Below, in pieces: positions 1 through 64,000 of a stretch of DNA of 64,000 bases; position 1 is the first letter of the stretch, and every line of letters starts with the position of its first letter. The position numbers and the translations under genes are program-made. Under the pieces are notes generated by a model. The model had not been told where the DNA came from, searched no databases, and was given only the letters and a program-made list of their open reading frames with translations. The stretch is from Pseudobutyrivibrio ruminis AD2017 (GTDB taxonomy: Bacteria > Bacillota > Clostridia > Lachnospirales > Lachnospiraceae): contig NZ_KE384162.1 of the NCBI RefSeq assembly GCF_000424305.1, positions 496,001 to 560,000 of the forward strand, in the 5' to 3' direction.

Positions 1-643
1 TGTAGGCTTCAACTTTCTCATCACTCCATCCGGCATGACGTTCTATTGGTTTTATAGAATCCATTGGTGATATTACATAATCAAAGGTTCCGTATACATC
101 CTTTGAATTTGTTAGCCTACGAATAATGTCATAGTCAGAAGGCAAAATAACCTGAAAATGCTCATGAAACTTTTCACGCATTTCTATAGACCACTGAGTA
201 ACAAGACCTGTAGGACATACCACCAATACTCGTTTTACTAGACCACGAGCTTTCAACTCTTCTATTATCATTCCGGCTTCAATAGTCTTACCAAGACCTA
301 CTTCATCGGCCAAAATATAACGTACCTGATTTGTACGAAGTGCCTTTTTTAAAGCATGAAGCTGATGCGGCAATGGAATAATTCCACTAGAAATAGGAGT
401 TAGTAATCCATCTGACATCTCATTCTTAATTTTTGAAAGCGTTGTTATAAAACGGAGATAGTTTTCATCACATCTACTGTTGTCAGAATCTGCAACTAAT
501 CTGTCTTCGCAAACCTTATATACAGTGCCAGATGCTGCATCAAATACCTTGTAAGAAATGTATCCCCAAAGGTCAATGCATTCTAGAACCATCACATTTT
601 GTCCGTTTTCCTTGTCATACGCATAACTGCCTATTTCTAGCAT
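1..643 (-). CDS. brxHII: SNF2-type helicase, BrxHII-like (partial, N-terminal 214 codons)
   Basis: Superfamily II DNA translocase of the SNF2/RapA kind, expected to use ATP to remodel or move along DNA in the defence complex. The start is ATG at 641-643; an upstream in-frame alternative is blocked by a stop. A Q-motif-like PLPHQ sits near residue 92, followed by the Walker A segment DEVGLGKT at residues 113-120, IEAG, and a motif Ia-like VVCPTGLVTQW. The gene runs off the left edge, so the DEAH box and C-terminal lobe are not visible. It starts 23 bases after the second methylase stop and is the last visible gene of the operon. The BrxHII name rests on position after BrxF, BrxC and PglXI-like genes; the helicase family itself is clear. 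Confidence 0.8.
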   Translation of the reverse strand, partial: MLEIGSYAYDKENGQNVMVLECIDLWGYISYKVFDAASGTVYKVCEDRLVADSDNSRCDENYLRFITTLSKIKNEMSDGLLTPISSGIIPLPHQLHALKKALRTNQVRYILADEVGLGKTIEAGMIIEELKARGLVKRVLVVCPTGLVTQWSIEMREKFHEHFQVILPSDYDIIRRLTNSKDVYGTFDYVISPMDSIKPIERHAGWSDEKVEAY

Positions 644-666
644 ATATTCACCATACCTAACTAAAA

Positions 667-3165
667 TTAAATTCGACTCAAGCTTATGTCATAGTACATA
701 AGCAAATTCTGATCTTCCTGGATTGTTGTGTCTGGAAGACGTTGAGCCATATCTACAATAGCCTGATAGTTTTTGTCCTTCCACAACATAGAAAAGCCTG
801 CTCTAATTGCTTCTGATCTAAATAGTTTTAGCTTTCCTTTTGTTTGCATATATCCCTCAAACTCTTTTATAAGCTTTTTCTCACGAAGCTTAGAAAGGTC
901 ACCTTCTTTTGTTATATCAGGTATATACCACTTTCCAGAATCATCTTGTAAAAAATTCTCCTCAAGTAATTCTGCCAATTCAGGTATTGCTTCGTATTTA
1001 TCCACAGATTTTACTTCTCTCATAAACTTAGGCTGAATATCTGCGTAAGCTTGTGGCTCATTTAATTGTTGATACAGCCATCCTATTGCAGTTTTTTCAT
1101 TTGTTACAACAAACGATAATTGCACTGGTTCAACATCCATTTTTATTCTTGCTGTATCATATTCATTAACCTGATCCGCTAAAAAATACATTGAATCACG
1201 TTCAATAAAATGTTCTCCAAGCCCAACATAGAACTCATGCGCATCCATAGGAATTGGAATTCCTTTCATAATGTGATAAGCCACCATTCTATCAAAGAGA
1301 AGATACGCTTGTCGCTCATCAATAATATCAATCTTCCCATTGCCGTCTGAATCGACTATTACAGGTAAATTTGCTAAATGCTGCCGTACAAATGACCACG
1401 CAGTCTCTTCGGTACCAGCATCTAACAATAAGTTGTCTGTAAAGCTCTTCTTTGGTTTATAAGCAGATATAACCAAATCCTGTTTAACTGCACCTTGACT
1501 CATTAACTGTTTGTAACTACTTTGCTGCTTATTTAATGTTCGCACATCCGCAATTACAAATCCTGCTCTCTGAATAGCTTCCTGAATTGCATTCCAAACG
1601 GAGTTTTTAGAATTATGGAACTCAATAGTTATCCATCTGTTTGGTTTTAATACTCTAAAGAATTCAGAAAAACACTTTGTCATAAGGTTTTGATATTCAG
1701 GCAATCCCTTATTCTGAGCGGCATTTATAATGGCTTCTTTGTCTTGATTAGTCATTACCTTAAGCCATGACTCCCATACATAGCTAAGCTCCGAATAATT
1801 TAAATTGCTACCAAATGGAGGATCTGTGAATATATAATCCACTGAGTTATCTGGAATAGGCAACTGCGTTGCACTACCGCATGAAATAATAGTCCCTGAA
1901 CCATTATCTCTTAATGCAAAATCCTTAAACTTTCGAATTGCAGCATCAAAAATATTGTTTTCCTGGTATAAAGATGGAATATATAAAGTTCCAGATAAAG
2001 CTCCACCTTTTCCATTAGTTCTATATCTATACGTTTTAGTGCAATTCATCATGATACTAGTAAACACAATTCTACTTAAACGCATTTTGGGATGATTGAA
2101 AATTCGAGAAAAAATCATCAAATTTCTTGGTGTCATAAAATGATGCGTATGCGTAATGCCGCTTATATCATTTCTTCTTCCCTCACTACCTTCACACATT
2201 CTATTCTGAGGAAACCATCCATTTATACTTGAATATGTTAAGTTATTAATCATTTTTAAATCTTCATCATCTGGACGCTTATTATATCTTTTTCCACCAA
2301 AAGTATAATTAATCTGGACTGGTACTTGTTTTCCAAAATTAATAACCTCACCTGTGGAATCCAATATTTTTTCTATTGCCCTATCACATGTCGCTTTTTT
2401 TAATTCCATACCACAATTAGGACACGCGAATTCATCATTTATTTTTTTTGCTTCGAGGTCTACAGCTGCATCCCAAAAAACTATTTCTTTACCACAATGC
2501 GGGCAAATAAAAACATCTGACCAAATTGTATAGTTTATCGTTCCATATTGATTATCTAAGAAGCCAAAACTATCCTCATGTTTAGTTGTGTACAAATAAT
2601 CACATTCTCGTTTGACATCTTCCATAATTTCATTGAATTCATCATGAAATTCTTTCATGGAAAAAGGCGAATTATATCCATTTGCTATAAATGTAGCCGC
2701 TGGAGAAATATCATTTAGTATAGCGTATCTTTCGCCGCTATTATTTCTTTCCGAAGGTGATAATTCAAAAACTTCCTTCTCATTTCCACATCTATGAGCT
2801 GCTACACCCGTCATACCAGTTCCACAAAATCCATCGAATACTATGTCTCCAGGTTTTGTGTAATGCAGAATATATCGCATTATTGCCTTATAAGGAACTT
2901 TAGTATGGTACGTATGCGCCATATAGATTGGGTCGTTTTTACCCTCGCTCACATCTGCTGCAAAAGGTTCTTTTTGATATGAATCATTGTCTTCATCATA
3001 TTTATGACCATATTCTGAAAGAAACTCCTCAATAAAAGGGTTCGGACATGCAGTATAATAAGGAGCTTCAGAAAGATTAATAATATCCTCGTCTGTAGCC
3101 TTTGGAAATCCTTCATATTTTCTCACTGCATCAATATCTGCTCGTGTTAAATTTCTATTCTTCAT
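667..3165 (-). CDS. pglXI: Adenine-specific DNA methylase, PglXI-like, second tandem copy
   Basis: 832-residue N6-adenine DNA methyltransferase of the COG1743 type, expected to mark host DNA in a BREX type 3 system. The SAM-binding motif I (DGFCGTG) is at residues 111-117 and catalytic motif IV (DPPF) at 448-451. The roughly 330 residues between them contain a Zn-ribbon with Cys221, Cys224, Cys248 and Cys251 and probably the target-recognition region. The C-terminal 380 residues are nearly the same as in the upstream paralogue, while residues about 290-440 are unrelated in detail. It begins 14 bases after the stop of that paralogue. Both catalytic motifs are intact, so both copies look active. 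Confidence 0.88.
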   Translation of the reverse strand: MKNRNLTRADIDAVRKYEGFPKATDEDIINLSEAPYYTACPNPFIEEFLSEYGHKYDEDNDSYQKEPFAADVSEGKNDPIYMAHTYHTKVPYKAIMRYILHYTKPGDIVFDGFCGTGMTGVAAHRCGNEKEVFELSPSERNNSGERYAILNDISPAATFIANGYNSPFSMKEFHDEFNEIMEDVKRECDYLYTTKHEDSFGFLDNQYGTINYTIWSDVFICPHCGKEIVFWDAAVDLEAKKINDEFACPNCGMELKKATCDRAIEKILDSTGEVINFGKQVPVQINYTFGGKRYNKRPDDEDLKMINNLTYSSINGWFPQNRMCEGSEGRRNDISGITHTHHFMTPRNLMIFSRIFNHPKMRLSRIVFTSIMMNCTKTYRYRTNGKGGALSGTLYIPSLYQENNIFDAAIRKFKDFALRDNGSGTIISCGSATQLPIPDNSVDYIFTDPPFGSNLNYSELSYVWESWLKVMTNQDKEAIINAAQNKGLPEYQNLMTKCFSEFFRVLKPNRWITIEFHNSKNSVWNAIQEAIQRAGFVIADVRTLNKQQSSYKQLMSQGAVKQDLVISAYKPKKSFTDNLLLDAGTEETAWSFVRQHLANLPVIVDSDGNGKIDIIDERQAYLLFDRMVAYHIMKGIPIPMDAHEFYVGLGEHFIERDSMYFLADQVNEYDTARIKMDVEPVQLSFVVTNEKTAIGWLYQQLNEPQAYADIQPKFMREVKSVDKYEAIPELAELLEENFLQDDSGKWYIPDITKEGDLSKLREKKLIKEFEGYMQTKGKLKLFRSEAIRAGFSMLWKDKNYQAIVDMAQRLPDTTIQEDQNLLMYYDISLSRI

Positions 3166-3179
3166 CTACTTACCTTCTC

Positions 3180-5690
3180 TTAAATACGACTTAAACTTAT
3201 GTCATAATACATAAGCAAATTCTGATCTTCCTGGATTGTTGTGTCTGGAAGACGTTGAGCCATATCTACAATAGCCTGATAGTTTTTGTCCTTCCACAAC
3301 ATAGAAAAACCTGCTCTAATTGCTTCTGATCTGAAGAGTTTTAGCTTTCCTTTTGTTTGCGTATAGCTTTCAAACTCCTTGATTAGTTTCTTTTCACGGA
3401 GTTTTATTACATCCCCTTCTTTAGTGACATCTGGTATATACCATTTTCCAGTCTCATCTTGTAAAAAATTTTCCTCAAGTATCACGGATAATTCAGGTAT
3501 CAATTCATATTTATCAACCGTCTTTACTTCCTTCATAAATCTTGGCTGAATATCAGCGTATGTTTGTGGCACATCCAATTGCTGATATAACCAACCAATG
3601 GCTGTTTTTTCATTAGTTACGACAAATGATAATTGTACTGGCTCAACATCCATTTTTATTCTTGCTGTATCATATTCATTGACTTGATCAGGTAAAAAAT
3701 ACATTCCATCTCTTTTTAAAAATCTTTCATCAAGACCATGATAAAAATCCGTGGCATCTATAGGCACCGGTATTCCTTGCATGATATGATACGCAACCAT
3801 TCTGTCAAAAAGAAGGTAATCCTGTCTTTCAGAAATCAATTCAATTCTTCCATTTTTTGTTACTGTTACAGGCAGTTTTTCCAAATGTTGTCTAACAAAA
3901 TCCCACGCAGATTCTTCTGTTCCAGCATCTAGCATTAGTTGTTTTTTTAGAGACTCCTTTGGTTTATACGCTGAAATAACCAAATCTTGATCAACAGTAC
4001 CTTTAGCATTTAGCTGATTTATTGTCTTTTTCTCTTTGTTTAATATTCTAACATCCGCTATAACAAAACCGGCTCTGTTTATAGCTTCCTGAATTGCATT
4101 CCAAACACTATTCTTTGAATTATGAAACTCTATAGTAATCCAGCGATTCGGTTTCAATACTCTGTATAATTCGCAAAACGCCTTTATCATTAATCCTTGG
4201 TAATCAACCAATGATTTATTTTGTGTATTATTCATGATAGCTTCTTCTGCATTATTTGTTAGTACGCCCAGCCAGCTCTCACTTAATATATTCAATTCAG
4301 AATACATAATGTTAGCGCCAAACGGCGGATCAACAAAAACATAATCTACACAGTTATCTGGAATTTGTGATAAGCATGTAGCAGACTGAGTCGAAACTAA
4401 AGTATCTGCATCCTTATATGATAAACGCTTTAGCTTGTTAAATTGGAATTCAAGTTGTGCAACTACATTGTTTTCTACCGACAACGGTGGCAAATAAAAT
4501 GTCCCTGCCATTGGTCCCACCAAAGCTCTATACTTATGCTCTTTATCATCATATTCAGGCATAAATCGATTAAGTATCGACAGTTTTGGTAAGGTGCTTG
4601 TCAACAGAAATAAAGCTTTAGAATCTGATGTTAAATCCAAAAAAGATTGAATTACATTCAGAGTTCTACTTCTATAGGCCTGCCATACATATTTCAAATT
4701 TCCTCTAAACATCTCTGGCGTTTTGTCGCCCTCGAAGAATTTAATTTGAGCATTAGGTAGTCTTCGATAATCAACATGAATAGAATGCGCCCTAGCTATA
4801 TCTTCCTGGTCCGGTTCTTTTGTATAACGAGTACCATTTACAGAATAACTAATTCTGACAGGAACAGATTTCGTAATATTCATAGGCAATCCCGAAATTG
4901 GATCTTCAATTGCTTCAACAGCTCTTAAACACTTTGCCTTAGTTAGAATCAACCCACACTTTGGACACGGAAACTCTTTTAACGACTTTCTAGTTTCTTT
5001 TTCAACAGCTTCTTTATAATAAACAAATTCCGACGAACAATGAGGACATATAAAAACATCTGACCAAACCATATAATTGATTTCACCATATATAGGCTCG
5101 CCATTAAGACCAAGCACTTCTCTATCATCTATCAAATGTTTCGTTTTATATAATTCGTGACATTTTTCTTTTAAATTCTTTAATACATTCTCAATATCAG
5201 ATATTTGTTTTTCTCTTATCGATTGATTGTAGTTTCCAGCGATGAATGCTGCAATTGTTGATATATCCGTCAATATTGCATGCCTTGCAGATAATCCAAC
5301 TCCATTGTCATCACAGATCTTAGCTGCAACTCCAGTCATACCGGTTCCACAAAAAGAATCCAAAACAATGTCTCCTGGTTTTGTATAATGTTCGATATAA
5401 GCTTTTATTGCTCTAGGCGGAACCTTTGTATGATAACTATGGATGTTATAAATTTGATCACTTTTACCCTCTGCCACATCTGATGCAAAAGGTTCCCTAT
5501 GATAATCATCCATTGTCTCATCATATTCAGTCCCATTTTCAGCCAAGAAATCTTCAATAAAAGGATTTGGACAAGCAGTGTAGTTTGGTGCATCAGAAAG
5601 CGCAATTATGTCTTCATCTTCGGCAATAGGAAAACCCTCTATATCTCTTAATTTATCTAAATCTTCTTTTGTAAGTTTTCTCTTCTCCAT
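3180..5690 (-). CDS. pglXI: Adenine-specific DNA methylase, PglXI-like, first tandem copy
   Basis: 836-residue paralogue of the next gene downstream and the first methylase of the operon. Motif I (DSFCGTG) lies near residue 111 and DPPF at 454-457, with two CPxC pairs between them (CPHC and CPKC) forming a Zn-ribbon. The segment from the Zn-ribbon to motif IV differs strongly from the sister gene (for example a long stretch after residue 300 with no counterpart), which is where DNA specificity would be expected to reside. The last 50 residues are identical in the two proteins. It starts 9 bases after the BrxC-like gene, so the two are surely cotranscribed. Methylase assignment is firm; the BREX name is from context. 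Confidence 0.88.
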   Translation of the reverse strand: MEKRKLTKEDLDKLRDIEGFPIAEDEDIIALSDAPNYTACPNPFIEDFLAENGTEYDETMDDYHREPFASDVAEGKSDQIYNIHSYHTKVPPRAIKAYIEHYTKPGDIVLDSFCGTGMTGVAAKICDDNGVGLSARHAILTDISTIAAFIAGNYNQSIREKQISDIENVLKNLKEKCHELYKTKHLIDDREVLGLNGEPIYGEINYMVWSDVFICPHCSSEFVYYKEAVEKETRKSLKEFPCPKCGLILTKAKCLRAVEAIEDPISGLPMNITKSVPVRISYSVNGTRYTKEPDQEDIARAHSIHVDYRRLPNAQIKFFEGDKTPEMFRGNLKYVWQAYRSRTLNVIQSFLDLTSDSKALFLLTSTLPKLSILNRFMPEYDDKEHKYRALVGPMAGTFYLPPLSVENNVVAQLEFQFNKLKRLSYKDADTLVSTQSATCLSQIPDNCVDYVFVDPPFGANIMYSELNILSESWLGVLTNNAEEAIMNNTQNKSLVDYQGLMIKAFCELYRVLKPNRWITIEFHNSKNSVWNAIQEAINRAGFVIADVRILNKEKKTINQLNAKGTVDQDLVISAYKPKESLKKQLMLDAGTEESAWDFVRQHLEKLPVTVTKNGRIELISERQDYLLFDRMVAYHIMQGIPVPIDATDFYHGLDERFLKRDGMYFLPDQVNEYDTARIKMDVEPVQLSFVVTNEKTAIGWLYQQLDVPQTYADIQPRFMKEVKTVDKYELIPELSVILEENFLQDETGKWYIPDVTKEGDVIKLREKKLIKEFESYTQTKGKLKLFRSEAIRAGFSMLWKDKNYQAIVDMAQRLPDTTIQEDQNLLMYYDISLSRI

Positions 5691-5699
5691 ATTTACTCC

Positions 5700-8600
5700 T
5701 TACTTACGCTTAACTACTATCCTCAACTTACTTGCATCTTTTCCCTTTGTGTAGTTCTTTACTAATTCATCAAAATTCTGCTTAAAACTATTCTCATCCA
5801 TTGGAGGTAATGCCTCCAATCTTTGAATAAGTTCATCAGCGTCAACTACAACCGGTTCAAATCCCTGTAGTAAAGCTTCAATACTCTTAACAAAGAAATC
5901 ATCTACCTTTTCAGGAAGACTTTCAGAATTAACAAGCTCGTCAATTATCTTCTTCTGATCTGGGCTTAAATAATCTTTTGAACTTGCCACTAAAGGATCA
6001 GACAATGTATCAACCAATGTTTTATTCCATTCCTTTAGCAAATCATCAATCTGATTTTCTATATTATCTAACTGCCCAAATACATTAGGCGCATCATCAT
6101 CCAATCTCAAACTACAGTGAGGACATACTGGCGTAGATTTTATATCTTCTTTCTTAAGGTCATAGCATATCTTAAGAGAAGAAAGCTTCTGCTCTATGCT
6201 ACTAAGCTTCGCAGTAGAAAGGATCTCGATGCTTCTAAGTTTTTTAAGATTTCCCAATTCCTTGCTTTCCAGAATCTGTCCCCTACGCTGAGCATCTTTA
6301 ATGTCAAGTCTCTTTTTCTTATGCTCATCCATATAAAGCTCAATATAGGCCTCTTTAATAGTGGAAAGTTTATCTTCAACTAATCTTGCTGAAGCATCTC
6401 CAGCTGTACCATCGATTATATTATCTCTTATGTCTCTAAAATCTTTCTTGGCACTTTCAATCTTTGATTTAAAATCAGCACCAAGATCCATCATTTCAAT
6501 ATTAGCAATATAGGTAACTGTTTCTAAACACTCTGACTTGAAGGTTACATATTCCTGTATTGCCTTAATCAAAAGTACTTGTTTTTCGAGTTTAGCTATA
6601 TCCTCCATCGATAAACTAAAGTTGTTAAGCTTTGCAGGAGTATTATACTTCGCTCCGTAGTTACTGAATTCTTCTTTAATAGCCTCGCAAGCAGCTAACA
6701 TCTCACTTGCAACAGCAGAATTAACCAGTGGCTCATTCCATAATTCAAAGCCATTGCTCAACTTCTGTTTTTCAATAACTGCCGTATTACTTAATTCCTG
6801 GGCTTTTTCACAAAGTTTTTCAACAGCTTTACGTTTAGCATTGTCATCACCATCTAATTCTGCAGGATTGAGATCTACAATTTCAAAAAGCTTTTTGATT
6901 TCAGCTAATGATGTCTGTGCTGGACGTGATAAATACTTAAATTCATATAAATCTCCAGCAAGAACACTTGTAATCTGATCCAAATTTGATGCAGTAATCT
7001 TCTTATTATTTTTCAGAGTTATCTCAGCATATCCTCCATAAACCATTGCCAAGAAGATAATTGGAGTGAAAATAAAATCTATCTGAAAACGCTTATCTGC
7101 ATAGTCTCCCATGAACTTTGGCTCAAATATATCAGAGTAATTAATTACTCCCTGAGGCGAGAGCTTATTAACCATATCAATGTAATAAGCAGCATACTTT
7201 GAATTCTCCGGTTTAATTTTATCTCCCTCAAGAATACCGAAGCTTTCCAGCATCATTGTAGACTGCTGTGTCTTTCTTCCTGCAAAATGATCAAAAGCAA
7301 CACGTGCATTATCCGCCATATTTCTTCTCGTAATCTTAGTTTTCATTACAGGATATTCCGGATACTTCTGATTAAAATAATCATCAAAACAAAGAGAAGC
7401 TGCTAAATCAATTGTGTCCTTGAAGGACTCATCCTGCTTATATCTTCCCTTAAGAACTTCAATTAACTGATGTTTTTCTTTTTTATAAACAACATCAAAG
7501 CAAGTATTCTTGTTTTCACCTAAATGTTTAATAAGCTTCTTTCTGTAGATTACAGATTTCTGCTCATAAGCTTCTCTATCCTTTCCTTCACTTATCTGTG
7601 CCTGCAGCTGAGCAGCAGAGAATAAGCCAAGCAACTCTTTAAAGTCGTCAGTTGACTTAAAATACAAATATACTTCATCTTCCAAATTCTGAACTGCTGA
7701 ACTATCAGCGTTGTATGGAGGCATAATATGAATATAGAAATCTCTTTCCGGCTGAGCTGTGCTTCTTTCTCCCGGTAATCCCATGAACAAATAACCTTCA
7801 CGGAACATACTATGAGAATCCCAATTCAAGTCATATTCATAGATATTGAAATTGGTAACATACTGTTTTGCATCCCACTCCAAGCAGGAATAAACAATGT
7901 CATAGAAGAATCTATTAAGCTCAGACTCCGCCAAAACAGAGGCTCGCTGCTTAATCTTCTCCTCGTAATCTACAATCTTATCTACATCTATGTAGTATTG
8001 GTTGTTTGCATCGTTATAGATGATGAACTGTCCTGAAACAGTGGTCATGATATCTTTCAAGGTCTGAGAAACGATTGAAAGCAAGAATTCAGCTTCCTGC
8101 TCTGGCATCTGAAGATACAGACAGAGATCATCCTTCAGATTCTCAGCTGTCAGACCGTACTGAACATCAAGACCATTAGTTGTAAGTCTATGTACACTAA
8201 GAGCATAGATGATTTTAATAGCCAAAGGCTTGTAGGCAGGCTTAGGGAATGATCTGTTGATGATTTCTTCCAACTGTGAACTTGCATTTACAACCTTAGA
8301 AATCATAGGATCTGATTTGAACATTCCATTATTCTTGATAGAAAGCCAGCAACTATCAAAAGAGAAAATACCAGGCGCATTCTCTGGAACTTCTTCATTA
8401 AAAATTGACTTAATGGTTGAAGAAATATCCTTCAATATATGTCTTGTCTCAATAACACTAATCTTATTGAACACATCAATGTATTCCGGATGAATAGGAT
8501 AAAGATCCACAAATTCTTCCAATCTTGAAGACATTCCAGTATAGAGCTCAGAGAAATTCTCAAGATGACTTCTAATCCAAGCCTTCTGCTCTGGTGTCTT

Positions 8601-9383
8601 CTTTAAAATTCTCTCTGATACAACATATGAGGTTGCCTCTTTTGTAATAATCAGCTGTGTGAATCTGTCACTTACCTTCTTGAGTGTATCTGATACGAAA
8701 CTGAATTTAGGATTATCGAAGATTTTTTCCTGTACACCAAAGATAACTCTAAGCTTTGACTTAGAGCACATCTCACCGAGTGCACGGAAGAATTCAAGAT
8801 CAAGAACAATCTGTCTCTCATCTCTTGAAGTTAAGTAAGAAAGGAACTCATCGACAACAATCATGTAACCCTTATCCGGATACTTTTCTTCAAAGTTAAC
8901 CATGAAATCCTTAATGATTTTCTTATTATCTTTTACATTTGCAAAATCAGGCATCTCAAATGGAATACCTCTATTCTGAAAATCTTCCTGGATATATCCA
9001 AAAAGCATTTCACGAAGAGGCATTGTTACGCCACCAATTTCAATTCGAAGAACTTCAAATTTACCAGCAATACATTCGAGTTCTTTTGCAAAATTCTTGT
9101 TCTGAAGATACTGTAAGTTTTCTTCATCTGTTGCTACTGCAGAAATAACAGACATCAAGTGAGATTTACCAGTACCATAGTTACCTACTACTAAGACACC
9201 TTTATTGTCTACAACTTCATCCATCTGCAACTGATCAAAAACAGGAGCCTGCATATTTTCTGCCATCGTATCTGACATTACATAGGTCTGCACCAATTTC
9301 TTAGCTGCTTCTTTTTCCCCCGCCTCAATCAACTGAATAGTAGATTCAATTGGTTGAAAGTTAATTAATTCTGAATACTTCAT
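5700..9383 (-). CDS. brxC: BrxC-like P-loop ATPase (DUF6079 type)
   Basis: 1227-residue AAA-like ATPase, the usual size for BrxC/PglY proteins. Walker A GNYGTGKS is at residues 67-74 and the Walker B stretch MIVVDEF ends near residue 180 (Asp178, Glu179). The N-terminus (MKYSELINFQPIES, then VVGNYGTGKSHLMSVIS) is the pattern of the DUF6079 ATPases that accompany type 3 BREX loci, recalled from knowledge of the family. The C-terminal third is rich in charged helices that could form coiled coils, with one CPHC pair near residue 1090. In BREX, BrxC is essential for phage exclusion; its biochemical role is not settled. It lies 13 bases after the BrxF-like gene. Confidence 0.85.
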   Translation of the reverse strand: MKYSELINFQPIESTIQLIEAGEKEAAKKLVQTYVMSDTMAENMQAPVFDQLQMDEVVDNKGVLVVGNYGTGKSHLMSVISAVATDEENLQYLQNKNFAKELECIAGKFEVLRIEIGGVTMPLREMLFGYIQEDFQNRGIPFEMPDFANVKDNKKIIKDFMVNFEEKYPDKGYMIVVDEFLSYLTSRDERQIVLDLEFFRALGEMCSKSKLRVIFGVQEKIFDNPKFSFVSDTLKKVSDRFTQLIITKEATSYVVSERILKKTPEQKAWIRSHLENFSELYTGMSSRLEEFVDLYPIHPEYIDVFNKISVIETRHILKDISSTIKSIFNEEVPENAPGIFSFDSCWLSIKNNGMFKSDPMISKVVNASSQLEEIINRSFPKPAYKPLAIKIIYALSVHRLTTNGLDVQYGLTAENLKDDLCLYLQMPEQEAEFLLSIVSQTLKDIMTTVSGQFIIYNDANNQYYIDVDKIVDYEEKIKQRASVLAESELNRFFYDIVYSCLEWDAKQYVTNFNIYEYDLNWDSHSMFREGYLFMGLPGERSTAQPERDFYIHIMPPYNADSSAVQNLEDEVYLYFKSTDDFKELLGLFSAAQLQAQISEGKDREAYEQKSVIYRKKLIKHLGENKNTCFDVVYKKEKHQLIEVLKGRYKQDESFKDTIDLAASLCFDDYFNQKYPEYPVMKTKITRRNMADNARVAFDHFAGRKTQQSTMMLESFGILEGDKIKPENSKYAAYYIDMVNKLSPQGVINYSDIFEPKFMGDYADKRFQIDFIFTPIIFLAMVYGGYAEITLKNNKKITASNLDQITSVLAGDLYEFKYLSRPAQTSLAEIKKLFEIVDLNPAELDGDDNAKRKAVEKLCEKAQELSNTAVIEKQKLSNGFELWNEPLVNSAVASEMLAACEAIKEEFSNYGAKYNTPAKLNNFSLSMEDIAKLEKQVLLIKAIQEYVTFKSECLETVTYIANIEMMDLGADFKSKIESAKKDFRDIRDNIIDGTAGDASARLVEDKLSTIKEAYIELYMDEHKKKRLDIKDAQRRGQILESKELGNLKKLRSIEILSTAKLSSIEQKLSSLKICYDLKKEDIKSTPVCPHCSLRLDDDAPNVFGQLDNIENQIDDLLKEWNKTLVDTLSDPLVASSKDYLSPDQKKIIDELVNSESLPEKVDDFFVKSIEALLQGFEPVVVDADELIQRLEALPPMDENSFKQNFDELVKNYTKGKDASKLRIVVKRK

Positions 9384-9396
9384 TATGTCTATCCTC

Positions 9397-9825
9397 CTAA
9401 ATCACAACCGTGATATCATAGTCATTTAAATCAAAGCTTTTATAATCACTATACCCTTCCTGAGCATAGATCAATTTGCCATCTTTATAAGTACCTGGCC
9501 ATACGACCATAAAGCTTTTTCTCTTAGAAACATTTATAAGCGTTCTCAACACATCTAATTGATAATCCGGATTAAACATCACATCAATATCTTTGATAAT
9601 TGGATTATCACCCAACTTTGAAATAATACTTGATAATATTGACTCCATCTTCATAGTTCTCATCATAGAGCTGCCGCTTTTTTGCAATTCTTTCGCAACA
9701 GGAATATTCATGGAATAGGCTTCGCTCAATTCCTCAATTTCACTCGAAGTACAAAAAATAATAGGTTTCATCAAACCGCTGATATTATCAAGTGAGAACT
9801 TATACCATTCCATTACGTTCGCCAT
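9397..9825 (-). CDS. brxF: BrxF-like protein without a visible P-loop
   Basis: 142-residue protein immediately upstream of the BrxC-like gene, the position of BrxF in type 3 BREX loci. Its C-terminal half (FNPDYQLDVLRTL, then a VVWPGT segment followed by LIYAQEGYSDY) resembles the BrxF C-terminus, where a vWnGt and YAepGHpEY-type stretch is usual (from memory of the family). BrxF is described as P-loop-containing, but no GxxxxGK[ST] is present here; the N-terminal strand is PIIFCTSSE. Either the start region has degenerated or this is a nucleotide-independent variant. Its ATG overlaps the stop of the regulator gene by one base (TAATG), which suggests translational coupling. Confidence 0.6.
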   Translation of the reverse strand: MANVMEWYKFSLDNISGLMKPIIFCTSSEIEELSEAYSMNIPVAKELQKSGSSMMRTMKMESILSSIISKLGDNPIIKDIDVMFNPDYQLDVLRTLINVSKRKSFMVVWPGTYKDGKLIYAQEGYSDYKSFDLNDYDITVVI

Positions 9826-10058
9826 TATTCAACTTCCCCCTTATTTGATTCACCTTTCTCGTAATGAATCAAATCGCCGAAGTCGCAATCAAGTTCCATA
9901 CATATCTTCTCTAAGATACTCATGGACACAGTCTCTCCTCTGCTCATCTTTGCAAGAGTGCTACTACTAATTCCGATTCTTTCATTCTCGACAAGATCCA
10001 TTTTTTTCATACCCTTGTCAATCAATAATTTCCATAATCCGTTATAAGATACAGCCAT
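9825..10058 (-). CDS. Xre/Cro-family helix-turn-helix regulator
   Basis: 77-residue protein consisting of little more than one HTH domain of the short Cro/YozG-like type: a first helix (YNGLWKLLIDKGM), the turn and recognition helix around GISSSTLAKMSRGE, then two closing helices with the ICMELDCDFGDLIHY ending typical of the group. It is the first gene of the defence operon, preceded by a GAGAGGAA ribosome binding site, and its stop overlaps the next start by one base. A palindrome lies between the promoter and its start, so autoregulation of the whole operon is likely (inference). Confidence 0.85.
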   Translation of the reverse strand: MAVSYNGLWKLLIDKGMKKMDLVENERIGISSSTLAKMSRGETVSMSILEKICMELDCDFGDLIHYEKGESNKGEVE

Positions 10059-10071
10059 ATAATTCCTCTCT

Positions 10072-10088
10072 TATGGGGATTACCCATA
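10072..10088 (-). promoter_or_regulatory. Palindrome in leader of defence operon, candidate operator
   Basis: Perfect 6-base inverted repeat TATGGG / CCCATA with a 5-base centre, lying 14-30 bases upstream of the regulator start and downstream of the promoter. Position and symmetry fit an operator for the Xre-type protein encoded first in the operon. No biochemical support is available from sequence. Confidence 0.45.
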
Positions 10089-10131
10089 TTGTTGAAGAAC
10101 CTCCCGGTCCTTATAAATAGTCCTAGATTAC

Positions 10132-10160
10132 ATTATACTCTTATAACAAGACAAATCCAA
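10132..10160 (-). promoter_or_regulatory. Sigma-A promoter of the BREX-like operon
   Basis: On the minus strand a -35 TTGGAT (10155-10160) and a consensus -10 TATAAT (10132-10137) are separated by exactly 17 bases. The predicted start is about 65 bases upstream of the regulator start codon. No other promoter of this quality is seen inside the operon, whose genes are all within 25 bases of each other. Confidence 0.65.
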
Positions 10161-10252
10161 ATACAAATTTCGACTTTTCAAAATCTATTTTTGAATCCAC
10201 AGTCAATTTTTTTATTAATTATGTTCTTATTTCCGCCTTACATAATTGCCGC

Positions 10253-10638
10253 TTACATAATTTTGCTAAATATCACTATATAGCTATAGCTTTTTTTAAC
10301 AACGTAAATTGTATGTTCTTTGTTACTCTCATTATGGTTGTACGCAAGTCTCACATCATCATCAGGAATCAAATTCATGAAAAAATTGATAGCTTCCTCA
10401 AAATATGGTGCATTATTCAAATCTTTCCTGGTTATTCCAGTAAGTTTAGAAATAAACTAATCAAGATAGCCAAGTTCAGGCTTAACATAAGTATTAAAAT
10501 GTTGAAGCTATCTCATAATTCTCATCTACAAGTACAGCACCAATCTGGATAGTCTCATTTCTTAATGGCTTTCCCTAATCCCATGAAAACTTTGGCACCT
10601 GACACATCTACTTCCAAATCAACAACTACATACTTCAT
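10253..10638 (-). pseudogene. DnaQ-like 3'-5' exonuclease, broken
   Basis: Begins at an ATG (10636-10638) with a GAGG ribosome binding site and reads MKYVVVDLE, the Exo I strand with the D-x-E metal ligands. The frame is then lost. A second frame gives ETIQIGAVLVDENYEIAS, and a third gives TYVKPELGYLD, a stop, then FISKLTGITRKDL and APYFEEAINFF, the order of a DnaQ/RNase T-type exonuclease. At least two frameshifts and one in-frame stop are present, and the last third of a normal domain (Exo II/III) is missing. It lies 17 bases downstream of the first Cys-rich peptide gene, the place held by the 395-residue gene in the second cassette. Confidence 0.75.
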
Positions 10639-10655
10639 TTCTCTACCTCGACTTC

Positions 10656-10778
10656 CTAAAACTTACCATCATCAATACAATCCCCAAAATATGGACAATT
10701 CAAACAGCACTGCCCGCAACTTCTTTTTTCGATTCTCTTCTTTTTTTGTATCCAATATATAAGTCGTTTCATAAACAT
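10656..10778 (-). CDS. 40-residue basic Cys-rich peptide, copy 1
   Basis: Small gene with a strong GAGGAGG ribosome binding site. The product starts MFMKRLIYWIQKKKRIEKR, a hydrophobic then strongly basic segment, and ends with the cysteine cluster CxxCCxxCPYFxxxC-like (SCGQCC, LNCPYFGDC), five cysteines in 15 residues. It shares about 70% of its residues with a second copy at 17631-17753, including every cysteine. Such conservation between copies about 7 kb apart argues for a real protein. Metal or Fe-S binding is a guess from the spacing. No named family is recognised. Confidence 0.75.
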   Translation of the reverse strand: MFMKRLIYWIQKKKRIEKRSCGQCCLNCPYFGDCIDDGKF

Positions 10779-10816
10779 CATTAACCTCCTCGGTTACCAC
10801 ACAACTCTTTCTCTAT

Positions 10817-10853
10817 TTTATATTCTACTCATGACATTGTAGTTTTAACGGAC
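10817..10853 (-). promoter_or_regulatory. Promoter region of Cys-rich peptide 1 with shared motif
   Basis: A -10 like TATAAA (10817-10822) has no good -35; instead the motif GTCCGTTAAA (10844-10853 read on the minus strand) covers the outer edge of the -35 position. The same motif, in the pattern G[TA]CC[AG][AT]TAAA, stands at the promoters of the other Cys-rich peptide and of both WYL regulators. A poor -35 with an abutting conserved site suggests an activated promoter (inference). Confidence 0.45.
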
Positions 10854-10888
10854 AGCTCTAAGCCTTGATTTTGCTGCGTTTTTACATC

Positions 10889-10929
10889 AAAAAAGCAGCA
10901 TCTAGTCAACTCTTTAGACCAAATGCTGC
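10889..10929 (-). terminator. Rho-independent terminator after the 69-residue gene
   Basis: Stem GCAGCATTTGGTC / GACTAGATGCTGC read on the minus strand with a 9-base loop, followed by six T. It ends the WYL-1 transcript and separates it from the Cys-rich peptide promoter. Confidence 0.8.
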
Positions 10930-11029
10930 AAATCTGCATCAAAAATGTCACCTAAAAGGCTCATAATATTATTTTCTGTTGAAAAAGACGGAACTCCCCC
11001 TCTTTTTTCTTGAAACGCACTTTTGATAA

Positions 11030-11239
11030 TTATTTCATACTGTTTTTCATGGACTCCATCATAATATCCAATAAATGTTGCTGTAGGTCTGTCAGCTTCT
11101 CAGTCTCCTGTTCATAAAATGTACCGGCCTTATCCTCAGAAATCATTCCCTTTTCTGTCATGTCATAAAACATCCAGAATTTGAAAAACCATTCTGCAGA
11201 TTTTTCAATATCTTCCCTTGTGCATTTAATTTCTTCCAT
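11030..11239 (-). CDS. Small acidic helical protein, unknown
   Basis: 69-residue protein with a strong AGGAGGTAAATGCC ribosome binding site, 44 bases after the WYL regulator stop and followed by a terminator, so it is the second gene of that transcript. It is mostly predicted helix with many Glu and aromatic residues (EWFFKFWMFYDMTEKG) and has no motif that I recognise. It occupies the position held by a UPF0175 protein in the second cassette but is not similar to it. Confidence 0.7.
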   Translation of the reverse strand: MEEIKCTREDIEKSAEWFFKFWMFYDMTEKGMISEDKAGTFYEQETEKLTDLQQHLLDIMMESMKNSMK

Positions 11240-11283
11240 GGCATTTACCTCCTGAATGAAATTAGACTAACACATTTCTATGT

Positions 11284-12270
11284 CTAAACCGTCAACCTAT
11301 TCTGAAGTTCTTTCTTATACATCTCTACTACAGCCTCTGGTCCCGTAATCGCAACATCTTTTCCAAGGCTGAATATCCATCCAAAGAATTGTAAACTAAT
11401 GGCAACATCAACAGCTATCTTGCTTCTTCCGTCCTCTACTGGACGAAAACTTATATCTTTTCCGAATCTATCTATAAAAATTCCTACCTTCTCATTAGGA
11501 AACTCAATATGTACACGTCTGATTTCACCACCAAACATGGAAAAGTTCTCCAGCGCATAACTGGTCATATCAAAGTTTTTGAAATGTTCTTCGCCCTCAC
11601 GCTTATCCTCTGAAATGGATAATTTCATCATCTTATCCACACGATAATGCTTTACCTTGCACGCCTTGGAATCATATGCGACAAGATAATAATTCTCATC
11701 CGCCCAAGTCAAAGCCCAAGGACTAACCTTATACTTTTCTCCATTCTTCCTAGGCTCCAGGGTTTTATCAAGTGTCCAAGAACAATACAAAAACTCTATC
11801 TGCTTATTACTTGAAATAGCATTATGAATAGAATCCACCGAGTAATAGATACTCTCATTCATAGTCTTGATTCTATCATTAACATATACCTGCCTTTTCA
11901 GCTGCTTGGCTTGATGCTCGCTGACAAATGCATTCATCTTTTTTATCAGCACATCAGACTTGCTCTTAGAAATGAACTTAGATGATTGGATTGCATCAAT
12001 CAGTAGCTTCACCTCTGCCAGTTCAAATATACGGCTGCCTACATGATAATAAGTCTCCCTGCCTTCCTGCTCCTTGATGACCTCTATGCCAAGATTTTCT
12101 TCCATGCATTTGAAATCATCATAAAGGCTCTTCCGCTCTGCAGTAATATCATACTTCTGCAGTTCCTTTATAATCTGTGCCAGTGTAAGACTATGCTCAT
12201 CATCGGTTTTTTCCTGCATTATTTTACATAGATAACTTAATTTTAATTTTTGATTAGACCCTTTAGACAT
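11284..12270 (-). CDS. WYL-domain transcriptional regulator, copy 1
   Basis: 328 residues: N-terminal winged HTH of the YafY/DeoR kind (residues about 10-75), a linker, a WYL domain around residues 145-220 (conserved segment ENYYLVAYD at 192-200), and a C-terminal WCX-like part. WYL proteins bind ligands such as nucleic acids or nucleotides and often control defence loci, including BREX (BrxR) and CBASS (CapW). This one is about 95% the same as the copy at 18147-19136 through residue 270, after which the WCX part diverges. A large inverted repeat overlaps its promoter. It is separated from the BREX-like operon by one small gene, one peptide gene and a pseudogene, so control of that operon is only possible. 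Confidence 0.9.
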   Translation of the reverse strand: MSKGSNQKLKLSYLCKIMQEKTDDEHSLTLAQIIKELQKYDITAERKSLYDDFKCMEENLGIEVIKEQEGRETYYHVGSRIFELAEVKLLIDAIQSSKFISKSKSDVLIKKMNAFVSEHQAKQLKRQVYVNDRIKTMNESIYYSVDSIHNAISSNKQIEFLYCSWTLDKTLEPRKNGEKYKVSPWALTWADENYYLVAYDSKACKVKHYRVDKMMKLSISEDKREGEEHFKNFDMTSYALENFSMFGGEIRRVHIEFPNEKVGIFIDRFGKDISFRPVEDGRSKIAVDVAISLQFFGWIFSLGKDVAITGPEAVVEMYKKELQNRLTV

Positions 12271-12276
12271 AAAGAT

Positions 12277-12328
12277 ACCCCCTATGTATACTCAATGCTA
12301 GTATAACACAGAGGGTTATTTATTGGAC
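12277..12328 (-). promoter_or_regulatory. Promoter and large inverted repeat of WYL regulator 1
   Basis: An imperfect palindrome has arms 12277-12292 and 12300-12316 (ACCC...TATACT and its complement, 7-base centre). The outer arm contains the -10 TATACT; the inner arm lies just upstream of the start codon. The motif GTCCAATAAA (12319-12328 on the minus strand) covers the -35 position. The same layout is found at the second WYL gene, which points to autoregulation. Confidence 0.55.
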
Positions 12329-12425
12329 GATGTTTCATGAAATTAATCTAGAATTTATATTCCCAACTTGGCTTAATTTCTTTTCTTATTCAGCTAACAT
12401 CACTAAAAACTTATTTTGTAACATT

Positions 12426-12653
12426 CTAAGGTATTTCTACTCTAACATCCCACACCTTAAGTGCTGTTATGCGTCTATAATCTGGTGAACACTCAATTAG
12501 CCCCGCTGGTCCATATCCATATTGTGCAGCTAATTTTACTAAAGGTTTAAACCAAGCATTCTTTTTTCGATTTATTTCCTCAGTGCTTGTTTCTTCTTTT
12601 TCAAATTCAATTACCAGAGGTACTAATTTTTCCATTTCTTCTCTTAATTCCAT
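12426..12653 (-). CDS. Hypothetical 75-residue protein
   Basis: Third gene of a short operon: its ATG lies 2 bases after the stop of the triple-repeat protein. The N-terminal half is acidic helix and the second half contains the pattern KLAAQYGYGPAGLIECSPDY followed by a beta-rich end. No known motif. Start is fixed by a TTTACTCC-type weak ribosome binding site inside the upstream gene (complement of AGGAGTAAAT). Confidence 0.65.
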   Translation of the reverse strand: MELREEMEKLVPLVIEFEKEETSTEEINRKKNAWFKPLVKLAAQYGYGPAGLIECSPDYRRITALKVWDVRVEIP

Positions 12654-12655
12654 AT

Positions 12656-13633
12656 TTACTCCTTTTGGCAGAACTCAGGTAGTCCCTCAGCCCATTTAAT
12701 AATCATTTTTACATCATCTTCTTCAGAAAAATATAAAATATAACTCTTATCGTCATCTGTCTCCCATTTATGACGTATCTTTTCAAGACCTTTTTCAGAA
12801 TGATATCCATCTAAAAATACAATATATTTACAATCATATTCTATGAATACAGAATATTTTTTCTTACGAAGAATCTCCTCGACGCCTTTCATTGTAAAAT
12901 ATATTTCTGGAAGATTTCGTGCCCACATAAGAATTTCATCGTGCACCTCTGCATTAACCCACAACTTATCATATCCAAATACTACTCCTTCAGTTCCATG
13001 TGAATAATTTCTTAATCCATTAACCTTTGGTTCTTCAAATGGTGCGCACCCCTCTTTAAAATATATTTCAATAGGTCTCGCTGTACTCCTTCGAACGGTA
13101 TATCCTTTTGCGTTAAGAGTTTCCACTATTTCTTTCATTTCATCTTCAACTGGAAAACTAGCATCATATTCTTCTAATCGTGGGAGCCCTTTAGCCCAGG
13201 CTAGAACTAGCTCTAGAGCTCTCTTATGTTCTTTATCCACATCTCCGTCACTAAATTTCTTTCTTTCTCTTTTAGGTGCCTCAAAACTAACTAATAATGT
13301 AGGCACAGCATCTGAATTTTTAAAAACTTTACGTAATCCCATAAATTCTCTAGCGTGACCATTTTTCCATCCCTCATAATCATCTGTATGCGGATATATA
13401 TTGGGTGAATATGGTGGTAAATAACCATCTTGAAATTCAATCCATATTGGCCAATATTGACCATATTCTTGTCTCCTCTTAGGCTGTGCATAGCCCTCGC
13501 AAAATTGCTTATGTCCTTCACAACAACATGTTGTAATGTAACCTTTTTCATTAAGAATAACAATTGTCTCAGCTAATCCTTCATCTAAATTTAATGTAAA
13601 ATCATTAATTTTAACCTTTACCTCACAGCTCAT
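12656..13633 (-). CDS. Triple-repeat protein with a CCEGH motif
   Basis: 325 residues made of three divergent repeats of about 100 residues. Each begins with a helix and a (L)N/RxKxY/GY turn (LNEKGYITT, LNAKGYTVR, LRKKKYSVF) and ends with a WA-x-x-LP signature (WAKGLPRL, WARNLPEI, WAEGLPEF). Only the first repeat carries TCCCEGH (residues about 35-41), a Cys/His cluster seen in other uncharacterised Firmicute proteins, possibly metal-binding. The start overlaps the stop of the small acidic gene upstream by one base (TAATG). No function can be assigned. Confidence 0.75.
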   Translation of the reverse strand: MSCEVKVKINDFTLNLDEGLAETIVILNEKGYITTCCCEGHKQFCEGYAQPKRRQEYGQYWPIWIEFQDGYLPPYSPNIYPHTDDYEGWKNGHAREFMGLRKVFKNSDAVPTLLVSFEAPKRERKKFSDGDVDKEHKRALELVLAWAKGLPRLEEYDASFPVEDEMKEIVETLNAKGYTVRRSTARPIEIYFKEGCAPFEEPKVNGLRNYSHGTEGVVFGYDKLWVNAEVHDEILMWARNLPEIYFTMKGVEEILRKKKYSVFIEYDCKYIVFLDGYHSEKGLEKIRHKWETDDDKSYILYFSEEDDVKMIIKWAEGLPEFCQKE

Positions 13634-13767
13634 TAAATAAATCTCTCCTTGTTACCTTTTTTCTTTTCTTCATTGTCATCATCTTCCAGCAAATTCAAAG
13701 TAATTATATCATCCATCATATCTACTTCACCATTTGAATCCCAATCAATACCAAATAAACCATCCAT
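13633..13767 (-). CDS. 44-residue acidic peptide with EF-hand-like loop
   Basis: Starts with MDGLFGIDWDSNGEVDMMDD: D-x-D-x-N-G-x-V-D-x-x-D has the calcium ligand spacing of an EF-hand or dockerin loop. The rest is an acidic helix and a basic tail. It has a good GGAGG ribosome binding site and overlaps the next start by one base, so it is the first gene of a three-gene operon. Calcium binding is an inference from spacing only. No signal peptide. Confidence 0.65.
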   Translation of the reverse strand: MDGLFGIDWDSNGEVDMMDDIITLNLLEDDDNEEKKKGNKERFI

Positions 13768-13852
13768 TACTTTTCCTCCATTTTTTTATAAAAATACAAG
13801 TTATAAGCTCATATCTTCTATAGATACAAGCATATCATCTTTATTCTATAAT

Positions 13853-13884
13853 AAAAAAATAGGTGTACTTTAAAAAGCACACCT
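13853..13884 (-). terminator. Terminator after the 211-residue gene
   Basis: Stem AGGTGTGCTTT / AAAGTACACCT on the minus strand followed by ATTTTTTT. A close copy, including flanks, occurs at 21661-21698. Confidence 0.8.
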
Positions 13885-13931
13885 CACAAATGTTAAGCAA
13901 ATCCAAAAAGCAAATATCTCTTTTATTAATA

Positions 13932-14567
13932 TCAATCAGATAATTTTGCTGAAATCTTCAGATTTGTTTCAAATAACCATGCCATATCATAAATATCAAA
14001 AGCTTTTGCGTATCTAATAGATAAAACTCGTTTGCTTCCGTCAACAAATTCATCATCAATTTCACCATTTTCTGTGCATGGACCATACGATAAGAGAATT
14101 TTTGAGTTTTCTTTAACGTCAAGCTTAAAACTTGCAATGCAATCATTAATTTGGTCCAAGACTTCGGCTATCTCCCATTCAGAAATATCGATAGAAATAT
14201 TTTTAGTAGTTGTTTTTCCCCCATTATCTAATGTGATTTGTAATTCAGTGTCATACGCATATCCAATACCTAATACGTTAGAAATAATAGTATATACTCC
14301 AAAGGTATTTAAATAATATGGTACTTCCTCTTCATACAAATCTACATAGGAACTCAAATCATCCTCACAATCAACAGCAACAGAAAGTAATGCCACAACT
14401 TCCTCACAATCCCATTCTTTGTAATTTTCATGAATAAAAAAATATGCCGCTGGAAGATTCTCAAAATATGCGCTCTGAAAAATATCATCATTCGCAATTA
14501 AAAAATCGTGATTCTTTTTTTCTCTAAACTCTACTTTTATTTTTATATCATGTCCTTTGATTATCAT
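13932..14567 (-). CDS. Hypothetical 211-residue acidic protein
   Basis: Cytoplasmic, acidic, mixed alpha/beta protein with no recognised motif, single-gene transcript ended by the terminator at 13853-13884. The N-terminus (MIIKGHDIKIKVEF) is a beta hairpin, and the middle holds an ENLPAAYFFIHENYKEWDCEE segment. Its style is like the immunity-type or SMI1/DUF proteins that accumulate in accessory islands, but that is only an impression. It is divergent from the methyltransferase gene to its right. Confidence 0.7.
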   Translation of the reverse strand: MIIKGHDIKIKVEFREKKNHDFLIANDDIFQSAYFENLPAAYFFIHENYKEWDCEEVVALLSVAVDCEDDLSSYVDLYEEEVPYYLNTFGVYTIISNVLGIGYAYDTELQITLDNGGKTTTKNISIDISEWEIAEVLDQINDCIASFKLDVKENSKILLSYGPCTENGEIDDEFVDGSKRVLSIRYAKAFDIYDMAWLFETNLKISAKLSD

Positions 14568-14814
14568 TTTTGATCCTTTCTTATATGGAAATTTTTATAC
14601 AAAGATTATACTCCAATTCTAGCTCTAATGACTATTATTTTATCACTTAATCAGTTATTCTATCTAGCTGCTGTAATATGAATTCTCTAACGCTTTTATT
14701 TATATGCTATGATATAATATTTGAATTAGTATATAGTATAGAACCCTTACTTTGTTAAGTCAGTTGTATTTTAGGTTTATATTCTATGTTTCAGCATATT
14801 GTAGGAGGATGACA

Positions 14815-16023
14815 GTGAAAAAGAAAAAAGATATTGGATTAGAATATATAAATAAATTGGGCATAAATTATGAAAGAACTATTAAGGCTATAGAAGAAAA
14901 AACGCGTAATAAATATGGTAAAGATAAAGGCCAGCAATTGATTAATAGTTTGCACGAGATTAAAAATAAATCAATTGACTATATGGAATACAATAGAATT
15001 CTCGCTTCTCAAGAGAATTTTGCTAATACATGGCAAGGATCTGTAGATGCAAATTTTGTAAGAGCTGCTTGCAATTATATTTATTCAAATAAAGATCAAT
15101 TTGGGGATAATATATTGGAAGTTGGTTGTGGATTTGGATTTTTAACATGTTTTTTGTCGCAGTTGTTTCCTGATAAACAAATCACATCTATAGATATTGA
15201 TAAATCATGTATTAAAGTTGCAAAGGAAAATGCAGAAAGACTGGGTTGTCAAAATGTTAGTTTTATTGTAGGCGATGTTAATACCATATCATCAACTTTT
15301 GATACTATATTTATTTCTAGAGTTGTTCATGAGGTGGCCGAATATAATGCTAAGTTTAATTTTAATGAAAATCCATTTTTAATAATGGATAATGTCTCTG
15401 AAAGATTAAACCCATTTACAGACTCGATTATAAAAAAATTATCTTACGATGGAGTGATAATTAGCATAGATAAAACGTATAGGAATCCCCTTTACCTTGC
15501 ATGGCTAAAGTCATTGAGTAATTCCAACTACTTTTTAGATATAGATACTCATACAGTGATAGAAGTTCCTTTATCCGGGTTGCCTAATAACACAATATTT
15601 ATGGCTGGAGTTTACAAAAGAGATATATCCACACAGGATGTTATTAATACATATTTTTCTGTATGTAGTAAGAACCTTAATTATTCATCTGAGCATCTTG
15701 AGGGGGATGAGGCTTATTTATATTTTTGGAATTCTAAACCAGAACTTATAAAGGGTGTTTCTGCAAAAACCCAAAATACAGATGGAATGACTATTACAGT
15801 TACCTTTTTACTTGCTTTTTCAGAGATAAACCATTCTTATATAGAATACTATTTTTACGATGCTGATGCCAAAATTGCAATACTTCCACAGGAGTTATTC
15901 ACTAAAGAAGAAGCATTATCTCAATATAATGATGATTATAGCAATTTTTTCCAAACACCTAATAAACATCACTTTCATGATATAGTTGAACTAAGTACAC
16001 TTAATCGTATGATTTTTGATTAG
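14815..16023 (+). CDS. Class I SAM-dependent methyltransferase
   Basis: Start chosen at GTG 14815 because AGGAGG at 14803-14808 is 6 bases upstream; the ATG at 14809 directly abuts it. The product is about 402 residues. Motif I ILEVGCGFGFLTC is near residue 100, motif II acidic residue in ITSIDID, and a motif IV-like region FDTIFISRVVHE. The last 150 residues form a separate domain of unknown kind (TVTFLLAFSEINHSYIEYYF). Substrate is unknown; the SRVVHE segment and lack of an NPPY motif argue against a DNA methylase. The only plus-strand gene in this island, followed by a terminator. Confidence 0.8.
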   Translation: MKKKKDIGLEYINKLGINYERTIKAIEEKTRNKYGKDKGQQLINSLHEIKNKSIDYMEYNRILASQENFANTWQGSVDANFVRAACNYIYSNKDQFGDNILEVGCGFGFLTCFLSQLFPDKQITSIDIDKSCIKVAKENAERLGCQNVSFIVGDVNTISSTFDTIFISRVVHEVAEYNAKFNFNENPFLIMDNVSERLNPFTDSIIKKLSYDGVIISIDKTYRNPLYLAWLKSLSNSNYFLDIDTHTVIEVPLSGLPNNTIFMAGVYKRDISTQDVINTYFSVCSKNLNYSSEHLEGDEAYLYFWNSKPELIKGVSAKTQNTDGMTITVTFLLAFSEINHSYIEYYFYDADAKIAILPQELFTKEEALSQYNDDYSNFFQTPNKHHFHDIVELSTLNRMIFD

Positions 16024-16053
16024 ATAATAATAAGTAAGATGCAAAAAAGGGAT

Positions 16054-16089
16054 AAAAAGAGCTGGTAAGATAATATACCAGTTCTTTTT
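16054..16089 (+). terminator. Bidirectional terminator after the methyltransferase
   Basis: A 14-base stem AAAAAGAGCTGGTA / TACCAGTTCTTTTT with one wobble and an 8-base loop. T-runs on both strands suggest it works both ways. Confidence 0.85.
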
Positions 16090-16092
16090 GAG

Positions 16093-16121
16093 TAATCAAA
16101 GTTCCTCAAGAACTTTGATTA
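16093..16121. repeat. Perfect 12-base inverted repeat
   Basis: TAATCAAAGTTC and its complement are separated by 5 bases, directly after the terminator. There is no T-run, so it is not a standard terminator. It could be a second hairpin or the end of a decayed element. Confidence 0.6.
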
Positions 16122-16129
16122 TCCTTCTT

Positions 16130-16425
16130 ATTTGACATCTCCAACATTCCATTACTAACAGACAATTTTTTTCTTTGCAAAACATTTATTCTTTAAAATA
16201 CATATAGCCTCAATTCTTTCCTCAATTGAGTTTATTTCTCAAGTCCAAGACGCCTTCACCTTTTCCATGAACCGAATAGAACAAGTCTGCTTTTCCTTTA
16301 TAATTTTTAGAATCCGAAGAATGTTCTTCTATATTCTCCTAATACCGGCTTTCTTTCCATAAGTTAATGGAGTCTTTGTAATCTTCTCATATTCTTTATA
16401 AATATCTGCATAGGATGCCTGACCT
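16130..16425 (-). pseudogene. Possible decayed gene downstream of the 395-residue gene
   Basis: A ribosome-binding-site-like AAGGAGGTC follows the stop of the 395-residue gene. On the minus strand, peptide fragments in shifting frames read YADIYKEYEKITKTPLTYG, then KNYKGKADLFYSVHGKGEG, then IEERIEAICILKNK, each interrupted by stops. The coding-like composition suggests a frameshifted gene, family unknown. Otherwise nothing is seen in this gap. Confidence 0.3.
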
Positions 16426-16427
16426 CC

Positions 16428-17615
16428 TTACGCTACTTTTCTTGCTTCCATTAGCATACTACATATTTGTGACAGAACTGTCTTGAAAGACTCCTTTGTT
16501 ACCTTAAGTTCACCTGAAATACTTCTGGCATCAAAAGCCATCGGCATTGTTGGGTCCTGCTTGCATTTTTCTATCAGGCTCGACCAATCTCCAAGTCCTG
16601 CTACCTTATGAGGACATGCGCCAAGAATAATAGCAGCATATTTTTCAGAGTTATTAATTCTTCCAGCAAAATTTACCACCTTTGAATAATCTGTCTCAAA
16701 GCAGAAATCCTTCTTTTCAAAGCCGTAAAGCTTGGCAATGCCTGACATTGTGCTAATATCAAGTGATGTTGCTCCAAGCACAAGTATTCTTCCTTTTCTT
16801 TCAAGCAGCTCATGTCCACCCCAGGAATCATTTTCTTTTTCATCGGACTGTTCATTATCAACAAAATTTCGCATCTGCATCAATGCACGTTTATATTCTG
16901 CATTTTTATCTTCCAGCTCCTGTATACGAGCTTTATCTTCTGTATAGCACTTTTCTATTTCTGCCAACAGTTCATCTATGTAATCCTGCATACTATCGAT
17001 AGTTTCCAGTAAAAGGCCTACGGTTATTTCTTCCTCTTGTATTGTCATGGCAGGAAGTTCCTCTGCCTCCTCTATGGCCTCTATAATAGGCTCCTCATCA
17101 TAAGCAACTTCTATATCATCAAACAATCCGCCCCATGCATTTACCTCTGATTCTTCATTACAGATATCCAGCAGATATTGATGTTCATCATAGATATGCA
17201 GATGGGTCCGCTCTGAAATCTTTTTCTCGTACTTAGCCTTGAATGCACCCAGGTTGTTATTTATTACCTTGGCATTCTTAGGAAAAAAGGCCTTAATACT
17301 CTTCATAAGGTCATTCGCAACACCAAAATAGTAGCCGGTGTATGTTCCCATGCTGTTCAAAAGTGATATGAATATCGGGTTTCCTTTATAATCCACATAC
17401 CCGCTATCCAGCCACAGATAAACTACATCCCCATCTGGCTGCATTTTGCTGTTGCCCTTTTTATCTATATAGAACCGGGTATTCTTCTCTTTGGTAATAA
17501 ACTTTAGGATTGTATCCGCCGCCGGAACTGGCTTGCCACTAATATCAGCTATTCCCTGTAAAACATATTCAATATCCGTAATTACGATATTATTATCAAC
17601 CTTCAAATCCTTCAT
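16428..17615 (-). CDS. 395-residue two-domain protein, effector of WYL cassette 2
   Basis: N-terminal domain of about 160 residues with no recognised motif, an acidic linker with a coiled coil (residues about 195-260), and a C-terminal domain of about 120 residues that starts GRILVLGATSLDIS, contains IILGACPHKVAGLGDWSSLI, and ends ISGELKVTKESFKTVL. From memory, this C-terminal pattern recurs in uncharacterised Firmicute proteins; its opening strand and glycine turn suggest a Rossmann-like nucleotide-binding fold (inference). It has an AAGGAGG ribosome binding site and lies 15 bases after the second Cys-rich peptide gene. Confidence 0.8.
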   Translation of the reverse strand: MKDLKVDNNIVITDIEYVLQGIADISGKPVPAADTILKFITKEKNTRFYIDKKGNSKMQPDGDVVYLWLDSGYVDYKGNPIFISLLNSMGTYTGYYFGVANDLMKSIKAFFPKNAKVINNNLGAFKAKYEKKISERTHLHIYDEHQYLLDICNEESEVNAWGGLFDDIEVAYDEEPIIEAIEEAEELPAMTIQEEEITVGLLLETIDSMQDYIDELLAEIEKCYTEDKARIQELEDKNAEYKRALMQMRNFVDNEQSDEKENDSWGGHELLERKGRILVLGATSLDISTMSGIAKLYGFEKKDFCFETDYSKVVNFAGRINNSEKYAAIILGACPHKVAGLGDWSSLIEKCKQDPTMPMAFDARSISGELKVTKESFKTVLSQICSMLMEARKVA

Positions 17616-17630
17616 AGAAACCTCCTTATT

Positions 17631-17753
17631 CTAAAACTCTCCATCTTTCACACATTCACTGAAATAAGGGCAGCCTAGGCAACACCTACTGCAACTTCTC
17701 TTTTCAATACGCTTCTTTTTCTGTATCCAAAATATCAGTCTTTTCATAAACAT
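17631..17753 (-). CDS. 40-residue basic Cys-rich peptide, copy 2
   Basis: Same length and layout as the copy at 10656-10778: MFMKRLIFWIQKKKRIEKR, then SCSRCC and LGCPYFSEC with all five cysteines kept. The ribosome binding site is AAGGAGGTAAATA. Differences between the copies are mostly conservative or in the last eight residues. It is cotranscribed with the 395-residue gene. No named family; a role as metal-binding partner or regulator of the downstream protein is a guess. Confidence 0.78.
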   Translation of the reverse strand: MFMKRLIFWIQKKKRIEKRSCSRCCLGCPYFSECVKDGEF

Positions 17754-17797
17754 TATTTACCTCCTTGCCCATTTTAGTGGAGACACGTCTTTTACTG

Positions 17798-17835
17798 ATT
17801 ATAAGATTACCAAATCTATCCGCGGTTTATCGGAC
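17798..17835 (-). promoter_or_regulatory. Promoter region of Cys-rich peptide 2 with shared motif
   Basis: A consensus -10 TATAAT (17798-17803 on the minus strand) lacks a good -35, and GTCCGATAAA (17826-17835) abuts the -35 position exactly as at copy 1. The flank GAGCTGTCCG is also shared by both copies. Confidence 0.5.
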
Positions 17836-17874
17836 AGCTCAAAGCCGCTATTTTACTGCATTTTTGTTTATAAT

Positions 17875-17907
17875 AAAAAATGCACCTAATCGAAATGATT
17901 AGATGCA
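17875..17907 (-). terminator. Terminator after the UPF0175 gene
   Basis: Stem TGCATCTAATC / GATTAGGTGCA with a 5-base loop then TTTTTT on the minus strand, starting 3 bases after the stop codon. Confidence 0.85.
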
Positions 17908-17909
17908 TT

Positions 17910-18134
17910 CTATTCTTCAGATTCAAATGTAAAGATACTAACACCATTTTCGCTAAGAAAATTAATAAAATCTTCCTTGCACATTTCAGCTATACTAGCA
18001 CAATAGCCCATAGAAACCTTATTCTTATAAAGCATTAATGCTACTGCTTTTTTAACAAACTCATCAGCTTCTTTTTTTGACATTTTTATATCATATAAAA
18101 CTTCATCTGGTATATTAACTGATATTTTGTACAT
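17910..18134 (-). CDS. UPF0175-family small protein
   Basis: 74 residues with the UPF0175 pattern: N-terminal strand and IPDEV, a helix with FVKKAVALMLYKNKVSMG, then YCASIAEMCKEDFINFLSENGVSIF, a helix-turn-helix-like end. Family members are often antitoxin-like partners of PIN-type toxins, but no toxin gene is adjacent. It lies 12 bases after WYL regulator 2 and is closed by a terminator. Confidence 0.8.
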   Translation of the reverse strand: MYKISVNIPDEVLYDIKMSKKEADEFVKKAVALMLYKNKVSMGYCASIAEMCKEDFINFLSENGVSIFTFESEE

Positions 18135-18146
18135 GTATCATTCCTT

Positions 18147-19136
18147 TCAATAATTCTCCAAAAATCCCTTCGCACTCTCCTTGGCTTTATCAACCACATC
18201 ACTTGGTCCCGTTATCTTCACATCACTTCCAAGGCTAAAAATCCATCCAAAGAATTGCAGACTCACTGCAACATCCACGGCTATCATGCTCCTGTCCTGT
18301 CCCGCCTTTCTGATTGTGATGTCCTTACCAAATCTATCAATGAATATCCCCACCTTTTCATTAGGGAATTCAATATGTACACGTCTGATTTCACCACCAA
18401 ACATAGAAAAGTTCTCCAGCGCATAGCTGGTCATATCAAAGTTTTTGAAATGCTCCTCGCCCTCACGCTTATCTTCCGAAATGGATAATTTCATCATTTT
18501 ATCCACACGATAATGCTTTACCTTACCAGCTGCTGAATCATATGCTACCAGATAATAGTTCTCATCCGCCCAAGTCAAAGCCCATGGACTAACCTTATAC
18601 TTTTCTCCATTCTTCCTAGGCTCCAGGGTTTTATCAAGTGTCCAAGAACAATACAAAAACTCTATCTGCTTATTACTTGAAATAGCATTATGAATAGAAT
18701 CCACCGAGTAATAAATACTCTCATTCATAGTCTTGATTCTATCATTAATATATACCTGCCTTTTCAGCTGCTTTGCCTGATGCTCGCTGACAAATGCATT
18801 CATCTTTTTTATCAGCACATCAGACTTGCTCTTAGAAATGAACTTAGATGATTGGATCGCATCAATCAGCAGCTTCACCTCTGCCAGTTCAAATGTACGG
18901 CTGCCTACATGATAATAAGTCTCCCTGCCTTCCTGCTCTTTGATAACCTCTATGCCAAGATTTTCTTCCATACATTTAAAATCATCATAAAGGCTCTTTC
19001 TTTCTGCAGTGATATCATATTTTTCTAGTTCTTTTATAATCTGGGCAAGTGTAAGACTATGTTCATCATCTGTCTTCTCCTGCATGATTTTGCATAGAAT
19101 GCTAAGCTTTAATTTTTGATTAGACCCCTTAGACAT
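18147..19136 (-). CDS. WYL-domain transcriptional regulator, copy 2
   Basis: 329 residues with the same winged HTH, WYL and WCX order as the copy at 11284-12270 and only scattered changes through residue 270, then a different C-terminal 58 residues (DITIRKAGQDRS onward). A good AGGAGGGTG ribosome binding site lies inside an 8-base perfect inverted repeat. WYL proteins act as ligand-responsive regulators; the changed C-terminus suggests a different response or partner. It is the first gene of a two-gene transcript with the UPF0175 protein. Confidence 0.9.
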   Translation of the reverse strand: MSKGSNQKLKLSILCKIMQEKTDDEHSLTLAQIIKELEKYDITAERKSLYDDFKCMEENLGIEVIKEQEGRETYYHVGSRTFELAEVKLLIDAIQSSKFISKSKSDVLIKKMNAFVSEHQAKQLKRQVYINDRIKTMNESIYYSVDSIHNAISSNKQIEFLYCSWTLDKTLEPRKNGEKYKVSPWALTWADENYYLVAYDSAAGKVKHYRVDKMMKLSISEDKREGEEHFKNFDMTSYALENFSMFGGEIRRVHIEFPNEKVGIFIDRFGKDITIRKAGQDRSMIAVDVAVSLQFFGWIFSLGSDVKITGPSDVVDKAKESAKGFLENY

Positions 19137-19143
19137 AAAAACA

Positions 19144-19201
19144 CCCTCCTGATAATACTTACACTAATTTGAGTATACCACAGGAGGGATATTTATTGGT
19201 C
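19144..19201 (-). promoter_or_regulatory. Promoter and inverted repeat of WYL regulator 2
   Basis: Arms CCCTCCTG (19144-19151) and CAGGAGGG (19181-19188) flank the -10 TATACT; the inner arm contains the ribosome binding site. GACCAATAAA (19192-19201 on the minus strand) stands at the -35. The layout matches that upstream of WYL regulator 1. Confidence 0.55.
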
Positions 19202-19294
19202 GAGATTAAAAAAATAACATTTAAGCTTATAAAAATTGTCAATCCACTAATTATACTAGCCACGCCGACTTTTATTGTTTAAATATTTTGCAGT

Positions 19295-19606
19295 CTACCC
19301 TTCAAGATACTCCTCTATATCATCCTTAACCTCAAGATACAGCCACTCGGAATCTTCATACATTCCAATACCATCTTCCTCAGCAGCTCTCTCCAAATCC
19401 CCAATCATAGTCTCCAAAAGCGGATTCAATTCTTCTGAATCAATCCTCCTGATTTGCTCAAATAAAAGCTCTGCACCAATTGCCAAAACATTAGCTGCAT
19501 TACTATCATGAAGTTCCAGCGGAAATAATCCATTATCGCCATATTGTATTATCAGATCGATTAAATCTTCTTTATTCATCGATTCAAGTACTTCTCTTTT
19601 ATTCAT
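19295..19606 (-). CDS. Hypothetical acidic helical protein
   Basis: About 103 residues. Start chosen at the ATG that overlaps the stop of the SseB-domain gene (ATGAATAA), since it continues that operon. Strongly acidic, with segments DSNAANVLAIGAELLFEQIRR and a C-terminal YLEVKDDIEEYLEG. No domain recognised. Third and last gene of the ADP-ribosylglycohydrolase operon. Confidence 0.7.
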   Translation of the reverse strand: MNKREVLESMNKEDLIDLIIQYGDNGLFPLELHDSNAANVLAIGAELLFEQIRRIDSEELNPLLETMIGDLERAAEEDGIGMYEDSEWLYLEVKDDIEEYLEG

Positions 19607-20732
19607 CATCTTCCACAATCCTCGATTTCATATTTTCAACTATATTCCAAACCTTCTTCTCAATAACCATTCCACTTGAAAATGGATTAATCAGAATACC
19701 TGCCACATCTTCCTCACAAGCGCAAGCCATCTTAATAGCCTCTAAGAAATGCTTCTGTAACTGTGAATGATTCTTAGCAGCATCTCCCATTTCTTCAACA
19801 GAAGTAAATACAGGAAAATAGATTTTGTCGTCCATTTTCATCAAATCAGGCACCAGCCTTATATCCTGCTGACTTGTAAATGTAGTACCAACCAAATCAT
19901 CAAGATTATCTGCTTCATCTGCCATTTTTAACAGAGCTTCCTCGTCCAACTGCCCCAGTATTGTATTACAAGGAATCCATATATAGCTGTCTCTTACCAG
20001 CTCAAGAATGTCTATAAAATGTTCCTGCGTAGTTTCTCTCGCGAATACATCAATGGCATTGCACAACATCCTACCATCTGCCAAATCCTCAGCCCTCAGC
20101 TTTACGCTAGGATTCATATCACATAGTAGATGCTGATTACCATCCTCATCCGTATATACGAAGAATGCGACCTTCTCATGCAGATGATATCCAAAATCCT
20201 GATCAGGCTCGTTTAAAAGTTTGCCGATAATGACTTTATCTCCAAGGTCTTCAATGCGTACCCAAACTTGTTCTGGCTGCAAACCGTCTTTCAAGAGCAC
20301 AACCTGTACATCATCTATGCATTCTTCATGTCTAAACGGATCAAGAAAATTAAATCTACGACTCTTGTCAACATTCTCATTTTCTTCATAGATTTCCAGG
20401 CTAGAAATCTTATCCTTGAATAGCTCCATATATTCATCGAAAACATCTTCACTAAACAAGCACTCACACTCTTCTACTGCATCAGCTCGAAGCTTATAGG
20501 TGATATCATTTGGTAAATCATAAAATTTAAAACCCCCTTCATCTCCTTGCAAAGCTAACGAGAGAATCTCAAATGTGAAGCCTGCCTCGTGGTCTACATA
20601 ACCATAGACGAGAACACCATCAAACACTTCGTCCACATCTAAATCAGCTACAATATCCATTATGTTGTCATTGTTAAGCATTATGCTAAAGTTCTTATAA
20701 AATGGCCTAAAGCCTAAATCCTTGTAGTTCAT
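19599..20732 (-). CDS. SseB-domain protein
   Basis: 377 residues. The C-terminal 110 residues (a WIPCN segment, then KIYFPVFTSVEEM and ILINPFSSGMVI) match the SseB N-terminal-type fold, found in proteins of unclear role that often accompany toxin-immunity loci. The central part (residues about 145-215: VWVRIEDLGDKVIIGKLLNEP) resembles a DUF2314/DUF2185-like beta domain. The N-terminal 130 residues are unassigned. Its first base is the last base of the upstream gene's stop, indicating coupled translation. Confidence 0.75.
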   Translation of the reverse strand: MNYKDLGFRPFYKNFSIMLNNDNIMDIVADLDVDEVFDGVLVYGYVDHEAGFTFEILSLALQGDEGGFKFYDLPNDITYKLRADAVEECECLFSEDVFDEYMELFKDKISSLEIYEENENVDKSRRFNFLDPFRHEECIDDVQVVLLKDGLQPEQVWVRIEDLGDKVIIGKLLNEPDQDFGYHLHEKVAFFVYTDEDGNQHLLCDMNPSVKLRAEDLADGRMLCNAIDVFARETTQEHFIDILELVRDSYIWIPCNTILGQLDEEALLKMADEADNLDDLVGTTFTSQQDIRLVPDLMKMDDKIYFPVFTSVEEMGDAAKNHSQLQKHFLEAIKMACACEEDVAGILINPFSSGMVIEKKVWNIVENMKSRIVEDDE

Positions 20733-21616
20733 TACTGTTCCTCCTCATTAAAATAAGCATCTCTTATCTCTTTTGGAAAATATTCTATAGGCTCAACATA
20801 TATTAATGGTATTAATCTAAAATCCCTGTCAAACCTTTCCAAAATATCTAGGAACTCCTTATCTAGTCTCTTCACCGCTTCCGCCTTCATGGAATCAGGC
20901 ACTCCATAAAAAGCCTCGGCGATGCTGCCGGCGATACAGGTAAGTGTGTCACAATCTCCACCTAATGAAACTGCAGTCCTGATAACATCTTCAAAGTCTT
21001 CACCTTCGAGGAAAGCTGTAATTGCCTCAGGAACAGTCTCTTGACAACTCTCCACATGATGATAAGTTGGTCGAATCTCATCACAACTTCTGCTAAGATC
21101 ATAGCCAAACTCTGAAATGATATATTCCTTAATTTTGTCCTTCGTGCATCTATTTCTAGCCATAAAGATTGCACTAGCAACTGACTCTGCGCCCTTGATT
21201 CCCTCAGGATGATTATGAGTCACCTCAGCAGACCAGCGCGCCACCTCTCTGGTGCGCTCCAACGTATCAAACATCCAACCTACTGCAGAAACCCTCATGG
21301 CAGAACCATTACCATAGCTTCCGTATGGCTGAGGATTGCTAGATTTCAACCAGCCCGCGAAGCTGCCTCCATATTCTCCTTGAGCATATCTTCCGCCAAA
21401 GTCCTGCATGCAATCTACAAATGCCGCTTTCATTGTCCGTTCATCTGCATCTGTTCCTACTAACATAATGGCCTTCGCAATAGCAAGCGTCATTACGCTG
21501 TCATCAGTGTATCTAATCCATTTTCGGGGATTGAACAAAATGAAATCCTTAGTCTTATCTCCCCTATCAAACTCATATGGTGCACCAATCATATCACCTA
21601 AAATTGCTCCGTACAT
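20732..21616 (-). CDS. ADP-ribosylglycohydrolase (DraG-like)
   Basis: 294 residues, usual length. Hydrolyses ADP-ribose bonds on proteins, nucleic acids or small molecules. Visible metal-site motifs are GAILGDMIGAPYEF at the N-terminus, RYTDDSVMTLA near residue 36 (the TDD di-metal ligands) and SLGGDCDTLTCIAGSIAEA near residue 220. All key acidic residues are present, so it should be active. First gene of a three-gene operon with one-base or few-base overlaps; substrate unknown. Confidence 0.92.
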   Translation of the reverse strand: MYGAILGDMIGAPYEFDRGDKTKDFILFNPRKWIRYTDDSVMTLAIAKAIMLVGTDADERTMKAAFVDCMQDFGGRYAQGEYGGSFAGWLKSSNPQPYGSYGNGSAMRVSAVGWMFDTLERTREVARWSAEVTHNHPEGIKGAESVASAIFMARNRCTKDKIKEYIISEFGYDLSRSCDEIRPTYHHVESCQETVPEAITAFLEGEDFEDVIRTAVSLGGDCDTLTCIAGSIAEAFYGVPDSMKAEAVKRLDKEFLDILERFDRDFRLIPLIYVEPIEYFPKEIRDAYFNEEEQ

Positions 21617-21660
21617 ATATCACTCCTCCTTACTACCAGGTATTAGTCTTTTTCTGATTC

Positions 21661-21698
21661 TATAATAAAAAATGAGATGTACTTTATAAAGTACACCT
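21661..21698 (-). terminator. Terminator, copy of the one at 13853
   Basis: Stem AGGTGTACTTT / AAAGTACATCT then TTTTTTA on the minus strand. It closes whatever was transcribed from the decayed stretch to its right. Just upstream, a short open stretch at about 21745-21805 reads AKDINEGDWVFFNNDNEIF and stop, the tail of a lost gene. Confidence 0.75.
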
Positions 21699-21811
21699 CA
21701 CAAGTGTTGAGTTTATGCAGTTTTATGCAGTTTTCAGCCATTACTGTTCCTAAAATATTTCATTATCATTATTAAAGAATACCCAGTCTCCTTCATTGAT
21801 ATCCTTGGCAC

Positions 21812-21845
21812 AAAAAAAGCAGCTGACCAGAATTTGATCAACTGC
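21812..21845 (-). terminator. Terminator of the Rpn-type fragment
   Basis: Stem GCAGTTGATC / GGTCAGCTGC with wobbles, followed by seven T on the minus strand, 29 bases after the fragment's stop. Confidence 0.7.
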
Positions 21846-21873
21846 CTTAGTGTGCATAATAAATTGAAAAAAA

Positions 21874-22075
21874 CTATCTTGAGAGTTGCTTAGAAATAAG
21901 CTTTCTATCGCTATCAGCAATACCAAGATTGCTAAATGCCTGCTCTACTGAAACAGATGTTGTCTTCATCAGCATCTTTACAGCTTCAGCAAGAGCATTT
22001 ATTCTTTTTGTCTCAGACTTCTTATCTGCATATTTTTCTACTGATTCACACATAATCTCACGTCCTTGATTGGCT
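21874..22075 (-). pseudogene. Rpn/PD-(D/E)XK transposase-type nuclease, C-terminal fragment
   Basis: Open frame of about 66 codons reading ANQGREIMCESVEKYADK, then RINALAEAVKMLMKT and RKLISKQLSR, stop. This aligns with the C-terminal tail of the larger Rpn-type fragment at 23698 (EEGRDAMCESFTKLADK, then INNIKLMMKNMK, then AIIAKQLQK). The nuclease domain is missing. From 22075 to 22351 nothing further is recognised except short hairpins. Confidence 0.7.
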
Positions 22076-22351
22076 GAATATTATCTATTTCCTTTTCTTT
22101 TTTCATCACATCTCCTCACGCTAACAATAGCATCTTAGCACAACCAAAACAATTAGCATAGAGCAGATTTTAGATAATGTTTATATGTGAAAAGAGTACA
22201 TTAACACTCTTTCTCATGATTATAGCATGTTCTTTGTCTAGCGCAAGATTTTTCGCACCCCTTAACCACCGCATTCTCAGAGGTATTAGTCTAAAACCCG
22301 CGCTCCATCGTGCTCCATTTAAAAACCATACGACTAGATTATGATTCATTC

Positions 22352-23212
22352 TTATTCATCCAGCATAAGACGTCCTTCTTTGGCCTTTTTCTTCAATCTT
22401 GCAATTTGTTCTTTTTCTATCTGTTGAATACTCTTATCAGGAGTTGGAAGATCTTCCGGCATGGTTCCTCCAATCTTTTCGATGGCTGTACGAACCTCTT
22501 TTCCAACGGCATAATGTGTCGCTGTTGCATTATCAGCGTCCTTAATATTATCCTTTCTTAGCTTTTCTTCTGTTTGAGATATTCGGAACAAATTAGCTAT
22601 AAGTTCGGTACTTCCCATATAATCCAATATTTTCTGTCCAACTTCTAGATTTTTCTTAGTGTGAATATCATCGACATCCATTCCTCCATAAAGGCCCATA
22701 TAACCAGCATTCTGAAAAATAGCAAATTCTTCATTTGTTATTACGCCAGCATCATGAGCAGTTTCAGCTAATAGTTGATTCCACTGCTTAATATCACCAC
22801 GAACAACTAGCCTTCTTCTATCTTCATCTAGCTCGTTAAAATGGTCTGCAACCTCCTGTCGATAAGTCTGTATTGCAAAATATGTCTGTCCTAAAGCGAT
22901 TACTTCCTTTCTAGGATCACCATTCTGAACAATTAGATAACAGGCATATCGAGTTAGTTCATAATCTTTTATTGATTTTGAAGTTGCGCCTGCTTCTACG
23001 ATTTTGTTGACCTCAACAAAATCGCTAAATATATCATGTCCACTATTCTCACAAGCTATCATAGCTCTATTAATAACCTTTGAAAAATTTCTCCACTCAG
23101 TATATTCCAAAGATTTAGCCAATTCCCTTGCACTCCAAAATTCGCTTCCATCTTCTCTAATATGTTTAATAGATTCGAATCTTAAATACTCTTTTTCTTT
23201 TAATTCTCCCAA
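22352..23212 (-). CDS. dinD: DNA-damage-inducible protein D family
   Basis: About 286 residues, the length of DinD. Start chosen at TTG (23210-23212) because GGAGG lies 8 bases upstream; the next upstream TTG overlaps that site. N-terminal BRO/ANT-like DNA-binding region (DGSEFWSARELAKSLEYTEWRNF), central EVNKIVEAGATSKSIKDYELTRYACYLIVQNGDP and AETAHDAGVITNEEFAIFQNAGY, all hallmark segments. In E. coli DinD inhibits RecA filament activity and is SOS-induced. Here a degenerate LexA-like site lies about 65 bases upstream. Single gene within accessory DNA. Confidence 0.9.
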   Translation of the reverse strand: MGELKEKEYLRFESIKHIREDGSEFWSARELAKSLEYTEWRNFSKVINRAMIACENSGHDIFSDFVEVNKIVEAGATSKSIKDYELTRYACYLIVQNGDPRKEVIALGQTYFAIQTYRQEVADHFNELDEDRRRLVVRGDIKQWNQLLAETAHDAGVITNEEFAIFQNAGYMGLYGGMDVDDIHTKKNLEVGQKILDYMGSTELIANLFRISQTEEKLRKDNIKDADNATATHYAVGKEVRTAIEKIGGTMPEDLPTPDKSIQQIEKEQIARLKKKAKEGRLMLDE

Positions 23213-23276
23213 AAGAACTACCTCCAAAATACTATAATTCTGAAATAATTATAGCAAACATAATCAGATAAAAACA

Positions 23277-23288
23277 GAACAAAGTTTC
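23277..23288. promoter_or_regulatory. Degenerate LexA-like site upstream of dinD
   Basis: GAACAAAGTTTC differs by one base from the Firmicute half-site pattern GAAC-N4-GTTC and sits within the imperfect palindrome CAGAACAAAGTTTCTG. The plausible -10 (TATAAT) of dinD is about 40 bases closer to the gene. Weak evidence, supported by the gene's identity. Confidence 0.3.
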
Positions 23289-23361
23289 TGTTATAATTTA
23301 AATCATATTTCTTTTTGATAAAATCCATCAAAACGCATTATTTGCGTGTTAAAATTCCAAA

Positions 23362-23395
23362 CAAAAAACTTCTGTCGAAATTTCTCAACAGAAGT
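23362..23395 (-). terminator. Terminator beyond the displaced metA 3' end
   Basis: Stem ACTTCTGT / ACAGAAGT with a 12-base loop then TTTTTTG on the minus strand. It lies 46 bases after the duplicated metA stop codon and is probably the original metA terminator; the intact metA has none directly after it. Confidence 0.7.
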
Positions 23396-23440
23396 CTCCA
23401 TAACTAAATTGTGCCGTCAGTGCCGGCACAATTCAATCTT

Positions 23441-23494
23441 TATTTCTCTGATATCTTATTCCACTCATAAGGGGTGTTCTGATATACGTAATAA
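23441..23494 (-). repeat. Duplicated metA 3' end, att-like, left copy
   Basis: 54 bases matching 24928-24981 at 50 positions, with a perfect 42-base core (23453-23494). It encodes the last 17 residues of MetA up to its stop, in frame, with synonymous differences only (AAG ATA TCA GAG AAA TAA against AAG ATT AGC GAG AAA TAG). This is the pattern left by an element that integrates into a gene's 3' end and restores it. Confidence 0.7.
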
Positions 23495-23639
23495 CAGATG
23501 CATTGAATTTTTCTCAGCCATTGCCAACAGCGGGTTTGGAGATGCTACTCATAATATCGCGCTCCATTGTGCGCCATTTAGAAGCAGATGGAGCCATTGA
23601 TTATGATCAAAACACCATTTCATAACCAATAAATAACAT

Positions 23640-23667
23640 GAAAAAGCAGCAGACATATGTCCACTGC
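23640..23667 (-). terminator. Terminator after the Rpn-type pseudogene
   Basis: Stem GCAG..GACAT / ATGTC..CTGC followed by TTTTTC on the minus strand, 30 bases after the stop. Confidence 0.7.
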
Positions 23668-23697
23668 TTTAATGTGCTTTGTAGCTATAATTAAGTT

Positions 23698-24300
23698 TTA
23701 CTTCTGGAGCTGTTTTGCTATGATTGCACGTTCTTTACCTTTAATTTCTAGAGCATTTAGTGCATCCTCTAAAGAACACTTCATGTTCTTCATCATTAGT
23801 TTGATATTATTTATTGTTGTCTGTTCAGCTCTTTCATCAGCAACCTTATCAGCTAACTTTGTAAATGATTCACACATAGCATCACGTCCTTCCTCTGTTT
23901 CTCTGAAATGTCTGACCCCATCAGCAAGTGGCTTAAAATAAATATTGTCTGCCTTCTTGCAATTAAAATCATGGGCCAACTTACCGAAATCATCTTCACC
24001 CCTATACTTACCATTAACGTAAATAATATGAGCGCCATCATCAAACTCCTTACCAGTTTCTCTGATAATCTTATCTACATGATATATCAGCTTGTTTTCC
24101 TTAAATTTGTCGTGTTGACAAATGAAAATAACATAAGTGTCTTTCAGATCTTTAAAGTCTTGATTCTTCTTTAAAAGCCTTGAATCCATCATACTCTGAT
24201 GAAATCTTGGTCGTCTGATATGTGAGCCTTTAGTATTACGCTGAACCTCTACATCAAATTCTACACCATCACCATCTATAGCATCAAAATCACGGCTTAG
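23698..24300 (-). pseudogene. Rpn/PD-(D/E)XK nuclease family transposase, 5' truncated
   Basis: About 200 codons of open frame with the family's conserved core: LSRDFDAIDGDGVEFDVEVQR (the D and E-x-Q of the nuclease site), RRPRFHQSMMDSRLL, then a strand VIFICQHDKF and FDDGAHIIYVNG, and the C-terminal EEGRDAMCESF helix region. Rpn proteins are recombination-promoting nucleases related to transposases. The first 80 or so residues and the start codon are missing: the frame runs at 24300 into the structured sequence of a possible IS remnant. An internal ATG at 24192 could still make a short protein. Confidence 0.75.
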
Positions 24301-24480
24301 AAATCAAAAATGCTGGTTGGTAATGCTGCTGCCCCAACGTTGTAGGCATCTCACCTACGTGGCATACAGATCATGCGACCTTCGGGTGCTTCCGTTTGTG
24401 GCAGTTGATTTCGGTGCCAGTACACCGCTGTACCGCTCATTGATACAGATACCCCATATGGGAAAGGAATTACTTCCTCT
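24301..24480 (-). mobile_element. Possible IS200/IS605 right-end (omega-RNA-like) remnant
   Basis: Read on the minus strand this stretch has higher GC than its surroundings and several hairpins, including CGTAGG / CCTAC(a)ACG and a terminal GTTGG / CCAAC stem just before the junction with the Rpn frame. That resembles the structured RNA at the right end of tnpB-bearing IS605 elements, where the flank serves as guide. No intact tnpB or tnpA is present next to it. Identification is by appearance only. Confidence 0.4.
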
Positions 24481-24926
24481 GGCAACTTAATTTAAACATC
24501 TTTTGACTAATAATTCAATAGTGCTAACCTCATTTTTCTTTCTAGCACTGCTCATTTCTCTTCTCCCGAATGGGCTTTGTGGCTTTGGGATTTGTGATGT
24601 TACGGCAATATGCTATGAATAGTTACTTCTTACCGTAATTTTTCGCTGGGATTGGACTGATTTTCTATTACTTATTTTAGTTTACTTTTGTTTATTAAAG
24701 TATATTTCACCATATTTCAAATATGTTGCCAAGTTACGCCACACTACCTGAAGACATTACATCACAAATTCATATTTTTACTATTTTCACGTAATAAGCC
24801 ATATCTCCTAAGTAATCTCCTACTATCTTTTACCACTGTATCCCACCATTCTAATTTCACAGGGGTAATTCTCCACTTCAGGGCAGTACTGGACGCATTT
24901 TCTTCTCTAGCACTGCCTGACCCCAC
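24481..24926. other. Decayed sequence between IS-like remnant and metA
   Basis: No intact gene. On the minus strand short open pieces (for example TPVKLEWWDTVVKDSRR) and two partly alike segments ending in AGTGCTAGA (near 24530-24550 and 24893-24913) suggest remains of a transposon gene or internal duplication. No terminator is seen for metA. Confidence 0.35.
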
Positions 24927-25850
24927 CTATTTCTCGCTAATCTTATTCCACTCATAAGGGGTGTTCTGATATACGTAATAATTGAGCCAGTTAGAATACA
25001 TAATATTCCCATGACTTCTCCACTGAAGCAGCGGCTTTTCCTCCGGATCATCATTTGGATAATAATTCTCTGGGAGGGCGATGTCTAAGCCCTTGTCACG
25101 GTCGCGCTTGTATTCGCTATCAAGAGTGAAACGGTCGTACTCTGGGTGGCCCATAACGAAGATATTGCTACCATCCTTTGACATGCAAAGGAATACGCCA
25201 GCCTCTTCTCCCTTAGCGCAGACAACTAAGTCTTCGCAGGCTTCTATGTCCTCGGTGCGCACGCCTGTGTGACGGCTATGAGGTGCATAGAAAATATCGT
25301 CAAATCCACGCACAAGAGGAATCTTGCGATTCTGTACTCTGTGTGGAAATACTCCAAATTTCTTTTCATCTAAGTCATATTTAGGAATACCGTAGCGGTA
25401 ATATAAACCAGCCTGACAACCCCAGCACAAATGTAGTGTTGATGTAACGTGTGTCTTGGTCCAGTCAAATACCTTACACAATTCATCCCAATAATCTACT
25501 TCTTCAAAAGGCATCTGTTCTACAGGTGCGCCAGTGATAATTAATCCATCGAAGTATCTGTCATAAACATCCTCGATGTGCTCATAAAAAGTATCAAGAT
25601 GTGTCTTGCTGGTATTCTTGCTTTCATGGCTTCCAACTGTTAAAAAGGTAACATCCACCTGCAGTGGAGTATTTGAAAGAGAGCGAAGTAGCTGAAGCTC
25701 TGTATCCTCTTTCAGTGGCATTAGGTTTAGTATTCCTATACTAATAGGTCGGATATCCTGATGAGTTGACCTATTTTCGTCCATAACGAAAATATTTTCA
25801 TTTTCAAGTATGGCCTTAGCAGGTAAGTCATTTTGTGTTCTAATTGGCAT
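24927..25850 (-). CDS. metAA: Homoserine O-acetyltransferase (MetA family)
   Basis: 307 residues, full length. Activates homoserine with an acyl group for methionine synthesis. Acyl-cysteine Cys142 in LHLCWGCQAG and the catalytic His/Glu of the GHPEYDRF segment near residue 235 are present. Residue 111 is Glu (APVEQMP), the residue reported to select acetyl-CoA over succinyl-CoA in the Bacillus cereus enzyme, so acetyl transfer is more likely. The last 17 codons are duplicated 1.5 kb downstream, so this 3' end may derive from an integrated element. No SAM riboswitch is visible in the short leader. Confidence 0.92.
   Translation of the reverse strand: MPIRTQNDLPAKAILENENIFVMDENRSTHQDIRPISIGILNLMPLKEDTELQLLRSLSNTPLQVDVTFLTVGSHESKNTSKTHLDTFYEHIEDVYDRYFDGLIITGAPVEQMPFEEVDYWDELCKVFDWTKTHVTSTLHLCWGCQAGLYYRYGIPKYDLDEKKFGVFPHRVQNRKIPLVRGFDDIFYAPHSRHTGVRTEDIEACEDLVVCAKGEEAGVFLCMSKDGSNIFVMGHPEYDRFTLDSEYKRDRDKGLDIALPENYYPNDDPEEKPLLQWRSHGNIMYSNWLNYYVYQNTPYEWNKISEK
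24928..24981 (-). repeat. Duplicated metA 3' end, att-like, right copy
   Basis: Right partner of the repeat at 23441-23494, inside the intact metA gene. The perfect core is 24940-24981. Between the two copies lie about 1.45 kb holding only the Rpn-type pseudogene and the IS-like remnant, with no integrase. Confidence 0.7.
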
Positions 25851-25917
25851 ACTTATTATTCTCCTTTTTTCTCACAACTCTATATCTTCTACATAACTTT
25901 TCTTATAATATCACAAC

Positions 25918-27597
25918 CTACCTTCTAGCGCTATGGCTTAATTCTTTATTCTTATACATACGTTCATCCGCAAGTTGATAAATCAAATTAGGATTGCAGC
26001 CATCAACCTCATAGCTGAAAGCATAACCAATAGCAGCAGATCTATCGATAGCTGGATCCTGTAAATTCAACTGTTCAAGCTCATAGTTAAGCTTACTTAT
26101 CAGTTCTTTTACCTTATCTTCAGTAATATTAATTAAAATCACCACGAATTCATCGCCACCTATTCTGGCAATAAAACCGATTTTTCCAAAACAAACGTCT
26201 ATGGCCTGACTAAACTCTTTAATATATTTATCCCCAACCAGATGTCCTTCACTATCATTTATGGCTTTTAATCCATTTAAATCAATACTAATAATGCAGT
26301 AATCATCCTCTATATTTTCGAGGCTCTGAATATATTTCTCGTACTTAAATCTGTTTGCAATTCCTGTTAGTTCATCCATATAAGCCATGTTTACCAGTGT
26401 CTCATATTCATTTTTTCGAGCAATAGATTCAGAAATGAAATTATTGTAATTAACCAACGTTGCAAAAACCATGCACATAGCTCCAAGTGGAACTATCTTT
26501 TTTGAAAGCATTATCTGTCTTGAGATTCCGGTTACCTCTAAATAATAGAAAAAGACATTAAATATAAAGGATGCTGCAAATATGATTTGTCCTATTACTT
26601 GTATCTTTTGAGCAGGTGGAACCTTATTTAATGGAATATCCTTAATGATAATCATGAATGCCATAAACAAAATAAGCACCAACGCATCTATTTGATATAA
26701 AGGTAGGAAGCGATTAATATGCACCTTTCCAAGGAAATGCAAAGCAATCAACGAAAACGGTAGTATGGTTCCTAAAAAAACGAATACTAAAAAGCGCTTC
26801 GTTTTCAAATAATTTCGCATAGAGCCCATAACCATATACATTAATGGGACTACTAAATATAAAGAAATATATTCTATTTCTGTTTGATGAGTGCCCGTTT
26901 CAATAAATAAATCTAGCAGCTTAAATTGTGTAAGAAACCAAATGCCTAGTACTATGTACAACATAGCAGAATACATCTGCATATTAATTTCTGGCATATT
27001 ACTTCTAAAGCAAATAGCCACTGCAAAAAATATTACACCAAAAATAATTAAAAATGCAGACAGCAAAAATATAAATGTATGATTGTAAATTCCATACATA
27101 AGTACATCTGTATATCCGCCTACAACAGGTGCATCAAAATAATTATATGCCCCGTTTTCGCCAACCATTATTGCTATTCTAAGAGTGATTGGCCCATAGG
27201 ATTTTGGTAAATCAACAAAGTTGTTATTGCAACCTATAAATGCGCCATTTCTAAATTCTTCAACATATCCCCTGGCGATTTCCTTTTCCCATTCATATAC
27301 AATCCAACCACTGAATCTGGATTCAAACATTACTGTAGGCGCGACATAATCCTTAAGGTCAATTCCATCTTTAACAAACATAATTATATCGCCCTTATGA
27401 GTTCCTTCTCCGAGAATTGAGCGGAAATCTGACAGCTTTACATCACTATAAAGCTCGTTGTTATAATAAATGCGCCAACCATCATCTAGTACCAATACAT
27501 TTGAATAATTTACAGGTTTAAGGAAGAAATGTCCAAGCATGAGAAATAATGTAAAGATAATGAAGGCAATCGCAAGGCTAATTACTTTTCTCTTCAT
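25918..27597 (-). CDS. Membrane diguanylate cyclase (GGDEF), copy 2
   Basis: 559 residues: signal-anchor helix (residues 6-26), an extracytoplasmic beta domain (about 30-170), seven or so membrane segments (about 175-385, 7TMR-DISM-like layout), then a GGDEF domain with SIDLNGLKAINDSEGH and IARIGGDEFVVI. Makes cyclic di-GMP from GTP. The RxxD inhibitory site is absent before GGDEF. It overlaps the upstream paralogue by 20 bases and its GGAGG ribosome binding site lies inside that gene, so they are coexpressed. Confidence 0.9.
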   Translation of the reverse strand: MKRKVISLAIAFIIFTLFLMLGHFFLKPVNYSNVLVLDDGWRIYYNNELYSDVKLSDFRSILGEGTHKGDIIMFVKDGIDLKDYVAPTVMFESRFSGWIVYEWEKEIARGYVEEFRNGAFIGCNNNFVDLPKSYGPITLRIAIMVGENGAYNYFDAPVVGGYTDVLMYGIYNHTFIFLLSAFLIIFGVIFFAVAICFRSNMPEINMQMYSAMLYIVLGIWFLTQFKLLDLFIETGTHQTEIEYISLYLVVPLMYMVMGSMRNYLKTKRFLVFVFLGTILPFSLIALHFLGKVHINRFLPLYQIDALVLILFMAFMIIIKDIPLNKVPPAQKIQVIGQIIFAASFIFNVFFYYLEVTGISRQIMLSKKIVPLGAMCMVFATLVNYNNFISESIARKNEYETLVNMAYMDELTGIANRFKYEKYIQSLENIEDDYCIISIDLNGLKAINDSEGHLVGDKYIKEFSQAIDVCFGKIGFIARIGGDEFVVILINITEDKVKELISKLNYELEQLNLQDPAIDRSAAIGYAFSYEVDGCNPNLIYQLADERMYKNKELSHSARR

Positions 27598-29305
27598 AAT
27601 GCGCCTCCTTCATTTCATACATACGATTATCCGCTAAATAAAATACATCCTGATATCTTCCAGTATTAACTTCACTGCTAAAAGCAAAGCCTATAGATGC
27701 AGATAATTGTATCTTTTCATCATTAGCATTAAATAATTCAATTTCTTTTAACAGCATGTTAATGCATCTATTGCAATTATAAGCAGAAGTATTTTTTCGC
27801 ACTATGACAAATTCATCTCCACCAGTTCTAGCTATAATATCAGCGTCCTCAAAATTATACGTAAGCAATCTTGCAAACACCCTTATCATTCTGTCGCCTT
27901 CTAAATGGCCTAAATTATCGTTTACTTCCTTGAGTCCATCCAAATCAATGCTGACGATTACATAATTGCCCTTTAGCATTGAATAAAACTGATTAAGCGC
28001 TGTTCTGTTTCGTAAACCTGTTAAAGAATCGGTGTATGCCATATCTTCCAAGCGAGCTTTAACATAATTTACACTCATGTGATTAATGGAACTCAAGAAA
28101 TAGAAAACAAAATGGCAAGTCATAAAAATGAGCATTCCTAATTCCAAAAAATCAATAGATAACAATAATTTGGGTTCTACCACACTCTGATTTACAGTCA
28201 GGCAATATACCAAAACTAATTCAAGCAATCCAGAAACCAACATTATAATAATGCCTAAAACAATATAATAATCTGAATCATCTCCAATGATTGATTCAAA
28301 ATCTCTTCGTTCTTTTCGTTGTTTTATTGCATCGGTTATTAATGCTGGAAGAAGGATACAAATCTCAATAGTTCCTATAAATCCAACAAAAAACAAAAAT
28401 CTATTTATATATATTACCTTTGCGAAATGAAGTGATAATATAATTATCGGAATTGCGATATTTATTAAAATGAAAAAGCGTTGACGAGTATTTGCAACAC
28501 TTGGACGAATTGAATAAAGAAGCACACTAAATGCTAATGGAATAAAATAAAAAGATAAATATTCCATCATAGAAAAAAGCAATTCATGAGCGCCTAGAAA
28601 GCAAAGAACGTTGTTACGGGCCAGTATAAAACAACCCAGTATCATAGAAAAATCTGCGCCAATATAAATCTGTAAAGCAGGCCTTTTTGTTAACATCAAA
28701 TAAATCCATAGCGAGAAGAAAACGCATGCATATACAATCAAAAAAGAACCAATAAAAATAGAAACTCTGTTGTGACTAAAAAAAGATTTCATTAAGTCAC
28801 CTTTTTGTCCTATATATACTGGGAAGAAATGATAAACAGATCTATCATCACCTATCGTATATTCAATAGTTATTTCATGCATTCCTGGAGTGGTATCCAA
28901 AGTAATCATATTGTATCTCTTTGGAATAAAGCTACCAGATGCCAAAAAATCATGACCATATGTGTCTATGACTTTTCCGTCTAAAGACACATCGACAGCC
29001 ATTAAATTACTAAGAAACATGAGTGTTGTTGCATTTGTTATCACCGTAACATAATTAGTTGCAACAATGCGCTCACCTCTTCTGCTATTGCCAATAGGAT
29101 ATTCTGTCAGGACCACGTTATCTATGGTTTGATTTCCACGACGAATAAACCAGCCACTGTCTATGTTTGTGATTGCAGTGGCTGATGATGTATTAAGCCA
29201 ACTTCCCCCAAATACTGCGATAAAAACTATGATAAACGAAAATAGTATTGGTAGAATAATAATTTTTTTCGTCTTAACATATCCTACTGATTCCATCATA
29301 AGCAC
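27578..29305 (-). CDS. Membrane diguanylate cyclase (GGDEF), copy 1
   Basis: 575-residue paralogue with the same order: N-terminal helix, extracytoplasmic beta domain (about 40-170), seven membrane segments, GGDEF domain with SIDLDGLKEVNDNLGH and IARTGGDEFVIV. Active-site residues are intact and the RxxD I-site is missing, so product inhibition is unlikely. The exact start is uncertain: GTG at 29303 or one of the ATG codons that follow, none with a good ribosome binding site. It lies 46 bases after ligA. The sensed signal is unknown. Confidence 0.88.
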   Translation of the reverse strand: MLMMESVGYVKTKKIIILPILFSFIIVFIAVFGGSWLNTSSATAITNIDSGWFIRRGNQTIDNVVLTEYPIGNSRRGERIVATNYVTVITNATTLMFLSNLMAVDVSLDGKVIDTYGHDFLASGSFIPKRYNMITLDTTPGMHEITIEYTIGDDRSVYHFFPVYIGQKGDLMKSFFSHNRVSIFIGSFLIVYACVFFSLWIYLMLTKRPALQIYIGADFSMILGCFILARNNVLCFLGAHELLFSMMEYLSFYFIPLAFSVLLYSIRPSVANTRQRFFILINIAIPIIILSLHFAKVIYINRFLFFVGFIGTIEICILLPALITDAIKQRKERRDFESIIGDDSDYYIVLGIIIMLVSGLLELVLVYCLTVNQSVVEPKLLLSIDFLELGMLIFMTCHFVFYFLSSINHMSVNYVKARLEDMAYTDSLTGLRNRTALNQFYSMLKGNYVIVSIDLDGLKEVNDNLGHLEGDRMIRVFARLLTYNFEDADIIARTGGDEFVIVRKNTSAYNCNRCINMLLKEIELFNANDEKIQLSASIGFAFSSEVNTGRYQDVFYLADNRMYEMKEAHYEEKSN

Positions 29306-29351
29306 ATTATAACTGTGATATGTGTTATTTTTAGGGACAAATCGTTATAAT

Positions 29352-31370
<2,019 letters not shown>

Positions 31371-31373
31371 TTA

Positions 31374-32096
31374 TTAGTTTTTAGAGCCTTCTAGCATTTT
31401 ATTTAAAGTGGCGATTTCTTCTTCTGTAACATCTCTGTATGTGTCCACCTTCAAATCACCTAATTCAATATTCATAATTCTTACTCGCTTAAGAGTCTTA
31501 ACCTTGTAGCCTAGCATCTGACACATTCTTCGAATTTGTCTGTTTAAGCCTTGGGTTAAAATGATATTAAACTCATATTTAGAGAGCTTTTTTACCTTGC
31601 ACTTTCTTGTAGTTACCTCAAGCTCGTCTAGATAAACTCCGTCAGACATTTTTTTTATAAAATCTCCGTCAATTTCTTTATCAACAGATACAATATATTC
31701 TTTTTCATGAGCATTTACAGCTCGCATAATTTTATTTACTAAGTCTCCTTGATTAGTAAGAAGAATCAAACCGTTACTATCCTTATCAAGACGTCCTACA
31801 GGATATATTCTTTCGGGATATCCAATATGGTCTACAATATTATTCTTCTCTTTCTTTTCCGCCGTACAAACTATGCCTACTGGTTTATTGTAGGCTATAA
31901 GCACCGGCTTTTTATTAGCATTTGAAACAGCTTTTCCATCAAATAAGACTTCATCAGAAGATGAAATTCTTTGTCCCATAAGTGCTGGCTTTTTGTTTAC
32001 AAGCACTCTTCCTTCTTCGATTGCTTTATCAGCTGCTCGTCTGCTACAAACTCCAGCATCACTTAAAAACTTGTTAAGTCTAATGTTTTCTTCCAA
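31374..32096 (-). CDS. rluF: RsuA/RluB/RluF-family rRNA pseudouridine synthase
   Basis: About 240 residues with the start at TTG 32094-32096, six bases after GGAGG; upstream in-frame codons have no ribosome binding site. N-terminal S4 domain (IRLNKFLSDAGVCSRRAADKAI), catalytic GRLDKDSNGLILLTN with the Asp nucleophile, and RQIRRMCQMLGYKV near the C-terminus. Modifies a uridine in ribosomal RNA; the 23S RluF-type target is the best guess. Upstream of ligA. Confidence 0.88.
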   Translation of the reverse strand: MEENIRLNKFLSDAGVCSRRAADKAIEEGRVLVNKKPALMGQRISSSDEVLFDGKAVSNANKKPVLIAYNKPVGIVCTAEKKEKNNIVDHIGYPERIYPVGRLDKDSNGLILLTNQGDLVNKIMRAVNAHEKEYIVSVDKEIDGDFIKKMSDGVYLDELEVTTRKCKVKKLSKYEFNIILTQGLNRQIRRMCQMLGYKVKTLKRVRIMNIELGDLKVDTYRDVTEEEIATLNKMLEGSKN

Positions 32097-32121
32097 ACAA
32101 ATCCTCCAAAAATATAACACA

Positions 32122-32147
32122 ATGGAGACCAAATACATGGTCTCCAT
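32122..32147 (-). terminator. Hairpin between SH3-domain gene and rluF
   Basis: Perfect 10-base stem ATGGAGACCA / TGGTCTCCAT with a 6-base loop. Only TTGTG follows on the minus strand, so it may attenuate rather than fully stop transcription. Confidence 0.5.
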
Positions 32148-32168
32148 AACTTGCAAATTTATTTCAAA

Positions 32169-33434
32169 TTACTGTAAAAGGTCTGTTCTGATATATCCTT
32201 CTTTCTTGCCATACTTAACCTTTGTCCAGCCTTCAGCATAGCTCATAACAACAGTAACCTTTTCACCTGCATAAGCAACTGCTACCTTAGATGATGATGA
32301 ATCCATCTGCGAACGAATATTTATTGTAGAATCAAGAGTAATTTCTGTTCCTTCAGCAAGAGCGCTTGCGTTTGTATTTGTCTCTTCTGTTGCTGTATCG
32401 TTGCCTTCAGCAGAATCTAATGTAACAGCATCCTTTGTAATGTATGCCTTTGTTCCGTTGTAATCAAACTTGTAGAAGTCACCCTCTTCACCATAAATCT
32501 TGATTGCTACACCAGATTTAATTGAGCCAAGCTTATTACTTGTTTTATCAGCTGCTTCTCTGACATTTGCTTTAGCGTTAGTCTTACCAGTATATGAATT
32601 AGCTTCCTCCTGGGCCTCTGCCTGTGCTGCTGCCTCAGCCTCAGCCTGAGCAGCTGCCTCTTCTTCGGCCTTCTTAGCTGCCTCTTCTTTAGCGGCTACT
32701 TCTGCATCATAATCGGTATGCCACTGAGCATGTGCTGCTGGAAGTGTTTCGCTCATAAAAGTATTAAGTGCTGAATCATTCTCAAGAGCCTTTGTGTATG
32801 CATCCTGAATATCAGCTTCCATATCAAGCAAATCCTGCTGACGAATAAATACGCCGATTAAATCTGAAACCTCTGAATCCATTTCATAAATATTATTGTT
32901 CTGATTGAATGAACCATAAATGTTATTTATGAAAAGTTTCCCATCTTCGTTAGTTTCAACATAGAAGAAATCAAGTCCTGGGGCTGCTGTATCGATATCT
33001 TTGTACTTAAGCTCAACTTCTGTAGTTACAAGATATGAATTAGCTGTAAGTCCCTGCTTAGTGTAAATCTTAATATTATTGAAGCTGTCGATATAAGCAC
33101 TGTAGAATTTGATGTAACTAATTTCCTGGTCGCAAACTGGAGTTGCAATTGAAGAAATAGTTTCTGTATCACCATCAGCATATGCTATATAGTAATCATT
33201 AATTAATGCTTCAAGTTCTTTATTACTATTCTTTTTAAAATCTTTAGTTGCATTCACCGTAGTCTTGGTTGCCACCGATTCCTTTTCCTTCTTTGGGCTT
33301 GTTCCTAAGAATAAAATAAGAACCATGGCTAAGAATATACAGCCTGCTAAAAAGTATCTTCTATATGTAAAAATAAATCGTCCACAAATGATTCCGATAT
33401 TTTTGATTTTAGATTTGATGTCTTGTAAGTCCAT
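32169..33434 (-). CDS. Membrane-anchored protein with two SH3b domains
   Basis: 421 residues: short basic cytoplasmic end, one membrane helix (residues about 28-46), an NTF2-like or unassigned extracellular region with a YYIAYADGD segment (about 70-200), an Ala/Glu-rich coiled coil (about 245-275), and two bacterial SH3 domains (about 278-330 and 360-421; the second has INIRSQMDSSSSKVAVAYAGEKVTV). Likely binds the cell wall. Good GGAGG site. Just downstream of the tRNA gene on the same strand. Confidence 0.85.
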   Translation of the reverse strand: MDLQDIKSKIKNIGIICGRFIFTYRRYFLAGCIFLAMVLILFLGTSPKKEKESVATKTTVNATKDFKKNSNKELEALINDYYIAYADGDTETISSIATPVCDQEISYIKFYSAYIDSFNNIKIYTKQGLTANSYLVTTEVELKYKDIDTAAPGLDFFYVETNEDGKLFINNIYGSFNQNNNIYEMDSEVSDLIGVFIRQQDLLDMEADIQDAYTKALENDSALNTFMSETLPAAHAQWHTDYDAEVAAKEEAAKKAEEEAAAQAEAEAAAQAEAQEEANSYTGKTNAKANVREAADKTSNKLGSIKSGVAIKIYGEEGDFYKFDYNGTKAYITKDAVTLDSAEGNDTATEETNTNASALAEGTEITLDSTINIRSQMDSSSSKVAVAYAGEKVTVVMSYAEGWTKVKYGKKEGYIRTDLLQ

Positions 33435-33470
33435 GTGTGTCCTCCACTATATTATCGTATTCTGAATAAC

Positions 33471-33544
33471 TGTAGACGGCCGGATTCGAACCGGCGGTCT
33501 TCGGAGTCGGAGTCCGATGCGTTATCCAGCTACGCTACGCCTAC
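33471..33544 (-). tRNA. tRNA-Arg (anticodon CCG)
   Basis: 74 bases forming a full cloverleaf. Acceptor GTAGGCG pairs with CGTCTAC with one G-T wobble; the anticodon stem TCGGA / TCCGA encloses the loop CTCCGAC, giving anticodon CCG, which reads CGG. The T arm is CCGGTTCGAATCCGG. CCA is not encoded. Confidence 0.95.
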
Positions 33545-33562
33545 TTATTTATCTGCCGAATT

Positions 33563-33591
33563 ATTGTAACACAACTTACATTCTACATCAA
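33563..33591 (-). promoter_or_regulatory. Promoter of tRNA-Arg
   Basis: Minus-strand TTGATG (33586-33591) and TACAAT (33563-33568) with a 17-base spacer, ending 18 bases before the tRNA. Confidence 0.65.
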
Positions 33592-33623
33592 ATTTTCTGT
33601 TATCTTTTTTAACGAACCTTTAG

Positions 33624-33652
33624 TTGATAAAAGTACTAAAGTGTTTTAAAAT
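33624..33652 (+). promoter_or_regulatory. Promoter of aroE
   Basis: TTGATA (33624-33629), 17-base spacer, TAAAAT (33647-33652), about 30 bases before the aroE start. Confidence 0.6.
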
Positions 33653-33682
33653 AATGTCAATTTTTAATGGGAGGACATGTTT

Positions 33683-34540
33683 ATGAATCCAACAGGTTCA
33701 ACTAATCTAATATGCTTACTTGGAAGTCCCGTATCACATAGCATTTCACCAGCTATGCACAACACTGCTTTTGATGCGTTGGGGCTTGATTATTCTTACA
33801 TGGCCTTTGATGTAAACGAAAATAATCTAAAAACCGCAGTTGAAGGATTAAAAACTTTAGGCTGCATGAATTTCAATTTAACTATGCCTCTAAAGACAGC
33901 AATAATTCCATATCTTGATGAAATTGATGAAGCTGCCGCACTATCCCATTCTGTTAATACATGTGTAAATGTAAATGGAAAGATTAAAGGCTACACTACA
34001 GATGGTATAGGTTTTCTTCAGTCTATGATAGATTCAGGCATAACCTACAAGGATAAAATAATTACTATTCTTGGCGCAGGTGGTGCTGCAACATCCATAG
34101 TTACTCAAGCCGCAATAGACGGCGTTAAACAAATAAATATATTAAAGCGAAACAACGCAACCTTCTTATCCACCTGTGAATTTGCTCAAAAAATAACTGA
34201 AGCAACAGGCTGCAAAGTTTTCGTTCACGATATAAATGACAAGGCTTTAATGGAAAAGGATATTTCAGAAAGCCATATACTAATAAACGGTACAAACGTT
34301 GGAATGGGTGATGATGACCGTTCGCTGGTTCCTAAGGAATTTCTTAACCATAATTTAGTAGTATGTGATGTTATTTATCATCCACCTGAAACAAAACTCA
34401 TACGTGATGCAAAGGAAATGGGCTGTAAAACCATGAATGGCAAATACATGCTCTTATATCAAGGTGCCGCAGCTTTCAAGCTATGGACCGGATGTGACAT
34501 GCCAATAGATCTTATCAAAGCCACTTGCTTTGATGCATAG
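33683..34540 (+). CDS. aroE: Shikimate dehydrogenase
   Basis: About 285 residues with start at the second ATG, which is 9 bases after GGAGG; the first ATG at 33677 is too close. Reduces 3-dehydroshikimate to shikimate with NADPH. N-terminal substrate motif SPVSHSISPAMHNTAF, catalytic Lys in NLTMPLKTA, Asp in SVNTCVN..GYTTDGIGF, and the Rossmann glycine motif ILGAGGAATS. Cotranscribed with the DAHP synthase 14 bases downstream, joining the first and fourth steps of aromatic synthesis. Confidence 0.95.
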   Translation: MNPTGSTNLICLLGSPVSHSISPAMHNTAFDALGLDYSYMAFDVNENNLKTAVEGLKTLGCMNFNLTMPLKTAIIPYLDEIDEAAALSHSVNTCVNVNGKIKGYTTDGIGFLQSMIDSGITYKDKIITILGAGGAATSIVTQAAIDGVKQINILKRNNATFLSTCEFAQKITEATGCKVFVHDINDKALMEKDISESHILINGTNVGMGDDDRSLVPKEFLNHNLVVCDVIYHPPETKLIRDAKEMGCKTMNGKYMLLYQGAAAFKLWTGCDMPIDLIKATCFDA

Positions 34541-34554
34541 AAAGGACAAGAATA

Positions 34555-35586
34555 ATGAGTTTCAACTACTTAAAAAAAATGCCAACACCTGAAGAAATCA
34601 AAGCTGAGCTTCCTGTTCCCGAGGAAGTTAAGAAAATCAAAGCTGAACGTGATAAGCAAGTTGCTGATATTATCACTGGAAAAGACGACAGATTTTTATG
34701 TATCATCGGCCCATGCTCTGCTGATAACGAGGATGCAGTATGTGAATATATCGAAAAGCTTGCAAGAGTAGCTGATGATATCAAGGATAAGGTATTAGTT
34801 GTTCCTAGAATATACACTAACAAGCCAAGAACTACTGGAAGCGGTTATAAAGGCATTGCATCACAGCCTGATCCAAACGAGGCTCCAGATATGGTAGCAG
34901 GCCTTAAAGCAATGAGAAAAATGCACATCAGAGCTATGACAGAGACACATCTTACAGCTGCTGATGAAATGCTATATCCTGAAAACTGGGGCTATGTAGA
35001 TGATTTGCTTTCATACGTTGCTATTGGCGCCCGTTCCGTTGAAGATCAGCATCATAGACTTACAGTATCAGGCTTCGATGTAGCATCTGGAATGAAAAAC
35101 CCTACTTCAGGTGATTTTTCCGTAATGCTTAACTCTGTATATGCTGCCCAGCATCCACATCATTTTACATTTTCAGGCTATGAGGTTAAGACAACAGGTA
35201 ATCCTTTAGCTCATACAATCCTTAGAGGCGCTGTTTCAAAGCATGGTAACAGCACTCAGAATTATCACTACGAAGATTTAATTAGACTTCACAATATGTA
35301 CGATGAAATGGATCTAGTTAATCCAGCCTGTATCATAGATGCAAATCATTCTAATTCAAATAAACAATTTAAGGAACAAATAAGAATTGTAAAAGAAGTG
35401 ATGCACAATCGTAATCACTCAGATGCTATCAAAAATCTAGTAAAAGGTGTGATGATTGAAAGCTACTTAGTAGAAGGCTGCCAACCTATCTCCGACCACC
35501 AGACCTACGGACAGTCTATTACAGACCCATGTCTTGGATGGGAAGATACAAGACACCTACTCTACACAATAGCTGAGCGAAACTAA
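34555..35586 (+). CDS. aroF: 3-deoxy-7-phosphoheptulonate synthase (class I)
   Basis: 343 residues, type I alpha DAHP synthase of the AroF/G/H kind. Condenses phosphoenolpyruvate with erythrose 4-phosphate. Visible motifs are LCIIGPCSADNEDAV, PRIYTNKPRTTGSGYKG (the PRxxxxKPRT phosphate site), GARSVEDQHHR, IIDANHSNSNK and MIESYLVEGCQ, with metal ligands Cys, His, Glu and Asp all kept. Which aromatic amino acid inhibits it cannot be told. Followed by a palindromic repeat. Confidence 0.94.
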   Translation: MSFNYLKKMPTPEEIKAELPVPEEVKKIKAERDKQVADIITGKDDRFLCIIGPCSADNEDAVCEYIEKLARVADDIKDKVLVVPRIYTNKPRTTGSGYKGIASQPDPNEAPDMVAGLKAMRKMHIRAMTETHLTAADEMLYPENWGYVDDLLSYVAIGARSVEDQHHRLTVSGFDVASGMKNPTSGDFSVMLNSVYAAQHPHHFTFSGYEVKTTGNPLAHTILRGAVSKHGNSTQNYHYEDLIRLHNMYDEMDLVNPACIIDANHSNSNKQFKEQIRIVKEVMHNRNHSDAIKNLVKGVMIESYLVEGCQPISDHQTYGQSITDPCLGWEDTRHLLYTIAERN

Positions 35587-35588
35587 AA

Positions 35589-35698
35589 GGCTTCCCCCTC
35601 TGGGGGAAGCTGTCACCGCAGGTGACTGATGAGGGAAATATCTAAAAAAGACCCTCATCCGTCTGCTACGCAGCCACCTTCCCCCAAAGGGGGAAGGC
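35589..35698. repeat. MITE-like palindromic repeat
   Basis: About 110 bases with hairpin ends GCTTCCCCC / GGGGGAAGC (35590-35610) and CCTTCCCCC / GGGGGAAGG (35677-35697), and inner complementary GATGAGGG / CCCTCATC. The GC-rich CCCCCxxxGGGGG and TGATGAGGG blocks are typical of repeats scattered in Lachnospiraceae and relatives. It abuts the NUDIX stop codon and fills the convergent gap, where it may also act as a terminator both ways. Confidence 0.75.
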
Positions 35699-36234
35699 TA
35701 TTTTCTTGCAGCATAAGCCATAATAGCTGCCACAGTCTTGGCATCCTGGAGGGTGCCGCTGTAGCACATATCCATAAGCTCTTTCAACTCATACGCCTCT
35801 ATATCAATATCTTCAGCCTCGTCTAAATGCTGTTCACCAATTTCCACTAAATCAGTAGCTAAATATACGTCTATTAATTCGTCGCAGAAAGCCACTGTAG
35901 ATTTAAGTGATAAAAGCTTTTCCAGCTTGCCCGCGCGGTATCCTGTTTCCTCTTCTAGCTCTCGTGCGGCGCAGATGCTTGTGTCCTCATTTAAGGAATC
36001 ACGCTTTCCAGCAGGAACCTCAAGTGTAAATCTATCAAGAGCATTTCTGTATTGTCGTACCATTAATATTTTGCCATCAGGTCTAACTGCAAGTACACAT
36101 GCAGCCCCCATTCTATGACTGACAAAATCCCATTTTTCTTCCTTACCATTTGGAAGTCTAACTGTATCCTCATACATATCAAGGATTGTGCCCTTGTGAA
36201 TCAGCTTTCTTCCAACTCTTTCAATTTTTTCCAC
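35698..36234 (-). CDS. NUDIX hydrolase, ADP-ribose pyrophosphatase type
   Basis: 178 residues. N-terminal swapped beta region (RKLIHKGTILDMYEDTVRLPNGK), then the Nudix box from PAGKRDSLNEDTSICAAREL to EEETG with the metal-binding REL-EE. The PAGK start of the box and overall length fit ADP-ribose pyrophosphatases (NudF-like). Hydrolyses ADP-ribose to AMP and ribose 5-phosphate. Stands alone between the repeat and the rny terminator. Confidence 0.9.
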   Translation of the reverse strand: MEKIERVGRKLIHKGTILDMYEDTVRLPNGKEEKWDFVSHRMGAACVLAVRPDGKILMVRQYRNALDRFTLEVPAGKRDSLNEDTSICAARELEEETGYRAGKLEKLLSLKSTVAFCDELIDVYLATDLVEIGEQHLDEAEDIDIEAYELKELMDMCYSGTLQDAKTVAAIMAYAARK

Positions 36235-36251
36235 AAAAAATACCTCTCTTC

Positions 36252-36279
36252 AAAAAAAGCGGCTGGATAAACCAGCCGC
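36252..36279 (-). terminator. Terminator of rny
   Basis: Stem GCGGCTGG / CCAGCCGC with a 5-base loop and seven T on the minus strand. Confidence 0.9.
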
Positions 36280-36287
36280 AAAATTAT

Positions 36288-37838
36288 TTACTTTGCATAA
36301 TCAGTAACTCGTGATTCACGAATTACATTTACCTTAATCTGTCCAGGATATTCTAGCTGTGATTCAATCTGCTTTGAAATATCCCTAGCCATGATGACCA
36401 TATCGGCATCTGAAACCTGTTCAGGAACCACCATGATTCGAATCTCTCTACCTGCTTGAATAGCAAAAGACTTTTCTACACCCTTAAAGCTGTTAGAAAT
36501 TTCTTCAAGTTCTTTTAATCTGTTTGTGTAAGTTTCCATAGCTTCACGTCTTGCACCAGGTCTAGCTGCACTGATAGTATCAGCTGCCTGTACAATACAA
36601 GCTATGAGTGTTTCTGGCTCTACATCGCCATGATGTGCCTCAACAGCATTAATAACTGTCTGAGACTCTTTGTACTTACGGCATAAGTCAGCGCCAAGCT
36701 GTACATGTGTACCTTCTTGCTCTCTGTCTACTGCCTTTCCGATATCATGCAATAAACCTGCACGCTTTGCTACTCTAACATCAAGACCAAGCTCTGCAGC
36801 GAGTAATCCTGATAATTGAGCAACCTCAATAGAATGCTTTAATACATTCTGACCGTAGCTGGTTCTAAATTTCATCTTGCCCAGTAATCTAAGAAGTTCT
36901 GGGTGAATACCCTGAACACCAACCTCAAGTGCAGCTGCATCGCCTTCCTCACGGATTTGTTGTTCAACTTCCTTCTTAGCTTTCTCTACTGTTTCCTCTA
37001 TTCTAGCTGGATGAATTCTTCCATCTACAATGAGTTTCTCCAAAGCAATACGTGCAATCTCGCGTCTTACTGGATCAAAAGCAGATAAAATAACTGCTTC
37101 TGGAGTATCATCAATGATAAGCTCAACGCCTGTCATTGTCTCAAGAGTACGGATGTTACGTCCTTCTCTACCAATGATACGTCCCTTCATTTCGTCGTTA
37201 GGAAGCTGTACAACAGAAATTGTTGTTTCGGCAACATGATCTGCTGAACACTTCTGGATAGCACTTACGACTATCTCTCGAGCCTTTTTATCAGCTTCAT
37301 CCTTTGCCTGAGCTAAGCTTTCCTTAATAAGTTTTGCTGCGTCTAATTTGACGTCTTCTTCTACAGATTTTAAAAGTTGTTCTTTTGCTTGTTCGGAGGT
37401 AAGTCCGGAGATTCTCTCTAGTTCCTGCACACGCTGCTGATTAAGTTTTGCAACTTCCTCGCGCTGCTTGTTTAGCTGTTGTTCCTGACGAGTGAATTCA
37501 GCTTCTCTCTTCTCGACTGCATCGAGTTTCTTGTCAAGATTATCTTCTTTCTGAGATAATCTATGCTCACTTCTCTGAATTTCAGCTCGGCGCTCGCGGA
37601 TTTCCTTATCGAGGTCATTCTTCTGTCTCATGGCATCTTCCTTTGCCTCTAACATGGCCTCACGCTTTTTAGCTTCCGCATTCTTAACTGCCTCATCAAT
37701 GATTTCACGAGCTTTAGCCTCGGCAGAATCCACCTTATTCTTGCCTTGTTTCTCATGAATCATGTTTGAAACAATTAAGGTGACAACAACTGCTACTAGG
37801 GCAACGACAATTGCTACAATAATCGTTACTGCGTTCAC
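36288..37838 (-). CDS. rny: Ribonuclease Y
   Basis: 516 residues, typical length. Membrane-anchored endoribonuclease that starts mRNA decay in Firmicutes. One N-terminal membrane helix (residues 4-25), a long charged coiled coil (30-200), a KH domain with [13 protein letters not shown], and an HD domain with LKHSIEVAQ and GLLHDIGKA. The start is GTG with AAGGAGG upstream. Monocistronic between its own promoter and terminator. Confidence 0.97.
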
Positions 37839-37919
37839 AGGAGCACCTCCTTATTTAATTTTCTAATTGGAATATAAAATAAAAGCTACTTGCTCTCATT
37901 TATAATCTTCAACATAATT

Positions 37920-37948
37920 AGTTTAACTTTATATAAAGCTTATGTCAA
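37920..37948 (-). promoter_or_regulatory. Promoter of rny
   Basis: Consensus -35 TTGACA (37943-37948), 17-base spacer, -10 TAAACT (37920-37925) on the minus strand. Confidence 0.65.
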
Positions 37949-37981
37949 GCCTAGGTATACCATATATAGTAGGTGTAATAT

Positions 37982-38575
37982 CTATTTTAATACTCTATTT
38001 ATGCTATCCGATGAAAAGCCTCTTCCCGCTAAGAATCTATACATTTTAGATTTCTCTTCATAAGTTGCGTTTTCTTTATCATAATGCTTTTTTATCATCA
38101 AAGATTCTATAAGGTCAGACTCATCAGCTGTATATTCTTCCTCTAAAACTCTGTCGATAACATCTGATGAAATTCCCTTTCCAATCAAATCCTGCTTAAG
38201 GCGCATCTTACTACGGGAATCCTGATAAAACCTAATATGACTGGCAGCCATTCTGGCATCATCTAAATAACCATATTCATTAATATAATCAATAGCAACA
38301 TCGATTATATCTTCTGAATATCCACCCTCTTTTAGCTTTGTTCTAAGGTTCTTTTCAGAACGATCCTGCTTTTCTAAAAGATGAAGTGCTCTTTTTTTAC
38401 ATCTAGGAATAAGGATGTCGTTAATAATCTGCATATAATCTGCTTCAGATAAATCGGCACCTTCTTCTATTCCGTAGGCTTCATATTCTTTTTTATATAG
38501 AACAAAATCTGTCCCGCCAGCGAGACAGATTTTTGCTCTTCCCTTTGTTAACTTAACAAGAGATAATACTTCCAT
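37982..38575 (-). CDS. recX: Regulatory protein RecX
   Basis: 197 residues. Three-helix repeats with the RecX signature: ALHLLEKQDRSEKNLRTKL, YGYLDDARMAASHIRFYQDSRSKMRLKQDL and KGISSDVIDRVL. Modulates RecA filaments. Starts 2 bases after the recA stop, the usual recA-recX order, so it shares the SOS-controlled promoter. Confidence 0.93.
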   Translation of the reverse strand: MEVLSLVKLTKGRAKICLAGGTDFVLYKKEYEAYGIEEGADLSEADYMQIINDILIPRCKKRALHLLEKQDRSEKNLRTKLKEGGYSEDIIDVAIDYINEYGYLDDARMAASHIRFYQDSRSKMRLKQDLIGKGISSDVIDRVLEEEYTADESDLIESLMIKKHYDKENATYEEKSKMYRFLAGRGFSSDSINRVLK

Positions 38576-38577
38576 AA

Positions 38578-39633
38578 TTATTCGATAACCTCTGTAGGAA
38601 TATCTTCTTTTTCACCGCCGACTACGCCAACTTCAGCTTCGTCTGCTTCTGAGTAATGCTCACGAATTGCATCTGCAATTTCCTCGCATACTTCTGGATT
38701 CTGCTTAAGGTATGTCTTGGCATTTTCACGACCCTGTCCAATCTTCTCACCAAGATATGCATACCAAGCACCAGACTTCTGTACAATATCAAGATTAGTA
38801 GCGACATCAAGAATATCACCTTCACGAGAGATACCCTCACCAAACATGATATCGAATTCTGCTTCTCTGAATGGAGGTGCTACCTTGTTCTTTACAATCT
38901 TTGCACGAGTTCTGTTACCGATAACCTCACCGTTCTGCTTAAGAGCTTCGATACGACGAACATCAATACGAACTGATGCATAGAACTTAAGAGCACGACC
39001 ACCTGTAGTAGTTTCTGGGTTACCAAACATAACACCAACCTTTTCACGAAGCTGGTTAATGAAGATAACTACACAGTTAGTTTTAGCAACAATACCTGTA
39101 AGCTTTCTCATGGCCTGTGACATAAGACGAGCATGTAAACCTACATGTGAATCACCCATGTCTCCATCGATTTCTGCCTTTGGAACTAAGGCTGCAACCG
39201 AATCCACAACGATAATGTCCATAGCACCTGAGCGAACCATTGTCTCTGTGATTTCAAGAGCCTGCTCACCATTGTCTGGCTGAGAAATGTATAAATCATC
39301 AATGTTAACACCGATGGCCTTAGCGTATTTAGGATCAAGTGCATGTTCTGCATCGATGAAACCAGCAATACCGCCTGCCTTCTGAACCTCAGCTACAGCG
39401 TGAAGTGCAAGTGTTGTCTTACCTGATGATTCTGGTCCGTAAATTTCGATAATACGGCCCTTAGGGAAACCACCCTGACCAAGTGCTATATCAAGGCTAA
39501 TAGAGCCTGTAGGAACTGTTTCAACCTGAATATTAGCGCCTTCGCCAAGCTTCATAACAGAACCCTTACCATATTGTTTTTCAATCTGCGAAATCGCAGC
39601 ATCTAATGCTTTAAGCTTATCTTCGTTTGCCAT
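38578..39633 (-). CDS. recA: Recombinase RecA
   Basis: 351 residues. Walker A GPESSGKT near residue 66, Walker [14 protein letters not shown], loop L2 region with [30 protein letters not shown] split across the core, and the acidic C-terminus. Performs strand exchange and triggers LexA cleavage. Preceded by a consensus promoter with a LexA box just downstream of it, and followed by recX. Confidence 0.99.
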
Positions 39634-39652
39634 TTTATAAAACCTCCGTTCG

Positions 39653-39664
39653 GAACAACTGTTC
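39653..39664. promoter_or_regulatory. LexA (SOS) box of recA
   Basis: GAACAACTGTTC within CGGAACAACTGTTCG fits the Firmicute consensus GAAC-N4-GTTC perfectly. It lies between the -10 element and the ribosome binding site of recA. Confidence 0.85.
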
Positions 39665-39678
39665 GTTCTTTATGTATA

Positions 39679-39707
39679 ATAATAGTGAATCTAATATAAA
39701 ATGTCAA
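39679..39707 (-). promoter_or_regulatory. Promoter of recA
   Basis: -35 TTGACA (39702-39707), 17-base spacer, -10 TATTAT (39679-39684) on the minus strand, just upstream of the LexA box. Confidence 0.75.
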
Positions 39708-39742
39708 CAAAAAATGGGATAAAAAATTGAAAAAACAAAAAC

Positions 39743-39767
39743 AAAAAGACAGTGACATAAGTCACTG
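39743..39767 (-). terminator. Terminator after the acyltransferase
   Basis: Stem CAGTGAC / GTCACTG followed by TCTTTTTG on the minus strand, about 37 bases after the stop; ends the prfC operon. Confidence 0.75.
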
Positions 39768-39803
39768 CCAAATAATATACACTGTAGAATTATATCCGTC
39801 AAG

Positions 39804-40871
39804 CTATTTATTTTTTAATTTCAAACAAGGCTGTTCGATAAAATGCCAGCTAAGCCATGAAAGCGGTATAACTATAAGTAATGTTAATACCATGTTTAAA
39901 TAAGGATTCATGGTTAATGTTTGATAATTCTCAGATGGTGTTCCTAAATATTCTACTAAAATCTGCTGAATAGGAAATGTCATAATATATATTCCGTAAG
40001 ACAAATCTCCTACCTTGTCATACCACTTTGCTATAAATCTTTTTTGGAATGCTATATAAAAAATAATATAGGCGCCACATATGCTAAATACAAAAATAAA
40101 ATTTCCGCACAAAATACCAACTACCAATCCTGCTATGGCAAAGCCTAAAGCCTTGGCAGAAAGAATAATTTTATCTGAATATAAATAAGCAGTCATTCCA
40201 ATAGTAAAGAACATACCAAGCTTAGACATATTAAGCATATATCCAGAAGACAAAACAGGTAAGCTTCCAAGAGGACCGTAAGTAATTCCAAAATATATTC
40301 CAGCCAATATAACATACATAGCAGGGGCAAACCATCGTCTCTTCTTCCAGATAATGCTTGTAATTGCCACTAAGATATACCAAATCACTTCGTACATTAA
40401 AGTCCAAAGAGATCCGTTAACACTATGTATATAGTGATTAGGAAAAACTCCCGGTAGATTTGTATCAGATGATATAAATAAAAGATTTAAAAGAAAGCCT
40501 CTTAAATCACCGTATTCAAAATATTGTGAGAAAGTGTATACAGAAACAATAGGCCCAACAATAAACGCAAGTACCATTACTACAACAAAAAGTAATGGCC
40601 ATATTCTTAAGAATCGCGCTTTGGCATATTTAAAAACACTGCTTGTCCTATCAAAGCTTCTGCAAATCAAAAAGCCGCTAATGATAAAGAATATATAAAC
40701 CGCAATACCGCCCGCCAAATCCTTGTGATTAGTGAGGACATAAAATATATCCTTGGACTGATCTGAAATGGATACAGCAAAAGAATGCATGTATAACACC
40801 ATCAGACTGGCAAATAAACGGATTATATTAAGGTTATTATTTCTATCATTAGCAGCTTCTTTAATTGTCAT
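39804..40871 (-). CDS. Acyltransferase family 3 membrane protein
   Basis: 355 residues with about ten membrane segments. N-terminal INIIRLFASLMVLYMHSFAVS carries the conserved R-x10-H arrangement of the family, and ISGFLICRSFDR follows. Such proteins acylate sugars of cell-envelope polymers. The start overlaps the prfC stop by one base (TAATG), so its translation depends on that gene; the two functions are not obviously linked. Substrate unknown. Confidence 0.88.
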   Translation of the reverse strand: MTIKEAANDRNNNLNIIRLFASLMVLYMHSFAVSISDQSKDIFYVLTNHKDLAGGIAVYIFFIISGFLICRSFDRTSSVFKYAKARFLRIWPLLFVVVMVLAFIVGPIVSVYTFSQYFEYGDLRGFLLNLLFISSDTNLPGVFPNHYIHSVNGSLWTLMYEVIWYILVAITSIIWKKRRWFAPAMYVILAGIYFGITYGPLGSLPVLSSGYMLNMSKLGMFFTIGMTAYLYSDKIILSAKALGFAIAGLVVGILCGNFIFVFSICGAYIIFYIAFQKRFIAKWYDKVGDLSYGIYIMTFPIQQILVEYLGTPSENYQTLTMNPYLNMVLTLLIVIPLSWLSWHFIEQPCLKLKNK

Positions 40872-42460
40872 TAATTTGTACCAAACTCCGATAAAACTAG
40901 TCCTTCGTTTCTATCTTGAACCATACCAACAGACCATGAATTTACGAATAATAATAATGGTCTGTCCTTTAAGTCTTTAATCTTCTTCATATCAGATGTA
41001 CCTGAAATCTTGTCTAAATCGTAATCTCCTTCAATCCATCTGATGTGCTCGTAAGGAAGATTTTCAAGAGCTATTTCTACATTGTATTCGTTGTTAAGTC
41101 TATATTTCAAAACATCAAACTGAAGAACACCAACAACACCAACGATGATTTCTTCCATACCAGTGTTGAACTCCTGAAATATCTGAATAGCACCTTCCTG
41201 CGCTATCTGTGTAATGCCCTTCATGAATTGCTTACGCTTCATTGTGTCAATCTGACGAACGCGTGCAAAATGTTCTGGTGCGAATGTAGGAATACCTTCG
41301 AACTTAAATGGCTTTTTAGCTGATGTAAATGTATCACCAATGCTGTATAGACCTGGATCAAATACACCAATGATATCACCAGCATATGCCTTATCAACTA
41401 TCTTTCTTTCATCAGCCATCATCTGCTGTGGCGCAGAAAGCTTAGCCTTTCTACCGCCCTGAACATGTAAGTAATCCTTTGACGCGTCAAATGTACCTGA
41501 ACAAATACGAAGGAACGCAACACGGTCACGGTGAGCCTTGTTCATATTGGCCTGAATCTTAAATACAAATGCTGAGAAATCCTCAGAAAATGGGCTGATT
41601 TCGCCAATATCACTCTTACGAGGAAGTGGGCTATATGTCATCTGAAGGAAATGCTCAAGGAATGTTTCTACACCAAAGTTAGTAAGAGCTGAACCAAAGA
41701 ATACTGGGCTAAGCTCACCTGCTGTAACCTCATCCTGGTTAAACTCTGCACCTGCTCCATCAAGAAGTTCAAGCTCTTCCATAAGCTGATCATACTTTTC
41801 CTGACCAATTTCTTCCTTTAAAGCTGGGTCATCAACTGAAAGGATTCTCTCCTCTCCCTGCTTTGTACCCTTTTGAGTATCAGAGAACATTCTAACGCAT
41901 CTAGTGTTTCTATCATAAACACCCTTGAATTCCTTACCTGAACCGATAGGCCAGTTAATAGGAACTGTTGCGATACCTAATTCGTTTTCGATGTCATCCA
42001 ACAATTCAAAAGTATCATTAGCATCTCTATCCATCTTGTTGATAAATGTAAAAATAGGGATATGTCTCATAACGCAGACCTTGAAAAGCTTTCTAGTCTG
42101 AGCCTCGACACCCTTTGATGCATCTATAACCATTACAGCACTATCAGCTGCCATAAGGGTACGATATGTATCCTCTGAGAAGTCCTGATGTCCAGGTGTA
42201 TCCAAAATATTGATGCAATATCCATCATATTCAAACTGAAGTACAGAAGAAGTAACTGAAATACCTCTCTCCTTCTCTATTTCCATCCAGTCAGATACTG
42301 CATGTCTTGCTGTTGCTTTACCCTTTACTGAACCTGCAAGATTAATCTGACCACCATATAAAAGAAACTTTTCGGTAAGTGTTGTCTTACCAGCATCCGG
42401 GTGTGAAATAATCGCAAAGGTACGACGTCTCTTAATTTCTTCTTCAACTGAACGTGCCAT
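40871..42460 (-). CDS. prfC: Peptide chain release factor 3
   Basis: 529 residues. GTPase that recycles RF1/RF2. G1 motif SHPDAGKTTLTE, G3 DTPGHQDF, G4 NKMDRDA, and the RF3-specific C-terminal region with VGVLQFDVLKYRL and YDLDKISGTS. Lies downstream of rpsU, separated by a terminator. Confidence 0.97.
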   Translation of the reverse strand: MARSVEEEIKRRRTFAIISHPDAGKTTLTEKFLLYGGQINLAGSVKGKATARHAVSDWMEIEKERGISVTSSVLQFEYDGYCINILDTPGHQDFSEDTYRTLMAADSAVMVIDASKGVEAQTRKLFKVCVMRHIPIFTFINKMDRDANDTFELLDDIENELGIATVPINWPIGSGKEFKGVYDRNTRCVRMFSDTQKGTKQGEERILSVDDPALKEEIGQEKYDQLMEELELLDGAGAEFNQDEVTAGELSPVFFGSALTNFGVETFLEHFLQMTYSPLPRKSDIGEISPFSEDFSAFVFKIQANMNKAHRDRVAFLRICSGTFDASKDYLHVQGGRKAKLSAPQQMMADERKIVDKAYAGDIIGVFDPGLYSIGDTFTSAKKPFKFEGIPTFAPEHFARVRQIDTMKRKQFMKGITQIAQEGAIQIFQEFNTGMEEIIVGVVGVLQFDVLKYRLNNEYNVEIALENLPYEHIRWIEGDYDLDKISGTSDMKKIKDLKDRPLLLFVNSWSVGMVQDRNEGLVLSEFGTN

Positions 42461-42505
42461 AAAACCTCCAAAAAATAATCTCTAATTCGTATAAACCGAA
42501 AAATA

Positions 42506-42533
42506 GCCTGTACCAAGATTAACTGGTACAGGC
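42506..42533 (-). terminator. Terminator of rpsU
   Basis: Perfect 10-base stem GCCTGTACCA / TGGTACAGGC with an 8-base loop, followed by TATTTTT on the minus strand. Confidence 0.88.
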
Positions 42534-42561
42534 CATGATTTCATAAATTCTCGAACGTAAA

Positions 42562-42735
42562 TTAGAACTTACGCTTTCTAGCAGCCTCAGACTTCTTCTT
42601 ACGCTTTACTGAAGGCTTCTCATAGTGCTCACGCTTACGAATCTCCTGCTGGATACCAGCCTTAGCACAGTTTCTCTTAAATCTACGAAGAGCGCTGTCT
42701 AATGATTCGTTTTCTTTAACTGTAACATATGACAT
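42562..42735 (-). CDS. rpsU: 30S ribosomal protein S21
   Basis: 57 residues, the family length: [20 protein letters not shown] at the N-terminus, then ...[20 protein letters not shown] and a Lys/Arg-rich tail. Highly basic RNA-binding protein near the 3' end of 16S rRNA. The ribosome binding site is AGGA, nine bases before ATG. Own strong promoter and terminator. Confidence 0.97.
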
Positions 42736-42800
42736 AGTCTAATCCTAACCTCCCTCCATCTGGGGACTTGTACTTAATATTCTTTAAAGCACTAACAAGC

Positions 42801-42828
42801 ATTATAGCATAAAATCAATATTCGTCAA
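42801..42828 (-). promoter_or_regulatory. Promoter of rpsU
   Basis: -35 TTGACG (42823-42828), 16-base spacer, consensus -10 TATAAT (42801-42806) on the minus strand. It overlaps the last codons of the upstream SGNH-type gene. Confidence 0.7.
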
Positions 42829-43750
42829 CTACTATTTCAATATTTTCCTTATTTATACAATCCAATATCCCCGTTGCTATATATTCCATCGTTAAATCAT
42901 TAGGATGCATGGCCACTGCGGCATCATTTATTCTGTGATAACGCCCATCATCACCGTAGACTTTATTTCCCATTTTCGCTATATAGCTCGATTTACTTCT
43001 GACAGAAGACAAATCAACATAATCACAACCAAGTTTTTCTGCTACCTGCGTTTTAATTGTATCTCTTCTAGACATTTTCCAAAAATCACCTACAAGTATC
43101 ACCTTGGCTGTAGGCACACTTCTTTGTACATACTGAACCAATGTTTCATAATCTTTTTCAAAGGTTCTGGTATTCTTGATATTCTCTCCAACCTGAATAA
43201 CAACTAAATCATAATCCTTTGCTAGTGTCGTATCAAGATTTGGAAGAATTTTTGAACGAACATTATCCCGCTCCCAGGTAGAGAACCCAACAACATCGTA
43301 ATATACCAATTCGTGATTTGCCTTTAATCCATTTACCGTTTTATGAACATAATCCATTTCAGGAGATGAAGCTGCCATTCCCCAGGATCCCCACCAATAT
43401 TTGCAAAGTGGATGAACAGTAATCGAATTTCCTATAAAAAGAGCTTTGTAAATTCCATCATCTATATCTTCAACAGGTTGATATGGCATAGCGCCAGCAT
43501 AAGGCAGTCTCCCTTCCCATTTTCCAGAATTAAGATAATGATTAAGTAAAGCATCATAATTTTTTCCTAATTTTGCAGCAATATCAGGATTCTCATTTGC
43601 ATAATAATCAGCATCGAACAAAAACTTTGTCTGTGGAATTATAATTGCTGCCTTTGCAATATTGCATGTCATACCAAAGCATTCAAGTACAAGTGCTACA
43701 GCAATAAATAAGCCTAGATTTTTAATAATTCTTTTACTAAAACATTTCAT
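42815..43750 (-). CDS. Exported SGNH-hydrolase-like protein
   Basis: 311 residues with a signal peptide (basic start, hydrophobic core about residues 12-30, AKAA cleavage site). A short repeat-like domain follows (DADYYANENPDIAAKLG ... HYLNSGKWEGR), common at the N-termini of exported Firmicute proteins. The rest has SGNH blocks: FIGNSIT (Ser nucleophile), VVIQVGEN (block III) and a final MHPND with the His. Likely an esterase or deacetylase acting on wall or plant polysaccharide; substrate unknown. Divergence from the family DxxH spacing is noted. Confidence 0.75.
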   Translation of the reverse strand: MKCFSKRIIKNLGLFIAVALVLECFGMTCNIAKAAIIIPQTKFLFDADYYANENPDIAAKLGKNYDALLNHYLNSGKWEGRLPYAGAMPYQPVEDIDDGIYKALFIGNSITVHPLCKYWWGSWGMAASSPEMDYVHKTVNGLKANHELVYYDVVGFSTWERDNVRSKILPNLDTTLAKDYDLVVIQVGENIKNTRTFEKDYETLVQYVQRSVPTAKVILVGDFWKMSRRDTIKTQVAEKLGCDYVDLSSVRSKSSYIAKMGNKVYGDDGRYHRINDAAVAMHPNDLTMEYIATGILDCINKENIEIVVDEY

Positions 43751-43811
43751 TATATGGCCTCCGAAATTGATGTATTCGAATATCTTAGCCTAAAGTATTG
43801 TCTAAAATGTG

Positions 43812-43838
43812 AAAAGAGACCCAAGATTTGGGTCTCTT
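43812..43838 (-). terminator. Terminator of alaS
   Basis: Perfect 11-base stem AAGAGACCCAA / TTGGGTCTCTT with a 3-base loop on the minus strand. Confidence 0.8.
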
Positions 43839-43844
43839 AAAATT

Positions 43845-46496
43845 CTATAGCATACCTTCAAGTACATTCTTTGCTTCAGCAAGTGCATCTGCAATACCTG
43901 CAGGATTCTTACCACCAGCCTGAGCCATGTTTGGACGACCACCGCCGCCACCGCCAACCTTAGGTGCAATAGCCTTAACAAGGTTACCAGCATGAGCGCC
44001 TGCCTTCTGAGCTGCATCAGTAGCCATAACAACAAGGTTAACCTTACCATCACAGTCAGATGCAAGAACGATAACGCCTTCACCAAGCTTATTCTTAAGA
44101 TCATCGCCAAGGTCACGAAGTCCGTTCATATCAACACCAGCTACTGATGTTGCAAGAAGCTTAACTCCCTTAACCTCAACTACTGAATCCATAGCATCTG
44201 AGGCTGCTGCCTGAGCTGCCTTAGCCTTCATAGATTCAAGTTCAGAATTTGTCTCCTTAAGCTGCTTCTGAAGATGAGCAATCTTTTCTTCTACATCTGC
44301 TGGCTGGCACTTAAGAGCAGCAGCTGCAGCATTAAGCTTAGCCTCGATATCTGCATAGTATTCAAATACAGCAGCACCTGTGATAGCTTCGATACGACGT
44401 GTACCAGCAGCTACACCGCTTTCTGAAAGAATCTTGAATGCAGAGATTTCTGATGTGTTAGATACGTGTGTACCACCACAAAGCTCTGTAGAGAAGTCTC
44501 CCATCTTAACAACGCGAACTTCTTCGCCATATTTCTCACCAAAGAGAGCCATAGCACCGCTCTTCTTAGCTTCATCAATTGACATGATAGCTGTAGTAAC
44601 TGCAAGTCCTTCAGCAATCTTGTCGTTAACCATCTTTTCAACCTTTGCGATTTCCTCATCAGTCATAGCTGAAAAGTGAGAGAAATCGAAACGTGTTCTG
44701 TCAGCATCCTGGTATGAACCCTTCTGCTCTACGTGTGTACCAAGTACCTCGCGAAGTGCCTTCTGAAGAAGGTGAGTAGCTGAATGGTTCTTGCAGATAC
44801 GAGCGCGGCGAGCAGCGTCAACCTTAAGTGTAACCTTATCGCCAACCTTAATCATACCTGACTTCATTTCACCAACGTGGCCAATCTTGCCACCCTTGAG
44901 CTTGATAGTATCCTTTACTTCAAACTCACCGTTTGGTGTAGAGATGATACCTGTATCACCAATCTGTCCACCCATTGTAGCGTAGAATGGTGTTTCTGGA
45001 ACTATGATTGTACCAACTGTTCCTTCTGTAATAGTATCAACAATTTCTGTTTCTGTAGTAAGAACTGTAACTGTAGATTCTGATGTAGTCTTATCATAGC
45101 CTACAAATTCAGATGTAACAGTTAAATCAATATCATCATAAACTGATGCATCAGCACCCATGTAGTTTGTTTCTTTACGAGCAGCACGCGCCTTCTGTCT
45201 CTGCTCTTCCATGCATGCCTCAAAGCCTTTGGCATCATAGCCAAAGCCCTTTTCCTCAAGGATTTCTGCTGTAAGATCTACAGGGAATCCGTAAGTATCG
45301 TAAAGCTTAAATGTGTTCTCACCTGAAAGCTCCTTAGCTCCAGATGCCTTAAGCTCTTCTTCCATCTTAGCAAGGATTTCAAGACCCTTATCGATAGTCT
45401 TGTTGAACTGCTCTTCCTCAGCTGTGAGAGTCTTGAAGATGAATTCTCTCTTCTCCCAAAGCTCTGGATAGCCATCCTTACATTCATTAATAACTGTCTC
45501 AGAAAGCTTAGCCATGAAAAGACCATCAATTCCAAGAGCACGACCATGCTTTGCAGCACGTCTGATAAGTCGACGAAGAACATATCCTCTTCCTTCGTTT
45601 GAAGGTGTAACACCATCAGAAATAAGGAATGTAGATGAACGAATATGGTCAGTAATAAGACGGATTGATACGTCATCAAGAGCATCTACCTGATACTGCT
45701 TACCTGACATTTCACAAATCTTATCACGAATAGCCTTCATTGTATCAATATCGAATACTGAATCAACATCCTGCATAACAACAGCAAGACGCTCAAGACC
45801 CATACCTGTATCGATGTTCTTCTGAGCAAGCTCTTCATAACCGCCGTGGCCATCACCGTTGAACTGTGTAAATACGTTGTTCCAAACCTCCATGTAACGG
45901 TCGCAATCGCAACCAACCTTACAATCTGGCTTACCGCATCCGTATTTTTCTCCACGATCGTAATAAATCTCTGAGCAAGGACCGCAAGGACCAGCACCAT
46001 GCTCCCAGAAGTTATCGCATTCTCCTGTTTCAGGATCACGATAGAAACGTGTGATTCGCTCTGGAGCCACACCTACTTCCTTTGTCCAGATTTCAAATGC
46101 TTCTTCATCCTCACCATAGATAGATGGATAAAGACGTTCTGGATCAAGCTTAAGAACTTCAGTTAAGAATTCCCAAGACCACGCAATAGCTTCATGCTTA
46201 AAGTAATCTCCGAAAGAGAAGTTACCCAGCATCTCAAAAAAAGTAAGATGGCGAGCCGTCTTACCTACATTATCAATGTCACCTGTTCTAACACATTTTT
46301 GACAAGTAGTAACGCGCTTTCTTGGTGGAATCTCTTGACCTGTGAAATATGGCTTAAGTGGTGCCATACCAGCGTTGATAAGAAGTAAACTGTTATCATT
46401 CTGTGGTACAAGAGAAAAGCTGTTGAGACAAAGATGACCTTTGCTCTCAAAGAATTCCAAGTAGGCGCGTCGTAAATCATTAACACCGTTATTCAA
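43845..46496 (-). CDS. alaS: Alanyl-tRNA synthetase
   Basis: 883 residues, full length. Class II catalytic core at the N-terminus (LRRAYLEFFESKGH, then PRKRVTTCQKCVRTGDIDNVG), editing domain with HSATHLL and CGGTHV zinc and editing ligands, and a C-terminal glycine-rich DHHA1 segment (KVGGGGGGRPNMAQAGG). Charges tRNA-Ala. Follows a small membrane protein gene by 19 bases; no T-box leader is visible. Confidence 0.98.
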   Translation of the reverse strand: MNNGVNDLRRAYLEFFESKGHLCLNSFSLVPQNDNSLLLINAGMAPLKPYFTGQEIPPRKRVTTCQKCVRTGDIDNVGKTARHLTFFEMLGNFSFGDYFKHEAIAWSWEFLTEVLKLDPERLYPSIYGEDEEAFEIWTKEVGVAPERITRFYRDPETGECDNFWEHGAGPCGPCSEIYYDRGEKYGCGKPDCKVGCDCDRYMEVWNNVFTQFNGDGHGGYEELAQKNIDTGMGLERLAVVMQDVDSVFDIDTMKAIRDKICEMSGKQYQVDALDDVSIRLITDHIRSSTFLISDGVTPSNEGRGYVLRRLIRRAAKHGRALGIDGLFMAKLSETVINECKDGYPELWEKREFIFKTLTAEEEQFNKTIDKGLEILAKMEEELKASGAKELSGENTFKLYDTYGFPVDLTAEILEEKGFGYDAKGFEACMEEQRQKARAARKETNYMGADASVYDDIDLTVTSEFVGYDKTTSESTVTVLTTETEIVDTITEGTVGTIIVPETPFYATMGGQIGDTGIISTPNGEFEVKDTIKLKGGKIGHVGEMKSGMIKVGDKVTLKVDAARRARICKNHSATHLLQKALREVLGTHVEQKGSYQDADRTRFDFSHFSAMTDEEIAKVEKMVNDKIAEGLAVTTAIMSIDEAKKSGAMALFGEKYGEEVRVVKMGDFSTELCGGTHVSNTSEISAFKILSESGVAAGTRRIEAITGAAVFEYYADIEAKLNAAAAALKCQPADVEEKIAHLQKQLKETNSELESMKAKAAQAAASDAMDSVVEVKGVKLLATSVAGVDMNGLRDLGDDLKNKLGEGVIVLASDCDGKVNLVVMATDAAQKAGAHAGNLVKAIAPKVGGGGGGRPNMAQAGGKNPAGIADALAEAKNVLEGML

Positions 46497-46515
46497 AACA
46501 ATAGTCCTCCAATTA

Positions 46516-46674
46516 TTATTCCTCGGAAGAATCTGTTACAGCATCTGTGATGCCTTTCTTCCTGTCGCTAGACTGACGAAGCTTTATACCAATAAATCCT
46601 CCGCAAATGCCTAATGCAACGAGTATGATCATTTTAATTAGATAACTTGCAAAACTAGATAAAAATGCAGACAT
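46516..46674 (-). CDS. 52-residue membrane protein upstream of alaS
   Basis: Small gene with a GGAGG site 7 bases before ATG. One membrane helix (YLIKMIILVALGICGGFIGIKL, about residues 12-33) and a charged cytoplasmic tail with SSDRKKG and an acidic end. The position directly before alaS suggests shared transcription. Function unknown. Confidence 0.75.
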   Translation of the reverse strand: MSAFLSSFASYLIKMIILVALGICGGFIGIKLRQSSDRKKGITDAVTDSSEE

Positions 46675-46699
46675 AGCAATTCCTCCTATATTACAAAAT

Positions 46700-46741
46700 A
46701 TTTAACCAATTAAATCTTACTACATACTTGGTTAAATTATA
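46700..46741 (-). promoter_or_regulatory. Promoter and inverted repeat upstream of the alaS transcript
   Basis: Consensus -10 TATAAT (46736-46741) with a weak -35 TGGAAT 17 bases upstream. A perfect 10-base inverted repeat ATTTAACCAA (46700-46709) / TTGGTTAAAT (46728-46737) touches the -10 and covers the start of the transcript, a candidate operator or 5' hairpin. Confidence 0.5.
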
Positions 46742-46772
46742 ATCCAAAGCACTTTTAAATTCCACAGGTATT

Positions 46773-47687
46773 TCAGAAAAATAATAATAAAATCAATAAA
46801 ATACACTGTATAAATACAAATACACATAGCTCTATAGATAAAGCTCTTTTTATATCCGATGCTTCAGCCCTCTTATCGTCATCTCCCACCAGATTATTTT
46901 TAAGCTTTATACCTAATGCACCAGAAAAAGCTGATACAGCCTTAAACCGGTCTCTAAGGTCTATATATTTGGCATTTTTGCCATCAACACCTGGCAATAT
47001 GTATTTTGATACAAATGCCGTCATAATACCAGAAAATCTTCCAGGTATGTAATTGACTATCCTGTTAAGTCCTGCGGCTGCATATCCAAAATCAGAGTAT
47101 CGATAATTTTTATAGCCAACCTGTTTATCAATCATATCAATGGTTCGATACACAAAGCCGCCAACCGGGCCAAATAAAAACATTACAAACATTGAAGAAA
47201 GAACTGCATCACTGGTCTCATTAGCAATAAAGGTGATTGCCTCTTTAGTGACCTGCTCTTCATCCTGTCCCTCGCTATTTTTGTCTGAGAAAACCTCATA
47301 GGAATGTTTCATAGCATTTATTCCATCCCCATAGAAATCCTCCATTATGATTTTTCCGCTATTATAAATATATCTGAAATCGATACATAAATAGGATGCA
47401 AAAGCTTCAAACAATACTCCTAGTGGGATAGCAATATCATAGCAAAGCATTGTAAAAAATGCGCTAACAACAAAAACAGGTGTAACAACAAGCATAATCA
47501 GCCAAAGTCCAAGGCTTTTTTGCTTTGAAGGCTCTAGTAGTATAATCTCATCTCCAAGCAATGCTCTATCCAAATATTTAATTAATCTTTTCACGGAATC
47601 AAAGGGATTCCAGATACTGTAGATTCGCCCTAAAAAGAAATCTAAAATAGAACCTAAAAGTAGGGCAAGTACATGATATTTAAACAT
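46773..47687 (-). CDS. cbiB: Adenosylcobinamide-phosphate synthase (CbiB/CobD)
   Basis: 304 residues, four to five membrane helices. Attaches aminopropanol phosphate to adenosylcobyric acid. N-terminal ALLLGSILDFFLGR, ANETSDAVLSSMFVMFLFGPVGGFVYRTIDMIDKQVGY and YSDFGYAAAGLNRIVNYIPGR segments are characteristic. No other cobalamin genes are in the window. It lies 17 bases after the glycosylase gene. Confidence 0.88.
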   Translation of the reverse strand: MFKYHVLALLLGSILDFFLGRIYSIWNPFDSVKRLIKYLDRALLGDEIILLEPSKQKSLGLWLIMLVVTPVFVVSAFFTMLCYDIAIPLGVLFEAFASYLCIDFRYIYNSGKIIMEDFYGDGINAMKHSYEVFSDKNSEGQDEEQVTKEAITFIANETSDAVLSSMFVMFLFGPVGGFVYRTIDMIDKQVGYKNYRYSDFGYAAAGLNRIVNYIPGRFSGIMTAFVSKYILPGVDGKNAKYIDLRDRFKAVSAFSGALGIKLKNNLVGDDDKRAEASDIKRALSIELCVFVFIQCILLILLLFF

Positions 47688-47704
47688 TATTCGTCCCCAT
47701 TTAA

Positions 47705-48541
47705 TTACTTATTTCGTTTATGGTAAAACTGAAGCTGTTGAACATATCCCTGAAATCCAGAATATGAACAATTAATATATTTCAAATAATCTTCCTTAGA
47801 ATAAGAAGAATAATCCTCTGAAATAATCTTTTTCATCCATGTATCGATTGGGTAGCTTTCCATAAAGTGAAAGCCGTAAAGCATTATACAGTTAGCAACC
47901 TTTGGACCGATGCCCTTTATTTTAAGCAAATTATTCATAGCTTCATCATATTCCATCTCAGATATCTTTTTAATATCAAGAGTGCCGTCTACAACCTGCT
48001 TTGAAATACCGATGATGTAATCTGCTCTGTAGCCAAGTGCCGTACCATCCATCAGCTCAGATTCCGGAATAAAGGCAAGCACCTGGGGCTTTGGAAAATG
48101 AATTCCATCTGAATATCTGTCACATAGTGTCTGGATGGATTTTTTGATTTTAGGGATATTATTATTCTGAGATATTACATAAGAAATAAATACTTCCCAC
48201 AAATCCTGTCTAAGAATTCTCATTCCAAAGGAATCCTTTAAGGCATCCTTTAAAAATTTATCGTTACTTTTTCTTATTAAATCGTTGTATTTAACGTAAT
48301 CTGTTTCAAAATCAAAATATCTTTGCCAGAAATCCCACTGTTCTTCCTCACATACGAAATCCCAGCAATCCGTATCAGTATTTAAATAGAAATATACATC
48401 ATTATCACCTGAACATGCACTGTAGGTATCAGGGGTTCCATTAGCCCCCTTAGTTTCCCTTTTCATTCTGAATACCTGTCCAGAATTCATAATCACTTCA
48501 GGGTTAAATTGTTCTGCCGTAAGCTTTTTTTTAAAAACCAT
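47705..48541 (-). CDS. ogg: 8-oxoguanine DNA glycosylase (OGG1 type)
   Basis: 278 residues. N-terminal OGG domain (FNPEVIMNSGQVFRMKRE), then the helix-hairpin-helix with LLKIKGIGPKVANCIMLYG, where the Lys after GP is the Schiff-base nucleophile, and YPIDTWMKKI with the conserved Asp. Removes 8-oxoguanine from DNA and probably cuts the strand. It ends 17 bases before cbiB and starts one base after the metallo-hydrolase-like gene stop. Confidence 0.92.
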   Translation of the reverse strand: MVFKKKLTAEQFNPEVIMNSGQVFRMKRETKGANGTPDTYSACSGDNDVYFYLNTDTDCWDFVCEEEQWDFWQRYFDFETDYVKYNDLIRKSNDKFLKDALKDSFGMRILRQDLWEVFISYVISQNNNIPKIKKSIQTLCDRYSDGIHFPKPQVLAFIPESELMDGTALGYRADYIIGISKQVVDGTLDIKKISEMEYDEAMNNLLKIKGIGPKVANCIMLYGFHFMESYPIDTWMKKIISEDYSSYSKEDYLKYINCSYSGFQGYVQQLQFYHKRNK

Positions 48542-48542
48542 T

Positions 48543-49271
48543 CTAGTCCTCTATTTCAAAAATCATATTTTCTCTGTCGATGTCTACAATTCTATCATTT
48601 AAATTGATAGTGTCAGGTCTTGTTTTAAATCGTGAAATCCACTGATATTCTCCCCACATATTCATTGGGAAAATAGTATCACTATCAATATGCTTGATAA
48701 AATAGTCCATGCCTAAGAAATAGCCATCCTCTCCCATTCTGCCATCCATTGGGACAAAGGCTATATCGTATTTGCGATTTAATATTGGTTTTAAGTATCT
48801 TCTATACTCTCTGCCATACTGTTCACCGTATAATTCTCCACGGCCTTCAGCGTTCCACCAATTAAGTGTTCCCGCAAAATATATATTAATATCCTTTACT
48901 GTCAAGCTAAAGGCCACTCCCACGTCGTTAGACCTAAGAGTCTCTAATTTCATATCATCAATATCGTATTTGCGAAGGGCCTTAACTGACTGAAGCATGG
49001 ATTTGTCTACCTTTCCCCTTTTTACTTTGACATCCTTAGATAAAATGTATTTCTTAACATTAGGAATATCAAAAATCTTCTCAGTAAAATGATCCTTTCT
49101 CCCGTTGCTGGCAAATACATAAATAGGTTTGTTTATATCAAAATCAGGAAGGCATCCCCTGTAATCTATACTCCCTTCCAAATCACCTTTATCAAAATAA
49201 TCAAATAGCAAATATCTATCACTAAGTTCCACTACAAAAGAACTGTGCATTAAATAATATACCTTAACCAT
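48543..49271 (-). CDS. Metallo-beta-lactamase-fold protein lacking HxHxDH
   Basis: About 242 residues; start at ATG 49269-49271, which follows AAGGAGGATAAT. UlaG-like beginning (MVKVYYLMHSSFVVELSDRYLLFDYF). The expected SHxHxDHF metal motif is SNGRKDHF, so the first two histidines are lost while DH is kept. Later motifs (AGTLNWWN for a Gly-x-D region and a PMNMWGEYQW end) fit the fold. Either a different metal set or a non-catalytic protein. Cotranscribed with ogg. Confidence 0.75.
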   Translation of the reverse strand: MVKVYYLMHSSFVVELSDRYLLFDYFDKGDLEGSIDYRGCLPDFDINKPIYVFASNGRKDHFTEKIFDIPNVKKYILSKDVKVKRGKVDKSMLQSVKALRKYDIDDMKLETLRSNDVGVAFSLTVKDINIYFAGTLNWWNAEGRGELYGEQYGREYRRYLKPILNRKYDIAFVPMDGRMGEDGYFLGMDYFIKHIDSDTIFPMNMWGEYQWISRFKTRPDTINLNDRIVDIDRENMIFEIED

Positions 49272-49302
49272 ATTATCCTCCTTAAGGTATTTTAGCACAC
49301 TT

Positions 49303-49333
49303 AAAAAGGGACATCCACAAATGTGAATGTCCC
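49303..49333 (-). terminator. Terminator after the polytopic membrane protein
   Basis: Stem GGGACAT / ATGTCCC with a 10-base loop and TTTTT on the minus strand, 17 bases after the stop. Confidence 0.88.
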
Positions 49334-49349
49334 AATGTTTTAAATATAA

Positions 49350-50468
49350 TTATTTAGCTGCACGAGCCATAGCCTCGTCGAAGTCCTTTGTTCCTTTGAA
49401 TACGCAGTTAGAATATGGGTTTCCACCGATTCTGATTGCGTTTCTGATGATAACAGAGATGCAAAGAACGTTAACTGCAAGTGCCATCATAGCTACGAAT
49501 CCCTGCATTGAAGAATCAGCTGTGATACCCATTGCTGCGATAGCTTCATTAGCTGCTGCTGTCTTACCCTGACCTGCATTGTAAAGAGCGATAGCCTTCT
49601 CATAAAGATCCATTGTTGTAACACCAGCTTCTGTTGCACCACCGTATACACGTGGAAGAACAGCTGCGAATGTACCCTTTAACTGGAAGAGAGGTACTAC
49701 CTGAGCCCACATACACCAAATTGCAAGTGTGTTAGCACGGTTCTGAATCCATGCACCCTTGTTCCAAAGAGCGTTAGCAAATGTAGGAGCAAGAAGAAGT
49801 GCAACACCACAGTACCATGTATGTGTAGGAAGGTTAAGATATGTATACTCAAAGTTCCATACATCATAAGCAACGATAAACCAAACTGTCATATCTGGCC
49901 AAATCATATCTGCCTGATTCTTGTCGTTTGATGTGTAAAGCTTTACACAACCTGTCATACAGAAGATGTTAATCATACCAGCGAGAGCGTTAACAACGTT
50001 CCACCATCCACCGTAGATGAATACACCTTCGTTTGAGCACCACCAAGCACCTGAAAGGTCACCTGTGATTGAGTATGCTGCAAGAGCAGACTCCATATCT
50101 GAAACATTAGCAATCATGATGTTTGCTGCTACGATGAACCATGGCCACCAAGCAAACCACTTTTCTTTACCAATGCCCCACTTATACTTAATCATCATAA
50201 AGCCGACGCATCCGATATCTGCTGCGTAGAGCTTGAAGTAGTGGAACCAACCATCCATATATGCAACAGTTGGATTTGCAGCACCGCCGAATAAACCAAC
50301 GTGTGCTAAGATGAAATAAACTGTAAGGATACATGGGATGATAACAAAGATAATCATTCCACCGACCTTTGTACGACGGCCGAGTTCATTCATAACAATC
50401 AATCCAGCAAATACAAGGAACCATCCAAGGATCTGCCAAAGATTAGTGATTTGGAAAAACATATCCAA
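49350..50468 (-). CDS. Polytopic membrane protein, DUF5692 type
   Basis: 372 residues with about nine to ten membrane helices and many Trp residues (WWPWFIVAANIMIANVSDME, then EGVFIYGGWWNVVNA, then WPDMTVWFIVAYDVWNFEYTY). From memory these segments match the uncharacterised DUF5692 family. Near the C-terminus an extracytoplasmic or loop segment is rich in Ala. Single gene with its own strong promoter and terminator and a good GGAGG site, so probably well expressed. Function unknown; a transporter or sensor is possible. Confidence 0.75.
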   Translation of the reverse strand: MDMFFQITNLWQILGWFLVFAGLIVMNELGRRTKVGGMIIFVIIPCILTVYFILAHVGLFGGAANPTVAYMDGWFHYFKLYAADIGCVGFMMIKYKWGIGKEKWFAWWPWFIVAANIMIANVSDMESALAAYSITGDLSGAWWCSNEGVFIYGGWWNVVNALAGMINIFCMTGCVKLYTSNDKNQADMIWPDMTVWFIVAYDVWNFEYTYLNLPTHTWYCGVALLLAPTFANALWNKGAWIQNRANTLAIWCMWAQVVPLFQLKGTFAAVLPRVYGGATEAGVTTMDLYEKAIALYNAGQGKTAAANEAIAAMGITADSSMQGFVAMMALAVNVLCISVIIRNAIRIGGNPYSNCVFKGTKDFDEAMARAAK

Positions 50469-50529
50469 TCCTCCTTAATAATTATATACTTTAAAATTAG
50501 AGAAACTACTCTCTCTATCCTCAGTTTTT

Positions 50530-50558
50530 ATTATACCCATATGTGAATAAAATAACAA
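50530..50558 (-). promoter_or_regulatory. Promoter of the polytopic membrane protein gene
   Basis: -35 TTGTTA (50553-50558), 17-base spacer, consensus -10 TATAAT (50530-50535) on the minus strand, with a leader of about 55 bases. Confidence 0.7.
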
Positions 50559-50615
50559 TATGTCACTTTATAAAAAGTTAATACATTTTTTAGATTTTGT
50601 ATTATATATAAATGT

Positions 50616-51560
50616 TTATAATCCCCTAATCTTAAGCATTTGTGGAATACATTCGAAGGTAATACTATTTAAGAAACCAACATGCTCTCCATCTGCATGT
50701 ACACACATTTTATCCTTCATATCTATTTGAATCTTATCAAAATCAACTAGATCAAAGCCTTCCTTTCCCATGTGTTTTCCTGCAACTAAATAGGGAAGTA
50801 ATGTAAAACAACGAAATCTGCTTATATCATGTGCGATAAAGGCTGTAAGGTGTCCTGAATCAGGCTCGGCATCTGGCGCCATCGGTATTCCACCCCCTTC
50901 TGCCTTGCAATTCATTGCTGCAGCAAAAATTGTGCTATTAATATCTCTCACTGTAGTTTTTCCATCATAATGAATTGTCACCTTTGCATCAGAAAAAGGC
51001 ATCGTAAAAATGTCACCAACTGTAAGAAGTCCATAGGTAGCAGAGCCTGCTCCAAATTTATTTAGAAACTTTTTAAGCTTACTATCGAGTGCCTGTAAGC
51101 AAACATATGCATCCACACCTATTCCTGCGCTTACGCCAAACAACCTAGTGGATTCTTTTTCTTCATTATCTATATATGAAATCTTTCCAATATCAAACCT
51201 CTTATATTCTTCGGTATGAATAGCCCTATCAAGAATTTCAAGGGCGTCACCTTCAAGTCCAATGCCTTTTACAAAATCATTAGCTGAGCCTGATGGAAGT
51301 GGTGTATAGATAGTTTTTTCAAAATCTTCTATTCCATTTAATGCCTCGTTTAATGTACCGTCGCCTCCCATTACAAACAAAGCAACTAATTCCTCTTTTG
51401 ACGTTGCAGCTTTGGCAAATTTAGTTGCATCATAAGGGCCTGAAGTAAAATGAACTTCATAATTAACCTTATTAACCGACAAATACTCCTCTACTCTATT
51501 CCATAATTCCTCTGCTTTTCCAGTTCGACTGGCCTTATTTACAATAAATACGTTTTTCAT
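50616..51560 (-). CDS. Diacylglycerol kinase-family lipid kinase
   Basis: About 314 residues; start at ATG 51558-51560 (MKNVFIVNKASRTGK) because AGGG lies just upstream. Catalytic-domain motifs are FVMGGDGTLNEALNGI and PLPSGSANDFVKGIG, and a later GGGIPMAPDAEPDSG loop. YegS/BmrU/DgkB-like: phosphorylates diacylglycerol or a related lipid. Single gene, divergent from the ClC channel. Confidence 0.9.
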   Translation of the reverse strand: MKNVFIVNKASRTGKAEELWNRVEEYLSVNKVNYEVHFTSGPYDATKFAKAATSKEELVALFVMGGDGTLNEALNGIEDFEKTIYTPLPSGSANDFVKGIGLEGDALEILDRAIHTEEYKRFDIGKISYIDNEEKESTRLFGVSAGIGVDAYVCLQALDSKLKKFLNKFGAGSATYGLLTVGDIFTMPFSDAKVTIHYDGKTTVRDINSTIFAAAMNCKAEGGGIPMAPDAEPDSGHLTAFIAHDISRFRCFTLLPYLVAGKHMGKEGFDLVDFDKIQIDMKDKMCVHADGEHVGFLNSITFECIPQMLKIRGL

Positions 51561-51685
51561 ATTATTCCCTTTCAATTTCTATTGTTAATTGTGGTTAATT
51601 TAAATACTAAAGTCAATGGATTTCTTGCACTAATAAAAATTGAATGATAGCATATCAGTTAGAAATAAAAAAAGAGGAATGAAAT

Positions 51686-52963
51686 ATGAATAGTAATGAC
51701 TTTAAAGAAAAATTTTTGCATAAGATGGATCACAACGGACATCGAGCTTTGTCTGTTGTAGGCTGGACAATCGCAGCTATTTGCATCGGTATAGCAGTTG
51801 GATTATTTGCAACAGGCTTTGGTCTATCAATGAGATATGTCATCAGCTTTAGAGAAGCTCACAAATGGCTTATATTTTTGCTTCCTGTTGGTGCAGTTTT
51901 TATCACATTCATGTACAAACAGATTTTAAGAGAAAAGGATAGTGGAACAAACACTGTTATCGCTGCAATTCAATCAGACGAACATCTTCCTTTTAGATTA
52001 GCACCACTGATTTTTATTGCTACTCTCGTTACACATTTGGTTGGCGGTTCTGCTGGTCGTGAGGGTGCTGCCCTTCAAATGGGTGGAGCCATAGGAAATG
52101 GAATTGGTCGTGCTCTTAAGCTTAATTCAACAAATAAAAAGACAATGATAATGTGTGGAATGAGTGCCGCCTTTTCTGCTTTATTTGGAACTCCAATGGC
52201 TGCGGCTATTTTTTCAATGGAGGTTGTATCCGTTGGAATTATGCATTACGCTGCTTTAGTTCCATGTGTTATTTCTTCACTTGTAGCTAGATATGTGGCT
52301 AATTACTTTGGACTTAGCGCTGAGATTTATCCTATAGATGTAATTCCTAAGTTCACAATCAAAACCTCAATAATGATTTGTATCTTTGCAATACTTTGTG
52401 GCATGGCTTCAATGCTATTTTGTACCATGCTCCACAAATACGAAAGCTTCCTAAGTGAAAAGGTTTCAAATCCTTATATCAAAGCTATCATTGGCGGTAC
52501 TTCAGTTTTAGCTCTTACCCTATTAATAGGTAACCAAACTTACAACAGTACAGGTTCTGCCATCATCATGTCCTGCTTTACAGGAGCAAGCATTAGCTTA
52601 GGTGCCTTCCTTTTAAAGATGATTTTTACAGCCCTCACATTATCCTGCGGATACAAAGGCGGTGAAATCGTTCCTACATTATTTATTGGCGCAACTCTTG
52701 GTGCTGCGGTTGGACAGCTGATTGGATTTTCGCCAGCACTACTTGCTGCAGTTGGAATGGGTGCACTCTTCTGTGGCGTCACTAACTGTCCTATCTCAAG
52801 CTTATTAATATGCTTTGAGCTTTTCGGATATGAGCCAATGCCTTACTTCCTACTTGCTGTCGCATTCAGCTACTGGGTATCAGGCTACACCGGATTGTAC
52901 CGTGCACAAAAAATCGTCTACAGCAAATATCGAAGCAACTATATCGACAAAAAAGTGGACTAG
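51686..52963 (+). CDS. ClC-family chloride channel or transporter
   Basis: 425 residues, ten or so helices. Selectivity and gating segments: GGSAGREGAALQMGG (gating Glu in GREGA, where most have GREGP), GMSAAFSALFGTPMAAAIFSME and CGYKGGEIVPTLFIGATLG. No C-terminal CBS domains. The external Glu and the absence of CBS fit a proton-coupled anion exchanger or fluoride/chloride ClC. The stop codon lies within the stem of the following terminator. Confidence 0.92.
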   Translation: MNSNDFKEKFLHKMDHNGHRALSVVGWTIAAICIGIAVGLFATGFGLSMRYVISFREAHKWLIFLLPVGAVFITFMYKQILREKDSGTNTVIAAIQSDEHLPFRLAPLIFIATLVTHLVGGSAGREGAALQMGGAIGNGIGRALKLNSTNKKTMIMCGMSAAFSALFGTPMAAAIFSMEVVSVGIMHYAALVPCVISSLVARYVANYFGLSAEIYPIDVIPKFTIKTSIMICIFAILCGMASMLFCTMLHKYESFLSEKVSNPYIKAIIGGTSVLALTLLIGNQTYNSTGSAIIMSCFTGASISLGAFLLKMIFTALTLSCGYKGGEIVPTLFIGATLGAAVGQLIGFSPALLAAVGMGALFCGVTNCPISSLLICFELFGYEPMPYFLLAVAFSYWVSGYTGLYRAQKIVYSKYRSNYIDKKVD

Positions 52964-52981
52964 TTACCTAGTCCACTTTTT
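52950..52981. terminator. Bidirectional terminator between ClC and alpha-galactosidase
   Basis: Perfect 14-base stem AAAAAGTGGACTAG / CTAGTCCACTTTTT with a 4-base loop. It serves both convergent genes and includes the ClC stop codon (52961-52963) and the stop of the galactosidase (52968-52970). Confidence 0.88.
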
Positions 52982-55307
52982 CTATGAAGTATAAACGTGC
53001 GCCAAAATCTGGGAAGTAGCGTACCTGTTCATTGTAGCCTGTGCCAACATAGCTTTGTGCAAGCTTGATACCGCCTTCGTTAAGTGTATCTCCATAAGCT
53101 ACAGTATCTTCTACCTCACCAGGCATCTTTACAAATTTGGCAATTACATTGTGTAGCATTCCATCCTGCTTAATGTGAATTGGTGCTACTGTGTTAACCA
53201 AATCTCCAAAGCCCTTAAGGTTATATTCTAACTTTCTACCATAGAAGTGATACTTTGTATCAGCATCAAGGCCAGCCGCACCTATTCTAAGATACTGCTC
53301 ACCTGGCTTGATTTCTCTTTGCATTACCATTGATACAGATGTGTTCTTGTCCTTATCTACAATGCTCCACTGATAGATATTGTCAGCTCTTAATCTGTAG
53401 AAGTCACCAAACTGAAGTGTCTTTCTATACTGCTTGTACAATTCAATCTGCGCCTTTACAGCTGAAATATCTTCTGCACTGGCATCATTAAGATTAAGCT
53501 CGTAACCAAGTACGCCAAATGCAGCAACAGCAAAGCGTGACTCAAGTGGTGTAATTCTAAGAGTCTGATGGTTAGGACATGAGCTTACATGGGCTGTGTA
53601 TGTGCTCTGTGGATATCCATATGAATATCCGTCCTGAATTGCAAGACGGCTAACTGCATCAGTATTATCACTTCCCCAAATCTGTGGGAAATAGCAAAGT
53701 GCACCTAGATCAAATCTATTTCCACCAGAAGCACAACCTTCCATAAGAATTTCTGGGAATCTCTCTGCTAAAGTCTTAAGCATTCTGTAGAAGCCTAACA
53801 CATATCTATGGCTAACTTCCATCTGCTTATCAGCAGGCAAATACTTAGAGAAATAATCAGAGAAGTTGCGATTCATATCCCACTTAATATAAGAAAGACC
53901 AGGAGTTGCAAAGACCTCGCTCATTCTATCTATCATGTAATCAACAACCTCTGGATTACATAAATCAAGAAGACGCTGATTACGGCCTTCAGCATGATCC
54001 ATTCCTGGAATATCGATAGCCCAGTCAGGGTGCTTCTTATAAAGCTCGCTTTCAACGTTAATCATTTCAGGCTCTACCCAAAGACCAAACATAAGACCTA
54101 AATCATTAACCTTTTTAGCAAGTCCCTCTAAACCGCCTGGAAGCTTTTTCTTATTGATGATATCCCAATCACCAAGGGCATGCTTATCATCATTTCTGTT
54201 GCCAAACCAGCCATCGTCCATAACAAACAACTCAACGCCAGTGCTCTTTGCCACCTTAGCAAGCTTAAGAAGTGAGCCTTCTGTGAAATCAAAGTAGCTA
54301 GCCTCCCAGCTATTGATAAGGATAGGACGTTCCTTCTTTTTCCAGGTTCCTCTTGTAATATGTTCTCTAACAAAATCGTGCATATTAAGGCTCATCTGTC
54401 TGAAACCAGCCTTTGAATATGTCATTACTGCTTCTGGAGCCTCAAATTCCTCTCCTGCTTCAAGTGTCCACTCAAAGCTTTCAGGGTTAATACCGTATGC
54501 AACTCTTGTCTTGCCCCAAGGAGATACCTCAGTGGCAGAATAATGATTGCCCGAATAAACCAAGTTGAAACCATACACATCGCCAGAGGTTTCTGTAGAA
54601 TCAGCATCCGAAAGAATAAATAATGGGTTGCAACGGTTTGAGCTGGTACCTGTAAATGAAGAATTAACATACTTTCCAGCTGGAAGCACCATATCAGTTT
54701 TGTTCATCTCTCTAGTCCAGCTGCCGTGGAAGGATGTGATTTTATAGCCACAGTGCTCAAAATCTACAAGCATAGAAAGCATACGTGTAAGCTTTACAGA
54801 AGAATCTGTAGTATTTTTAAACTTAGCACTACGTGTGATAACATCACAATCCTCGAATATAGAATATGAAAGCTCTAATGTATATCCATGATTTTTATCC
54901 TTTAATGTAACAATAAGAGTCTCTGCATTACCGTTTTCATCATAAGAGCTAGGAAGTGTTTTAAACTCAGGTTTTTCCTTAAGTACTTCAAAGCCCTCAT
55001 ATATGAAATCAAGTGTGCTGCTTCCATCAGGACAAACAGCAGTAATCATTGGCTCTCTATAATCTCCCTTTCCAAGGGTAGATACTTCAAGACAAACATC
55101 CTCTAAAGTAAGTTCTGGATGCTCGTTATTGTAGGTAACAGTATTTCCTGGAGCAAATGCACGCTTTTCAATAAGCACAGATGGCTCATCCGTATGGATG
55201 AGCCTTCCGTAATACATATGTTCCAGCTGACCTGTCTCCATTACGCGAAATGCGTAAGTTGTGTTCTTAGTATTAAGTGTAAATACCTTTCCATCAGCTT
55301 TAATCAT
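52968..55307 (-). CDS. Alpha-galactosidase, GH36
   Basis: About 779 residues with start at ATG 55305-55307, seven bases after GGGAGG. N-terminal beta-supersandwich, (beta/alpha)8 barrel and C-terminal beta domain. FVMDDGWFGNRND, the nucleophile Asp477 in KWDMNRNFSD, EGCASGGNRFDLG and the acid/base Asp547 in GSDNTDA are all present. Spacing of 70 residues between the two catalytic Asp is as in Geobacillus AgaA. No signal peptide, so it acts inside the cell on imported alpha-galactosides. Last gene of the operon. Confidence 0.95.
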   Translation of the reverse strand: MIKADGKVFTLNTKNTTYAFRVMETGQLEHMYYGRLIHTDEPSVLIEKRAFAPGNTVTYNNEHPELTLEDVCLEVSTLGKGDYREPMITAVCPDGSSTLDFIYEGFEVLKEKPEFKTLPSSYDENGNAETLIVTLKDKNHGYTLELSYSIFEDCDVITRSAKFKNTTDSSVKLTRMLSMLVDFEHCGYKITSFHGSWTREMNKTDMVLPAGKYVNSSFTGTSSNRCNPLFILSDADSTETSGDVYGFNLVYSGNHYSATEVSPWGKTRVAYGINPESFEWTLEAGEEFEAPEAVMTYSKAGFRQMSLNMHDFVREHITRGTWKKKERPILINSWEASYFDFTEGSLLKLAKVAKSTGVELFVMDDGWFGNRNDDKHALGDWDIINKKKLPGGLEGLAKKVNDLGLMFGLWVEPEMINVESELYKKHPDWAIDIPGMDHAEGRNQRLLDLCNPEVVDYMIDRMSEVFATPGLSYIKWDMNRNFSDYFSKYLPADKQMEVSHRYVLGFYRMLKTLAERFPEILMEGCASGGNRFDLGALCYFPQIWGSDNTDAVSRLAIQDGYSYGYPQSTYTAHVSSCPNHQTLRITPLESRFAVAAFGVLGYELNLNDASAEDISAVKAQIELYKQYRKTLQFGDFYRLRADNIYQWSIVDKDKNTSVSMVMQREIKPGEQYLRIGAAGLDADTKYHFYGRKLEYNLKGFGDLVNTVAPIHIKQDGMLHNVIAKFVKMPGEVEDTVAYGDTLNEGGIKLAQSYVGTGYNEQVRYFPDFGARLYFIEKVD

Positions 55308-55358
55308 TTTAAAAATCCTCCCAGTCATGTATTAAATTTACAAGACCAATTACTCAGT

Positions 55359-57206
55359 TTATTTTCTAGCACTCAATTCATTAGAAATCTCTTCAAGCTT
55401 TTCATCTGTAAGAATATATTTTGCTTTGAAGAAGAAGAATGCAATAACAAGAACTATTGTAGGTCCTACTGTCATAATCATTCTAAGTCCAATTACTGAG
55501 TTTGCATCGATAGATTCGACTAATCCACTATTTGCAACCTTTGCCTGAAGTCCAGCAAAATCAAGGATTGCTGCACTATCCTTCTGAATGTTGAATATAG
55601 CAAGGCAAACAGAAGCTACTAAAGCTGCAATACCTGAAGCAAGCTTAACTACAAATGTCTGCATTGAGAAAATTACTGATTCGTCTCTACGATAATTCTT
55701 AAGCTCACCATAATCTACAGTGTTTGCCAAAAATACAGTAACAACAACATTTAAAATGCCTGCACCAGACATAATTAAAAATCCTGGCATAAAGAAAACA
55801 AATACATTTGTCACACCTGAAAGTGCCATTGCAAGAAGTACAATATATCCAATAATTTCAGCAAGTACACAGATATAGAAAATACGAAGTGTAGTAAATG
55901 CTTTTCTGAGCAATGGGAAAAGAATCATCATTGCTAAAATCTGCATACCACCTGCAAATGTATTGAACAATGTGTAATTACCCTGCCAATTGCTTCCAGC
56001 TAAATCATATTTGAAAAAGTAAATCAAAAGGTTTGATGTAATATAAAGTGCAGTATTAACAAGAACAATTGTAATAACGATTGTCATTGCCTGATCATTC
56101 TGGATAAGCGCCTTAAACATCTGACCAATTGATGCAGTCTGCATATCTACAGTAGACTTTTCTTTAATACATGCACATGTGATACCAATGAAAAGAATGA
56201 ATAAAGCACCAATAATAAGTGAGAAGTACTTGAAACCAAGTCTTTCAACTTCCATTGTGGATGTCATATCGATAGTAATGTTGTTAAGATCAACTTCGCT
56301 ATTTTCGTATTCTTCATAAGCTGCGCTTGGCACATAAAGTGCTACAGCTACTTCACCAGAATCTACGCTATCCATTGCAACATTGATATCGCAATCGTCA
56401 CCCTCTGCAAATGTTTTATCACCATAAGTAAAGCTATAATTTGTGTTATTTCCATTAAGAGATACTACGCCGTTATATCCTTTTTCTTCGTCAACAACAC
56501 CATCAAATACTTTCTGAATACCTGTTACATTAAGAACTACATTATCGCAGGTAATTGTATCTGTGTTAGTTGTTGGATTGCCATCTGCATCACGCTCTAC
56601 AAGATATACATTAAACTGAGTGTTGCTAGAATCAAATGTCTTTAAAATATTTTCTGAGCTGTTAGCTGCTGCCTTAGAACCAAGAGCTGCTACAACCATA
56701 ACTGTAACAATAGTTACAAGAGCTGAACCTACACCAGCGCATGAACGTGCAAGAGCTGATAAGCCTTCACGCTCTTTTCCGCTTTCAGTGAAAGCAGGAA
56801 CCATTGACCAGTAAGGGATATCCATCATTGTGTATGTAACACCCCACATGATATAAGTAACAGCAGCATAAGCGATGAGTCCCTTAGGTGATGCTGTTGG
56901 TGGTGCTGAAAACATAAGTACCAGCAACACTGTATTTGTAATAGTACCAATTAAAAGCCAAGGTCTAAACTTACCCCATCTAGTCTTTGTCTTAGCAACA
57001 ATTACACCCATGATAGGATCATTGAATGCATCAAAGACACGTGCAATTAAAAGGATGATTCCCATCGCAATTGCGTTAACTCCCATGATGTCCTGGAAAT
57101 AATATAATACGTATGAAGCTGATAGCATATATACCATATCCTTACCAACAGCTCCAATACCATAGGCAAATTTTTCAACTCCCGATAAACTTCTTTTTTC
57201 TGCCAT
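55359..57206 (-). CDS. GPH-family sugar:cation symporter with extracytoplasmic insert
   Basis: 615 residues; usual MelB-like proteins are about 450-500. N-terminal half has GVEKFAYGIGAVGKDMVY and the cation-site helix RVFDAFNDPIMG (Asp59, Asp63) and KTRWGKFRPWLL. Between helix 5 and helix 6 an insert of about 145 residues (180-325) is rich in Asn, Asp, Thr and beta strand, with two Cys (220, 272). By topology it faces outside. The C-terminal half is normal. Imports galactosides for the flanking enzymes; the insert may bind substrate or contact the wall. Confidence 0.88.
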   Translation of the reverse strand: MAEKRSLSGVEKFAYGIGAVGKDMVYMLSASYVLYYFQDIMGVNAIAMGIILLIARVFDAFNDPIMGVIVAKTKTRWGKFRPWLLIGTITNTVLLVLMFSAPPTASPKGLIAYAAVTYIMWGVTYTMMDIPYWSMVPAFTESGKEREGLSALARSCAGVGSALVTIVTVMVVAALGSKAAANSSENILKTFDSSNTQFNVYLVERDADGNPTTNTDTITCDNVVLNVTGIQKVFDGVVDEEKGYNGVVSLNGNNTNYSFTYGDKTFAEGDDCDINVAMDSVDSGEVAVALYVPSAAYEEYENSEVDLNNITIDMTSTMEVERLGFKYFSLIIGALFILFIGITCACIKEKSTVDMQTASIGQMFKALIQNDQAMTIVITIVLVNTALYITSNLLIYFFKYDLAGSNWQGNYTLFNTFAGGMQILAMMILFPLLRKAFTTLRIFYICVLAEIIGYIVLLAMALSGVTNVFVFFMPGFLIMSGAGILNVVVTVFLANTVDYGELKNYRRDESVIFSMQTFVVKLASGIAALVASVCLAIFNIQKDSAAILDFAGLQAKVANSGLVESIDANSVIGLRMIMTVGPTIVLVIAFFFFKAKYILTDEKLEEISNELSARK

Positions 57207-57222
57207 TGTTCTCTCCTCCTAG

Positions 57223-58689
57223 CTAGTTCTTACTCTTCATCCCCATAGCAAGCTCTACAACCTTATATGCCCCATCATAAAGACCAATTGATTTATTTAT
57301 CTTAATGCTCTCACACATTTCTGTAAGAAGCTTGTCATCCTTCATGAATATATCAATCATCTGAAGTGTATGAGGAATATCTCTACACTCAAGTGTTCCG
57401 TCACCCATTTCCGCTGAATGGATAGCGCCCCACATTTCATGCTTACCTACGCGCTTAATAAACAGCTTTGGAACTGGGTAAAAAGCAAGCTCTGATGGCT
57501 TTGTAACAAGTACATCGCAGCTACGCATAAGTAAGTTTGTACAATAAACTGCTTCAAAAATATTTTCATGATAGAAACCGTGAATACCGGTAACATCGCC
57601 TGTAAGTGCATCCTCAGCAAACTTTGTTGTCTTTTCATATTCGTTGAAGTGCTCTGTAGCAACCGATTTCATCTCAGGGATTTCATTAATAAGATCATCC
57701 CAAACATTCTTGTAATCACCAACATTTACATATAATGTAGCCTTATTAGCCTTAATCTCTGGTAATAAATATTTGATGATTGCAGCAAAGATTTCCTTCT
57801 GAGCTCCTGCTCCACCAATTGTGAGAAGGAATCTCATTGGTTTGCCATTCTTCTTTCTATCAATACGAGCCTGGCAATCAGCCTCGATGTTAGAAACAAG
57901 CTCATGGTCGATGTAGTGACCTGTGTAAACCAATTCATCATTTGGCATTGGATTACAAACTGCGTCACCAGCCATGCCATTGCAGATACGGTATCCCATA
58001 TAAGCATTCTTACACTGAATAGCATGAACAGCACCCTCTGCAAAATGAAGTGCCATTGGCCAGTTATCTGGAATAGCATTGACAACGTACTTCATTCCAG
58101 CGTGAACTGCAGCCTGTGCTGGCCATGCGTGTGTTCCGATTACAGGAATATCCTTTGGAACATTCTTATAAACAGTAGCCATAAGCTCTGCATTCTTCTG
58201 ATCTGAAGAATTGTAAGAAAGCTTTCTAAACCATTCGTAGTTGGCTGGCTCCCAGATAAACTTGTTGAAAAGCTTGTTCTTAGAAAGGCGTGAGCCCAAA
58301 GAATATAAATCATTCTGAGCGCTGATAACCTTAGTACATGTAGTCTGTGGATAGCCATTTAAATCCATCCAATATGGTGTATAGCCCATAGCCTTGGCAG
58401 CTGAAGCCATAGCCATGGATATACGATAATGGCCAAATCCCATTCGGATATTTCCTACAATAACACCCTTTTCAGTATCGAATTTTTCTGGTGACTGACC
58501 ATCCTTTAAAAGCACATCATATACGCCAAGTGAATCACCAATGTGTTCATTCTTCGAAATTACGATATTGTAATCTACGTTAGAATCATCACCATACTTT
58601 TTGATGTTTTTCTTTTTGGTATTGCATGCTTTTTTGTAATCTTTGTCTGAAATTACATTACCAAAAATTACTTTACTCTTATCTTTCAT
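57223..58689 (-). CDS. GT-B-fold protein resembling GT28 glycosyltransferases
   Basis: 488 residues. After an unassigned 75-residue start, GVIVGNIRMGFGHYRISMAMASAAKAMGY resembles the N-terminal glycine-rich loop of MurG/MGDG-synthase-like enzymes. The second half has FLLTIGGAGAQKE, then LLMRSCDVLVTKPSELAFYPVPKLFIKRVGKHE with the TKP-x-E nucleotide-binding pattern of that fold. Unexpected among catabolic galactosidases; it might make or phosphorolyse a galactoside, or act on a lipid-linked sugar. Lies 17-25 bases from both neighbours, so it is part of the operon. Confidence 0.65.
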   Translation of the reverse strand: MKDKSKVIFGNVISDKDYKKACNTKKKNIKKYGDDSNVDYNIVISKNEHIGDSLGVYDVLLKDGQSPEKFDTEKGVIVGNIRMGFGHYRISMAMASAAKAMGYTPYWMDLNGYPQTTCTKVISAQNDLYSLGSRLSKNKLFNKFIWEPANYEWFRKLSYNSSDQKNAELMATVYKNVPKDIPVIGTHAWPAQAAVHAGMKYVVNAIPDNWPMALHFAEGAVHAIQCKNAYMGYRICNGMAGDAVCNPMPNDELVYTGHYIDHELVSNIEADCQARIDRKKNGKPMRFLLTIGGAGAQKEIFAAIIKYLLPEIKANKATLYVNVGDYKNVWDDLINEIPEMKSVATEHFNEYEKTTKFAEDALTGDVTGIHGFYHENIFEAVYCTNLLMRSCDVLVTKPSELAFYPVPKLFIKRVGKHEMWGAIHSAEMGDGTLECRDIPHTLQMIDIFMKDDKLLTEMCESIKINKSIGLYDGAYKVVELAMGMKSKN

Positions 58690-58713
58690 TAATTATACCC
58701 TCCTCTGTATTAT

Positions 58714-61167
58714 CTAAAAGCATTCTGCTGATAAGCTAATTTCTACTGTTTCAAGTCCATCGCATTTGATTGTAAGCTTACCATCGCCATCTTCACCAAT
58801 GGATTTGATGTATACACCAGTTGCTCCACCAACAGGTGTAACAACACTTGGTCCAATTATTTCAAATGGTCCATCCACTTCAAAGCTAACAGGCTGATTA
58901 AAGAAATACAGCTGATTACCATTTTGATCTGCGATTTTAATTCGTATATGAGATACATCATATGTGTGTACCTCAGTAAGAAGTGTGTGGCTAGCCTTTG
59001 TTTCAATATGAGCCTTTGTAACAGCTGCCTTTGTAACAGTTTTTACCACTTTACCATCTTTTATAGCTTCGAATTTGTACTCCCGGGATTCTCCACCCCA
59101 GTCTCCAATGAACTTATTGTAGATTGGTACTGCCTTGCTAGGGCTAACGTGATGGAAAACAACTAATCTAAATGCAATCCAAGCAAGCTTTGGTGTCACC
59201 TTAAAGCCGCCTAATGTAACCTGATTTAATGCCTGCTTAATAAGCTTTGCCTGACCCTTTGTAAATTCTCCGTCATTTTCTACTGCATCGCCAACAAAAT
59301 CATCTATAAGAATTGGACCATGCTTCATATTCTCGTATGTAGAATCTGAAGGGAAGTATTCCTTAACAAGTACATTGTTTTTGTACATCTTTACTGAATC
59401 TGCATTTGTAATGATATATGACTTTCCTCTGTTGCAGGCAGGATGCTCTCCGATGTCAAAACTTGTTGTAATATCAAGCACTATATCGTTATCGGAATAA
59501 GCCGAATAAATAGATGCTGCAAGCTTTGGATTTCTAAACATATCCATAACACCGTGATAACAGATTCTATCTCCAGAACCAAAATCCTTGTGTGTGTTGT
59601 AATCAAACATACACCAGCCAAATGAACCTGCTATATCAGATTCTCCAGCAATTGCATTAAGTACATTTGCATGTCTTATTGCATGCTCCTGTCTATGTTC
59701 CTCAGGATCATAAGCCTTTGTAGGGAACATATGGCCATTGTACTCACTAACAAGATAAGGCTTTTCTTCATTAGATGTAATATCACTCTTCTTTGAGCAG
59801 CCCTTGTTATCTCCTGAATGAACGAAATCATTGTATGTATAAACATCCTCAAGCAATGAGCTCTTAGCGTGTGCTCTAACACCACCTGTAGGACGTGTTG
59901 GGTCATACTTATGTGCCACCTCGTTGGTTCTTAAATAGAATTCATCATTATCCTGTGATTCGTTTATACGAACACCCCAAAGAATAATAGAAGGATGATT
60001 TCTGTATTGAAGTACCATGTCCTTAGTGTTGTTTACTGCAATATCCTGCCATTCTTTTCCACCGATGTGCTGCCATCCTGGTATTTCTGTAAATACTAAA
60101 AGACCAAGCTTATCACATTCATCAATAAAGTACTGAGACTGTGGATAGTGAGATGTACGAACTGCATTAAGTGCTAGCTCCTCCTTAAGAATCTTTGCAT
60201 CGAATCTCTGCATTGATTCCGGCATTGCATATCCTACATAAGGATAAGACTGATGTCTGTTAAGACCTCTAAGCTTAAGCTTTCTACCGTTTAAGTAGTA
60301 GCCATTCTTTCTAAATTCAGAGCTTCTAAAGCCAACACTTGCTACATGCTCATCTACCACTTCATCATCGATAACTAACTGTGTTTTAACGGTATATAGA
60401 TAAGGACTTTCTACATCCCATAACTTAACCGTTGTAGGAGCTGTTGTAAGGTTAAGAAGATATCCATCACCACATGCTTCTAATCCACCTACTGGCTGAG
60501 AGATTAATAAATCATCTTCTAAATATTGCTTGATAAATACATGCTCACCTACAGCAAGTTCATAAATGTTCTTTGTGAGATAGCATTCTGTTTTAAGTAT
60601 TCCCTGTACCTTCATCATCTGAATCTGCTTTGGAGTGCGCTTGCTTGTAGAAATACGCTCCAATAATGAAGGCTGAAGGAAAATATCTGTAAAATGAGTT
60701 GGTTCAGAAATTTCGAAATATACATCTCTATAGATACCACCATAAGTCATATAATCAATTACATAACCAAATGGAGGCTGATTGAGTGTTTCTCTAGAAT
60801 CAACCTTAACAGTAATAAGGTTTTCTTCACCATATTTAAGATATTCTGAAACATCAACATAAATAGCGGTATATCCGCAATCATGATGCTTAAGATGCTT
60901 ACCATTGATATAGATATCACAGCTGTGACCAACTGCTTCAAATACAAGTCTGACTACCTTTCCATCCCACTGTACTGGTGCAAAAATGCTCTTTTGATAA
61001 GCGCTCACCATTTGGTAAACGTTTTCGTCAAAATATGAAAGAGGTGTCTCTTTAACTGTGTGAGGAATGTTTATAAGCGTGCTCTTAGCCATTGGCTCAT
61101 TAATCATTTCCTCTTCAAATTTTTCATTAAATCTCCACTTACGATCTAAATATATTTTCTGTGCCAT
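58714..61167 (-). CDS. Beta-galactosidase, GH2
   Basis: 817 residues. Sugar-binding domain (residues 1-170), immunoglobulin-like domain, TIM barrel (about 290-560) and C-terminal beta domains. Acid/base Glu403 in GVRINESQ, nucleophile Glu475 in VSEYNGH, and LRGLNRHQSYPYVGYAMP at the barrel start. No signal peptide, so intracellular. Starts directly after the TetR stop with no gap, and is first of the catabolic genes. Beta-galactosidase is the best call; other GH2 exo-activities remain possible. Confidence 0.88.
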   Translation of the reverse strand: MAQKIYLDRKWRFNEKFEEEMINEPMAKSTLINIPHTVKETPLSYFDENVYQMVSAYQKSIFAPVQWDGKVVRLVFEAVGHSCDIYINGKHLKHHDCGYTAIYVDVSEYLKYGEENLITVKVDSRETLNQPPFGYVIDYMTYGGIYRDVYFEISEPTHFTDIFLQPSLLERISTSKRTPKQIQMMKVQGILKTECYLTKNIYELAVGEHVFIKQYLEDDLLISQPVGGLEACGDGYLLNLTTAPTTVKLWDVESPYLYTVKTQLVIDDEVVDEHVASVGFRSSEFRKNGYYLNGRKLKLRGLNRHQSYPYVGYAMPESMQRFDAKILKEELALNAVRTSHYPQSQYFIDECDKLGLLVFTEIPGWQHIGGKEWQDIAVNNTKDMVLQYRNHPSIILWGVRINESQDNDEFYLRTNEVAHKYDPTRPTGGVRAHAKSSLLEDVYTYNDFVHSGDNKGCSKKSDITSNEEKPYLVSEYNGHMFPTKAYDPEEHRQEHAIRHANVLNAIAGESDIAGSFGWCMFDYNTHKDFGSGDRICYHGVMDMFRNPKLAASIYSAYSDNDIVLDITTSFDIGEHPACNRGKSYIITNADSVKMYKNNVLVKEYFPSDSTYENMKHGPILIDDFVGDAVENDGEFTKGQAKLIKQALNQVTLGGFKVTPKLAWIAFRLVVFHHVSPSKAVPIYNKFIGDWGGESREYKFEAIKDGKVVKTVTKAAVTKAHIETKASHTLLTEVHTYDVSHIRIKIADQNGNQLYFFNQPVSFEVDGPFEIIGPSVVTPVGGATGVYIKSIGEDGDGKLTIKCDGLETVEISLSAECF

Positions 61168-61728
61168 TTATTCTTCCTTTTTCATAATACCATCTACCAT
61201 AACATCAACAACTTCAGCTAGTGCTGTAGGATAATCAGTACCGCTGGATTTTAAATAATCACCCATTAGTAATCTATCTACGCATGCTTCATACATGAGT
61301 TTAAAGATATTTAAATCAATATCTCTAATTGCTCCCTCTGCTATGCCCTGACGCAAAAGCTCCATTGTTTTTTCCCAGCCGCTATCTAGTCTGTCATTCA
61401 TCTTCTGATAAGCCATCGGGTACTTGGTAGCAAGCTGATGCATCGCTGAATAATCAAATCCATAATGGGATTCAGGCAAAACAGCAAGAATTCCTCTTAT
61501 TCGCTCAACAATGCCAAGGCTTTCATCCTTATAGACCTTGTCTTCTGCAGCCTTTATCAAATCAAATGCGTAATCCATCATGTCACACATCAATTCATTT
61601 TTATCACTAAAAATGGTATAGATTGTTTTCTTGCTCATTTTCATCTCTGTGGCAAGATCATCCATTGTAAATTTCGGCCCCTTCTCCTTGAAAACTTTAA
61701 GAGCCCCTTCTAAAATACGTTCATTCAT
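61168..61728 (-). CDS. TetR-family transcriptional regulator
   Basis: About 186 residues; start at ATG 61726-61728 (MNERILEGALKVF) preceded by GGGAG. N-terminal TetR HTH: FTMDDLATEMKMSKKTIYTIFSDKNEL; all-helical ligand domain after residue 65. It is the first gene of the galactoside operon, so it probably represses its own transcript until an inducer binds (inference). Confidence 0.92.
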   Translation of the reverse strand: MNERILEGALKVFKEKGPKFTMDDLATEMKMSKKTIYTIFSDKNELMCDMMDYAFDLIKAAEDKVYKDESLGIVERIRGILAVLPESHYGFDYSAMHQLATKYPMAYQKMNDRLDSGWEKTMELLRQGIAEGAIRDIDLNIFKLMYEACVDRLLMGDYLKSSGTDYPTALAEVVDVMVDGIMKKEE

Positions 61729-61778
61729 AATTTTGCTCCCAAAAACTAGAATTTGTTCATTGCGTTTCCTTCCCCTTA

Positions 61779-61807
61779 ATTGTAACAAAATGAGGAAACT
61801 AACTCAA
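61779..61807 (-). promoter_or_regulatory. Promoter of the TetR-galactoside operon
   Basis: -35 TTGAGT (61802-61807), 17-base spacer, -10 TACAAT (61779-61784) on the minus strand, about 50 bases before the TetR start. Confidence 0.55.
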
Positions 61808-61854
61808 TAAAAACCCGTTTATACATTTTTCACAATTTCTACGCATTATTTTTG

Positions 61855-61883
61855 TTGACAAAGTACATATCAAGGTTTAATAT
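61855..61883 (+). promoter_or_regulatory. Strong promoter of the 41-residue protein
   Basis: Consensus -35 TTGACA (61855-61860), 17-base spacer, -10 TAATAT (61878-61883), the best-matching promoter of the window for a small gene. Confidence 0.75.
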
Positions 61884-61927
61884 ATGCACGTAAACAAGAG
61901 ATGAAGAGATTTTAGGAGGAAAAAAGA

Positions 61928-62053
61928 ATGTTCGAAGAAGTATCATTCACAATGTACAGTGTATATTCAGATTATGAAAAGTATTGCAAGAGAATGCAGA
62001 AGGAAGGCAAGGAGCCTGTTTCATTTTTCAAGTATGCATTCGGTCAGTTATAA
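61928..62053 (+). CDS. 41-residue conserved-looking small protein
   Basis: Begins MFEEVSFTMYSVYSDYEKYC, is rich in Tyr and Phe, and ends SFFKYAFGQL. Clear TAGGAGG ribosome binding site, own consensus promoter and terminator, so it is very probably translated and abundant. No membrane helix or known motif. Divergent from the TetR operon, from which it is 200 bases away. Confidence 0.75.
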   Translation: MFEEVSFTMYSVYSDYEKYCKRMQKEGKEPVSFFKYAFGQL

Positions 62054-62072
62054 TTTTTAGAACTAAAAAAAC

Positions 62073-62098
62073 AGGGACTTGCAAAACGCGAGTCCCTT
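62073..62098 (+). terminator. Terminator of the 41-residue gene
   Basis: Stem AGGGACT / AGTCCCT followed by TTCTTATT; a run of seven A before the stem may let it serve the minus strand too. Confidence 0.8.
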
Positions 62099-62111
62099 TC
62101 TTATTTATTAT

Positions 62112-62279
62112 TTAATTATCTTCTGCATTTAATGCAGCATCAATGATAGACATAAGCTCCATCGCACTTCTGAAATTAAGTTTCTCATCGCGGTCAGCCC
62201 ATGTAACCTGTCCCTGCCATGTATCGTTTTCACATTTATTAACATGAACTACAAATGTGCCCTCTTTTTTTTCTGTCAT
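62112..62279 (-). CDS. 55-residue small protein
   Basis: Starts MTEKKEGTFVVHVNKCENDT, then WQGQVTWADRDEKLNFRSAM and a final helix ELMSIIDAALN. Strong GGGAGG ribosome binding site, seven bases before ATG. A short beta sheet and helix, like the DUF-type proteins of this size found across Firmicutes. Function unknown. Convergent with the 41-residue gene. Confidence 0.75.
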   Translation of the reverse strand: MTEKKEGTFVVHVNKCENDTWQGQVTWADRDEKLNFRSAMELMSIIDAALNAEDN

Positions 62280-62453
62280 AGTTGCACCTCCCTGCTCGTT
62301 CTTATAATATCATACATTCCATTACATAAAGCATTATATTTTTTGATTTGTTTATAAAAACTTTTGTAAATAAAAAAAGCTTAGACTAAATTAGCTTGCC
62401 TGGTGCCTTACAAACCTTTAATATTTACATATATTAATCAATTGGAGGCTCTT

Positions 62454-63209
62454 ATGAAAAAATTCATTTCATGGAATGTAAACGGTCTTCGCGCCGTTGT
62501 AGGCAAAGGATTCTTTGAATACTTTGATTCTGTAGACGCAGATATCTTCTGCTTACAGGAAATAAAGTTATCTGAAGGTCAGTTTGATACTACAAAAGAA
62601 GGCTATCACGTATACTTTAACTATGCTGAGAAAAAGGGCTATTCAGGTACTGCTATCTTCACAAAGGAAGAACCTATTAGCGTAAGCTATGGTATCGGCA
62701 TTGAAGAGCATGACCACGAAGGACGTGTCATCACTCTTGAATTTGAAGATTACTACTTTATTACCTGCTACACTCCTAACTCTCAAACCGAGCTTAAACG
62801 CCTTGACTATCGTATGACCTGGGAGGATGATTTTAGAAACTATCTTTGCAAGCTTAACGAGAAAAAGGGAGTTATTCTTTGTGGCGATTTAAATGTAGCT
62901 CATGAAGAAATAGATATTAAAAATCCAAAGACTAACCGAAGAAACGCCGGCTTCACAGATGAAGAACGCGAAAAAATGACTGAGCTTTTAAATGCTGGCT
63001 TCATAGACAGCTTTAGATACTTCTATCCTGATATGACTGATATTTATTCTTGGTGGTCATACAGATTTAAGGCCAGAGAGAAAAATGCCGGTTGGCGCAT
63101 AGACTACTTCATTGTCTCAGAGGATTTAAAAGAAAAAATGGCCGATGCCAAAATACATACTGATGTATTCGGCTCCGACCATTGTCCTATCGAGCTTGAT
63201 TTAAATTAA
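62454..63209 (+). CDS. exoA: Exodeoxyribonuclease III
   Basis: 251 residues with start at ATG 62454, six bases after GGAGG. AP endonuclease and 3'-5' exonuclease of base-excision repair. Motifs: [17 protein letters not shown] (metal Glu), [24 protein letters not shown] and a final [11 protein letters not shown] with the catalytic Asp-His. Its last four bases overlap the stop of the convergent ABC permease gene. Confidence 0.95.
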
Positions 63210-64000
63210 TTACTACGCAGCGCATCGATTGGGTTTAGGTTTGCGGCCTGGTGGCTTGGAAGGATTCCAAACACAATACCGATAACCATTGAAAATACCA
63301 CTGCAATAAATGCGGCTGGCCACGAGATGGCTACTGGAGTTCCACTCATTATTGAAATAATTTGTGCAAGTCCAATACCACACACTACGCCAAGAACACC
63401 GCCCATCGATGTAAGCACTGCTGCCTCAGTAAGGAACTGTCCCATAATCTTTCCTTTTCTAGCCCCTATGGCCTTCTTCAATCCAATTTCGGCAGTTCGC
63501 TCTGTAACAGAAACAAGCATTATATTCATAACACCGATTCCACCAACTAATAGGGAAATAGCTGCAATCCAAATAAGCATTGAATTTGTAGATGAAGACA
63601 GTTGCTGTAGCTGCTGCGCCTGCTCTAACAAATCCTTTGATTGATATTTAATAGAATCATCTGCTGGACTAATATATGAATTGACTATATCTGCTGTTTT
63701 TTTACCAGCGGCAGTCATATCATCAGTTGATACAGCTCTAACAAGAATGTTTTCTGGCTCATCATATCTGTAGCTTATAGGCCAATCCTTAAGTGGAATA
63801 TAAAGTGTTCCAGTTTCATCCTGCATATAGGTTTCGTAATCAGCTACTGTATTAATGATAGGTTCAAATGTTGAGCGGGATTCTACAACTCCAATTACAA
63901 CATATGCGTCACCAGCTATTTCGATTACTTTTCCAAGAGGATCTTCATTCTGTAATAAATCTTCAACTACTGCTGTATCAACAACGCACACCTTCTTAAA
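63206..64000 (-). CDS. MacB-type ABC transporter permease (partial)
   Basis: C-terminal 264 codons; the frame is open to the right edge (codons for Phe-Lys-Lys precede [12 protein letters not shown]). Visible are the end of the MacB periplasmic-core-like domain ([20 protein letters not shown]), and the FtsX domain with [36 protein letters not shown] and [18 protein letters not shown]. Four membrane helices in total are expected, three in view. Exports peptides or lipids; an ATPase gene is probably upstream, outside the window. Confidence 0.9.

Follow-up and report, generated by a model that had tools for sequence, protein, structure and literature searches.

The window analysed here, a stretch of 64,000 nucleotides, contains two diverged alleles of the methylase gene pglXI in tandem within a type 3 BREX operon. 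Sequence comparison and analogy with type 1 BREX suggest that the pair probably equips one exclusion machine with two specificities. The operon, formed by the window and the left continuation of its own genome, was confirmed to be complete.

Gene content of the operon

All operon genes in the window lie on the minus strand, and the operon extends ~4.2 kb beyond the left edge. The gene order is xre, brxF, brxC (DUF6079), pglXI copy 1, pglXI copy 2, brxHII, pglZ, and brxA. The first gene, xre (9825..10058, minus strand), encodes a 77-aa protein with a Cro/C1-type HTH (Pfam HTH_26, 64.7 bits). The brxF product (9397..9825, minus strand; 142 aa) matched the PADLOC BrxF profile over residues 39-141 (66.6 bits, E 5e-19). 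The ATPase encoded by brxC (5700..9383, minus strand; 1227 aa) matched PADLOC BrxC (1321.7 bits) and Pfam PF19557, or DUF6079 (1519.9 bits), the latter over the full profile (1-1238 of 1238). The two methylase genes follow at 3180..5690 (copy 1, P0002; minus strand, 836 aa) and 667..3165 (copy 2, P0001; minus strand, 832 aa, between copy 1 and brxHII), and their products scored 1013.1 and 1158.1 bits, respectively, against PADLOC PglXI. The window holds the first 214 codons of brxHII (1..643, minus strand); the entire gene encodes 890 aa (5971-8643 of L004). To the left of the window lie pglZ (PADLOC PglZ, 219.8 bits; Pfam PglZ, 33.1 bits with a cut-off of 25) and brxA (PADLOC BrxA, 166.7 bits).

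The helicase has a Swi2/Snf2 domain (Pfam SNF2-rel_dom, 75.4 bits). In PADLOC it scored highest, at 986 bits, against the profile named BrxHI|BrxHII, whose description reads BrxHI; the profile described as BrxHII gave 254.3 bits. We call the gene brxHII because of the SNF2 domain and its position in the operon.

These assignments bore out the initial annotation, which had read the gene order as type 3 BREX: the six canonical genes, as listed in the available parts of PMC10799925 and PMC12839542, were recovered in order with PADLOC and Pfam profiles. It had proposed profile searches for BrxF, DUF6079, PglXI, and BrxHII, all of which matched, BrxHII through the profile named BrxHI|BrxHII. It had also counted a missing pglZ next to the helicase against the assignment; both pglZ and brxA were found beyond the helicase. 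A system of the DUF499/DUF1156 type, raised there as the alternative, was not supported, as no operon protein gave a DUF499 Pfam row at E 0.001 and the copy 2 product scored 31.7 bits against PADLOC DUF1156_MTase versus 1158.1 for PglXI.

The one-base overlap of xre and brxF (TAATG), which had been singled out as a distinctive fusion of the regulator into the operon, is real. It is not special to this operon, in that an xre-like match also lies upstream of brxF in 5 of the 12 relatives having a brxF match. Gaps between neighbouring genes measure 9 to 23 bases, and the neighbours that overlap share 1 or 8 bases, so co-transcription of the operon is likely. Promoter-like and terminator-like sites in 1-11000 numbered 31 and 3, compared with 43.3 and 4.6 in shuffled sequences, hence no excess.

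Divergence and ancestry of the two methylases

The claim that both methylases are complete was upheld. Both reading frames are open from start to stop, and both products retain the FCGTG of motif I, the DPPF motif, and four cysteines. In copy 2 the motif residues are F113, G115, G117, and DPPF 448-451, and the same motifs are found in copy 1; most of the motif residues and the four cysteines are invariant across 16 homologues. In both proteins a target-recognition domain (TRD) is inserted between motif I and DPPF. Alpha-class N6-adenine methylases have this order of motif I, variable insert, and DPPF, as stated for PglXI in the accessible text of PMC12839542. The predicted structures of copies 1 and 2 had mean pLDDT values of 64.1 and 65.6, and searching the PDB with that of copy 2 returned, among the best 50 matches listed, general SAM-methyltransferase matches with a low TM-score.

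The two proteins are 58% identical overall, and this identity is unevenly distributed. It amounts to 66% in the N-lobe, 33% in the TRD, 63% in the second catalytic part, 78% in the C-terminal domain (CTD), and 97% in the last 62 residues. In the aligned blocks dN was well under dS, and dS was at least 0.87 and mostly saturated in all full 50-codon blocks except one. The exceptional block, residues 779-828 of copy 1, had a dS of 0.15 and contains most of a 101-base identical run; over the final 191 bases, 180 are identical. Among positions with identical amino acids, the same codon was used at 44 of 48 in residues 771-824 versus 219 of 416 in the preceding part (Fisher p 4.5e-8), and the highest tail share of same codons among 45 pairs of 10 relatives was 0.61. 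The share was also raised in places at residues ~641-730 (0.56-0.76), and over residues 561-770 it did not differ from that in the front part (86/154 vs 133/262, p 0.36).

The near-identical ends lie within a direct repeat. One 300-nt unit (654..953, no strand assigned) covers the 3' end of copy 2 plus spacer, with the identical run at 695-795, and the other (3167..3466, likewise 300 nt and unstranded) covers the 3' end of copy 1 plus spacer, with the identical run at 3208-3308. The units are 87% identical at a spacing of 2513, and frame copy 2 between them. At the junction, the copy 1 stop is followed by 14 bases and the copy 2 ATG, outside the 101-base run. A simple assembly artefact appears unlikely, because the copies are mostly too dissimilar to be confused and the junction lies outside the identical run.

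Front parts and CTDs gave different trees. In the careful tree of residues 1-560, copy 1 grouped with L006 and L013 (100/100) and copy 2 was placed elsewhere. Joint origin of the front parts was rejected with 24 rows (AU p 2.9e-38) and with 33 rows (AU p 1.1e-4), and joint origin of the TRD alone was also rejected (p 0.002). With a quick 50-row tree, a joint origin of the front parts was not rejected (AU p 0.15), and the outcome thus varies with the rows included and the method used. The rows of the 24-row and 33-row trees were hand-picked, close relatives first; the alignment was made without L022, L025, L026, L032, and ORFs below 600 aa, and the quick trees omitted L018 and L023 too. In the careful CTD tree (residues 561-770, tail excluded) the copies were placed together (94/94, not starred), as they were in the quick CTD tree (SH-aLRT 98).

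The difference between the trees implies that the histories of the front parts are separate and that the back part is common or was later made alike. A plain recent duplication as the whole story was rejected by the dS blocks and by the 24-row and 33-row trees. On the sequences compared, we read the front two-thirds as diverged alleles from different pglXI lineages and the C-terminal part alone as common. The methylase gene had been described as duplicated, a description that holds for the C-terminal part and not for the front two-thirds.

An operon tree was built from BrxC, PglZ, and BrxA with the 12 rows having all three long. In it the window paired with L006 (100/100), and L007 and L013 appeared as sister operons (100/100). 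Since both the operon and the front part of copy 1 pair with L006, copy 1 is the likelier resident, and we regard it as probably the resident allele. The sister operons L007 and L013 share 91% identity in BrxC, 88% in BrxHII, 86% in BrxA, and 83% in PglZ; their PglXI proteins are 98% identical in the tail, 79% in the CTD, and 27% in the TRD. Their DNA match is lost partway through the N-lobe portion of pglXI and is regained in the latter half. This pattern suggests an exchange of alleles at a locus with one pglXI copy, and the constant end is the one that the pair of the window also has. In L013, the reading frame of pglXI is interrupted early on.

Occurrence of the pair and of other genes beside pglXI

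We compared 21 relative loci, in 14 of which BREX genes flank pglXI on both sides. At least 0.5 kb separates pglXI from the next BREX gene in 6 of the 14 (L006, L009, L011, L013, L019, and L021), and in 6 of the 14 the place of copy 2 is taken by genes of other kinds, several of which are known from defence. A brxHII match behind pglXI was missing in 3 of the 14 (L006, L016, and L019). Of the 18 loci whose contig also carries brxC, 5 (L008, L011, L017, L020, and L025) have a gap of at least 0.5 kb between brxC and pglXI. The ORFs of most of these gaps were catalogued, excluding the brxC-side gap of L017. Among the gap ORFs searched against profiles, L009 and L013 each had an oligonucleotide cyclase, and L009 also had an effector of the Cap15 type. 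The L021 gap contained SIR2 and HerA, L006 had AlbA_2/HATPase proteins, and L011 had a protein kinase. Ahead of pglXI, the matches were AlbA_2/HATPase proteins in L011, a nuclease of the DUF1016/YhcG type in L020, and, in L025, a reverse transcriptase of the Drt4 type. From a by-eye reading of ORFs, L013 has a putative effector and L019 a putative HigBA-like pair. In L023, a PglXI CTD lies in frame behind a histidine-kinase-like part; we judged this to be a chimeric contig or a truncation and did not use it as proof of docking. L026 was left unused for an N gap within the ORF.

An adjacent intact pglXI pair was found in none of 56 other distinct pglXI-bearing genomes. The pair was absent from the 4 other pglXI-bearing genomes of the order survey (392 genomes), one of which holds a contig-end fragment, and from the 7 others of the class survey (391 genomes; G046 is common to both). 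No adjacent intact pair occurred in the 46 others of the phylum survey (398 genomes), nor did a pair occur in the 21 genomes of the relative loci, a set that may overlap the 56. The order, phylum, and class surveys scored at most two candidates per genome and recovered the pair of the window as two each time; draft contigs breaking at pglXI could conceal a pair. Two matches were present in 12 of the 46 phylum genomes, on different contigs in nine of these. In G449, G698, and G754, neighbouring pieces cover successive parts of the profile and probably represent one split gene each. Four of the 21 relative-locus genomes had two or three matches, located on different contigs in G821, G826, and G827 and derived from one split gene in G823. 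The paired arrangement looks rare, and as no second genome was found to bear it there is no sign that selection keeps it.

Within the genus, none of 28 other genomes had a pglXI match; the operon is therefore patchy and was probably acquired. Phage records gave no PglXI match at E 1e-20, and viral contigs gave no pattern match for close relatives. Among plasmids, 13 records had a PglXI match, all below 60% identity; 12 have one match place, and record H6 (4.9 Mb, Aeromonas) has two. Two flank genes followed across 29 genus genomes, its own included, showed no empty site. No tRNA was found in L003 or L005, and the one tRNA in the window (33471-33544) is far from the operon.

Proposed function, alternatives, and known systems

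In the consulted portions of PMC11341690 and PMC11842806, PglX of type 1 BREX determines the site of both marking and exclusion and acts in a larger complex. Site choice is established there for type 1 and not for type 3, and the type 1 results may not be transferable to PglXI. By analogy with type 1 PglX, each PglXI would bring its own site to one machine. The CTD would be the constant part fitting the single BrxC/BrxF/PglZ/BrxHII machine, and each TRD would read its own site. Self DNA would be marked at two motifs, and phage DNA bearing either motif unmarked would be excluded. Copy 2 probably introduced a front part of foreign origin at the place behind pglXI, where other genes are common among relatives, and the C-terminal ends might be kept alike by gene conversion or by the common origin of the C-terminal part. 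The conservation of the CTD and the conversion signal agree with its docking on other BREX proteins, without proving it.

The initial annotation had suggested that two methylases would protect two DNA sites or allow switching of the self-mark; its observation was confirmed and its interpretation partly supported. An invertible pglX switch was not supported, as a search of 600-5750 gave no inverted-repeat pair of at least 20 nt. A change by deletion is possible, as homologous recombination at the direct repeat could excise copy 2 and leave brxC - pglXI - brxHII with copy 1 whole. If PglXI determines where attack takes place as well, this loss would presumably do no harm. With regard to slippage, the longest tracts in the sequence are 7 A in copy 1 and 8 A in copy 2. 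More tentatively, PglXI could be an exchangeable specificity subunit of type 3 BREX, whose constant CTD fits the machine and whose TRD-bearing front serves as a cassette to be exchanged or added. Two specificities would then run together in this operon, with docking ends kept alike by gene conversion and the second cassette droppable through the direct repeat.

Other roles for the pair seem less plausible. Copy 2 might be a passenger in a gene-accepting slot, a transitional state in which one copy matters and the other is to be lost. The other genes found at its place in 6 of 14 relatives, the lack of a second tandem in the 56 or the 21 pglXI-bearing genomes, and the ease of loss offered by the direct repeat would all fit. 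Nevertheless, both genes are open and complete with dN well under dS in the aligned blocks, and the 14-base spacing between them resembles that in the rest of the operon; we consider this explanation unlikely. Paired methylases of some type IIS systems each mark one strand of an asymmetric site. A pair whose TRDs differ could likewise read both strands here, and type 1 BREX sites are asymmetric, as given in part of PMC11842806. The same source, however, describes one-strand marking as sufficient in type 1, and the other type 3 loci compared manage with a single PglXI; a division of strands seems highly improbable. Least probable of all is that both copies share one motif and that the second adds amount or resists phage inhibitors. 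The copies do belong to the same family and operon and are both intact, and PglX-binding phage proteins exist in type 1 (PMC11341690, in part). Yet one shared motif would predict the reverse of the identity pattern, in which the TRDs are least alike (33%) and the ends most alike.

We favour two specificities on one machine. Two TRDs on near-identical C-terminal ends constitute a natural built-in test of specificity. Should both copies prove functional, an extra specificity subunit rather than a whole extra system is enough for BREX to broaden its range.

Among known systems, DUF499-centred BREX-related systems have a homologous ATPase, methylase, and helicase (available text of PMC12839542); unlike them, the window has a full-length DUF6079 match, pglZ, and brxA, with no DUF499 Pfam row. 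The closest likeness is to type 3 BREX itself, with which the operon shares all six genes, brxF, brxC, pglXI, brxHII, pglZ, and brxA, in the same order and, according to the same portion of PMC12839542, a PglXI with an inserted TRD and a four-cysteine motif. It differs by the second, diverged pglXI before brxHII and by the xre in front. Type 3 loci bearing BxaP also have an extra gene between PglXI and BrxHII, but BxaP is an unrelated defence protein acting alone, as described in the excerpted PMC10799925, whereas the extra gene of the window is a pglXI. No description of tandem pglXI was found in the listed titles and abstract openings of the open-access literature or in the accessible part of PMC12839542. 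Earlier cases of BREX clusters whose pglX is duplicated or varies in phase are mentioned in the part of PMC11842806 consulted, and the window resembles those clusters in having more than one pglX. It departs from them in that its copies are direct, no inverted repeats were found, and the front parts belong to different lineages.

Irregular pglXI reading frames and a promoter-like match

Among promoter-like sites in the region, the top-scoring one (11/12) was located on the minus strand at window positions 3808-3781, within copy 1 of the tandem pglXI methylase genes and upstream of copy 2. The frequency of promoter-like matches in the region was not above that in shuffles. In three related loci of other genomes, a frame change or stop codons interrupt pglXI, at about 10246-10270 in L013, at about 8345 in L020, and at about 8250 in L025. 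These breaks could represent assembly error, decay, or on/off variation. Additionally, L023 (8486-10816) contains a histidine-kinase-like part followed in frame by the PglXI C-terminal domain, and this ORF is probably attributable to a chimeric contig.

Genes nested in related BREX operons and genes downstream of brxA

In two related loci, an oligonucleotide cyclase and a Cap15-type effector are encoded between pglXI and brxHII (L009, 12578-14148, with the effector identified by a profile match; L013, 12484-14065, with the effector read by eye), representing CBASS-like pairs nested inside a type 3 BREX operon. SIR2 and HerA genes occupy the same position in the type 3 BREX operon of L021 (12606-15636).

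Downstream of brxA in the host genome, beyond the left edge of the window (L003), we detected a gene for an 825-aa UvrD-type helicase (13089-15566), followed by that of an 886-aa protein (10445-13105), which had no matches in Pfam or PADLOC profiles. A 71-aa PC4-like protein precedes the two. Judged from layout only, the pair is AddAB-like; across the 22 related loci that were listed, neither of these two large genes was matched.

WYL-domain genes upstream of the operon

Two minus-strand genes encoding WYL-domain proteins (window 11284-12270 and 18147-19136), with 298 of 326 residues identical (91%), frame a stretch of ~6 kb upstream of the BREX operon. Since BREX systems have known WYL regulators (BrxR), one of these two proteins may, by analogy, regulate the operon.
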